Positions 1 to 64,000 of a stretch of DNA of 64,000 nucleotides are shown piece after piece. The DNA is from Apostichopus japonicus (taxonomy: Eukaryota > Echinodermata > Holothuroidea > Aspidochirotida > Stichopodidae). The position numbers and the translations under genes are program-made. Within the stretch, counting starts at the first letter, position 1; every line of letters starts with the position of its first letter. The notes beneath the pieces were generated by a model. The model had not been told where the DNA came from and ran no database searches. It saw nothing but the letters and a program-made list of their open reading frames with translations. Location of the stretch: positions 4,496,001 through 4,560,000 of the forward strand of contig NC_092570.1 in the NCBI RefSeq assembly GCF_037975245.1, in the 5' to 3' direction.

Positions 1-1139
1 ATAAGATTAATGAAAAATTCATACATGGATCCTTAAGATGAACTGATTCCCCAAAGCTATGAAAAGTTTCACTCTGCTTGGGAGATCATTCACTTGACAT
101 ATGGTATTCACAATTTTGGACTTGGTGGCCCAAACTTTCACTTTCATAATATTGGTGATCCTGGTGGGGGATGCTGTAGCCTGGGAAAGGGGTGTATAGG
201 GAGAAAGTATCCCCCTCCCATTAATTTGAGAAATTGTTTGTCTTTATTGTGGTACTTAGTTGCAAATAAAATTTAAAGCAATTGACCTACATATTTTACT
301 TTTTTTCCTCTCGAATATCGGCAATTTCTTTTTTTCCTTAAAAATTTTTTGGTGACCTTTCAAACTTTTCTGGCGACTTGAAAAAAAAAGAAAAAAGAAT
401 GCGTCCAACAGCTTGAATACCAGGGTGGTAGATCACAGACTTGAGCAAGTCTAAAACTGAGGAGGCGGAGCCTCCACTATGTTACGGCTTGAACATATTA
501 TATATATTTATTATTTGTTACTGCAGGGATTTGTGTCAAGAAATACTGCAGCAGCTGCAGCAAGGCTGAATTAATATCAAACGAGAGATTTATCGAGGCA
601 GACCAGTGATGCATTTTGTGTGAAACAGTTTAACTCAAATGATTATGTCCTACATAGCTAGGCTACAAGTTGCTACAACCTTGTTAGCCAGTGCTGTGTA
701 AGAGCTTTGTAGATGTTAGTTCCAAATATTGCTTAGACGATGATGGTTTTCAACACACTGTTTTCGAATGATCTCAGTAATCACTGACATAAGGAAATGC
801 CAAAAAAATTTGGGAAATTGAGATTTCAGATGCCTTGATTAGAACCTGACCCTATATCAAAACAGTCTTACTACAAATAAACACCTATCATTAAACCAGA
901 TCATATTTCACAATCTATTTTCTATATCTGAGTTGTTACAGAGTTGTACAAACTCTGCGATGCACTTTTTTATTTAGTATTGATCAGAGAGTGTGACCCA
1001 AGCCATTCAGTGTTTGCAAATCTCATTTGCTACCTTTCCATCTTTTCTTAACATGTCTTCTGTTAAACGGTATCACCCCCTTTTGATCCTTGAGTAAACT
1101 GACTCCTTACAGCAAACAAAGTTCTCTAAAAATTCTCAC
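1..1139. other. ATG16L1 intron sequence, no exon recognised
   Basis: This stretch follows the donor after the exon ending at 1140 and should be intron of ATG16L1. It is AT-rich, with homopolymer runs near 300-400. No open segment on the minus strand resembles the linker or WD40 repeats of ATG16L1. Confidence 0.5.
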
Positions 1140-1568
1140 CTGCATTCTTTGTGATGTTTCTCCTCTAATTTCTGATGTATGACATCATTTCCTTTATTCA
1201 TATCATCTGCAACTCTAGCTTTATCCTGCATCCATCTTGTTATCAACTCTGTGTTTTCCTCTTGCACTTTTCGTAAGGTGTTTTCTAAGGTACTACACAT
1301 CAAGTGTAGGGTTTGTTGTTCATCCTTGAGAGCCTGGTAAGATACATGTCAAATAAATTTTTATATACATACATATAGATATATACATGTATAAACATAA
1401 TATAAGAAGCATAGCCAACAAAAGCTACAACTTAATCAACAAGCCTAGCGAAAATTTGTGTCCAAATGTCGTCATGGCAACCATTCAAAGACACCCCCTG
1501 ACCCCCCCCCAAAGGAAATATTTAGTCACGCTTGCAAAATTCAGTTGCCCGATGATCGCAGCAGTGCA

Positions 1569-1609
<41 letters not shown>

Positions 1610-4600
1610 ACTGTTTTAAGCCCTTATTTACCCCTCGGTACTTCATTTTCCCATACCCTGTCCAGACACCCATCTGCTTTCACACACCACCCAAAAAACC
1701 CTCCCCCACCCTTAAATAAACTTAGATTTTCACTAAGTAGTTTCCTTGAATTATACGCTCATACGCTCATTCTATATATATAAAAGAAAAAGACACAAAA
1801 AAGGCAGACATAATTCTAAATTCATTATTTATCCAGTACTATTATAACTTCAACTCAAAAATAATGCAATAATTAAGCTAGTTTTCAGAACTTTTGCCAT
1901 ACTTTTAGAGAGAAAAGGGGTTAACCATGTAAAGGCTAATAGAAAATACAGGAACAAACAATAGAACAAATAATAGAAAATACAAGATTTTTTCAATTTT
2001 GTTTATCTTTCACATAAAGGTAATATTCCTGCCTTACTTTGGTTTGAAACAGCATTAGACTGCATACACTTGAGTAGGGTTGTACTGTATTACTCACCTC
2101 ATTAGCATGCTCTTTTTCAAGAATTGCTTTTTCTAGGTTCTTAATCGCATCTTCATATGCGTTGGCTTTAATAGCTATTTGTAAAAATCTGATGGTGAAA
2201 AAGAAACAATACTTGATAAAGGAAAACAATTAAGACTGAAAATTGATCAAAATATTAAGCACAGTAACTTTAAAGGTCTTTATGATAAAACAATATGGGA
2301 ATTTGACTTGTTTGCTTTTAAAGGTAAGGATGACAAAACGACTTCAGTCACTATTTTGCAGGAAAAGTTCTGTTCATCATATAATTGATAATGAACAAAA
2401 AACAAGGATCGCATGAAAGTTGTGAAAAAGATGAAAAATAAAGCAAAACAACGTCTTAGCCATCATGACAGTTGAAATGACATTGACATTGAAATAGTAA
2501 CATGCTTAATAACCATCCCAGAGACTGGGTAGGCAGAGCTTGTCTGGTGAAAGTGATACAAAAAATACAAATTATGTGGAATAGCTACCAAGTTACTGGT
2601 AGGGTGGAGGGAGAGGGAAGTTGGAGGGGTAGGGGGGAATGGGGGAGTTAAAGCATAACTTTTCACATAAGGTTACATGTATTGCCATCATTTACTATTT
2701 AGGGTACCTTAAGTGCCTGTTTCCACCAGCCACACCCCACCCCCCTCCAACAATGCCCCTATCCCCCTCCCCCAAAATACAAACAATAGGATATTATTCT
2801 TCCCCCATTGCTACACTATGACACTACATTTTCTAGGATGTTGAGAATCAGATTACCAACTACATGAATTCTTTAATAGTTTTGAAGAATGTAGTTGGGC
2901 TAGCCAGACAGGAAAATATTGCTTACAGTACAAGGTACAAATATCAATGTTGTGTTAAAGCAATGTGTATGGAATCTATCAAAACAGTCAACATAATTCA
3001 ACATTTCGCATACAGTCATAAAACATTCGACTGTACATAGAACTTTGTACTCTTCAGCTAAAGCCTATAAACAATACACAGAACCTGTACCTGGCCTTCG
3101 TTCTCATTTAAGCTTTAAAACCAGAAACTGGATGACGGTTGCAAATGCAGATATTCCAATCCTTACCTGTTTGTTTATTTACAAGTGATGGTCCTTACCT
3201 GTCTCCTACACTAGTTAATGAACTCTGACCTACTTAGCTTATTATCGCTGGTACAATTATTGCACTCCTCCATACTCCTCAACTGTCATAAAGCTAAAGC
3301 AGAGTGGGGTGAATATTTACAGCCTGAGACCACAAGGCTGGAATTGACTCACAGCACCGACTATAAATTGCAGATTTACAAATTGCAGACTATAAATTGC
3401 AGATCACAAATTGCTGTCAGTGCCCCCCCCCCCACTGTGCCCCTTGCTGCAATAGCGTTAAAACTTATCTGTTACCGACAGTAACAACTGCCGTGCCCCC
3501 CTTGAATCAAGTTGCTGTTGATGCCCTCTTTATTACCCAGATCATTAAAACTTTCAATATTAAATTAAATCAGGGCTCCAAAAATCATCTGAAACTCAAG
3601 CAAATATCTTTGCCAGTAAACAGCTATTAAGTAGTAGCGGGAAACCCAGAGTTGTTTTATGAATGCAACTCTTATGAATTGTTCCTGCTTCCTGTCAAGT
3701 CAGTTTGGTTTTTTCTCATACCTTGCAAGATATGCCTTGGTGCCCCTTTAAAGTTTTTGAAACTTGCCTTGATGCCCATTTGAGAGCTGAAAAAATTGCT
3801 GCAGCGCCCTGTCTATGAAATTTCCAAAGCAAAATATCTAACTTGCCGGTGTTTCTCTAGATCACTAAATCCAACTTTGGATCGGAGAGTGCGAGCACAG
3901 GAGGGCAGGTAAGAATGGAATTAAGTAAATATCACAATATACTAACACATCAATGCGTCTGGACATTATCCATTTACTGGTCTATTGAGATAATTCTACT
4001 GATTGCATACTGTACCTTGAACATGGCAGGCATATTACATAACAAAGGAAGGATGGCGCAACAACGATTTCTGCATTTGTTTTCACTTTCATGTTCGTCG
4101 GTCATTAACATCAAAATTACGCTAGAAACTGATAACTACAGTCACCTAGTATCAATTCTTGCAGCCTTTTGCTACCAACCAATTTCCAAAACTTTAAACT
4201 GGATCGTCACCATATCCAAAGAGGAGTAAGAACCTCATTAAAAAGAACAAAAAAACATTGGAAGTTTTAAGCACAAGTTAGACAGACTAACATTTGGGGG
4301 AAAAACTGATGAACTTCAAATAACAAAGCTTGTGATGTGGGTGACCCAACATGAAAATTGAACACAGTTGAGAAGGAGGTCTATGTCCAATAGACAACGA
4401 AATTATAAATGTTAGGCTACAACAGTGGGAAGTAGCTGATGCTCTGATCTAAGAATGCAAACATAATCATATAATACACAAAGAGTTCAGTTATGCTTAT
4501 AGGATGTGAGTTGATTAGCAGTGCTAAATACACAAAGACTCCAATTACTGTAATTTTTAATTGTCCCAGTATTAAAGTCTTTAAGTTTCAAACAAAAAAA

Positions 4601-7600
4601 CTTACTCTGCTTCCTTCGCCTGAGATTGTCTTTCATACTCTTTAATCTTTTCGTTGAGGTCGATGATGGTTTGTGCGTTCTAGAAAGAGGAAGGTCAAGT
4701 TTTTGTCAATCTTTTAAGTTGGTTTGTGAAAGAGGAATAACTGATGAAGCATTACAGTACTTTGTAAAGGCAACATTTGCACTTTTGGATTCACTCAATC
4801 TGCAAAGTGGCCAAAGTTTTGTCAAAAGAGTACCTTGTGACCGATTGTGTGATTATATAGTACACTGAGTACCAAAAAATAAAACATTGTTTAAAGACCA
4901 TCACAATGGAATGCATATAATTTGTACTTATATCTATGTATGTATTCACACACATATATATATTTTGTTTTGTTTTTCTTTTCTTTTCTTTTCTTTCTTT
5001 TCTTTCTTCGGGGAGTCTTCCACACTGTTAAGCTTTTAAGCTTTATGGAAGACTTCCTCCACTTTGTACTTTTGTGGCAAACAAATAAATAAATAAAAAC
5101 AATATAATCAGGCTTCTAAAACCAGAGCGGCCAAATAGAAATAGAATGAACTAAGGGTATAAAAGAAACAAAGTTCAAAGATATTGATGAATAATTTCAT
5201 ATTTCAGTTCTGTCATACCACATTTATGCGACACCTTCATTTAATCAAATCATACACATTCAGATAAAAGTATTGAAACCTGTGACTGATTAGCCAGTTG
5301 ATAACTGTTGATTACACTATATAGATAAAGTCACTCGGATAGTTAATGCTATGTTACCTCAGTTATATACACTCTGCCACATTGTGGGCATTGTGACTCT
5401 CGCAGATTAAGGAAATGAACAGGAAGTAATAGAATATATGATCTATCTTTGACACAGGTCAGATATATGTACTACAATGAAAATGACGCCAAATATTCAA
5501 CAATATATCAAGGCTGAAAAGGTACAAACTGTATACATGCACAACTAATATCTAAAAACATCTACTGAAAATTACCAAGCGTTAACAGTACTAGGTTAAA
5601 ACAAAGACTTCAACTGAAACTATTTATCAGCATAGGAGATAATGTTCATAAGTTGACTATTCCTCATCAGGAGATAAGAAAAGGTTGTTCTAAATATACT
5701 CCCTGATCCCTCACTCCTTCCTTCCTCCACACCTCCACCCCTCCCTCCCTCCCTCCCTCCCTCCAACCCCATCCACTTCTTCTCCCCTTTCACACAACGA
5801 ATATGGCATAATTGCTACCTGTCCTTTATTTCGATGTAGATCAGTCAATTCTTCTTGCAGCTTGAAAACCTTTCTCTCCAAGTCAGGTCCCACCTTGTTG
5901 CTAGTTTGAGTGACAGGACCGATTCTGGATGTTCCAAAAGTTATGAGAACAGCAAGGGATAAAACGAAGAATGAATGCGTAATGAAAATATCAAGGTTAA
6001 AAGAGAGATACTTTACTGTATTTACGGTGAAAACACTCGATCAGACAATTTATTTTATAAATATATCTTCAGACTATCAAAATATCTTTACAATCAACCC
6101 AAAGATATGATTTTACAGTATTGCTTCATGAATACACCATTCCATAAAATAATACAGCAGACATTGCAACAGTTATTAATATTTCACACTATCTCATCAG
6201 TATTTGCCAATTTATATTTGTAGTTAAGTAGTGAAACTAAAACATAATTTTGGAAACGATTTGAAAGTAACAAAATTAGAGAAAGTATTACATAATGAAA
6301 TACTGCTGTCATACAGAAGGTGTGTCCCAATTTGCCAAAATACAAGTTAAATATAAAAATTGTTTCCACACTTACCCTGAATCAGCCCTTATCTGCAATT
6401 CCAACTTTTCTTTCCTCAAATTGTCCACTAAATTAAGGAGACTCTGATTTTCTTTTTCTTGCTGTTCCAGTTGAATGCTTATCCTTTCGTCTGTAAAATT
6501 GATGGCAGAAAAATGACAAATTTCTTAGGATTGACTGGCAATGATATCACTTGTGGTGAAGAGCAAATGGATATGGGAAATGTCTATATGTATGGCATCA
6601 ACTGTCAATGCATCCGTCCAAGTCTTTGGCTTCTTGTAGGTCATTCACGATGTCATCCCAGGTCTACATGGAAATTACAACAGTCTCCGATCTCCAAGCT
6701 CTGATCTGCTTATTTTCAGATGCACCTGGATAAATTATTTGACATCAAATAGTGTGAATGTCTTAAAACTGACCATATTTATCACATAAATTGGTAAAAA
6801 CATGTACCTATCAGTTTTATCTTCACAAATTTCTATTACCTGTACAGTCAAATTTATTGTTTTAATGAAAACAAAATTTGATAAGTTGGAATATATAATC
6901 TAATAATATTAATCTAACACTGCAGTTGTGGGGAATAAGGCCCCTTTTGTTTCATTAGTAATATGGTGCTAAAACAAGCCTTTCATTGTTTCTCTTTAGC
7001 TCTGTCATCAGTAGACTAGTCACCAGCCTTGGCAACATATGCATTTACTACTAAATAAGCAGTGTCAACATATTATGTCATAGCAGTGCCAGTTGACCAG
7101 TGGCAACAGTTTCTTTAAAGGCATTAAAGACTCGTGCACAAAGAAACCTCTCATGCCGGTAATCTGACCTAGTTTCAAATAAGGTGTAACAGACATGTTA
7201 GACACCACCATCCATCCCAGAAAATACACACACAGCTTGCTACCGTCGGTAATTAGACACTAGTGTACAGTCAATACATGCAGCTACTGTCAATACCCAC
7301 AACACAGTGTACATAGCCGGGATGGACATCTCAGGTCTAGATAAAAGATAACAAGGTATCATGTTTCATTATTGTCTGCATTTTGTAGAGACAAGAAAAA
7401 ACTTCACTTGCAATCAACGGAAAGTTAACTTTTTCAGATGGCGGCACGCAGGGCGAGTCTTTAAGTTAAGAAAGGATGTTGCCATCTCCTGATTGGGCAG
7501 ATTAGTTGCTACCCTGTACCCCTGTTTTAGTCCTCTCTATGATTGTTCTTCCTGTTAAATGAACAAGCTGAGCACCCCTACCTGCCAAGCAGTGACGACC

Positions 7601-9793
7601 ACCTTTTGAAGTCAGGTAGGTAAACAATTATTACTGTGTAGAAAGTTTATGTTTGTATAGTTTTCACCAGAATGCTGTTAAAGGCATTGAAGACTCGCCC
7701 CAAACCGCGTTCCGACATGGTTAACAGAATTTTAGCACATAACTCAAAATTATCAATATAGATGCTGTGACACCAATATTGCAGCTAACCTGAAAAATAA
7801 ACAACAACTTGGCCTTTAAAATTGGATGTGCATTCCATTTTTGCTCTAAAATTCATCATCCTACAGGGAAAAAATGGTAATTTTATGCTGGGCTTTTCAT
7901 TGCCCTATGCATGTATATTGCTTTGGAACGTGACTAACTCACCTGTTGGTGATTATTATAAAAACTTTTCATTAATATTATGTCAATCCATACACTGTTT
8001 TAACATGTCAAGGACAAAATAAAGCTGTATCCCTACATGCTTCATTCTGCTTCCTGCCAAGAGTGAAGCGCACTACATTTCATAAATATTTCTCTATAAA
8101 TGTTGGATTTTTCACCTTTCATCAAGTTTTCCTCGGACTGATAAACTTGCAAATTGAACAGAATCATGAACATTTCTTGCTCTTGTATATATATGTAGGT
8201 AACACATTGCAGAAGCTAGATAGATGTTGTAATAAAGTGAGGAATTCACTGAGTGTGAGTAAAAACTTTTAGTTTATATAAATGCTCAAGTCTTTAGTGT
8301 ACCATAATTTGTCTCATCAAGCTACTTTATAGTAATACTTTCTATGTCCTATAAACAGTACTACATCAAAAACATTTTTCAAATGACACTTCCTTTGACA
8401 AATATTTATAAATTGACTTTTAATGTGAACCACAACAGGAGGAGAGTCATGGTAACACTGCCATTTTACTTGAGGGCTTAGTCCCACTAGTGCCAATGAT
8501 ATATGTAGCCTCAGGCTAGTTGAGCAAGAAACATTATTATCACTCCTAGTTAAGAATTGCCAAACATTTCCATTTCAATACAGCATTTGGTTGTTTCATT
8601 TCAATTCCTTAGCGCAACTCACTGTGCAATTCCCACAGGGAACATTTTCCCACTGCGATACCTTAAATATTTTACTGCCGATTTCAGTGGTTCAAGCAGT
8701 ATTTGACAGACAAACTTGTTCCAGTGAAATTTCTTTGCAAAAAGCTATTAACCTTACTGGACTTGGGGGGTCAAAGATACATACTTTGGAAAGTTTGAGT
8801 CCACACACTCCATTGAAAATGAAAGGTCAATATGACACCAAACACTTTTTGAAACACCCTCCTTTTTACTGTAACAATTTCCACAAACAAGCATTGTTTA
8901 CTTCCGTTCAAGCAGCATTACAAAGGGCATTAGTTGTAACTTTCCATTGATATAAAACTGGTAATTCATTCATCAATTCTTTCAATCAGACCTGATACCA
9001 ACCAACTTAAAGCCTTGTAAGAAAAACGCCGGATTCGCCATCTCCAATTGGCAAGAGATTTATTGTGTGTAAATCTGCACACAATGCTGTGTTACACTTG
9101 AAATCCTAGCCAATAATAGCGTAAGTGTCAGACTCAGAGGAATGTCGATTTTCACTAACACTAGGGGTAGTGTATGTAACATACATCAAACTAAGTAATA
9201 ATATTGACTAAAAGTGTGCAACAAAATATTTCCAATGCCTTTGGTTATAGATATTTTTAATCTTGTTTGCTTCTGTTTGAAATTTCACCCAAAAACAAAT
9301 ATAACGATTCATGAATTCGGTTTTGTGAGGTTACTTCAAATCGAACAGTTGTCCGTACAGATCCACAGAAAATTTGGATAAGCTCCATGAGTCATACACC
9401 TACTCACATTGGTTGTACTTATTGAGGCTTTTTATTGTATATTTTAGGGGAAAGTAATTGATATGGTCTGTTATTTGTCCTGTTGATATCCGCTTAATAA
9501 GCTGCTGAACATTGTCGTCTGTTCTGTAGTATAAGTAGGATGGTATTCTATTACATTGATATTGTAATAGAATATGTTAGTGTTCGGCCTAACGTTAGGC
9601 CTTACATTGAGGAAACGACAAAATTGCGGCATTTCATTTGACTAATGACAGATAATTTCGTGAAACAATGAATACCGAACGACTTACGAGATTCCATCAC
9701 ACTAGATAAATGTTTTTCTTTCTCATTTCGTCTTCGAAGACGTTGGAGGGTCGTTTTCCTCCAAGGAGATATCAAACTGACGGGAGCATCCAT
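1140..9793 (-). CDS. ATG16L1: ATG16L1 autophagy protein, N-terminal half (3' part outside window)
   Basis: Scaffold that carries the ATG12-ATG5 conjugate to the forming autophagosome and so directs LC3/ATG8 lipidation. Exons on the minus strand, 5' to 3': 9793-9688, 6490-6376, 5924-5819, 4679-4606, 2188-2098, 1333-1140. All join in phase and give 228 residues before the window edge. The start, beginning MDAPVSLISPWRKTTLQRLR, matches the ATG5-binding helix of the family (W11, then the RRR cluster at 21-23). The rest is coiled coil, including QEELTDLHRNKGQ and IIDLNEKIKEYER, which parallel the vertebrate segments QEELTELHKK and VIDLNNQMQRKDRE. The last exon holds LRKVQEENTELITRWMQDKA, close to vertebrate [20 protein letters not shown]. 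The C-terminal WD40 repeats must lie left of base 1; I saw no further exon in 1-1139. Intron 1 (6491-9687) contains two MITEs. Family assignment is secure; ATG16L1 versus a lineage-specific ATG16 paralogue is not separable here. Confidence 0.95.
1569..1606. repeat. (TA)n microsatellite
   Basis: About 19 uninterrupted AT dinucleotides in an ATG16L1 intron. It creates apparent reading frames on both strands that encode runs of Tyr-Ile; these are not genes. Confidence 0.95.
4955..5090. repeat. Pyrimidine-rich run, small hairpin and A-rich tail
   Basis: A TTTTC-type run (about 4960-5008) leads into an imperfect inverted repeat at 5012-5059: arms GGAGTCTTCCA and TGGAAGACTTCC around a central AAGCTTTTAAGCTT. 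An AAATAAATAAAT run follows. This arrangement is common at the 3' ends of dispersed retroelements, but no coding relic confirms one. Confidence 0.4.
7115..7464 (+). mobile_element. TTAA-flanked MITE, copy 1 (ATG16L1 intron 1)
   Basis: Non-autonomous DNA element of about 350 bp with no coding capacity. It starts TTAA then AGGCATTAAAGACTCG, and its interior matches the copies near 15.5, 55.2, 56.2 and 63.6 kb (for example ATGCCGGTAATCTGACCTAG). Its right end is degenerate, stopping at GGGCGAGTCTTTAA. A TTAA target with termini starting AGG fits the Kolobok/T2 group; piggyBac-like families also use TTAA. Confidence 0.85.
7678..7819. mobile_element. Short TTAA-flanked element sharing one MITE terminus
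   Basis: 142 bp bounded by TTAA on both sides. The first ~32 bases equal the reverse complement of the right end of the longer MITE family (AGGCATTGAAGACTCGCCCC). The rest is unrelated to that family and ends GGCCTTTAA. Probably a deletion derivative or a second MITE using the same transposase. Confidence 0.6.
9544..9574. repeat. Perfect 12-bp inverted repeat
   Basis: TATTCTATTACA and TGTAATAGAATA around a 7-base spacer, inside ATG16L1 intron 1 about 110 bases downstream of the exon 1 donor. It would form a hairpin in the pre-mRNA. Function unknown. Confidence 0.6.
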
Positions 9794-10776
9794 CTTGCAA
9801 AATTAGTTCAGTAAAATGTTTTGATTAAACCTTGGCAAGCCATTTGCGCCAATATTCCGCCATGTAATTTTCTGACGCGGTAACAACCCCAAACTAGACA
9901 TGTCTTTACTTGTTGTAGTTCCCTTTTTCATTATTATTATTATTGATTGTTACTTTACTGTGTTGTTTTCAGTAGATTGGTGCACTATACTGTCATATAC
10001 AGTTGCACTGATGTTCAACACAGTGCAGCCATGACAATACCAAACCTGAATGATAGTATTTATAATTAGTTGTACCCGACAATGACTACCGGATATATTT
10101 GTTTAGTTTAGACCAGAAAGAGCCGTCCTGACTATAAATGCCCTATATGGGAATAAAATGTATTGGATTAAACAGGTAGTCAAATGCATCCAAATGGTTG
10201 TAAACATAAATATATGGATCTCTTTGGTGGAATGAGGGATATATAATTATGTGTCAGTATCAGAATAACGAAAGTTACAACCTTTGCAACCCACACTAAA
10301 AGTACACTTTAAAATGTACGATATTCATCCGGCATAGAAGGCTCCGCCCAAGGTCATGAGAATTACGTGGTGAAGGTTTCAACATGTTTTGATCATCTGT
10401 TTTTTTTTTACTAGGGATGGGAATTTATTTGTCATTCGCAGCTTTCTCTATGCATTAAAATGCCATTGATACATCTGAATTGCGTGTACAAACTTGTTTC
10501 TGACGTCTGACGTCATAATGGATAGTGTTAGGTTATGAGGAAAGGCAAGCTCGAGAAAGACACGATACCATCATGACTGTAGTGTTACTTAATTCTTTGC
10601 GACTAGGAACAAATTTCAAACGATAAAGTTTCAATTTAATCAATCGTGTTGACTGTTTAGTTCTATGAAACTAAGATTTCCTGAGGTAGAAAGAAATCGT
10701 GGCATGAAATTGTCGCGGTGGAATGTAAACCGTATTAGTCAACCCCATTTAACCAACTTACTCGAAATGGGATAAA
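9794..10776. other. Upstream region of ATG16L1, no gene recognised
   Basis: Contains the presumed minus-strand promoter and 5' UTR of ATG16L1 just above 9793. There is no clear TATA box, CpG cluster or second gene that I can support. Confidence 0.4.
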
Positions 10777-11295
10777 CTAAAACGAATGACAGTGAATGAC
10801 CGAATGACAATTGACTTTGTACAGGGTTAATTATCATTCGCGAATGACAGCGAATGACAGCGAATGACAACGAATGACAACGAAGGACGGTGGTGAGTGG
10901 AGATAGAATGATTAATTGAGTGGAGTAAATGCGGTTATTGGTTTTCTGCGCAAAAATGATTTGAGGAAAATCGCATGTTACGTGGTTGCAGGGTTTTGGT
11001 GTAATTTACGGATAGCCTAAACCACAGGGAAAGTTTTTGAGTGAGAATGCGCTTGAGTGCTGTGCTTTTGACATTTACCTCTGTAGATTTACATAGAAAG
11101 ACAACTGAAGTAATGGTTAGGTGCTGGCTAATTGGTATGTTTGAAACTGATATATATTTTTGGGGAAAATTTCCGCCAGGGGGCGCCCTGTGCTGTCATT
11201 CACTGTCATTCGTTTTAGTCAACGCAATTTTTTAGTGTGTACAATATATTGTCATTCGTTATGTGTAACGCAATTGTCATTCGTTTTAGTAACAC
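10777..11295. mobile_element. Inverted-repeat element with 10-bp tandem units
   Basis: A 25-bp segment at 10777-10801 (begins ACTAAAACGAATGACAG) recurs exactly, inverted, at 11195-11219. Next to the left arm, units close to GCGAATGACA are repeated in tandem (about 10837-10890). Further inverted copies of the same word lie at 11254-11290. It looks like a fold-back type non-autonomous DNA element. No target duplication or transposase is visible, so the family is unknown. Confidence 0.55.
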
Positions 11296-11506
11296 CCCTC
11301 GAATCGCGTCATTCCGCCCCATACCTACCGGCGAGGGGAACATTTTCTTATGACTTGTTATACATTCGTGAAACCATTTTGAAATCCGACATCAGCAACC
11401 TGATATGAAAGTCCAGAAAACTTCTAGCAATAATAACGTGCTATAATTTGGGGCCTATACAGACTACCTTTAAATATTGAACGGAGCGATATGAATATGT
11501 TTTAGG

Positions 11507-11874
11507 CAGTGGCGTAGGATAGTACTTTTGAGTGGGGGGCTGAAGACTAATGGCCGGCCTGGGGGAGGGGTCTAAGGGGAGGGGGTGTCCCCCTCCCCTT
11601 TGGAATTTTTTGCATTTCCAGGTGGCCTCAGATGCAATTTGGTGCAATATAGCACACTTCAACACCCACTCCATTTTGTAAACTTAATTTTGTATTTTCA
11701 CCTGGCCTTAGATGCAATTTGGTGCTCCAAATGAGATTTTTTTCCTCATTTGGAAATGAAAAAGGGGTTTTCTGACTTGCGAACCGGGGGGGGCGGAATG
11801 ATACTTCCGCCCCTCCACATTTTTCACTGGGGGGGCTGGCGCCCCCCCCCAGCCCCCCGGTTCCTACGCCCTTG
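11507..11874. mobile_element. hAT-like MITE with 8-bp target duplication
   Basis: 368-bp element with ends CAGTGGCGTAGG and CCTACGCCCTTG, flanked by the identical 8-mer GTTTTAGG at 11499-11506 and 11875-11882. An 8-bp duplication with CA...TG ends is the hAT superfamily signature. The interior is G- and C-rich and repeats a ~25-base segment (GGCCTTAGATGCAATTTGGT type) twice. No coding capacity. Confidence 0.8.
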
Positions 11875-11882
11875 GTTTTAGG

Positions 11883-14601
11883 TGAAAATTTAATAAATTG
11901 TAATTTAACTTTTAGAAGTATACCGCGTGATGGTCGTAAAGTTGACAAAACAACCACATAAGCTGCTTTAACATATGCATCCGGTCACCCTGACCTAAAC
12001 CCACCCAGGCCTTTGCCATAAGAAATGTGATAAGGGAACCTTTTATATTTAACGAGGTACATATAGACACGTGGGAGAATGAACGTGGTCGGACTGATGG
12101 AATCAGTCTTTTACACAACGCAAACTTTTCAGGCCCCCAAGGGAGAAAACTGTTACGAAAGTTACGCCTAGTTTGAACAGGGAGTTGTTATGGAAAAAAC
12201 TCCCGTTTGTGGATGAAGAAGTAACGTTACGATCGAAGGTTACCCACATCGTTCAGAACCAAGAGACGAATTGAATGCAGAACACGCACAGAGGCTATAC
12301 AAAGACGAATATTTATGGTATTTATTTCATCTATTTTAACATCAATTTTGTTGGCCATACGTAGATATAGAAGGGCACATTTGGAAAGTATGTGATTTAG
12401 CGAGCGATGTAATGTACCTTGATCACAGTTAACGTGTGTGGTCCGCAGGTCAACGTCCTATATCATGCATGGTGATCTGTTCGTCAAGGCATCTATACTG
12501 TACATTGTGCGTCAACTGACTAAATATAGTCTCTGATATGCCTAACATGGGGGTACGAGTTGGAAAAGAACAAGGTACACAGACTCAAACGGGTTTCCAG
12601 CCTTAATATCATACCTCTTAGTTTCCATTGTTTGTGTGTTCTGTTGTTCAGTTTCTTATAGAAGAAAATAGGGAGTTAATTACGAGCAGCACATGTATGT
12701 TACAGCATCAATTACTGTAAGGAGGAAAGAGAGGAGGGGAACCTGGGGTGGGGGAGGGTCCATTCACATTAGATTGATGAAAATTAAACTATGCATTGTA
12801 TTACAAGCAAATTATTTGGGAAGATTGTAGGGATCATCATTGAATTTGCCAGATTCAATTAGCTTCTGAAATAGTTACTGTAGCTATAAGTGTCAAACCT
12901 GAGGTAGTGAGAATTCTCAAGATTCTGACGCTGATTGCTGTGTTGACAAAGTGAAACTGTGGACATAATTGATTTACAGAAGATATAGTCATAAAATTAC
13001 ACAGTGCATGGTGTGCCCATGGATGAAAATTTATTCCTATTTTAATGATGGCTGCAAAGTGTCCAGTCAAATGTTGAGCTACATAGACACTCTCTTCCCA
13101 CCCCACCCCCTCCCACCCCTGGAAGGAAAAAGGAAGAAAACCAGGTAAAGACACAAAATGTGACATATCTCACTACCAGTTCTGGGATGTCTTCCAGATA
13201 AACAAACATCACTATATATGATCACTGTGGCACAATTAATCAGGCGGTATACAGTAGTCATCATATGTTGCAAAGAATAAGTAGTGAAAATATACAAAAA
13301 ACATGAAAAAATGCTTTGTATTGAGTCTGAGATATAATAGAAAAACATCGCCTTAATGACATTGCAAGACATATGTGAGAAAATTCAAATACAACAGGTA
13401 CCTTTGCTGCCCAAACATAGGGCAACAGCTACTGTACAGAGAATCTTCAGTTATGGTCTTGACTCATAAATAGAACTTACATCTAAGCATCTATAAGCAA
13501 TTACGCCTGTCTTGTGAAAAAAGGGGCATATCTGAAGCCTTAACAGCTGAGGACATGTGGTAAACAGGATATGGTAGCAAGAGGTAAACAATAGCTAGTT
13601 CATGGTTTATATGAAACAGTGTTTGCAATAATAGGATTAGGGAAGCTGTGGACAAAGTGTTGGTAATAGACATTCTGGGTATATAGCGATTGTCATATAT
13701 ACAACAAAATAAGAATACAATCAGACACAGTAACCCTTCTTTCATTCATATTTGTTATCTGATGCTCCTCTAGCTGCTAGCATAATCTCCTTGAGAGTTT
13801 GGCTGTTGCCAGTGTTTGGCAGTTGTTTTGATTTTGAAGAATCAACACTATTCTTTTGAAAAGTTTTGTTGCTTGGTTAACTTCTTTGGAAACAGCCAAG
13901 TTAAAGTCACAATGAATTTCAGAAAACAACTTTCCAAAGTAGATGCAGTGTTTTTTATTCTAAATGCACTCTGAGCAGGTGGGTTTAATGGAGAAAAGCT
14001 TTCACGATCGAAAGAAAGAAATTTATTTTCTGTTGCCCTTATGGTGCGAACGATTTACGGTAATATCACTGCGACCGCCCATATCAGCCTGTTTATTACT
14101 CAAAATATAACCTATATATACTTGTATCCTCCACTTGATTGGTGCATGATCTGTTGGGCGGGGCTTGCAAATTTTGAGTGAAGTTTGTAGAATCTACAGA
14201 CTCGTTAAAAAATCTGGCGAACTTTATTCAGCTCAAAATGTTTAATGACATATAACTCAATAAAAATAATGATTATTAATATGAAAATTGCATAGAATGG
14301 TGTTATTTTCACTGAGCTTTAGGGCAGTAAGCTGGAAAAGTCAAAGTTAAAATTTGGCAAACACACATTGAGACTTTAATGGGGATTATTATTATTATTA
14401 TATGTATGGATGAGGAGGAAACTGTTTTTGGAAACAAATTGAGAACAAGATTGTAACTTTGTATGCTTTCCTATTTCCATGATTGTTGATAATCAATATA
14501 CATATTCATGAATTAAGATGGAATGCAGCTCTTAATTTGGGCAGCATTAACATTTCTTGACATTAGCAGAGAAATTTTGGATGCTGAAAATGCCGATAAG
14601 T
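11883..14601. other. Intergenic DNA, nothing recognised
   Basis: No open frame with splice signals and family resemblance, and no RNA gene. There are G-rich stretches near 12730-12760 and C-rich stretches near 13095-13120. The open frames here are short and low in complexity. Confidence 0.4.
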
Positions 14602-14609
14602 TTCTAGAG

Positions 14610-14968
14610 CAGGGGTGGGCAAACTTTTGGAATGAATGGGCCAGATATAAGGAGTGAAAACCTAACCAACGACCTGCTGTTTAATTCAAACCTTTGATTC
14701 CGAGGACTTTCAAGCAATACTGTAGATGTGTGTACTTAATCTGTATTCACAAAAACATAATGTCAATACAGTACAGTTGATAATTAATGGTGATAATAGG
14801 CCTACCTGACATCATCATTAGTGCCGATATATTTTAAGCAGCTAGATAATTTTTGTGAGGATGTAAAATAGATTGATATTTTTTTCTTTTTCTTGAGGCA
14901 TCTCATGTGCCGCAAAAATTCACTGGCGGGCCGCATGTGGCCTACCGGCCATAGGTTGCCCACCCTAG
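14610..14968. mobile_element. hAT (Charlie-type) MITE with 8-bp target duplication
   Basis: 359-bp element beginning CAGGGGTGGGCAAAC and ending GGTTGCCCACCCTAG, flanked by exact 8-mers TTCTAGAG at 14602-14609 and 14969-14976. The terminal motif CAGGGGTGGGCAAAC is a widespread hAT end. The subterminal region contains GGGCCGCATGTGGC-like sequence usual in these elements. Non-autonomous. Confidence 0.9.
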
Positions 14969-15444
14969 TTCTAGAGGTACCCTGATTTTAAATTTGATTT
15001 TTGATTTGATGATTCTTTATAAATGCATCATCAAGTTGGTGAAGTAACACTTAAGCAGAAGATATATCTAGCCTAAAAGTTACTTTCTTCCTTCGTTGTC
15101 ATATCTTTGAAAGTACTTTTGCTTAATAAGAAACTCTATCCTGTATTGTATATTTGACACAGCATATATCCATGCCAATTTTGAATGCCAAATGCAAGAC
15201 ACAATTATCTGGTATATAATTTTGACCCGTTGTCAAATGAAGTCACACAGTTTTCCAACAATAAAAGGACAGAAAATATGTTTAGCTTTTGATCATAATA
15301 CAAGGATTTTAGTCTTTTTCTTGATTATAGTTTCAGGAAAAGAGGTAATGGCTCCATATTGTAATTTACAGACACTGTTACAAATATGAATTTTGCTGTT
15401 TATCCAATGTTTCCTCATGGAGAATGTTACTACTGTCTAGTGTT

Positions 15445-15802
15445 TTTTACACTCTCTTTTTCAAGAAGAAACGTCTCATGCCGGTAATCTGACCTAGTTT
15501 TGAATGAGGTGTAACAGAAGTGTTAGACACCACCATCGATTCCAGAAAATACACACAGCTTGCTACCGTCAGTAATTAGACACTAGTGTACAGTCAATAC
15601 ATACAGCTACGGTCAATACCCACAACACATTGCACTTAGCAGCGATGGACATCTCAGGTCTAGATGAAAGATAACAAGGTAGCACGTTTCATTACTGTCT
15701 GCATTTCGTAGCGACAAGCAGAAAACTTCACTTACAAGCAACGGAAAGTTAACTTTTTCAGAGCGCGGCACGCGGTTTGGGGCAAGTCTTCAAAGCCTTT
15801 AA
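15445..15802 (+). mobile_element. TTAA-flanked MITE, copy 2
   Basis: Matches copy 1 from AAGAAACGTCTCATGCCGG through the right terminus GGCAAGTCTTCAAAGCCTTTAA. The left 20-30 bases are diverged and its TTAA is lost. Intergenic. Confidence 0.85.
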
Positions 15803-17326
15803 TAAGTTAACCTATAATTACAAGCCCACTTATATCATTTGAATAATGTGATCTTCCTTCAAACAGTAAATTTAAAGATCTGCTGTATAGATCCCAACTA
15901 TAGCACACTATCATGGAAAATTTTCTGGAGATTACATAATCTGACCTCTTTTTACCAATTAGTCTGCAATGCTGCAACATAATTTTTCTTGTATGAGGGT
16001 CTTTGTGTGAACGCTGTATGATTAACTACACTGTAGACATGAACATATTTCCACACAGTGTTTACACAAATAGCCTAATGGGTTTTAAGAAGCTATGCAG
16101 GCTAATTGTTGAGCCTGAGGTCGATTTTCAACAGTGGCAGGTAGATAAGGTAATCACCAAACTTTCCTAGCTCTAAAGTGCAGAGCCAATAAAGCAGATC
16201 TTAAAAAAAAATAAACCGTCTTAAGCCACAACTTCATATTCAGCGTCCTTGAAACGAAGGTTTTAAAAACAAAGTTATAACATAATGTTCAGAAAATTAG
16301 GCACACACTCTGGCCCTTTATATCATCAGTGTACATAGCTAGCTACAGTAATGACTAATATGCAAAAATAAAACAAGAATTAAAACAAGACTTAAAAATG
16401 GTCAATCTTTGATGGATTTTGATGGGAGTTGCAGATATTTTCATGATTTCTGTGTCTGTAGACCTTTAATACTTAATTTCATGATACATGCACCTCCCTT
16501 TTTACTTGTAGTGCGGTATGGCTGTTGGTCCTTACGAAGCATACATGTTTAATTGTGCCGTAGCACCAAAGATAGTATAATTGCTCATGTTTAAACTTGG
16601 TATAGGCCTCATAACAATCTTGAAATTTATTAAGTTTGTTTATGAAACAGAAAGTACTAAGTTTTTAGTAGCATTATTATGAAGTGTTTAATCTATAATT
16701 TATAATACACCAAACAAATTGTTCACGGCTCTTTGGTATACTATCAGTATAGATAAGTCTCCATTTTCGTTGGGAGTTGGCTACACCTGTGTTTCAAAAC
16801 CAGGTCACAGCTAGCGCACAGCCTTCAGTAGCCATGCATACTTTAATCCACAAATCAAAAAGAAATTATGCACATAAAAAACTCCAAACCATTCAGAGAT
16901 ATTTCTGTTTGGATATATAGAAACAAACTTTCAGATTTCATCTTGAATTTGTTAACTTGCCACTGGAGAAAGATTTATTTCAATTGGACATCTGATGTTA
17001 GATATAGTTATCGTTCATGAATGGCTCAGGTTTTTAGAAAATATTTAACCATGATTAGCTTGAAATATTTGTTTTGAAACATTTTATTAGCAAATTTCTA
17101 GTCAAATTGAAGTATAAAGTTCCAGGTTACTGAGGATTTTGCCTACAATATCTATTGAGAAATATAAATAATAACTGTGTAATTCCTTTGGATGTTCTAT
17201 CTAGCATATTTTTTTATTTTTTGTTGTTGGTGAAAATCTATTGCTGGACATTGAAGTTGAAGTGTTATATAATATATCATCGACAGGATGATCACAATAT
17301 GAAACCAGATAGTTTCTTGAAGTGAT
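15803..17326. other. Intergenic DNA, nothing recognised
   Basis: AT-rich sequence without a supported exon, RNA gene or repeat between the MITE and the first U2-headed repeat. Confidence 0.4.
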
Positions 17327-17519
17327 AGTACATTTTAAGAAAGTCACCCAGGAAAGAACCTGGGCACGAAAAGCGAACAACTAAACGACTGATCCGCTCT
17401 TAAACCGTCCTGTTGCATCGAGACTGTGACTGTGCGATCATCGTCAGGTGTATATCACGATTCCCCTCGAAAGGGAACAGATATTACACATGATCTTAGC
17501 CAAAAGGCCGATTAGTGGT
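17327..17519 (-). repeat. U2-headed repeat, copy A
   Basis: Read on the minus strand from 17519, the first ~45 bases align without gaps to the 5' end of U2 snRNA, including GGCCTTTTGGCTAAGATCA and ATCTGTTC. The branch-point pairing word GTAGTA of U2 reads GTAATA here. The remaining ~150 bases are not U2. They hold a stem TTCCCTTTCGAGGGGAA, a shared block CAGTCACAGTCTCGATGC, GAGCGGATCAGTC, and a 3' hairpin GTGCCCAGG..CCTGGGTGAC. Copies B and C share all of this. The arrangement resembles SINEs with snRNA-derived heads (SINEU, known from crocodilians); a U2-derived structured RNA is the alternative. Confidence 0.75.
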
Positions 17520-18473
17520 GACATTGGAAATTTTTCGAAATGTTTGACTACAAAAGACTACAACTGACACAATTACACTCACTGGTGATTAACATAAACA
17601 TTAAAATAACAACATTGATAGTTTATATCCTCGAAAAATCTAACTTAACTTAAAGTGAACTGTAATTTTTATCCCTCTACAAAATTTCGAACCAAATTTT
17701 AGGCAATGTTACTACCATGACCTTCAATGTATCATCCAAAAGGAAATGTATGTATTCCCACTTCACCGAGCTTTTCTACCGAAAAGGCAATCGAAATTTC
17801 GCATAACTAGCTTCTTCCCTAGGTTCGTGTGATCCGAACTGACTCGACAACATAGGCTTTCTATACCGACAACAAAACTAGCTAAGTCCTGTATTGCTCA
17901 TGATGCCAGCAGAACATCGATGTCCAAAAACGATGCATGAGTCTCCTGGGTAAATCATCAATGTTTTAATTTGATTGTGTTGTCTGTAATTATCTAGTAA
18001 TCAAAAGTTTATATGATAACTTACTGTTCATGTACATTTCGCAACATGTTTCAGAAGTCTATAATATATGCGAATATCGGACGCTCCACCCACAAGCGTC
18101 CCATCCACAGGCGTGTGTATTCTCCATTCATATTATGGAATGTATAATTGATGAGTTGGATAATGTACGATTCAATTTGACGTTTCTTTAATCTTTTATA
18201 TTATTGTTCAATAAATTGGGATGGAAAATTCCGACTAAGACTCGAAAACAGAATAGTAATGACTGATGTAGGCCGAAGAAATAATTACTCAATTTCACCC
18301 CCACATAGAAATGAGTTTGCCCTTCTTGAGGCGTTTTGAAAGACCTACAACAAAATAATAATCTACGTATCAATTTATATCGGTAGGGTCCACATCAACC
18401 AATGTTTGTAAAGTCAGATTGTATATATAAGTTTAAGTACTGTTTTGAGTATGGTAATTTTATAAAATTTTCA

Positions 18474-18572
18474 TATTGACGCTTTTTTTAACCGATGAGA
18501 GAACATTTTCCGTTCAATATCTTCTGTGTGAATTCGCAGAAGTACATGAACCAAATCGCACCATGACAAAGC
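18474..18572 (+). promoter_or_regulatory. Proximal promoter of U1 gene 1
   Basis: The 99 bases before U1 gene 1 are almost identical to those before gene 2 and should contain the proximal sequence element used by RNA polymerase II snRNA promoters. The exact element cannot be delimited from two copies this similar. Confidence 0.55.
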
Positions 18573-18737
18573 ATACTTACCTGGCGCAGGGATTTCCGTG
18601 ATCATGACGGCGGAGTCCCTAGGGTGAGGCCTGTCCATTGCACTTTCGGATGGGTTGACCCTTACGATTCTCTCAAACGTAGAGAACTCGGGCGTATAAT
18701 TTCTGGTAGTGGAGGACTGCGTTCGCGCTATCCTCCT
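18573..18737 (+). ncRNA. U1: U1 spliceosomal snRNA, gene 1
   Basis: RNA of the U1 snRNP, which recognises 5' splice sites. It begins ATACTTACCTG, the splice-site-pairing end. Stem-loop I keeps the U1-70K loop core GATCATGA. Stem-loop II keeps ATTGCAC, the U1A-binding loop. The Sm site is AATTTCTGG, and the last stem contains GGACTGCGTTCGCGCT. The length of about 165 matches metazoan U1. A 3'-box-like stretch (ACGAAAAGACA) follows about 15 bases later. Compared with human U1, two positions at the top of stem-loop I become a G-C pair. Confidence 0.96.
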
Positions 18738-18847
18738 TATAAACTAAATGCAACGAAAAGACAATTAAGTGTAGTAAAGTACTCTTTGCCTGGCCCAGTC
18801 ACCACACAATGTCGCAGGGAGGTTTTCAGATCTCGTCATGCAACCGA

Positions 18848-19322
18848 TCACATGTATAATCATCCTTCCCTTCCCCCCGCCTCCGCCCCCTCCAAATATG
18901 TCCAATATTGAAACACTCAGTGCGCATGCGTGCGAGTCGTGCACTACGTAAGCTGCCGATGCTTTGTAGGACACGGAATACAAGTACACTGATGTTTGTT
19001 AATCAAAATCTAGTATCATGTATATCTTATACCTTTCTGCCCCTCCATCAATTCCCTGACTCTTAGAAGGACTACAAAGTTATCAGCAAGCTTCTCCCTG
19101 TTTTGAGACATGCTCTGTACAGTATAATAATATTAGTCACGTGACCCACTTGAACGAAATTCCGGTGTGCTGTTGTTAAAGTCTAGCCGTATAGCACTGT
19201 TAAATACCTGATCGAAACGGCTATTTACATAACTGTCAGCCTTAGCAGTGTAGCCAGTGACATGACAGCTGATAAATATTGCTTAAAATATTGTGTTATT
19301 GTTCGGCAAGAAATATTTGAGC
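18848..19322. other. Spacer between the two U1 genes
   Basis: Not shared between the units. It contains the perfect palindrome GTCACGTGAC at 19136-19145, whose core CACGTG is an upstream activating site reported for sea urchin snRNA genes. Here it lies about 280 bases upstream of U1 gene 2, farther than usual. Confidence 0.4.
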
Positions 19323-19421
19323 TATTGACGCTTTTTTTAACCAATGAGAGAACATTTTCCGTTCAATATCTTCTGTGTGAATTCGCAGCAGTACATGAAC
19401 CAAATCGCACAATGTCAAAGC
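19323..19421 (+). promoter_or_regulatory. Proximal promoter of U1 gene 2
   Basis: Counterpart of 18474-18572. It differs at a few positions (for example CCAATGAG for CCGATGAG). Confidence 0.55.
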
Positions 19422-19586
19422 ATACTTACCTGGCGCAGGGATTTCCGTGATCATGACGGTGGAGTCCCTAGGGTGAGGCCTGTCCATTGCACTTTCGGAT
19501 GGGTTGACCCTTACGATTCTCTCAAACGTAGAGAACTCGGGCGTATAATTTCTGGTAGTGGAGGACTGCGTTCGCGCTATCCTCCT
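19422..19586 (+). ncRNA. U1: U1 spliceosomal snRNA, gene 2
   Basis: Second U1 gene with the same 5' end, stem-loops, Sm site and 3' end as gene 1. Within the mature RNA I see one difference, T at 19460 where gene 1 has C at 18611, on the 3' side of stem-loop I. Both copies look functional. Confidence 0.96.
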
Positions 19587-19954
19587 TATAAACTAAATGC
19601 AACGAAAAGACAATTAAGTGTAGTAAAGTACTCTTTGCCTGGCCCAGTCACCACACAATGTCGCAGGGAGGTTTTCAGATCTCGTCATGCAACCGAGATG
19701 AAAAGACCAGTAATTCAGATACAATCATCGTTCGATTAGCTGCCTCGAATACAAATTTTCGACAATTGAGTAACGTTCATGAGAACTGCAGCAAAAGCTT
19801 TCAGACAAACGGCGTGCAATGTTTTCGAATGAAACGAATTTGAATTTGAGTTATAGGTCACGACCAACTAAAGTGAAAAAAAAAAACTTGTGCGTGACTA
19901 ATCTTTTATAGATACTATAGACATTTCTGTGAATTGCTGAGTATCTTTTGGAAT

Positions 19955-20150
19955 CGTGTGGCTTTCATGTTACCAGTGTAATACTAATGTACCCCTCTTA
20001 GGGGAATCGTGATACACAGCCGAAGATGCTCACACGGTCACAGTCTCGGTGCAAGAGGACGGGGGTTGAGAGCGGATCAGTCATTCGGTTGTTTGGTGTG
20101 TCGTGCCCAGGTTCTTCATCTGTGACTTCTTCAAGTTAAAAAATACCATG
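19955..20150 (+). repeat. U2-headed repeat, copy B
   Basis: Head strongly diverged (TGGCTTTCATG..GTGTAATA remains), tail well kept: CACAGTCTCGGTGC, GAGCGGATCAGTCATT and GTGCCCAGGTTCTT. The internal stem persists as CCCCT..AGGGG. Starts about 370 bases beyond the end of U1 gene 2, opposite in strand to copy A. Confidence 0.7.
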
Positions 20151-21866
20151 GTAGTAATTCTTTTGGTATATCGTAATGTACAAGAAGAAAATACCGATGA
20201 AAAAGAGGACAACATTGGCGGTGATACAACCACAATTAGGTGTCAGCATTTAAAATCTTGTGAAAGGGAAAACGATTGTTTTGTATGATATGTGTTCTCC
20301 CTTTTGTATTCTGTTTTGGAATGTGTCACAAGTTGTAAACGTCAAAGAATAATGTTATAATGACGTAAGCATTTGATAATACAATTTACTGAGTCGATTG
20401 TCAAATTGTTCTCCCATCAGGATTAGTACAAAAGCAAATCAAAAAACAACCGTGCAACTCTCGGATAAGTGTATAGTCCAAAGTCCTTTCGGAGAAGAGC
20501 GTGCATTTTTTTTATAAAGTGAGAAGAACATTCTGGACTTCCAAGGTTTAGTGCGCTTCATCATCTCACAGGAATCAGCCGATGAAAGTGACGCTTTTGT
20601 GATCTCGGATGGTCGGTACTTAATAATAAATAGCGCCCACTATTATGTTGGTCTCATTCGGAGTCATATATATATGTATATTATGGCTCTGGTTTCATTT
20701 TGTGCAGTATAGTGCACGCGACATTGGCGTGGTTGTTTTCTCGGCTGCCCATAGATGCATGGTGAGAGGTAAGCAAGTATGCCATTGTGAAGAAAACAAG
20801 TGTAAACCTTCAAACACTGAGGGATCGCTAATATATTGTCAAGCTTTCGTAAGTGTCCTAAAGAAAGGTTTAGGTTTGGGGTGGATCTTTCGCCCTGAAA
20901 TGCAGAGAGGAGGCGTTCATATCTGATGTTTGGTCGCTCTAGACTATACCCGAGTTTTACTCTCAGTTTTCTTGTTAGGAATTACGGTATTTAGGTATAA
21001 AATTTCATTTTTTTCCTTCTTCGGGTTCCCACTGGAAAAATTCCCACAACCCAAAAGAAATGAGAAGATATTTGCCACTTCCAATATGATGGAATATTTG
21101 CATATATTTGACAAATAATGACAAATAATTGACAAATAATTGTCAAATAATGTGTTACAGCTTGTGTAATTTATATATATATAAGCTGGGCATGCAAAAT
21201 TAATAAGAATATGACTAATATAACATAACTGAAAATACTTAAATAATCAACTCTTGAAGCACTTACACTTAAAAGAAGATTTATATTGAATTTAGTTGAT
21301 AAATACTTACAAAAGAAAACAATAAGTCATTGAAAAGTTATCTGATGTACTTTGTACTAAAATACACATGAATACCGGTACATAATGATTTAATTGAAGC
21401 TGACGATACGCTGATTAGCTTTTCCGCGTGGCAGTCGTTTTGTGTAATAACACATTTTGCATGTTTCGTTAATAATCTACAGTCAGCGGATTGTGGAAAT
21501 ATAGTGTCCCAAAAATTCGAGAATTTTCAGTCAGCATATTTAGGCCTATATAGTGTGAACAATCTGTCCACACAATCTTTTCAAGCACACACTCGCTCTA
21601 TACACTCCTATGCACACACACACAAACTTTAAATCATCGAGACACTATATTAGCCTTAAAAAAACACAACATTTATACCTTCTCATTGGTTACCGATCGT
21701 CAATCTGCGATGTGACGACTACGTATGTATGTATATATAAAGGTGTGCATTGTTCCTAAATATGATAAAACGAACAATTTGCCAGCTAAAATCAAACTTA
21801 AGCTCTTGTCTGGAAATAATATAGAGAGTAGCCCATCGAAAATGAACGTGGCAGCAATTTCAAGCA
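20151..21866. other. Intergenic DNA, nothing recognised
   Basis: No supported exon or RNA gene. A short tandem of TGACAAATAAT units lies at about 21107-21150. Confidence 0.4.
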
Positions 21867-22140
21867 ATTTCAAGCTACCACTATATGGGTGAACCACAAT
21901 TGCATGGTGACGTTTCAATATGTGTAGCACTGCCCAGAAAACAGGCAAATTAAGATTTATTGTCTGTTTGGCTTGCTACTTTAGGGAGTTGTTATAACAA
22001 CTACCTGGTTACTGTCAGATACTTCAAGCTAACACTAGTATGGGGGAACCACACTTGCTTGGTGACCTTTCAATATTTGTAGCACTGTCCAGAAAACAGG
22101 CAAATTAAGATGTATCGTCTGTTTGGCTTGTTTCTGTCAC
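21867..22140. repeat. Tandem duplication, ~155-bp period, overlapping a gene's 3' end
   Basis: The segment from TTCAAGCTA to GTTTGGCTTG occurs at about 21867-21985 and again at 22021-22140. The right copy includes the last codons and stop of the minus-strand membrane-protein gene; the left copy lies in its 3' UTR and carries a diverged version of the same codons. Confidence 0.8.
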
Positions 22141-23894
22141 GTCTGGAAAATCCGTCTGTGTTCCAGCAGACGGTTGAAGACCATGATCATCTATATATGC
22201 GGGATTTACTGCAGACAGCTCAGCGTCGTCAGTTTTAGCGCCATTTTCTTCGTTCTTAGTTGAGGGCGCTTCTTTTTTAACAGGCATATGTACTTCGCCT
22301 ATGTAAGATTTGTACAACCCGTAGAGAACGATGAGGGACACGAAAGCAATCATGACCCCGTTTGATATCCACATTCCAGTATAGTTAAAATCATCTGTGA
22401 AGAACATGAAAATAATAATAATAATCGTCATCATCACCATCATCATAAGTCCCATATAATAATAGTAATAATAATGGTAATAATCATAAATTTAAGTTGT
22501 AAGGTATTAGTTAAAAAGTTCACAAAACTCCTAAATGTAACACGGAAGATGTAGATTGCATAAAAAACAGTGAAGTTCATTATAACTTCTGGAGCCTGTA
22601 TAGCAGGCGATATGGGTGGCGTTATCTACGTATATGAGACTGTACGAGTATGGCAAGCCATGTGGGACAAACACTGTATAATATATCCGCGTATTAATTG
22701 GAATTTATACGCGTATTAATTGGAATATATACGCGTATATATTATTAGCCAATCATATGGCTTAAATATATCCGCGTATTAATTCGAATATATACACGTA
22801 TTAATTCGAATATATACACGTATTAAATAAAATACATATGGGGATTAAATCCAATAAATGCACGGATTAATTAGAATATACACGAAAAAACATTTCCGCT
22901 CTTGCTGTGTACATATACCAACGATAAATGTTTTGGCGGGATCGCGAGATTGCTTCAAAAAGCGAAACTTTATACATGTACAACACAAGTATATTTGAAT
23001 TAATACGCGTATATATTCGAATTAATACGCGGATATATTATGCGGTGTTTGTCCCACATGGCTTGCCATATACGAGACACGATATTATACGTGATCAATG
23101 TATTCTAATGATGGTTAACAGACATGCCTAGTGCGTCCGGTATGGGTTCTCAATAGGCTGACCGCAAAATATTTTCGGTTCAGACCGCGAAAAATAATCG
23201 TCCCTTAAACCATGGAGTCCGTTTTTACCTCCATGCTTAAACGTTGCACCTATCGGGTATGCGGCCTTAACTTGTGAACTTTTCGTTCTCCCTGACCCTT
23301 TATTCCAACGTTTCTGACCCGCATATAGTATAATCGCTCCGTACACACGCAACCAAAGACGTTCACAGTGAAACGCACATTTTGGGTTTTTCGATAACCG
23401 GTTAACTGTCCAAAAACGTAACAGGTTTACAATAAAAAGAATTAACCGATAAACCTTCAAACTGGAACCTGTTAATCCCGTGTGTAACGAGAGAGCATGC
23501 ACAGTAATTGGTACTTTTTTTCTCTCTCCCTCTCTGAAATTGTCGCCTCAGAAAAATAGTGAGAGAGTGTCGCCCCTCCCTCCCCCTTCCCCTCCCCAAT
23601 GCTAATGTGTGTATACATAACAGTCGTACACTAATAGAACCGTTTTATCATAATCTTTCAGTCTTGGTTTACATGTTGAAAAGTCGACGATCTTGATCGT
23701 CAATTCAGAGGAGACAGTAAGAGCCCCTTCACCCACCCCCTACCACCAGCCCATCCAGACCCTCTCCCATACTTACACTCGGCTCTTTTGGACCGCTGGT
23801 GCTCGGCTGAGTTATCTCCGTGGCCACTTTGGAAATTATTCATGAAGCATGCCACAGCAACAAGAATTGTCGTAAGCTGATGTCCCCACTCCAT
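22105..23894 (-). CDS. Small type I membrane protein, function unknown
   Basis: Two minus-strand exons, 23894-23777 and 22394-22105, join in phase 1 to give 135 residues. Residues 1-24 form a signal peptide (hydrophobic TTILVAVACF). RSKR at 34-37 is a good furin site. If it is cut, only about ten residues (AEYDFNYTGM) remain outside, with an N-glycosylation site at N43. The membrane segment is about 48-67 (ISNGVMIAFVSLIVLYGLY). The acidic cytosolic tail has an NPAY sorting/PTB motif at 103-106 and a TQT dynein-light-chain-type motif at 118-120. The layout recalls FXYD proteins (F42-N-Y44, then G52 at the FXYD glycine position), but the motif aspartate is replaced by threonine. MAP17/SMIM24-like proteins are another possibility. 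An ATG at 23975 would add 27 residues; I chose 23894 because it places the signal peptide at the start. Confidence 0.6.
22649..23070. mobile_element. Fold-back MITE with 6-bp target duplication
   Basis: 422-bp element ending TATGGCAAGCC / GGCTTGCCATA, flanked by exact TACGAG at 22643-22648 and 23071-23076. The terminal inverted repeats extend about 70 bases, through TGTGGGACAAACAC and ATATATCCGCGTATTAATT. Inside, ~20-bp units around CGTATTAATTCGAATATATA recur in tandem. The unique centre is about 100 bases. It lies in the intron of the small membrane-protein gene. No transposase. Confidence 0.85.
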
Positions 23895-24884
23895 TGTTTC
23901 ATTTAAACAGTTCCTTGAATACAACACCCTTGGTGAACCAATTTTCAAACTGGTTACACTAAAATTCACTGACACAATCTGGTTTATAGGTTTCCAAAAT
24001 AAAAGTATATGTCTATTTCGACTACGATATCTGCACCTGCCTTTAGTTGAAGAAAGTTTTTGTCACGAAAGTTGTCGATATGTTAGCTAAAGCTGGTATA
24101 TTTTGTTTAAAAGATGAAAGTAAACATTGGTCCGTTGAGGAAATCCTGACCTATATTTGGGTCACACTCGACTGAACGATGGAAAATGGAAAAACTTCTG
24201 TATTGCTGAATGCCTATAAAAACTAACTGATTATCAACGACGTTGTGCACGAATTGCGATCCTGAATTCCTCCCTTGTAATATTATTGTAAAAACCAGGT
24301 CGATCTAATTGTTGTGATTCTCTGTAAAACAAAGAGAAACGGAAGCAGAAAAAAACAATACTTTTTAATGTCACAAAGCCGTATGTTGTCGGGGAGTACC
24401 TGAAGATCTGTTACTCCGATTTTCTGCAAATATCATCAACAATCCGACATGTAAACACACACATACGCACACACACAAATCAGTGGCTTGTCCAGTAGAC
24501 ATATACGAAGAGGTGAAATTTCAGTACTGAGTGCAAAGTCTTGCTTCTTTGCTATTGTTAAAGCTATTCTCCATGAAGCTGACAGGGTCAAAGATCCATT
24601 ATGTTAAGCCTAGCGCTCGCCCCATCTAGAGAGCACGTCTGACTTGAATAGACTGACGATTGCGGTTTATTCAGTGATAGGTGTTTGCATAAGGGTTATA
24701 TAGTACAATTTAAACTTCAAATAAAGGGGTACTCGAATAGAACGGAGAAGTATTTTGAGACACTTCTGCAACTTACAGTTATAGGGGGCCCCTAACGGTG
24801 GACTATACGCATTCTATAACAAGCTGAGTAAGTAGAAAATGTATCATAAATGCAGGCCATTAGTGCGGAAACCAGGGTGGAAAC
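23895..24884. other. Upstream of the membrane-protein gene, no gene recognised
   Basis: Should include the minus-strand promoter just above 23894. No clear TATA element at a useful distance. Confidence 0.35.
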
Positions 24885-25088
24885 TACAAACCTTGGCCTT
24901 TTAGCTAAGATCATGCGCAGTATTTGTTCCCATTCGATGGGAATGGTGATAAACATGCACCCGACGATGATCACACAGTCACAGTCTCGATGCAAAGGGA
25001 CTAAGGTTGAGAGCGGATCAGTCGTTCGGTAGTTTGGTTTTCGTGCCCAGGTTCTTTCCTGCAGGGTGACTTTTCTTAAAAAGTACCA
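24885..25088 (+). repeat. U2-headed repeat, copy C
   Basis: Head GGCCTTTTAGCTAAGATCA and GTATTTGTTC matches U2 with a few changes. The tail keeps CACAGTCACAGTCTCGATGC, GAGCGGATCAGTCGTT and GTGCCCAGGTTCTTTCCTG. The internal stem reads TTCCCATTCGATGGGAA: compared with copy A, one pair changed on both sides so pairing is kept. AACCTTGGC occurs at 24889-24897 and again at 25088-25096, a possible target duplication. Confidence 0.75.
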
Positions 25089-25096
25089 ACCTTGGC

Positions 25097-27319
25097 GCAA
25101 AAAAAGTGTGTATATATATATATATACTTATATATCGAAACAGTTATAGTGTTACAACCGAAATATGAAAACGCAAGAAAGCCTTAAGTACAAATTGCGA
25201 ATACACACTTACTTTTTATGCTCTACAGAACTATTCGGTGTTCTCCTTGCGTCCATACTTGTGTTATCTAACATGACATACTGTCGTTTGTCTCTCAACA
25301 CACACAGTGACTATATAATAGCATACCAGTGCAAACCGCGTATCAATCCGTGTCAACTTGGAATCAATAATTCTTTATTTTATACAATCTTACACCTTTC
25401 AATGATACCGCGTAGATAACCGCGTCACAAATAAATATAAAATTTCCCACCTCTATTTGTAATTGACAATAAAAAATACTAATTTTTTAAAAGTACAATT
25501 AGCAGGTTTCCATCTCATTATGTAGTGCAGAATTTCAAGCTTCCCTTAAATTTTCTCAAATCGTTCAGTTTCGTAGCCCATGAAGACTCCAAAAGACCTT
25601 CAGTATTGGCTCTAAGTATGCTAGAATGTCTAATAGTGGTCACCCATGCTCTAACCTCAACAAGCATTTAATTACAAGCTATAAAGTATGTTTACCCACT
25701 GAGATTTGTATTTGCTAACTCACCACTCCTCAACATTGGAAATAATTTGGAGAGACAGTACCACGAGAATGAACTTTTCTAAACTTTAGACATTTTAGCT
25801 TGATAACATCTGGGGGTGGGAAGGGGGGGGGGTTGGTAATAGTAATGACCTATAACTTGAATCATCCCTTACTTTCATTTGAACGAAGTTTATTTTAAAG
25901 AGTCCGGCTAACATAGCTTCAAAATTCTACATGTCATAATTCTGAAAAAGGAAGGTGCCATGCATGAACATTTCAGCTATCGAATAAAGGACTATAAATG
26001 AAACGCCTGATTAGGTGGCGCTATACAACAACTGGACACAAGGTTCTAAAAATGAAAACCCCGAATTACCTGTATTGCAGGAACAACGATACATAGTGTG
26101 CTCTCCGTTTGATTTACTTTAGTTTATTTATGATATAAGGATTAACATTTTTCCATACGTAAGTTAGAATTGATTGATTAAAGGTGAAATCCCTGGATGA
26201 ATTCGCGTATGGTTTTTACATTGATACAAATAATTCTTGCAACCTAAGTCATTGGACAGGATGAATGTCGTTCAATTCAAATGGTATATGGAGGTATATA
26301 GACTCAACTTACAGTTATATTGATATGCGAATATTGACGCATCCATTTATTAATTTTAAATATTATTTAATATCATAGGTTAAAGATTTCTTCCAGTACC
26401 AAAAAATGTGACACTTGTATGGAAGAGAAAAACATTCTACACTGTCAGATGAGAACTCTATTTCAGTATATCTTGTTCTTGACTCATAGATATGGTCATT
26501 TGAATACTTATCGTTTGTGTAAGTTTACCCATCCTTACTCCAGGAAATGGATCAGATCAGATGGGCCGTGGATGTCACCATATCAGTGGTTTTTCAAAAT
26601 CTTTTCTTTTCTGTAATAAATTTCTTGCAGATTTATCATTGAAATGCAATAAAATTTGGAATGATTGCTTAGCTGTCATTGGTCTAGAGCGGTATATTGA
26701 AATTCATCACTAAACGCAACGTTTTCGTACGTGGTTTTCCATGATTGGTGAAAAGGGATATAAAGAGGGGGGGGGGGGGTCAGTTCAACTGTCACTGCTG
26801 TGGCCAGAAGTCATCACACAATATCACCAAGTTTTAAATTTCTACATATCTTCTCCATACAAAATGTTGTGAGAATGTGGTTTGGACCTGAAGATGCAGA
26901 AAATATTCCAGCAAAATTATTTAGCACTCAACTATGGCCACCGTAGTATCCCTGTTATTCTATCTGACCTTCCCCATATCGTATGAATTCCAGTTCCCTT
27001 TCGTCCTCAATTTCCTTGTTTCTAAACCTACCCTCCTCTTTCAAGTTGCAGAGAGGTGATTTATCCTTCTGGCAGGCTGTATTTGGCTTGCCCCACATAC
27101 CATTCCAAATATTGTTTTTACCACAGACAGCTTAAATATGGTATCCGGTACACGCTGAAGGTCTTCTCCCGTCTCGGTTTCGCCTATCCAGTGTCTCCGT
27201 CCCCTCCCCTCTCATCTCCCTTCTCCCTCTACGCCCCTTTCCAATCTGCTATTCAGTGCTCACCTTTCAGTTGTTCAACATTACAAAGACACACAGCACA
27301 AACAAACAAAAAGAATTAT
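25097..27319. other. Intergenic DNA, nothing recognised
   Basis: Short TA run at 25113-25126 and G-runs near 25822 and 26767. No supported gene before the STAG promoter region. Confidence 0.4.
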
Positions 27320-27429
27320 CGAGGGCGCTAATACAGTTTTTAGGCACGCTAAAGTCGGAAATTTTGGTAGTTCTAAACATTCCCGCGAAAATTGTTTTTC
27401 TCAAATTTTCATGGTTTCCTTCTGAACTG
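27320..27429 (+). other. Candidate noncoding first exon of STAG
   Basis: A strong donor, CTG|GTAAGTAT, follows base 27429 in a local region richer in CpG, 1.65 kb upstream of the STAG exon with the start codon. The 5' boundary is a guess. Transcript data would be needed to confirm it. Confidence 0.3.
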
Positions 27430-29078
27430 GTAAGTATAACTGCCACATAAGAATGAGCAGTTTTCCATTCCCTGTTTTCGTTGTTCGTTTCCATCAAAGA
27501 GTTTGCTATAAACTTGTCCTAGGCGAATATACCTGACATTTCTTCAGAATCTAAGTGCACAGTATCGTACTTATCGCCGGGGCCTGTGTACAGCCTAGGC
27601 TTGACTATTCGTGTTGTTACCTATCGTAGCTTTTCCTAGCCTAGGCGTAGTACACAATCGTGGCGATAGTAACTTGCACTGTAGCATTAGGCAATGTTAG
27701 GTAAACCAGGGATGGTTCAGAGTTGGCCTAAGAATAGGCCTGGGCTAGTAAATTGAACTTAGCTGAACTTAGCATAATTACACATTTGGTTAGATAGGAC
27801 TAACATTAAAATATGGGGTCATATGCTTTCACCAACTAAAACAAAATTCTTCAAAGGTAGTGTAATTGTAAAACAGCATTAAGCTAGACTAAAGCAGGTA
27901 CTTTCAAAATGTCATCCTGGCAATTTTGTGACAGTCACCATTGCAAAATGAATAGGATATGCTAACAGTTGCTAAATTGTACCATTAACTTGACAAAAAC
28001 TCAGTCTTAGTTATCTTCAGAAAATCACCCAGTAATATTACAAGTAATAACCTCAGTTGTGCAAAATTAGGGAGAATTGGTTGAATGGATATTTCCCACA
28101 TTTAAAACAAAAATTAAAGTTTGTGTGTGTGTTTGCAAGCAGATAACCAGAAATCTCCACCCATAGTCACAGCCAATTTAATGGTTGAACAATGCATTGT
28201 TGTCATGAACAAAATTTCCTTGTCTGTTATGTATGTGGTATAAATCTCATCCTATATTAATTTTAATGTAAAGGCTAGCTCTGGTGGTAACTTCATGAAG
28301 ACAATGTTCTTAAAACAGCTTATTCTGGTTGATACTTCAAGGGGACACAAAACCCAGCCATCATCTGGTGCTTATATGACAGAATTCTTTGTGAAGAAGA
28401 ACTCTACCAAACAGCTGAGAAATATTTTGTTACGTTTGGTAGATATCCTGGTCTTGAAAGTCGTTTCCAATTTGTAAATCTGAGATGTCCTCATGCCACT
28501 GGAATCAGCATTTGGCAAAACTCCATTACAGAAATTAAACATTGTAATAAAGTAAAAACATAAAAATCTGAAGCATATGTGGTTCAAAGATTGTCATGTT
28601 TAGACTTGATCAAGTCTTCAAACTTGTGTTTTTAAGGAACACTAGATCTGTGATATCTCTCAAGGGGTATAGGATTTTTTTTGTAGCTGTTTGGCGAAGA
28701 AGTTCATGACAGTTACCTCTATCACATAGACCAATGATAATGGTTAGCTTTGCGTCTCTTTTTCTCTTATAAATTGACAAAACTTGAGTAAAATGATAGC
28801 CAGTTCATTAATTAACATCTGTTTTTATGAACATACCCCAAATTTGCATGATTTTCCAACCTTTCCAAATTCCACTTTTGAACCCCAATATTACAAGGTT
28901 TACATGACTATCAGGATGTTCTTGTTACATTACTTTCTTCAAATTTGGTGGAGATTTTTAAATGCGCCATCAGTCTAAACTGAATGATATGAAAGTTTCA
29001 TATGTTACATCTGCTGAATTTTTTGTCTTCTATTTGTTAACCATGTATTGAATTGTTGCTGAATTTTTTTTCTCCCAG

Positions 29079-29146
29079 GTACCTAAACCAGTGTAAAGTA
29101 TTGATTGTGAGAGACAATTTAAGGACCAAAACATTGCCAACATGCA
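29079..29146 (+). CDS. STAG: STAG exon carrying the start codon
   Basis: Acceptor TCTCCCAG before 29079 and donor GTAAGT after 29146. The exon is 5' UTR except for its last five bases, ATGCA, which splice to AGCC at 30072 to read Met-Gln-Ala-Glu-Gln. No other ATG upstream of 30072 is in frame across a good junction. Confidence 0.75.
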
Positions 29147-32100
29147 GTAAGTAATTCTTGCTTTCTTAGTTTTGGTGTAGACCCATATAATAAATAATAA
29201 TAATAAGACATGCATTTCCAAGTCATCTTTCTTGACCCATCTCATGTTAAATAGCACATCTATCCAAATAACGCTTAAGTCCTTTATGCAAATGACAGAC
29301 ACTACAAAACAAGACCAAAAATTGTGGAAATAAGTTTAAACTCAGAGATTTCTCTTAAATGATGAGTGATACATGCAAATGTTGGTTACTCATGTGTCTT
29401 TCTTAATTTATATAAAGTGACATATTTGGATGGTAACGAGACTTGTGTATTTTGTGCAAGTAATGCCTAATATCTGTTTATAGCTAAGCTGAAAATAACA
29501 GCAACAAATAATATATATTTAAATAAGGCAAATAAAAATAATCAACCCAGGTGACCAGAACCCAGCATTTTGAATTTAAATAAACCTGTTGCTATGAACC
29601 CTTGTAGAATCTGCATGGAAGTAACAAGAACCAAAGGCAATTTTTATTCTCTCTCTTCTCCCCGGTGACAGTTTGAAATTGTCTTTGTACTGTATGTAAC
29701 AATATGTAAACCCGGAGTCAATTCTTTACTGTAATGACTGGTTACAGAGCTACTGATTGTAAAACAGACAGTCTGAGTTATACTCCTTTTTAGATTTACA
29801 ATTGGAATCTAATGCCAGTGCAGTCTTTCGTTTTTTGTCTTTTCTCTATGGGCATTTGTTTCTTGAATGATAAGACAGTAACCCTGTGCAAGTAATCCTA
29901 TCAATTGTGAACTTGAAGACTTTAGAACATCCATCCAAGGTGTAGAACCTAAAAGGAATTTATTAGTAGACAGTGTCTGAGGGATGATACATGCTTCTTT
30001 CTCTTTTCTTTTTATTCGAATTTACCTGCACCAATTATTATCGTCATTGTTTGATTTCTTCAATGCCTTAGAGCCGAGCAAACCGAGGAAGACCCAAACG
30101 TGGATGCAGCGAGTCGTAAGCGTCTGGCAAGCACAGACAGCAGTGTTATTCAGGTATATTATTTTTGCCTTTTTTTATATCCCTTATTTGTCTGAGTACT
30201 TCGTTTTGGGCTAAATTAACAATTTGCATACACAGTTGTGTCGTTCAGGTATCTCATTTTGTTAGCTCATACCAGCATGCTGGTGTGAGCTATTGTTACA
30301 GTGCAGCGTCTATCACTCTATCATTCTATCACTCTATCACTCTATCCGTCAACAATTGGTAAAACTGCTCCCACTCGCACAGTGTTTGATGGAATTTCAT
30401 GAAACTTGGACACAAGGACCATTGGGTATAGGGCCATCAGAGATGGTCCAAAATTTGGGGTCAAAGGTCACCTGTGGGCCGTAATGGGCCATTTTGTGGA
30501 AATACGCAAAATGCTTCTTCTCCTACAGATTCCATGGTACAATGTTGAGGGTTTGTCACGATAGTACTATGGTAGTTTTACCTTCAGGGTGTTCATGAAT
30601 TTGAGATCAAAGATCAACTAGGGGTCTTTTGTGGCCCGGGCCGCGGCCCTATATTTTCAAATTGCTCCTGTTTGTACAGTGTATGGCCAATTATAATGAA
30701 ACTTAGTCACAATGTTCCTCGGGATGAGAGTTACGAGGGGTGTTCGGAAAATTGAGGTCAAAGGTCATTTAGGGGGTCATCGGGGGTCATTCTTTGTAAT
30801 ATTTTCAAATATCTCAATCTCCTCAAGATTTTGATGGATCATATTCAAAGTTGAACTGATGATTGTTGGATTGTGTATGAATAAGGTGATGCCTAAAAAT
30901 TTTTGGTCAAAAGTTAATTAATTACAATTAATCCCCATTGTTTAAAAAAATCTGAGCCTTCACTTTTTGCCAAAGCTCCTTTAATTTGTCTCCCAGTTTC
31001 TGCAGTGTTTGTTTACATTTGTGGTTAAGCTCTGCAGAGGCTGTTAGTGGAATTAAAGCAGGACTGGGAGTTGTTATTAACTGTTGAACTGTAAGCATGA
31101 GAGCCCTATAGCCAATCAGCACTTGCCGATTCTTAGAAGTCTTTGAGCCTGAGGTATGTAGGCAGCTTGTGAAGTTATGTCTTGTAGGGAGTGCTTGTTA
31201 TGTCTGCTAAGGTAGAGGGGGAGAAAGTTTAATAGGGTAGGTCAGTGGTATTGTTTGAGAGAGTGGGTAAAATAGGATTTAAAGGGGAAAATAGGAATTA
31301 TAGCCAGTGGTGTGGCCAGGATTCTGCTAACGGAGGGGGGGGGGTATCCCTCATGGGCCCAAAATTGGTTTTGTGGGCCCTACATTTTTCAGCTCGAAAA
31401 GGTATGAGCTTCTGCACCATTGGTGCTCTAGTCTTTATTACCCCTTACCTCTGAGTTCCTCATTTTGGGCTAAATTAACAATTTGAGCAAAAAATAACTT
31501 TGGTGTTTTTTTTTCCACTTCTCTTTTACTTCTTCATCTTCCTGTTTCCTCAGCCTGCTAAACGAGGTAGGAGGAGAAAGAACAAGGAACTCGAGCATGA
31601 ATTGGCTCAGGAACCGGTGACCTTGTTTGAGATCATTCGTCTCGGTCGAGTATCTGTTCAGGTAAGTTTGCAATCTTCCTTAATCCGATTTTAAATATCA
31701 GAAAATTCATCAAGATGAGAAAGTATCTTTGTTTTATGTTGGAACACTTGAAGTTGGGTGTCATAGTTTATCTGACGTACAATACCCTCGATTAAGATAA
31801 AAAAACCTCCTAATGTTGATTGTTTTGCATATAGGTCTTACCAGTAATGCAAAACATTGTCATGCCCATCACAGCTTTGCTTCGCAGACTTTTTGTCTGA
31901 TGACCCACGTTGTGACTTCTTGAGGCTATTCATAACCTATAACTTTCTAAGGCCTAAAATCAACCAATATTTTAACTATACTGTGACTGATTTGTTTGCG
32001 ATTGATTGCATATTGGTTGATCAGATGCCAGATTTAATTGCACACTTAACTGATTTGATTGTATATTGGCTGATTTGATTTTACATTGACTGATTTAATT

Positions 32101-35100
32101 GCAGTTGATAGCATATTATTGGCTGATTTGATTGCAAATTGGCTGATCTAATTGCAATTAATTGCACATTGGCAGATTTGATTGCAACATTGACCGATTT
32201 GGTTGCACATTTGACTGATTTGATTGCAGTTGATTGCACATGTGACCGATTTGATTGCAGTTGATTGCATATTGGCAGTTTTGATTGCAGCATTGACTGG
32301 TTTAGTTGTAGTTGATTGCACACACTCATTAACCAAAACTAAGGAAACAACCACTGTGTGACAGGGGAAAAAATTACTCTCAGAGTCCAACGAAAACATT
32401 GTTTCCCGATCATTTTGTTTTTGGGGAGTGGGAGAACCCACCCTTCCCCTGGTCACAACCGACCATAATAGCTTGGTATCTCATTTTGGACAGTCACATT
32501 GCAAAATATTTTTTTTAATAACCTGGAATCTCTCCTTATCCTTGTACCCGGTTGGGTCTGGTTTTTGTAAGCACTGTGCATTAACAATCTTCATACAACT
32601 CGTCAAAGAATATGAAATAATCAAATTGTTAAGGTCCCTTTTTCCAATGTCTAATATAGATACGAAAATTTGAGGTGGAAATATTTATCCATTGAGTTCT
32701 ATTACTTGTAATGCTACTTTTTGAAAACTTTTTTTGCTTTTCCTTATAAATTAATGCACCTATTCCCGAAATTATCTCTGTGAGTTGGGCAGTCATTTTC
32801 TCTCTGTTTCTGACGATGCCTGCCCTATTTTGACAAACGTACGTTACTCTAATATCTTCTGCGATCTATTAATGTTCCCCATTTCTCGCTATCGTCTCCA
32901 GAGTGTCGTTGACGATTGGATCGAGTCCTACAAGGCGAATCGGGAAGAAGCCCTCATCAACCTGGTTAACTTCATCATCCATAGCTCGGGATGTAAGGGC
33001 ACCGTTACCTTGGAGATGTACTCGCAGATGGAACATAGCGACATCATCAGGAAGATGACAGAGGAATTTGATGAGGTCTGAAACGAGAAACAATTAAAAA
33101 TTACAAAAAGATTTAAAACTAAAAAACATAGCCTGTTTGCTGGTAACCAGAAGGACATTAAAGCAATCCTTTCTGTGTTTTCTCTAGCACTTGATCAAGC
33201 TAGGACCCTCCCTTCTAGATTTGGCCACAGAGTAAATAATAATATAAGAATTGTAAAGCGCTTTTATAGAGTTAAAAAAAAAAACTGCTCAGAAGCGCTG
33301 CAGGAGCAAAGTACCCAAAATGAACACAACAGTTATCAAACAAATGGATACGCATTCATGAATAAGAACGTCTTGAGTTCCTCAGGAAAGTTGACACATG
33401 CTGGATTGTTTTCAGATGTAAGGGGAGACTGTTCCAGAGCTGTGGAGCTGATCTAGCAAAGCAATGTTTCCCCATAGGTTAATTACAGCGGCTTTTAGTG
33501 GTCTATTCCATTCTAACCAGTTTGTCCTCTTCATGCAATTGGGCACATGAGTTATCACGTTGAATACAGAGATCTGAAATCTACAAACTTTTTTATTATT
33601 TATATTAATACTAGACTAGTACAGCTTAGTCTGACAATTCTGCATTTTTCAAAGTGGGATTTTGGTGAGTCTGCTCGTTTGCCGATGATTTATTTTTAAA
33701 CGGATAAGAAGTTCCAAGATTTACAAGTAATGTAATATACATGGAGTTGCTTAAATTGCACGAAAGATTTTCAAAAACTGATTAAGTTGGCTCTTCCTGT
33801 TAATAAACAGAAAGGGGCAATGATCCTGGATAGGTGACAATAGATTTATAAAAAAAAATTAAATAGATTCTGTTTACATTGAGTTCTAGACCAATTTCCA
33901 GTAGATCCGTCACCATCAAGACAGTTTCGATAAGCGTTTTCTGTGACCAATTTGTATCGTCTTGAAAACAATTTGAAGTGTCTCGTCTAAATTCATCCAT
34001 TGCGTCCATTCTCTTCTTCTTCAGGAGAGTGGAGACTATCCTCTCATCATGGCTGGTCCCATCTACAAGAAATTCCGTTCAAATTTCTGCGAGTTTGTGA
34101 CTCTCCTCGTGAGGCAATGCCAGTACAGCATCCTGTACGATCAGTTCATGGTCGACAACCTCATCTCAATGTTGACGGGACTCAGCGATTCCCAGGTCAG
34201 GGCTTTTAGACATACCAGCACACTTGCAGGTCAGTACACAACAACAATTATCTCCGTCTGCAATAAATTTCCTTCTTTTGGCAGAGAAATACGCTTTGGC
34301 AGATGTTCTAAGGCCATCAAAAGTTCTAAGAGGGTTACGTCAAGTGATATCTCTGCCTAAGAGATAGAAAATATATATTTGGAAATACCAGAGCCATTGA
34401 GAAAGTCTAGAAATAAATTTGATAGCTTCATTCAACCTTAAGCAAATGTAGTATAGTCTGTACGGTGTGTTCTTCAACTGTTTAAGATTAATTTCTTTAC
34501 TCACATGGCCATAAATCACCTCCCACCAGAAGGCCTCAGGGTAAACTAGTACAGTTCCTTGCAGCGATACCAATATTTTTTTCTCGTCAACCAGAAACTT
34601 GCAGTAGTATTAATATCTACTAAAATATATTTACTTCTCAAAAGCAGCATTTTGCTCCGATTCTATTTTATCAAACCTTCCGAGTATCAATTGAGATTGG
34701 AACTGGGTTAAAACCAATAACCTCTACAAGTTTTGTCATCAAAATGGACACTTTTTAGTGACATTTGTGAAATTTTGACCGATCGTATTCTGGATGAATG
34801 ATGGTCTTTCTTCGGTCGTCCCTGCAGCAATGAAGCTGATGACCGCTCTGGTCAACGTAGCTCTGAACCTTAGCGTGAACTTGGACAACACTCAGCGCCA
34901 GCACGACGCAGAGAGAGCGAAACAGACCTCCAAGAGAGCCAGCGAAAGGATAGAGATGCTGCTGGCCAAGAGGCAGGAGATCCTGGAGAATACAGAGGAA
35001 GTACAACAGATGATGAATAACATCTTCAGAGGTATCTTCGTTCACAGATACAGGTGAGTAAGAGCAGTGTTTTGACTCTTCTATGTATGTGTAAACAGAT

Positions 35101-38100
35101 CGAAAGAGAGATAAACGACCGATATTTCGTTTATGATGTTACGTTAAGGACAGTTTACGTAAGTCATTCGCCTCTTCTCGCTATACTATTGCACGTCCAT
35201 CAACTGTTTATGAATGTGGTTCATGCTCTCTGAAATTGTGAGTGGTAGGACAAAATTTGACAATTCCACACCGTATCTTAGAGTTGGTATCTTAGACATG
35301 AATCTGTAAGTACTCCTGGCATAGTTTATGACAAAATGTCTCCCGACATCACATTTCTTTTACAGGTTACCAAACCATCTAAAATTGGTTGTTGCTGTGA
35401 ACCAATTCCAGTTGTTAGGCAGTTCAGTTTACGATCTCCTCTCTATCCAAATGATCACCTAAGCTTTTATCCTATCATATCTTTTAGTGATCCATAGTTA
35501 AGGACAGGTCTCTTGTAACACCCTTTCTTTACAAAATTTTCAAGGTAAAAATATTCCCAAAACTTCATCTCACTGCTGCTGCTGTTGCTGTTTAATATAC
35601 GCCATCCTTTGTTTTTATCTCGATCTCAATTTTCATCGTGATTTAGAGATACTCAGCCAGAGATCCGAGCAATCTGCATGGGAGAGATCGGTCTCTGGAT
35701 GAAAAACTACAGCGAAATGTTCCTCAGCGACAGCTACTTGAAGTACGTTGGATGGACTCTTCATGACAAAGTAAGCCGACATTGATGCAATTCTCTGTAC
35801 GTTGCCAGCCCTACTATATATTTATATTTAAACTTTGACTATGATCTAGTCTTTTGTGTATTTTTTTTAAACTATTTTACTATATACATAATTCTGAATT
35901 TGTTTTGGACTATGTGCGTTTAGAGCTTTTTAATTTTTTGTTTAATTTTTTTTATGATCGTTTAGTACGGGTGTTTTTTATATTGTTGCTTTAGGCTTTT
36001 ACATTTTATGCTTTATTGGTTCTATATATTTAATATTTAGGTTTTTGTTACTATTTTTTTTTTTTAGTTTTACATTTGTAAAGCGCTTTGAGCAGCTTTT
36101 CTGATTATGCGCTATATAAATATAAAATATTATTATTACTATCATAGCTGAATCCCTTTGCATTAATGAGATAAACTTTGCTATTGGGGAAGTGTTATGC
36201 CTAGTCATTATATGCTTAATTAGTGGAATTTTGAAAATTATTTGATTTTGCTTTTAGCATTCTCCTTTTCCCACAATTTCCCTAAATAAACTATAATATT
36301 ATTAGCATTAAGGAAGGACATTCACTATACTATTGGCCTAATAACATAACACATTTCAAAATATCACTGAACAGAATTTTTCTCATTCGAATTTTTTTTC
36401 CCTGCAATCCCTCTCTCATACTTCTCAAATTAATTTTCCCCAAATTTTTGTATGATTGTCTTTAATTGGTCATCGTTTAATGCTGTGAAAAATATTGAAA
36501 AACAAAATGGGTTTTGAAATATGAAAACTTCAAGATGTTGCTATTTTATTGTCCTTGAAAAGTTGTCAAACTCTGATTCTTTTAATCCAGTTTTTCTTTG
36601 CCCACTGTTTCACCGTTTCTCTCAGATGGGTGAGGTACGTTTGAAGTGTCTGGAGGACTTGGAGGGGTTGTACTGCACCCCTGAGCTGGTAGCCAAACTA
36701 GAGCTCTTCACCAACAGGTTTAAGGACCGTATTGTCTCCATGACCCTGGATAAAGAGACGGATGTGGCCGTCAGAGCCATCAAAGTTTGCACCCTGGTCC
36801 TCAAGTAAGATATCGCCCTCCTCTGGATAAAGATACAATGGAAAGAGATTTTGTAATAACAAAACCATTGATTATTGAAGCTGCATTAGGGATCATCTGA
36901 GAATAGGAAGGGCAAAACAATTGTGGAAATTGTTCACAAGCAGGAAAATATTATCTGTTGGGTAATATTAGTCAAAGTTAATAACACTATAGAAGTCCTT
37001 TCTTTGGTACCAAAACAGAAAGTAGTTTGATGAAATTTTGGCAATTGTTACAGTAACCCTAACCCTAATGCACCTTGTTGGTGGATTTTTTGGCAAAAGT
37101 AATCTTTGTCTGTTCAAAAAACAGAAGTTGCTTATGTAAGGGGAGGAAAAAGGAAAAAACAAACACAGTTAAGGTTATCTGAGGCTTAGGTTGGTAAATT
37201 TTATAAGATTTATTAGAATTGTTTGACAGCAAAAGGTCATCCATCTGTTGATGAATGTAAGAGATTTATGTTTGAACATATTCTAAAATATCTATCTATA
37301 TAATTTCCCTGACTCATTAAATTCATACCACTGGTATTAAAATATTTTGTAAGATTTTGTTTCAAACTCCACTTTGCTTCCCTTAGAATCCTTTGTGAAT
37401 AACACCCCTTTTATTATTTTGTCATTTTCGTACCCCTACATATTCTAAAATATCTATCTATATAATTTCCCTGACTCATTAAATTCATACCACTGGTATT
37501 AAAATATTTTGTAAGATTTTGTTTCAAACTCCACTTTGCTTCCCTTAGAATCCTTTGTGAATAACACCCCTTTTATTATTTTGTCATTTTTGTACCCCTA
37601 ATCTACTCACTGATATACACCACTGGCAGTAATAATAATCCTAGCAATTTGCTCACATTTCCCTGTTTCCTTTCATTTTATTAAAAACGATCCTCTATGA
37701 AATAACACTCTTTGATTATTTCTGTATTTTTAAAATCATATACCCAACGCCTTTTTCTTTGCATCTCTGTCGTATCTTCAGGTTCAACGAAGACATCCTG
37801 ACGGCAGAAGACTGCGAGAACGTCTACCAGCTGGTCTACGCGTCAAGTCGGGCCGTGGCCCAGGCCGCTGGGGACTTCTTAAACGAGCGGCTCTTCAAGA
37901 GGGAAGAGACGGAGGCCGACAAGATAAAGAGGACCAAAAGGAGGAGTCTAAACTCGCCTCTCATCCGAGATTTAGTCCAATTCTTCATCGAGAGCGAGGT
38001 AATACCAGAAAAAGATCCGTTCAGTTTTGAGTAGAAAACTTGAAATACATTATTTATTTATTTTTGACAATTTTTTTAACCCTTATAAAAAAGTCCTTCC

Positions 38101-41100
38101 TGTTATGTGTTACGGGTGGGTGTGTTTTCATTTGTTTGGCGTTCGATCAGCATTAACCACTCTGAATTTAACCTGATGGTGACACTTGGATGGAGCCCAA
38201 CAAATTCTGAAAAGAAATTAGTACTAAAGCTTATGCTTACTGCATTAACAGTTTGTGAGAAACTAGCTTTAGAATCTGACCCTAACTCCCAGTATTTTTG
38301 AAGAGAGATAGAATGGTTTGTGATGAAATAATTCCACTTTTGTCCAGACTATGAACAATGTTATGTAAGACTCCTCTCTTGTGACGTTGTTCCCCAAAAA
38401 CATCCAAACCATTGCGATTTCATGATGATGCAGGCACAGCAATATTTCTTCTTCTTTTTTCTCATTTGATTTTTATCTACTAATCTATTTCTTCATTCAT
38501 TTGTTTGTTTGTTTGTTTTATTTGTTTTGTAATCACTCTCCGATTTGATTTGATAAATTTGTGGTTTCTCTTCAGTTACATGAACACGCCGCCTATTTGG
38601 TGGATGCTCTGTGGGACGTCAACGACATGGTCAAGGACTGGGACTGTATGACCGAGTTACTGCTGGAGGAACCGGGCAGAGGAGAAGAGGGTAAGATCAA
38701 TCGATTCTAATCAATCAATCACTGCCGACAGATAGTACCGCTGCCGATTGAAACACTAAAACCAAACACGCCAGAAATGAAACGAAGAGTGAGGCATGAA
38801 AAGAAAGTAGAAAAGGCGGACATATTTTTGACTTCCCTTTGGACCCACTTCATCACTTGTCACTTTCAGGTCTGCCTGTGCAACATCATTTATTAATGAG
38901 GTCTTGAAGATTTGAAGCAATATATATTGTTGCTGATGAATCAGAATGGCATAAAACACTTGTTAAAATTTGTTTAGAAATTCATTTGAGGGAATCTGAA
39001 GCTAGAGATATATCTCCATCAGCTTTGCTAGTAAGATTGATAATTTGAATGCATATATGCTTTAAAGCCACCATTGTGTATTCAGTCTCGACAGTATAAG
39101 CAATCACAATGATGTACTCTTTTTGCCATCATTTTGGCCTATTCATAGAGACCCATAAACGAAAACCTCAAGCCAAAACAAAGGTGTCCTGTTGTTTTGC
39201 TAGTGTTTTGATCGAGATGAAACCATTAATCAAATGCAAAAACATTTGTAGAGTGAAGGATCAGTTAGTTCGTGTTTATGATGTTATGCTTAGTGGGGCT
39301 TTAATCTAATTTTATATTGCTGATGTGAATTCCTCTTCTGCAGCACTCGATGACCGTCAGGAGACTGCCTTGATAGAGATTATGGTCAGCGCGGTCAGAC
39401 AAGCGGCCAAAGGTCACCCTCCGGTCGGTAGAGGTCACAGCAAGAGGGTAGGGCTACACAAACCTTTCAAATTGAAACTCAAATCGGCTCTAGTTTATGT
39501 ATTTTCCTTTCCCTCTAGAAAATCCTTCTGTGTTTCAAAGGTTTATCTTCCGTCCCTTGGGCTCTCACCAAAATTTTGATGGTATTGGGGAGCAATTTTC
39601 ATTTGAGTGGTGGGACAGAAGCTTGTGCACATTAATGAGAAGACCAAAGGTCAAAGTTCATGAGGTTTTCGCAGTCAAACATTTCAAACAGTAAGTTAGA
39701 TTGTAGATGGATACGCCTTTGACCAACTATTGATTGTTTTTTAAAGTTATGGTGTACTCCGGTACTCCCTATGGTTGTGACATTAGCCTGCCCCAGGATT
39801 AACCCTCTCAAATTTTCTGTCACACTTGGTAGATCAATTCCAGTTATGTCTCTCTTGCACTGTGTAGGTTTTTGATAAGACTATATATTTGATGGTATCT
39901 ATTTTCAGTTGCTGACCAGTAAAGAGAAAAAACAAGTGGTCGATGACCGGGTCAGGTTGACCGAACATTTCGTGGTTAAGATTCCAGAGCTATTGAGCAA
40001 GGTAAGAGTGCTCTTTGAGACAACGGTGGAACTGGAAGAGAGTTGTTGGAACTGCCAAACAAATCCTAGCTTTGAAATCAGTTCAAACTCCTCGATAATT
40101 TGATATGTATCATCGATATATTAATCAGGGATGTACCCCGATTAATGCATCCCTTGGGTTTGCTTTTGTCAGTTAACAGCATCTGCCGTATTTAACAGTA
40201 TAAACTTCTCTCGTCAATCTGAACTAACCTCAAGTAAAAAATTTAAATCGCTAGTTTTCTATCTGATAATGTCACAGCAGATTGGGTTTGAAACCTTGAT
40301 AACTATTTGTTATTTTTCAAAAGAAACAAGCATAAACACTTTCTTTTATATTGTGCCATTTGTTGATAGCAATTCACCAAACTTAGGTGCCTTATCATGA
40401 AATCATTTTTATGACTGAGGTTATATTCATTTGTGGACTGTTAAGGCCCAGCAACTAATTTTTATCTTTTTAGGGAAAAGATTATTATCATGTAGACTTG
40501 ATAAAATAGACACAATACTCTAAAGTTCTCCAGTCTGTTGGGAAGTAGAATATGGTTTGAAAAAATAAAACCAGCTGCTGAAGTTGGTCAAAAATCCACT
40601 AATCTGCACTTTTTTTTGCATTTTGCGCTTTATAAATTCCTATTATTATTTTTTATTATTATTATTAATCTGGCCCTACTGGATGGCCATACCTGGTAGC
40701 TTCCTAAAAGAGTTTTCATTTTGTACTAATTTTTTTGTTAGGATATCAAACCTTTGAATTATGTTCGATTTCAGTATAATACAGATTACGAGAAAGTTGC
40801 CAACCTCCTGGAGATTCCACAGCATTTCCACGTGGAGGTCTACACCACCAGCCGATTGGAGAAACATCTCGACGCACTCCTGCTACAGATGAGGGATATT
40901 GTGGAGAAACACACAGAAACAGAGGTAAGGAGGCTTTAAAATATATGGGCAGTGGCTTAGGGTGGTAGTTTTCAAACTCGATTCATAAACTGCTCCCCTT
41001 TCCTTTTCAGCTTAGTAACGCAAGGAACGCCTTACCTCGTAGAGGAATTACTTTATACTTTCTCTCACACCAGAAAATGTAAAAGTAATTTCTTTGAAAG

Positions 41101-43437
41101 ATAAATTGTTCCTTCATAAGAAGCCCCTCCCCATCACCTACTCTCTCTCCCACCTACCCTCTCCCTCACCTACCCTCTCCCTCACCCACCCTCTCTCTCA
41201 CCTACCCTCTACCCCACCCCACCTATCCTCTCCCTCACCTACCCTCTCTCGCACGTACCCTCTTCCACACGTACCCTCTCCCTCACCTTCCCTCTCCCCC
41301 ACCTACCCTCTCCCCGACATACCTAATCTCCCTCACCCATCCTCTACCTCATCTACTCTCTACCTACCCTCTACCCCACCTACCCACCCCTACCCACCAT
41401 CTCCCTCACCTACCCTCTCCCCCACGTACCTTCTCCCTCACCTTTCCCCGTTCATCACCTACCCTCTCCCCACCTACCTTCTCCCTCACCTACCCTCTTC
41501 ATCACCTTGTACGTTACATCATTTAAAACAACCAAAATTGTCTAGCAAATCTGTGACATATGTTGTACATAGAAGATGTTGCCTTCACTTTACTTCACTA
41601 CCATTTATGTGACATTGACTATCAACTCTCCCCCCCCCCCCCCAGGTATTGGATGCTTGTGCAAAGACCTACGAGTGTCTGATGGGGAACCAATACAGTA
41701 CCACACCGAGAACAGAAGTGGCCCGGAATACACTCATCGACAACCTCTGTGAGAAACTCAAAAGGAGCTGCGCGTTCTTCCAACATGTGAGGAATGCTTC
41801 TTTCTTGAATGCTGAATGTTTCTTAAATGTTTCCAAAGTGAAATACGTTTCATAACTTATCTTCTACTGTCATGTCTTTGTTGCAATTCCTTTGAATCAA
41901 AATTTTGTTGATGTTAACCAAACATAGGAAAGATGTTCCAAGTAGCTGTTTGTGGCCGTATTGTAAACTCCTCAATCATGCAGATAACCCTGAGCACAAA
42001 ATGTGTTGCATACTTCCACAAATGTTACAACAGACGTTTGGTATGCACCAACATTCTGCCTGGACTATCTAAAACACTTTGCCTAGCATATGTTACATAT
42101 ACTTGAGTGGAGGGGCTGTAAAAAAAAAGAAATATTTTTGCAAGGTAAAAATTGGTTTAACCAAGAGAAATATATTTTGTGAATAAACATTGTTTGAAAA
42201 AAGATCCTCGCTGGACTAAACCATTCAAACTCCCCCAAACATTTGTTTTTAGAATCACATTTGATTTGATGTCTTTCATTATTGTTTTGTTAGAGTGGGA
42301 ACCCAACGGAAGAAGAAGTCTACGCCCTATCGTCAAGCATGAAGAGGATTGTAGCATTTTACAGGTGAGTGTTTTGACAATGAAAAACATCAGGTGCGGA
42401 GTGGATGGTGGAACTTCTATATTGATAAGTGAATATTCATCAATTGGTCCTCAATGAAAGCAGTAGTAATAGAACATAAAGTCACCTTATCTACGGGTGG
42501 AGAAAGATGATACAGCTGGTTGGGTTGGTACATATTGAATGCTACATGCAAGGGATTAATATCCATTGGCAATGCCCCTTGTTAAGTAATTATAATTCGC
42601 TTAGTTTTGATCTGTAATCACTATCTCTAATTAGTTGGCTTAGTTTTGATCTGTAATCACTGTCTCTAACTAGTTCGCTTAGTTTTGATCTGTAATCACT
42701 GTCTCTAACTTAAGTAAAAATCCTGTATTTTTTGGGGAGTCTTTATGGGTGGACGGGAAACGAGAGGGGGAGGGAGGAGGAGGAGGGTGGTAGAAAAGAG
42801 AAAGATGTGTGTCTTTATTATTTTTAAATGATCCGGATTTCAGATCACTGTAAATGGCTTTGTCATTATTTCCTCCTCTTGGGATGCAGGAGGAGAGGTA
42901 GGCCCGAGATAAAGAGTCGAGTCTTTAATAATTTACGAACCATTCAGGTCTTGATTTAATTCCTTTCAGCTGCCACGACATGACCGCCTGGGAGATCTGG
43001 GGGTTATTATTTGCTTTGGTCAAGAGGACAGGAGAGAGAGGGGTGCTGCCGGACGTTATCTTTGGCCACGCCATAGCCTGCTGTCACTATGCAAACATGT
43101 GGATGTTGACAAGGCTAGACGAGACTGAACCTGATCAGGTAAAAAAGCAATCAAGATTTTGTAGGATCTCATTCCAGAATGATTATTATGTCTCACAAGG
43201 TACAAAATCGACTAGATTTTCCAACTATTCGTTTCAACAGATATGATTAAAAACAATAAATGAGGAAAACAAGCATGCTTTATTGGCAATTATTATGATT
43301 ATTTACCAGATTTATATAGCCCTCTTTTCATGCTTAAGCATGTTCAAGACACTTTACAATGACAACAAAATGACAAAACCCTTAAAATATGAATATGAAA
43401 ATAAAATGGACACAGCTTAAAAATTAATATGAATATA

Positions 43438-43478
<41 letters not shown>

Positions 43479-46400
43479 TAAGGATTAATTTAAAAAAAAA
43501 TGCAAGTATCAACAAACCAAATTTGATGAAGTTATCTTTAAATGTTTTAGAAATTTCCTTCTTTTCATTCCATTAGTCAGTCCTAGGGAATGAAATAAAC
43601 ATTTTTTTTTCTTTTTCCTTTTCCCCAATGACTCTTCCTCCCACAGAACGAGATGGGCAAACTGCATCACTTTGTGGGCGAGCTGATCAGGACCTGCTCC
43701 ACCTTACTCCTGGACAGCAGTAACATCATCCGAGAGGAATCTTTCACCACCATCTGCGATCTGCTCGTCGCCTTCAGTCCCCAGTTAAACAAGAAACCCC
43801 CTCTCGCCGGCCTGATTGTGGACCCGAGCGAGAACCTCCAGGGGATGCTGGCAGATTTCATTCAGGAGCACGTCTTCATCGAAGATGACGACGAAGGTAA
43901 CGCCAAACCTACCGGTTTCAACCGGTTTCTCTATGAATTGACCGTCCTCGTGTTGATTTATTGTAATCGAGATCTTCTCTAGTCCTAGCTGTTTCTTGCC
44001 AACTTTTGGTTTTGATGATAATCGTAACCTTTACATTCATGATGTGTGTGTGTATGCATTTGTGTGTGCGTTTGTGAGAGCGTTTGTGACGCCCAGCTTG
44101 TAAACACGATATCTCAAGAAGGGAATCATGGGCAGACCTCATATTTGCCTTCTGTTCTTGGTGGAGGGCAAAGGTCATTAGGGGTCATCAGAGGTCAAAT
44201 CTTGAAACCCTTGTAAACATGTACACCCTCACTATACATTTCGTCAGATTCATGAAATAACTGCTCATGTTACATCATCGAAACCACAATGCATTTTGGC
44301 ATTCTGGTTTTCTGGTATCTGTCATCACTTTACAGGTATTTTGGTACTATGTTTGGTTTCCCAATAAATGTGACCTGTTCTTGCAAGGAACCTAAGATTT
44401 TGGCGACATATATCTTAACTACAAACTCCCTCCTCCCATGGTTATATTTAATAAAATAAAATAAATGCATAAAAATTTACAAAAAATTAATAAAATACAA
44501 TAAAATTTAAAAATTTTTAAAAAAATTAATTATTTTCTTTTCTTCAATTAAACACTTATTTCCTTTCATCATAATCAGAGGATGAAGAGGATGCAGATGA
44601 CTCTCACAAGATTGAAATTCTCCACAAGAGGAGGAACCTCCTCGCTTCTTTCTGCAAACTCATCGTCTTCAACATCATCGAGATGAAGAACGCCTCCGGA
44701 ATCTTCAAACATTACATGAAGGTAATCGATCAAATTTATGCATTCAAAACTTTCAGATATTTTTCTTTGATAAGAATCTAAAACATATGATTTCTTTATT
44801 GCTTTCAATATTACTATAAGGAACCACAGTAATATGCTTCAGTTTTGACAGTTTTTGGTTTCGCTGATAATCGTAAACTATGCATTCATGATGGCGTATG
44901 TGTGTATGTAAGTGTGTTTGTGACTGTGTTTGTGATGTCCAGCTTGTAAACACGATATCTCAAGAAGTGAAGGTCAGACCAATTTCATACTTGGTGTGTA
45001 GAAGTACCACATTGTGTACAAGAAGCATATCGTTTTTGGTGGAGGTCAAAGGTCATTTGGGGTCACCAGGGGTCAAACACCCTCACTAAACATTACGTCA
45101 GATGCATGAAGAAAACTGCTCATGTTACATCATCGAAACCACAATGCATTTTGCATTCTGGTTGTGGATTGCATTTATAAGAAGGGTGCTGTGGGAGGAT
45201 TGTAACTCTAGGAGCAGGAGAGAAACGGAAACAGGATTGACTAGTGTTTGAGGGTGTGGAAAGTGTTTGCAGTTTTCATCCTGCGTAAGTTTTGCTTTGG
45301 TAAGAGCTCGTCTGGACAGATGTCATTGTGAGTGTTCCCAAGACTCAGAGGTTGATTCTCTCATATGTTCACTGTTGAGTTGAAACGTCTGCCAAAGTTA
45401 TTGACCGAAAAAGTGATGGTTGTCCGGCAAGAAGACGTAGGGATATAATGTCCAGAGGATGGAAAAGAGTGTATTACAAGGGCTGTAATGATTAATATTG
45501 GAGTGTAATTATATGTGTAATTATAATTTATAATCAAGACTTTCAACGTTAGATCTCGTCAGGCTGTTTCTTCTGTTCCGACTGTACTCTCTTGCCATTG
45601 TCATGAGCTTTGTATATTGTTTTACTGCATGTTTTAAAATGTCTTATGTTTTCATATTCTTACAATTGTTTGATACTGTATGTTTTAGGTTTTCATATTT
45701 GTGTTTGTATCTTATATCCTGTTTTATACGAGCATGCAATTACCCTCATGGTTTAATAAAATTGATCTAATCTAATCTAAAAAAAGTAAACTTGCGTTAA
45801 TATCGATACCAGATTTCAAAAATGCCTCCAGTTCAATTACAGATTAACGAGGGCGATTTGAATATGAGTGCAGACAGCAGTGATAGAATGGTAGTGTGGA
45901 CCTCACCATAGATCTGGCTCACACACTGTACTCCCCCCTGTAACCCGATCAAAGGGGTTTGTTGAATTTATAACCATGAATGTTTCAACCCTAACTGCAG
46001 GGCCATTTAACCTTTTCTCCTCTCCATTTTTCCCCCATCCTTTCTGTTCAGTTTTACAATGACTACGGTGACATTATTAAGACCACGTTGGCCAAGTCTA
46101 GAGAGATCAATAAGATCAGCTGTGCCAGGACATTAGGCCTCAGTCTTACCCAGGTAAGTAGAAATATTCTCACAAAGTCACTAGTCGTGTTTGGTCAATA
46201 AAGTTACAATAAACCATATTGTAATTAGATTCACTCAAGTGATTAATGCCCTCACTCCAATGCGAAGAATTCCTAATTTTGACAAACTTTACAACGTTAG
46301 TGTTGATTGGGAAGCTGAATTTCCTTGAAATACGTGCTCCATTCTAGGTCGTATCAAAAGAGATTTTGTTTGTGCACCGCATTTGCAACACAGCAATGAA

Positions 46401-49400
46401 ATGGCTATAGAGGGATCTCTTGTCAACTAAGGTGCTGGATAGTTCAGTTGGTAGAATAAAGGAACTGTTATTCTGAGGTCAATAGGTCAAATTGCTTTGA
46501 TCAGTTGGTTGTTAATTTAACCACTAAATGGTTAAAGTGATGTTAGTCCCAATTCTTATATGTAAATCTGTCGAGGATAAGACACTTCTGGTATTGAAGT
46601 GCCAGATGTCTGGTTAATTGGTGAACCTTCCTCTCTCTGTCAAGAGGTTGCACATCTTTGGTAACATAATTTGAAGCAAATTCTAGTGATGATTCTGCAG
46701 GTTCAACCAATCCTAAAATGAGATTGAAAATTTGATTGAAAAGAAGAAAAAAACACAAATCAACTTTTAGTTATCAATAGGTTCATTTTAGTAACACAGT
46801 GTTGTTATGCAGTTTGTAATGGAACCAATGGACATTTGTAGCCCAACATCAGGGAGGGGGAGGAGAATTTCAAACCCCCCCTCACCCCCTGGGTATCTTT
46901 TTTTTTAACTTTATTTCATCCCTATCCACCCAAGCTTTACAAAGAAATGAAAAATGACGAAGGTTTCGACGAGAGCCGGACAGCCGCTCAACTAAACGCC
47001 ATCAAAGAACTCGGACGCAGGTTCTCCTTGACCTTTGGCCTCGACCAGCTTAAAACCAGAGATGCAGTCGCAGCACTTCACAGGTAATGAAAGATTTATG
47101 GATAAGAATTGGCAAGATGGCTTAAAAGTGGTAACAAATTTGACAAATGTCTCTTTAATGTTTTAGGGACTAGGATCCAACAGCATTGAATCATTTTCAC
47201 AACGAAAAATGCATCACAAACATGATATTCCAATTGCATACTCGTAGACTCGTTAGCAGTAATGAATTAAAGTTTATTGTTTAACCAGCTAATGACAATG
47301 TATCTCTGTTTGTCCATCTATGATATCCTAACTGCAACTTGTATTTGTGTTTTGTTCCCCCCCCCCCCGCAGGGAAGGTATCCAGTTCAGTTTAACGCCT
47401 ATTGAAGACCCAGCCAACCCTGGGGGTCCTCCTCCAAACCTGGGCTACCTCGAAATATTGACTGAATTTAGTAGCAAGCTTCTTAAATTGGATAAAAAGA
47501 CTGTGTAAGTAAATGTTCTATTTTTCACGTTCATAGTAAATGTTTATTGTATCCAGAGAGTTGCAACGGATTGGTTCACACCTTGAAGAAGTTTGTTTTT
47601 CTTAAAATCGGATACCAAAACCTTTCATAGACCTAAATTACAACCAAAAGAGATCCATAGAGGGTGAGCTCTTGTTTAATGTTGCCTCACCCGTTTGCTC
47701 CATATTAAAAGGTTTTTTGTTTACGAAATCATGCATATTACTTAATTGAATACATAAATAATAAGTTGCATCATTAAGGGTTTGGACTTGATGGGGAAGT
47801 AAATTTGAATGCAGGATACTTAAGCTAAGAACCTCTCTACAGACAAAAATCCATTTGCTAATTTGTAATTCCAAATTTCTAATATAAGTCTCCAAACTTT
47901 CCGTTGTTGATTAGCTTACAGTATTCCTTCGCCACCAAAATGGCAGACACCATTCGAAAGCTTCTTGCTTTGTTTTATACTTTAGCCTCCAGTATCTGGA
48001 CAAGTCCACGGATAGCATGCTGGATAACGAGGGCGAGGCTTGGAGTCCTCTCTTGACCTACCGAAGCAGCCTGCTCCAGGGTGATACCTTGTCCGAGAGG
48101 TCCATGCCGATATCGGAGGCGTCCAAGGATAGCCGCAAGACCAGGAAGAAGAGGGGCGGTCTCAAGAGAAAGTTTGCCATGCAAGGAGGTGGGACGATCA
48201 ATAGGGTTTCATTTCTATCAAATACAGTTTTATTGTTTTCTTTCTTGCAAATCTGTAACAAAGCTCTATGCCATCGTTTTGTCTTTTCTTTCACATAATT
48301 TTAAGTTTTCTACATTTTTATCGTAAAAATAATAAGTTTGTAAAATTAAAGCGATGTGCTTATTTCATCTCAAATGTGTCTCATTGAATTTTCATTTTAA
48401 ATCTTTGACACAAACAAATTGATAGTTACAGAGTGACCATTAGCAAAAGTTTGCATTTTTCTCTTTTTGTTTTTTAAAATATAAAGACCATATATTAAAG
48501 TGCTGTTATCATGAAATAAAACATGCTCAAGAGCACTGTACAAAAGAACCAATACCTGGAATATAAAATTACCAAACTTTAGAAAACCTAAAAGTCAGAA
48601 CAACAGCAAAGTAAAAAATGATATAAGACAGGGCTATAAACCACAATAAAAGCCAAGGAGACGGCCAGATTGATTTCTTGTTAAGACCAGTAGAAGACAG
48701 TGTTGGGGGTGTGGAGTGGCGGGGTCATTTTACTGAAAAGATTGGTGAGGTGCCTCTGCCAAAGCGCTTGGAGGTCTTTGGAAGGGACAAAATCATATGG
48801 TTTTAATTATTCTGTTATCAATGTCCAGCTTTTACACAACGTTGCAGTTCAAAGTAAATGATCACAGAAAATCCTCTTTTCATTTCTGTCCTCCCAGCTG
48901 ACGGGCAGTGGGTCGCCAAAGACCAACCAGAGGAGGGCGAACCGAGCAAGAAATTCCGAGAGGAGGACGCTTCATCAACTCAAGGATCGGAGAGAGAGTT
49001 TGAGTAAGTGATCTTGTCAAGACAGTCGCTTTTGAACCCCCTTCTGTAAGGAATCCTTATACGTATTCTACAGTATGAAACATGTATAATTAGTGTTTAA
49101 TGTATGGTGGCACTCCGTGGAGCATTGGGGTTGGTGGGGTGGGGGGATTAACATATTCCATAGATTTGTGTTCCTTTCTTTCTGAATTCGTCAACTTTGT
49201 CTGCAAACATTTTCTCGACCTGTCTCACATTTTCCATGTGTCTCACCGATTTTTTCTTCCATGTAGAGAAGCTAGTCAGGTTTCTTGGCTAAACAGCCAA
49301 CGAAAAAAACGGAAAGCCCCTCCAGAGAGCTACGGCTCACGTAAAAGTGTTCGATTGAGCAAAACTAGGTAGACTGCTACTACGACATTTTTATGTTGCT

Positions 49401-52400
49401 TTTCAAAAGTTTGTCTTTGGACAAGTTTATCCAGCAGTTATTGTTTGTTTTGACTTTACCTTAAATTCTAATCAGTGTTTCCTCAGTTTTAAGACTTTTA
49501 ACATGAAGAGTTCCTCATATTTGGTTTAACACATCAGTAAGGGTAGCCATGAAGTCTTGTGTTGTTGGGGGGGGGGAGGGAGGGGAGGCAAGGCAGGGCA
49601 AGGCAAGGCAAAAGGCAGGGGTGGGTAGTATTTCCATCTGGGATTGGGCATAGTTCTCCTTTCTGATTAGTGCAGAGTGGACACCTCTTCTATAAATGTT
49701 CATTTGTGTGTTTTTCAAGTGCTTTACTTGGTCCATTACTTTTCAATAATGCAACCTTCATACCTTATCATTATGGTTTAATTTGTTGCATTAATTGTCT
49801 TTAATTTTTTCTTTAATATTTCTTTAATATTTATATTTCTAATTTCTTCTGTTCTTTAATTTTTTTTTTTTGCTTTGTTTCATCTTTCCTCTATCTGTCT
49901 CTTTGTATATTACAATGCCCTCTTTCATTAGTTGTAACCCTTTGATGATAACACAAGTGAAGAAGATGTGTCTGAGAAAAAAACCCAATATATTTGTGAA
50001 ATACACAAAGATCTACATAGCTAAAGCAAAAACAAGATGAAACCTGGTTATTCACAAATAATGTTGCATCTTTCATCTGAGATTGGAAATTTGTTCAGTG
50101 GGTTTATGGGAAGTGCTTTACAGTGTAATCAACTATTGGGGGATGGGGGGGGGGGGGGGTTGGGGGAATGTACATACATACTTGGAAGAATAAAAGCCTC
50201 ACAAACATTTAGTTCTACATGCAGATTGGTTACATTATCCATTTTTTACTAATGTATTTTCTTTCTTTTTTTCATCTTCGTGGAAACCAGACCGCCTCCT
50301 CAAGAAGAAGAGGAAGAATCAGAGGAGGATCATGAAGAGCAAGAGTTTGAGGGAGAAGGAGAAGCCATCCAGGCCCTGGTAAGAACAACTCATTAATATG
50401 CATGAAACCAGCTGTTGATATCAGTGCTTTAAACAAAGCATGAAAGATGCAGCACAAAAACGATTATTTTTTAAATGGCTAAATTTTTCACCCTGATGCT
50501 CCATCAGATGAAGAACCTTACGAATGGGGGAATTGCGACGGGTAGGAGAGAGGTGATTAATTAATCAATTAATTAATCTAATTAATAGAAACCTATCTTT
50601 TGCTGCATGCAGACCAGCCAGTATAGCTCCACACCTCTGGAAACCCACGGAAGTGTCCCCATCTTCAGTCAGGGAAAGGGAAAATCCCTTCTGAAAAATG
50701 GGGCCGGCGATAGAATTCGCCCCTTGGACTTCTGGGAGGATGAGAAGGAGGGCAGTCCTTCCTCTCCTCGTAAGAGGAGGAACATGCGAAGACAACGAGG
50801 GCGCCCTAGTAAGCTTCCGTCATTCAAAGATTCCGAATCGCCCGTCATTAACGAAGCTTCTTCAGATGTAGGTTTCAGTTTCATTTGAGTTCGCCGAGTT
50901 CCGCATTGCAAATTTTGAATCTTCGGTTCCCGAGAAGCTCGGCACTTGTTTTGGCATTGCTGAGCAGTGATTTTCCTTGCTTCATTCATCTTTCTTTTCA
51001 TCTGCTAACAGTTTTATTTTCCAGCGGTTTGCTTATTATAACAAAATAATAAAATAACAGAATAGAAGTTTGGGAAAAGCAAAAGAAGAACAATTTGCTT
51101 TTCAATGCTTGTCTTGTTGAGTGGCGAACATCCTATCTAGACAAGTTTGGAAATACTGCATTTTCTTGGTCTGCTTCAAAGCACTTGTACTGACAGTATG
51201 ATCAGTATAATGATCCTGTTTGGATAAAGGATTTGGATAAAGCTATTGGATAAAGGTTAGGAACTGTTTGTACTGTCAGTATGAGTGCTTTGAAGCGTGA
51301 TATGAGGGGACAGTTTGGAGAGGTATTAGCATTAGAATCAGATAAGGTTAGAAACTGTTTATACTGTCAGTATGGGTGCTATGAAGCACGATATGAGAGG
51401 ACAGAATGGAGTGGTATTAGCTTTAGAATCAGAGGAAAGTTAGGAACTGTTCATACTGTCAGTAAAAGTTCATTGAAGCATAATTTGAGAAGACAGTATA
51501 AAGTGGTATCAGCATTAGAAAATTTGTCCCCACTTTGGTGTAGTGAAGGCTGTGCTGGTTACATTTTGCCGTTCTTGAAGATCACCTGAGCCCGTTTGCA
51601 GCAGGCTACCTCTTATTGCTTGGGCTAGTAACCATTGCATTATCCGTTACATCCTTATGAAAGGATCACTAGTTGAAAACAAAAGTATTTCTTGGCAATC
51701 AGCATTATTTCATCAGTAACCACAGTGAGGCTGGCAGGAAAATATCACCAGTCTCTTCCAACTTGTTTACATTTTTTGTGTGTAATGATGGCAACGTTTA
51801 ATTTTCTCTCAGCTCAAATGTTGACTCTCAAATTTGGTTGATCTTCATACTAATTTATTAATTGTTCTTCATAGTGGTGTTGCTTATTGTTTTTCCTTCT
51901 TTGTTATTGTGAGTATGCTGAGCTCGTTCAGAGGATCTTGTTCTTATAAGTGAAATTGTGACACTGGTTTTTTATTGTTTTGACTTGACGAAAACTGATG
52001 TCGACCAGATGTTTACGATGATTGAGACAAGATAAACGTTGTTTTTTTTTGTTTTTGTTTGGCTTTCCTTTCTTCTTTAACGTTGTTTGCCAATTCCTAA
52101 TGGAACATTTTATAGCCAGTGTGCTTAGCTGGCGAAAGACAAAACTTCTTTGTTCATTTCTTTGTTTCTATTGTTATTTTTTCTTTCTGTTCTTTGGCTC
52201 GGCATCGTGTTTTTTCCTATTCTTCTCTTTGCTGATTCCGTTGTTCTTTTCTTATTGCTTTGTTCTTTGATTATTCCCTGTTCTGCTACTCCAGGACATA
52301 ATTTTAATTGGTTCTTAATGTCCCCACAAATTTGCAGCATATTGGATGACCCACATAACTTCTAGTCATGACCCACATAACTTCTAGTCATGCAGTTTTC

Positions 52401-52671
52401 AGACAATGAATGAAACCTTCACGAGACTGGGTCAGGAGTTCTTCAGAGCAATCAACAAGAACTTCCTTACGATGGGATGCTTTTTAACTAATCCAAATAC
52501 TAGAGTTTATATGCACCATGGCAACAGGTGTGGATGATGTTTACTATCATATTTTGTTTTATTTCCCTATTTTCTACGTTCACAACACCAGCATAGTGTC
52601 ATTACGGTCACTCTACATGCTCTTCTCTTTGGTTTTGCACACAGGAGGAAATGCAGATGGCAGCATTTTAA
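29142..52671 (+). CDS. STAG: STAG/SCC3 cohesin subunit, complete
   Basis: HEAT-repeat subunit that clamps cohesin onto DNA through RAD21 and binds CTCF, shugoshin and other partners. Coding exons: 29142-29146, 30072-30153, 31554-31661, 32902-33075, 34025-34229, 34828-35053, 35647-35770, 36626-36804, 37782-37998, 38576-38690, 39344-39447, 39909-40001, 40775-40924, 41646-41786, 42294-42364, 42970-43138, 43647-43896, 44579-44721, 46052-46153, 46935-47083, 47373-47504, 47986-48188, 48898-49003, 49267-49368, 50291-50378, 50613-50867, 52645-52671. They total 3720 bases, 1239 residues plus stop; human STAG2 has 1231. [30 protein letters not shown] and [11 protein letters not shown] are near-identical to vertebrate STAG. 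The conserved-essential-surface residues W303 and R339 match W334 and R370 of human STAG2. The start is ATG CA|A GCC, created by the first splice. The donor after 33075 (GTCTGA) is weak, and the last eight codons are the least certain part. Confidence 0.96.
30266..30950. repeat. Dispersed repeat with near-perfect palindrome at its start
   Basis: Opens with GCTCATACCAGCA / TGCTGGTGTGAGC (one mismatch), then an ATCACTCT microsatellite, then repeated phrases of the type GGTCAAAGGTCA and ATGAAACTTGG. Similar phrases occur at 44.2 and 45.0 kb. A common mosaic repeat type of marine invertebrate genomes; family not identified. In STAG intron. Confidence 0.6.
31985..32320. repeat. Minisatellite, ~24-bp units
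   Basis: Imperfect units around GCTGATTTGATTGCATATTG fill the intron between STAG exons ending at 31661 and starting at 32902. They explain the Gln-Ser-Asn rich open frames seen on the minus strand. Confidence 0.85.
33226..33480. repeat. Retroelement-like dispersed repeat fragment
   Basis: Contains GTAAAGCGCTTTTATAGAG, a phrase typical of 3' tails of CR1/L2/RTE-type elements, followed by GTTCCAGAGCTGTGGAGC, also common in such repeats. No coding relic. In STAG intron. Confidence 0.4.
36050..36140 (+). repeat. LINE/SINE 3'-tail fragment
   Basis: TTGTAAAGCGCTTTGAGCAG, then GCGCTATATAAATATAAA and a (ATT)n run. This is the classic conserved tail of non-LTR elements in many marine animals. In STAG intron. 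A related shorter relic, GCGCTTTATAAATTCCTATT with an ATT run, lies at 40626-40670. Confidence 0.5.
37276..37599. repeat. 162-bp tandem duplication, two units
   Basis: 37276-37437 and 37438-37599 are nearly identical head-to-tail copies (from ACATATTCTAAAATATC to TACCCCTA). In a STAG intron about 180 bases before the exon at 37782. Confidence 0.95.
41140..41515. repeat. CT-rich minisatellite, ~16-bp units
   Basis: Units of CTCACCTACCCTCTCC and variants, ending about 130 bases before the poly-C tract and acceptor of the STAG exon at 41646. Its translation is the Ser-Pro-Leu rich frame of 172 codons, which is not a gene. Confidence 0.9.
42594..42712. repeat. 39-bp tandem repeat, three units
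   Basis: CGCTTAGTTTTGATCTGTAA recurs at 39-base spacing (TTAGTTTT at 42601, 42640 and 42679). In a STAG intron. Confidence 0.9.
43270..43480 (-). repeat. Inverted LINE/SINE tail relic plus (TA)n
   Basis: ATTATTATGATTATTTACC, TTTATATAGC and ACACTTTACAAT form the reverse complement of the common AAGCGCT..TATATAAA tail. An AT dinucleotide run at about 43438-43477 follows. Confidence 0.45.
44000..44309 (+). repeat. Intronic repeat, left copy
   Basis: Begins TTTTGGTTTTGATGATAATC and ends GCATTTTGGCATTCTGG. It includes CCAGCTTGTAAACACGATAT and AGGTCATTAGGGGTCATC. It recurs in the same orientation at 44850-45162, on the other side of the STAG exon 44579-44721. Confidence 0.9.
44850..45162 (+). repeat. 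Intronic repeat, right copy
   Basis: Partner of 44000-44309 with substitutions and small indels. The pair flanks one STAG exon as direct repeats 850 bases apart. Confidence 0.9.
48480..48790. repeat. Retroelement-like dispersed repeat relic
   Basis: Contains AAGTGCTGTTATC, AGAGCACTGTACAA and GGTGTGGAGTGGCGG, phrases usual in degenerate non-LTR-associated repeats. In the STAG intron 48189-48897. Family not determined. Confidence 0.35.
50613..50867 (+). CDS. STAG: STAG tail exon with CENP-C-like motif and AT-hook
   Basis: Codes residues 1147-1231. [12 protein letters not shown] at 1180-1191 (bases 50712-50747) follows the pattern R-x-x-P-L-x-[YF]-W-x-x-E-[RK] of the CENP-C motif. A basic stretch [11 protein letters not shown] comes next, then RGRP at 1208-1211, the core of an AT-hook. 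The preceding exon (50291-50378) is strongly acidic. Vertebrate STAG tails have LKPDFFD near their ends, which may be the counterpart of IRPLDFWED. Confidence 0.85.
51250..51525. repeat. ~91-bp tandem repeat, three units
   Basis: GTTAGGAACTGTTTGTACTG-type starts at 51256, 51347 and 51439. The units diverge progressively. In the presumed last STAG intron. Confidence 0.9.
52403..52534 (+). other. Possible alternative 3' exon of STAG
   Basis: Acceptor-like AGTTTTCAG before 52403 opens an in-phase frame starting [14 protein letters not shown], 44 codons to a stop at 52533-52535. A 22-bp direct repeat (GACCCACATAACTTCTAGTC type, 52348-52391) lies just upstream. No resemblance to known STAG tails. 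Confidence 0.25.
52645..52671 (+). CDS. STAG: Candidate last coding exon of STAG
   Basis: After acceptor GCACACAG, the in-phase reading is EEMQMAAF and TAA. It is short, but it ends in Phe like the vertebrate STAG termini (GVSMF, GMPMF) and its phase agrees with the previous donor at 50867. Confidence 0.5.
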   Translation, partial: EEMQMAAF

Positions 52672-53833
52672 ACCTCTCTTCACCTCAACCATGTTTTTTG
52701 AGATGTCCATCCGTTTTGTGACCTCAAGAAAAGCACGAAGCAACAAACATAACAGTACCTCCTGATGATAAGTGCTGCCTCATAATTAAGGCTTCTTTAT
52801 ATTACCTCTTTGAGGTCATTTCAGTAACTGTGAGGTTCTCTCTCAGCTACCCCTTTAACTTTAATTTGTTGGTCACTGTTGTAAAAAAAGGGGGGTGGTG
52901 GTCTGAAACGTTGATTCCATTGATTATCATTTTGAGACAACTTTGAAATGGATTTTATATTCAAGATTTATTTACATCTGCATAAACTTTCTGCAGCTTG
53001 TTTTATCACGTGTCACTTCATTATGATGCTAATTAGTGCCAACTATTGACAAAATGTAAAGAAAGTGAATTTTGATATGTTTCGTTTTATCGTAAATCTG
53101 CCATAAGATATCAACTACAACAAGCGGTGAAGCCAAATTTGAGAAATACATGACTTCTGGCAAAGGTTGAAACAATTGTAGAGAATTAAAAAAGTATTTG
53201 TGATGTAGAGTGGTTCAATTTTTGTTTTCCCGCCAAATTGTTTTTATGAAATGGTCACCATTAGTGACAAGATTCAAGATGAATTTGATTAACCAAGTTT
53301 TCAACATTGTTAACATCGTTCATGCAGCCTCGAAAGTCTTGTTTCGAGCACAGACTTCACCCTGATCTATTGCTTGAAAAACACTTGAAACACTTCCAGA
53401 TATCCCACAAGTTTCCTCATGAGATAAAAAAAAACTGATTAGAAGTGATATAACAAAATAGACAAACCTGAATATTCATAGAACTTTCTAGTATCTTTAA
53501 GGCCAAATAGAGACACATTTTAAAAGATGTAGCTCCATCAGGCATGAGCTTTTTCCGCGAATTCGCGGAATATCCGTGATTTCTTTTCTACCTCGGGGAC
53601 AAAAACTATTATCCTAACACACTGTAGCATACTCAACTGGAGCCTATACCGCAATTTTGCAAAGTTCCGTGATTTTTTTTTACCCCAGGCTCATCATTAC
53701 TACATCTATATCAATGTCATTTTCCAATTTTCTTATCGCATCACCCACAAATGTTTCGTAAAATGACAAAAAAAGAAAGGTTCTCGTGTATCCGTTCAAA
53801 TAGCACTATCTTTGACATCCTTTAATTAGAAAC

Positions 53834-53916
53834 TGTAAATATTTTCTTGGTTCATATTGTTCACTGGTTACATACAATTTTTTAAACTGATTTGTACATA
53901 GACTTTCTCTAATAAA
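53834..53916 (+). terminator. STAG: STAG 3' UTR end: Pumilio-type sites and poly(A) signal
   Basis: TGTAAATA at 53834-53841 and TGTACATA at 53893-53900 both fit the Pumilio consensus TGTANATA. AATAAA follows at 53911-53916. This would give a 3' UTR of about 1.25 kb after the stop at 52671. Confidence 0.5.
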
Positions 53917-55132
53917 TAGAAAGAAAATAGAAAAATTGTTTTTCTTTGATCGTCTGTTATTTCTCTGTTTGCATTATCCACCAGCACTAACCTTCCTATC
54001 AACAATAACAACAAGATCGGACTTATGGGACACTTAACTTGTCAATAATTTTACATCATGATTTTTAACAGGTTTCCTAATTTTTCCAGTCATAAAAATA
54101 AAAGTACAACATAGGCTGGAAAAGGAAGGAAGAAAGACTCTGTATAGTCCAAACGTTGTTTTAAAAGTTGTATTTCTGTTGGCAATTATAAACTTCTACT
54201 GTATAAAGTTAATGAATTCTTGTACATGAAATGCATAAAGTATATGAATAAAAATACAAATAATTTACACACACAAAAAAAAATTCCAGAATGTAGACAT
54301 ACCGTTCCATCACTCATCAAAGAAAAATAGGTCACGGGAAGTCAAAGATATTACCAAATATTAATGAGATATCAAAAAGGGATAAAAAAGAAATGATAGA
54401 ATTGTTGAATATAATACAGAGAGAATAAAAGGCAACAAGAGAAAAGGAGTACTGATAAATTAGTTTATATGGAAATGGGTCATAGGATAATAAAGTAAAA
54501 TACTTAGAAGTAGTGTACTCAAAAATAGTATGAATTAATTTACACACGTCATGATTGTTATTTTGGTAAATGAACTTATAGGTTACTATGTGATACCAAA
54601 ACACATCATTTATGCAATCATAAAAAAAATTAAAACATAGGGCTTGACAGGAAGGCTATTAATTTGAAGAAATTAAATTTTGCTGTACCCTTGATGATTA
54701 TTAGTGCATCAGAACAAGACTGAAATGGCTTTGTTTAAGATTGTTTCCAGTATGCCGTGTAACTTTTGGGACAGCTGGGATAGTTTTAATACATGCAGGC
54801 ATTACGGAAGCTTTTATCCTCAGCCACCTAATGCCACATTGTAAACACAAAATGATGTCACACCATAATAAAGACAAAATCAAAACTAATATAATATAAT
54901 CAATGTAATTTATAGCTATGCTATGTAATATGCTTGTGTAACAATAAATATAACTGTCTACATAACAGGGTGGGTAATATACATGATTTACAATTATATT
55001 CTATATAAGTGTATTACGTTATATGGACATGTCATTCCGTAATTTTTTTCCCTTTCATATATTAGATTATGATATGGTATATTAGGCAAAGTGTTAATCA
55101 AGTGACTAGCAGTGCATCACCCATTAATTTAC
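53917..55132. other. Intergenic DNA between STAG and ABCC5
   Basis: AT-rich, no supported gene or repeat. Confidence 0.4.
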
Positions 55133-55477
55133 TTAAAGGGTGTGAAGACTCGTGCAAAAAGAAACGTCTAATGCCGTTAATCTGACCTAGTGTTAGACAC
55201 CACCATCGATCCCAGAAAATACACACACAGCTTGCTACTGTCGGTAATTGCCACTAGTGTACAGTCAGTACATACAGCTGCGGTCAATACCCACAGCACA
55301 GTGTATAAACGATACAGCGATGGACATCTCAGGTCCAGCTAAAGATAACAAGGTATCACGATTCATTACTGTCTGCATTTTGTAGCGACACGAACAAACC
55401 GTCACTTGCAAGCAACAGAAAGTTAACTTTTTTCAGATGGCTGCACGCGGTTTGTGGCGAGTCTACAATGCCTTTAA
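55133..55477 (+). mobile_element. TTAA-flanked MITE, copy 3
   Basis: 345 bp, TTAA on both sides. Starts AGGGTGTGAAGACTCGTG and ends GGCGAGTCTACAATGCCT. It shares variants with copy 4 (GTCTAATGCCG, CAGCTGCGGTCAATACCCAC), so the two form a subfamily. Confidence 0.9.
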
Positions 55478-56169
55478 TATCATTACATCAAAGGGATATA
55501 CAGTTGGAGGAATTTATAATTTCCTCTAAGCCATAACTGCCAACTCTCACAGTTTTACCAGAGATTTGGTTTCACATATATCACTGTTGATTCTCTAAAT
55601 CTCACATCCAAAAATCTCCAATCGAGATAACAAATAAAGGAGGTGGAGTTGTGGATGTATCCATTGGCAGCACCAGCCTAGGCAATCTAGGGGGGGGGGC
55701 TATTTTTACATTTTTGTCACATTAATGCATAGCATTGGAAGCTGTTTCTAATACAAACAATTAGCCTAGGCTCTATATATATTGGATCAGTACCAGATCT
55801 GGTTGGGGGAAATGGGGGGGGCAAGGTGGAAATCTGGGGAACAAATGCCCCCCCCCCCCATAGCACAGCCACTGAATATTTCTTGTATAACAACAAATCC
55901 AACATTTGTTATCCGATTTACTTCTTTCACTCTTATTTTCACCATGAGTGTGGATGGGTTTTATTAATTAGTACAGGAGCATCAAACTGGGAAACAACTC
56001 ACAACACATAGTATAATCTGTCTGTGTGATACAAGTCATTAAATATTAACTACATACTTGTGCATATTCATATCCTTGGAAATGTACCAACATCTCTGAC
56101 ATTATAAACACAGCGCACCTTGTAGTTCCCACAAATACCCAGCCCAGACAAAAACAGGAACTGCAGGAC

Positions 56170-56544
56170 TTAAAGGGTGTGAAGACTCGCACAAAAAGAA
56201 ACGTCTAATGCCGGTAATCTGACCTAGTTTCGAATGAGGTGTAACAGAAGTGTTAGACACCCCCATCGATCCCAGAAAATACATGCACACCGCTTGCTAC
56301 CGTCGGTAATTAGACACTAGTGTACAGTCAGTACATACAGCTGCGGTCAATACCCACAGCACAGTGTATAAACAATACAGCGATGGACATCTCAGGTCTA
56401 GATAAAAGATAACAAGGTATCACGTTTCATTACTGTACTGTCTGCATTTGTAGCAACACGAACAAAACGTCACTTGCAAGCAACAGAAGTTTAACTTTTT
56501 CAGATGGCCGCACACGGTTTGGGGCAAGTCTTCAATGCCTTTAA
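56170..56544 (+). mobile_element. TTAA-flanked MITE, copy 4
   Basis: 375 bp, the best preserved copy, with TTAA at both ends and termini AGGGTGTGAAGACTCG / GGGCAAGTCTTCAATGCCT. It lies just beyond the ABCC5 3' end, 0.7 kb after copy 3. Confidence 0.92.
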
Positions 56545-56742
56545 ATACCAGCAACCATTTATATATCTACTCACTGATTGTTGCCTGTCAGAGCTTTTCA
56601 TTTTAGCTGGATAACAGGGATTTGAACCGACAGCATCCAAAAGTGGTTCTGTGTTGCAATATGGACACTCACTCTCAGTTTAGGCACCAGATGTTGTTAT
56701 GTAATTTCTGGTTAGCTATGCTAAAAATTGCTAATCTAGCTT

Positions 56743-56748
56743 TTTATT
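56743..56748 (-). terminator. Candidate poly(A) signal of ABCC5
   Basis: AATAAA on the minus strand, about 130 bases after the stop codon at 56875-56877. Confidence 0.4.
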
Positions 56749-56874
56749 TTGAGCAAAGTGAATAACAAATCAATTCCATTTGATAGAAAACTAAAAATGA
56801 AGAGGCACACGATGGTGTTGTTTCAGCTTTGCACATCTTATATAAGTTAGTGAATACAGATCTGAAGTCAATTA

Positions 56875-64000
<7,126 letters not shown>

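Follow-up and report, generated by a model that had tools for sequence, protein, structure and literature searches.

Within the window, by which we mean the whole 64-kb stretch of DNA that was analysed, three copies of a short repeat share a tail that in two of them follows the 5' end of U2 snRNA. We consider it probable (roughly 0.6) that these copies, A, B and C, arose by separate retroposition events from one non-autonomous element some 190 bases long, built from a U2 head and a tail and belonging to the SINEU type. All three have the look of old, inactive copies.

Three copies, two with U2-derived heads

17327..17519, minus strand: copy A, U2-headed repeat (nhmmer E 3e-62; 161/193 identical columns against C, 127/161 against B)
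about 19955..20150, plus strand: copy B, tail clear, U2 nt 9-28 undetectable (alignment and profile search)
24885..25088, plus strand: copy C, U2-headed repeat (nhmmer E 3e-65)
17475..17511, minus strand: U2-like head of copy A (U2 nt 9-45, 35/37 identical; Rfam U2 model and alignment)
24892..24929, plus strand: U2-like head of copy C (U2 nt 8-45, 32/38 identical; alignment)

The first-pass annotation had described three copies with about 190 bases in common, and the comparisons bore this out, with coordinates correct to within a few bases. Local alignment scores (A-B 141, A-C 223, B-C 149) lay far above the maximum of 26-29 reached by 300 dinucleotide shuffles per pair, and a profile built from the three copies returned exactly those three matches in the 64 kb (E 3e-65, 3e-62 and 2e-57), the next-best match having E = 6. 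B and C are identical in 125 of 155 alignment columns, and the difference between copies, counted by alignment columns, is 17-21%. Copy A lies in the opposite orientation to B and C. CpG columns make up 18 of the 184 in the consensus; in A 3 of the 14 changes lie on them, in B 4 of 32 and in C 1 of 10, numbers too small to judge decay.

Aligned to the Rfam U2 consensus, the heads of A and C scored 64 (gapless) and 46, against a maximum of 26 in 1000 shuffles. The Rfam U2 model, run on an 8.2-kb stretch, gave A 30.4 bits (E 0.0037) and C 21.3 bits (E 0.57); both fall under the gathering score of 46 because the match is confined to the U2 5' end, and the scan of the whole window listed A alone (E 0.029). 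The U2 alignment in A is indeed gapless, as had been proposed, but the match in A and C begins at about nt 8-9 and runs for 37-38 bases rather than some 45. No U2 head was detectable in B: its alignment score of 13 is below the shuffle maximum, and for the 17 bases at the head position the same score was reached by 1983 of 5000 of their own shuffles. In the proposed U2-headed family of three, the head is therefore seen in A and C only, and the 5' boundary of B is not sharply defined.

A and C depart from U2 at one common point, giving the same U2/tail junction, and both carry T in place of A at U2 nt 30, within a stretch printed in capitals in the Rfam consensus. The shared junction and the nt 30 change argue that a single fusion was copied; with the head seen in two of the three copies and undetectable in B, the fusion itself rests on two. 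For A and C, it is well supported by these alignments that a U2 5' end was joined to other sequence and the fusion then copied.

The tail, about 150 bases, follows the U2 part in A and C and is common to all three copies, which end near TTAAAA..TAC. Apart from four to six A in a row, no poly(A) or simple-repeat tail was visible at these 3' ends, and Rfam found no U2 sequence past the tail in the 8.2-kb stretch or the whole window. The Rfam U2 match covers the 5' end only; the earlier description of some 150 bases unrelated to U2 yet kept between copies holds. Relatives elsewhere were sought with five patterns in IMG/VR viral contigs and two of the same patterns in prokaryote genomes: one 16-base pattern returned 19 stretches and the others none, and when all 19 were searched with a profile a single match appeared (E 0.095), taken as chance, so that the tail had no match in these collections. 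Because little animal DNA is expected in these viral and prokaryote collections, absence from them says little. A search for the repeat's letters in the text of papers returned one paper, which was unrelated.

Insertion sites, neighbouring genes and transcription signals

19940..19957, plus strand: 5' member of the candidate target-site duplication of B, imperfect and gapped (flank comparison)
20153..20174, plus strand: 3' member of the candidate target-site duplication of B (flank comparison)
24885..24897, plus strand: 5' member of the candidate target-site duplication of C (12/13), several bases overlapping the head
25084..25096, plus strand: 3' member of the candidate target-site duplication of C (flank comparison)

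Six comparisons of the 600-base flanks were made; five scored under the random 95% level and one equalled it, at positions that do not correspond. Descent of all three copies from one segmental duplication, raised in the first-pass annotation as a way its proposal could fail, is argued against by these unrelated flanks. The direct repeat at B gave p 0.007-0.011 gapped, 0.012-0.025 ungapped and 0.009-0.031 for the longest exact match (nine tests). The repeat at C gave p 0.004-0.010 in six of nine tests (three measures, two settings) and 0.14-0.74 in the three that omitted the element's first bases, where the repeat overlaps the head. At copy A no such repeat was seen (p 0.74-0.98). The candidate target-site duplications of B and C are individually modest, and taken together moderately supported.

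18573..18737, plus strand: U1 snRNA gene, outside the repeat (context; Rfam RF00003, 151.4 bits)
19422..19586, plus strand: second U1 snRNA gene (context; Rfam RF00003, 148.8 bits)

Both U1 genes sit between copies A and B, and the neighbouring U1 units are identical at 369 of 374 positions. The copies had been described as lying around the U1 genes; some clustering is present, but it is weak, with a chance probability of about 0.04 for three copies falling this close (span 7.8 kb). Rfam found no full-length U2 gene in the 64-kb window, and from what is known of U2 in general it is unlikely that the true U2 genes carry this tail. The window also holds an exon encoding a STAG domain (cohesin subunit), which marks the DNA as eukaryotic and probably from an animal. 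No reverse transcriptase was found in Pfam among the 9 of 14 open frames of at least 120 aa that were searched.

Features of an snRNA gene were not apparent at the repeat. None of the three copies matched the Sm motif pattern applied, and their upstream 150 bases scored 15, 17 and 15 against the U1 upstream region, where the random 95% level is 22. A pattern search for the snRNA 3' box gave no match at any copy, yet it missed both U1 genes as well and so is uninformative. Nor was a Pol III promoter recognised: the best B box had four mismatches in all three copies, as it did in 280 of 400 random stretches, with 77 of 400 doing better, and A-box-like matches with one mismatch occurred in all three copies but likewise in most random stretches. 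No tRNA was found, and there was no tRNA-, 5S- or 7SL-type Rfam match at E<=1; a tRNA-like T arm suspected by eye in the 3' hairpin was unsupported by ARAGORN and Rfam.

Proposed origin and alternative explanations

The first-pass annotation had offered both a SINE and a transcribed functional RNA as readings. A copied fusion, common to both, is well supported for A and C, and we favour the SINE. The flanks are unrelated, candidate duplications accompany two of three insertions and the ends are similar; the copies differ by 17-21% where the U1 units agree at 369/374; and both U1-like upstream sequence and an Sm site are missing. That the repeat instead represents a functional U2-derived small RNA family beside the U1 genes seems to us very improbable. 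It would fit the middle of the tail being the best-kept part once B is counted (A-B 58/71, vs 20/35 in a head segment that takes in some bases preceding the head) and the long helix that can be drawn there in the alignment fold. In the A-C comparison, however, the U2 stretch (31/37, a by-eye count) is kept about as well as the middle (61/71), and the copies, one of them without a detectable head, have diverged far beyond the U1 pair. Folding was not clearly better than in shuffles (z -1.62, -1.28 and 0.00), and the covariation term of the alignment fold was unfavourable (+1.46). Two-sided changes affect 8 of its 60 pairs: for five the first column precedes column 68 (flank or 5' end), two belong to the head and the second hairpin (80-123, 98-104), and the only one in the tail's long helix (128-194) is at CpG sites. 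With three sequences only, we discounted such changes as support for structure.

Three copies inside 7.8 kb (P about 0.04) could also stem from a single chimeric pseudogene duplicated locally, in tandem or as a segment, but the 600-base flanks without homology largely refute a segmental duplication, and with one copy inverted and candidate direct repeats at two insertions we give this account the least credence of all. A handful of chimeric retrocopies, in which a U2-tail fusion RNA was reverse-transcribed a few times and never became a self-sustaining high-copy element, is unlikely but carries more weight. Three copies are all that the window holds and no Pol III promoter was recognised in them; passages of PMC13174262 describe snRNA/LINE-1 chimeras arising repeatedly and separately, and 3'-truncated U2 retropseudogenes are known (excerpt of PMC5322556). 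On the other side, the common junction, variant and ~150-base tail mean that the fusion itself was copied, and three copies per 64 kb would be a high density for a handful of events. Less likely again is a larger mobile element, a LINE end or DNA transposon, carrying part of U2, possibly with U2 genes as its insertion target like Keno and Utopia (in Phytophthora the downstream U2 begins at nt 39, according to a section of PMC4640811). A head ending near nt 45 could suit insertion with a short target duplication. Against this, both ends of the copies fall near common points, their flanks have nothing in common, Rfam finds no U2 beyond the tail, and the open frames searched in Pfam (9/14 of at least 120 aa) yielded no reverse transcriptase.

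Under the favoured reading, retroposition of a SINEU-type element, the reverse transcriptase of a LINE may have been at work on an existing SINE-like RNA when it switched template to U2 RNA; alternatively, it may have started from a ligated or read-through U2-tail RNA. The chimera would then have been copied by target-primed reverse transcription. A tRNA-type Pol III promoter was probably not the source of its RNA, because none was recognised and TTTT, a Pol III stop, is present within the U2 head of both A and C; with that source presumably absent, a Pol II promoter (snRNA-type or read-through) at a few master copies would be the likeliest source of RNA. A more specific history is unlikely: an independent SINE lineage outside crocodilians, in which an insertion near nt 45 would have disrupted a U2 gene that then served as the Pol II master, its capped U2-tail RNAs being pasted around the genome by a LINE.

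Relation to known snRNA-linked elements

SINEs with U1- or U2-derived heads, named SINEU, were reportedly described by Kojima in 2015 in crocodilians, where Tx1-type LINEs with a target preference mobilise them. Like the present repeat they are short, with a U2 piece at the front joined to other sequence and amplified; what sets them apart by description is that they are crocodilian and reportedly use Tx1-type LINEs. The U2-headed repeat would be a further case of this type, known from crocodiles, and would not introduce a new principle. The promoters of U1 and U2 genes are external, which raises the question of how an snRNA-headed SINE stays transcribed after moving. If the reading is true, an unrelated second example from another group of animals would mean that the class arises repeatedly, the question of transcription would become open to test by comparison, and splicing RNAs would be a source from which new mobile elements are made; should the genome contain just a few copies, they are merely an old group of chimeric pseudogenes. 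Passages of PMC7245038 and PMC8010984 treat snRNA-headed SINEs as an accepted class, and SINEU is listed in parts of PMC4455052 and PMC5753468 and mentioned in PMC8010984. No snRNA-headed SINE outside crocodilians was recognised among the literature matches listed. Two matches were set aside as having, in the passages matched, no bearing on U2: PMC9115989, about SINEUP, and PMC10886601, about LTR elements with tRNA or 5S pieces.

LINE insertions joined to snRNAs, U2 included, are known, and ligation or template switching has been proposed for them (passages of PMC13174262). In such snRNA/LINE-1 chimeras (U6, U3, U2 and others) the snRNA lies on the 5' side of the retroposed sequence, as here; unlike this repeat, in which one fusion recurs, the U6/LINE-1 chimeras described there are independent events, usually without further propagation. 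Tailless U2 retropseudogenes, in the excerpted part of PMC5322556, also lack the 3' part of U2; they were selected for target-site duplications and have no oligo(A), and they consist of U2 alone, whereas a common tail of ~150 bases follows here. Keno and Utopia resemble the repeat in a junction between U2 and mobile DNA around nt 39-45, but are LINEs inside U2 genes, whereas here U2 lies on the 5' side only, in a unit of ~190 bases (PMC4640811, in part). In the same section, U2 forms the 3' flank of Utopia in 44 families and the 5' flank in 11.

The repeat with a U2 snRNA-derived head and its copies

A repeat of about 190 bases occurs three times in the window. In two of the three copies, A and C, a U2 snRNA-derived front (the head) is visible, and the remaining sequence forms a non-U2 tail.

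Copies of the repeat
17327-17519 (-), copy A, repeat of about 190 bases
19955-20150 (+), copy B, repeat of about 190 bases
24885-25088 (+), copy C, repeat of about 190 bases

In local alignments the identical columns number 161/193 (A-C), 127/161 (A-B) and 125/155 (B-C), and the pairwise scores of 141-223 stood far outside the maxima of 26-29 reached by 300 dinucleotide shuffles per pair, bearing out the three related copies proposed in the first-pass annotation. A profile built from the three recovered A, B and C in the 64 kb, and the next match had E = 6.

Ungapped alignments to the Rfam U2 consensus gave 35 of 37 matching bases in copy A (score 64) and 32 of 38 in copy C (nt 8-45, score 46), and the best of 1000 shuffles scored 26; U2 nt 1-7 fell outside the alignment in both. 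The match in copy A had been put at about 45 ungapped bases of the U2 5' end: it is indeed ungapped, but 37 bases long, covering nt 9-45. Within an 8.2-kb stretch, A and C scored 30.4 and 21.3 bits, under the Rfam gathering score of 46 because the remainder of U2 is missing, and a whole-window Rfam scan at E<=1 kept the U2 match for A only. No head was detectable in copy B, where the 17 bases replacing U2 nt 9-28 do no better against U2 than their own shuffles, 1983 of 5000 of which reach the score; its aligned similarity to A starts at about U2 nt 31.

The U2 similarity of A and C breaks off at the identical base, both have T where U2 has A at nt 30 (in a stretch given in capitals in the Rfam consensus), and a tail of about 150 bases is common to the copies. 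These shared sequence features mean that one U2-tail fusion was amplified and gave rise to A and C at least.

Flanks and mode of insertion

An origin of the copies in one segmental duplication, which the first-pass annotation had allowed for, was largely excluded by their unrelated 600-base flanks. The random 95% level is 29; five of six flank comparisons scored under it and the sixth (A-B, 3' side) equalled it, at non-corresponding positions; since none exceeded that level, the copies are not pieces of one duplicated segment.

Candidate direct repeats at the copy ends were compared with 20,000 random pseudo-insertions, using three measures and three window settings. Copy B has an imperfect, gapped candidate, AGTA..TCTTTTGG..ATCGT (p 0.007-0.011 with gaps, 0.012-0.025 without, and 0.009-0.031 for the longest exact match). 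The candidate of copy C, TACMAACCTTGGC (12/13), gave p 0.004-0.010 in the two settings that take in the element's first six bases and 0.14-0.74 in the setting without them, because it overlaps the head. LINE-made insertions often show microhomology at their 5' junctions, and the overlap could be of this kind. Copy A had no direct repeat by the same comparison (p 0.74-0.98). Retroposition is the best reading of how the copies were inserted, with direct-repeat evidence that is moderate.

A retroposed family or a functional RNA

We read the repeat as an old and small family, copied by retroposition and carrying a U2 head. Its design is that of SINEU, the SINEs with U1- or U2-derived heads, of which it is a candidate member. 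The founding SINEU paper, by Kojima in 2015, reportedly concerned crocodilians, with U1 or U2 heads added recurrently and a Tx1-type partner. Passages of PMC4455052 and PMC5753468 list SINEU as a named class of snRNA-headed SINEs, and a passage of PMC8010984 mentions it; among the papers listed by the literature searches, none was recognised as reporting a U2-headed invertebrate SINE, which does not prove absence. LINE-1 insertions joined to snRNAs, U2 included, are described in PMC13174262, where ligation or template switching is proposed as the mechanism. The LINEs Keno and Utopia target U2 genes, and in Phytophthora Utopia the downstream U2 sequence begins at nt 39, according to PMC4640811. 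The present head ends near nt 45; with that end point, it is conceivable that a master copy was created by insertion into a U2 gene.

The copies might instead belong to a transcribed, functional family of U2-derived RNAs, a reading that we consider unlikely. The copies contain no Sm-type site, and their 150 upstream bases scored 15, 17 and 15 against the U1 upstream region, where the random 95% level is 22. Single-sequence folding gave z of -1.62, -1.28 and 0.00, and the covariation term of the alignment fold was unfavourable (+1.46). Two-sided changes occurred in 8 of its 60 pairs. Five of these pairs start before column 68 (flank or 5' end), two belong to the head and second hairpin, and one, at CpG sites, belongs to the long helix of the tail. 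Between A and C, identity does not single out the tail (31/37 in the U2 part, counted by eye, and 61/71 in the tail middle); with B included, the tail is clearly better kept (58/71 versus 20/35). No tRNA was found, the tail matched no Rfam family at E<=1, and the best Pol III B box match had 4 mismatches in each copy, a level seen in 280 of 400 random stretches too. TTTT lies within the head of A and C.

U1 genes and other features of the window

Two U1 genes (151.4 and 148.8 bits) lie between A and B. The clustering of the three copies gave P 0.04, and the association of the repeat with U1 is probably incidental. Both U1 genes are complete within a duplicated unit (18474-18847 and 19323-19696) that is identical in 369 of 374 columns and takes in about 100 bases upstream of the gene, which suggests a recent duplication or gene conversion.

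Other features
33977-34357, STAG-domain (cohesin subunit) exon, Pfam E 5.5e-25
41094-41505, 16-base tandem array of CTACCCTCTCCCTCAC type, in the region of the STAG-domain gene
37276-37599, 162-base repeat, two copies head-to-tail, 99% identical
21884-21980 and 22039-22135, 97-base direct repeat with 90% identity, starts 155 bases apart
22649-23070, AT-rich stretch whose inverted arms are 81 bases long (93% complementary), with a 22-base periodic array
7098-7478, 15440-15802, 55131-55476, 56168-56544 (+) and 63603-63940 (-), five copies of a ~340-380-base repeat

The STAG exon points to a eukaryotic host, most likely an animal. Beyond it lie frames that by eye resemble further exons of the same gene, for example 37645-38031, which has no Pfam match. 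The AT-rich stretch, with GGCAAGCCATGTGGGACAAACAC and its complement in its outer parts, resembles a foldback element. The five-copy repeat, some copies of which have ends of CTTTAAAGGC...GCCTTTAA form, resembles a non-autonomous DNA transposon bearing short inverted ends.
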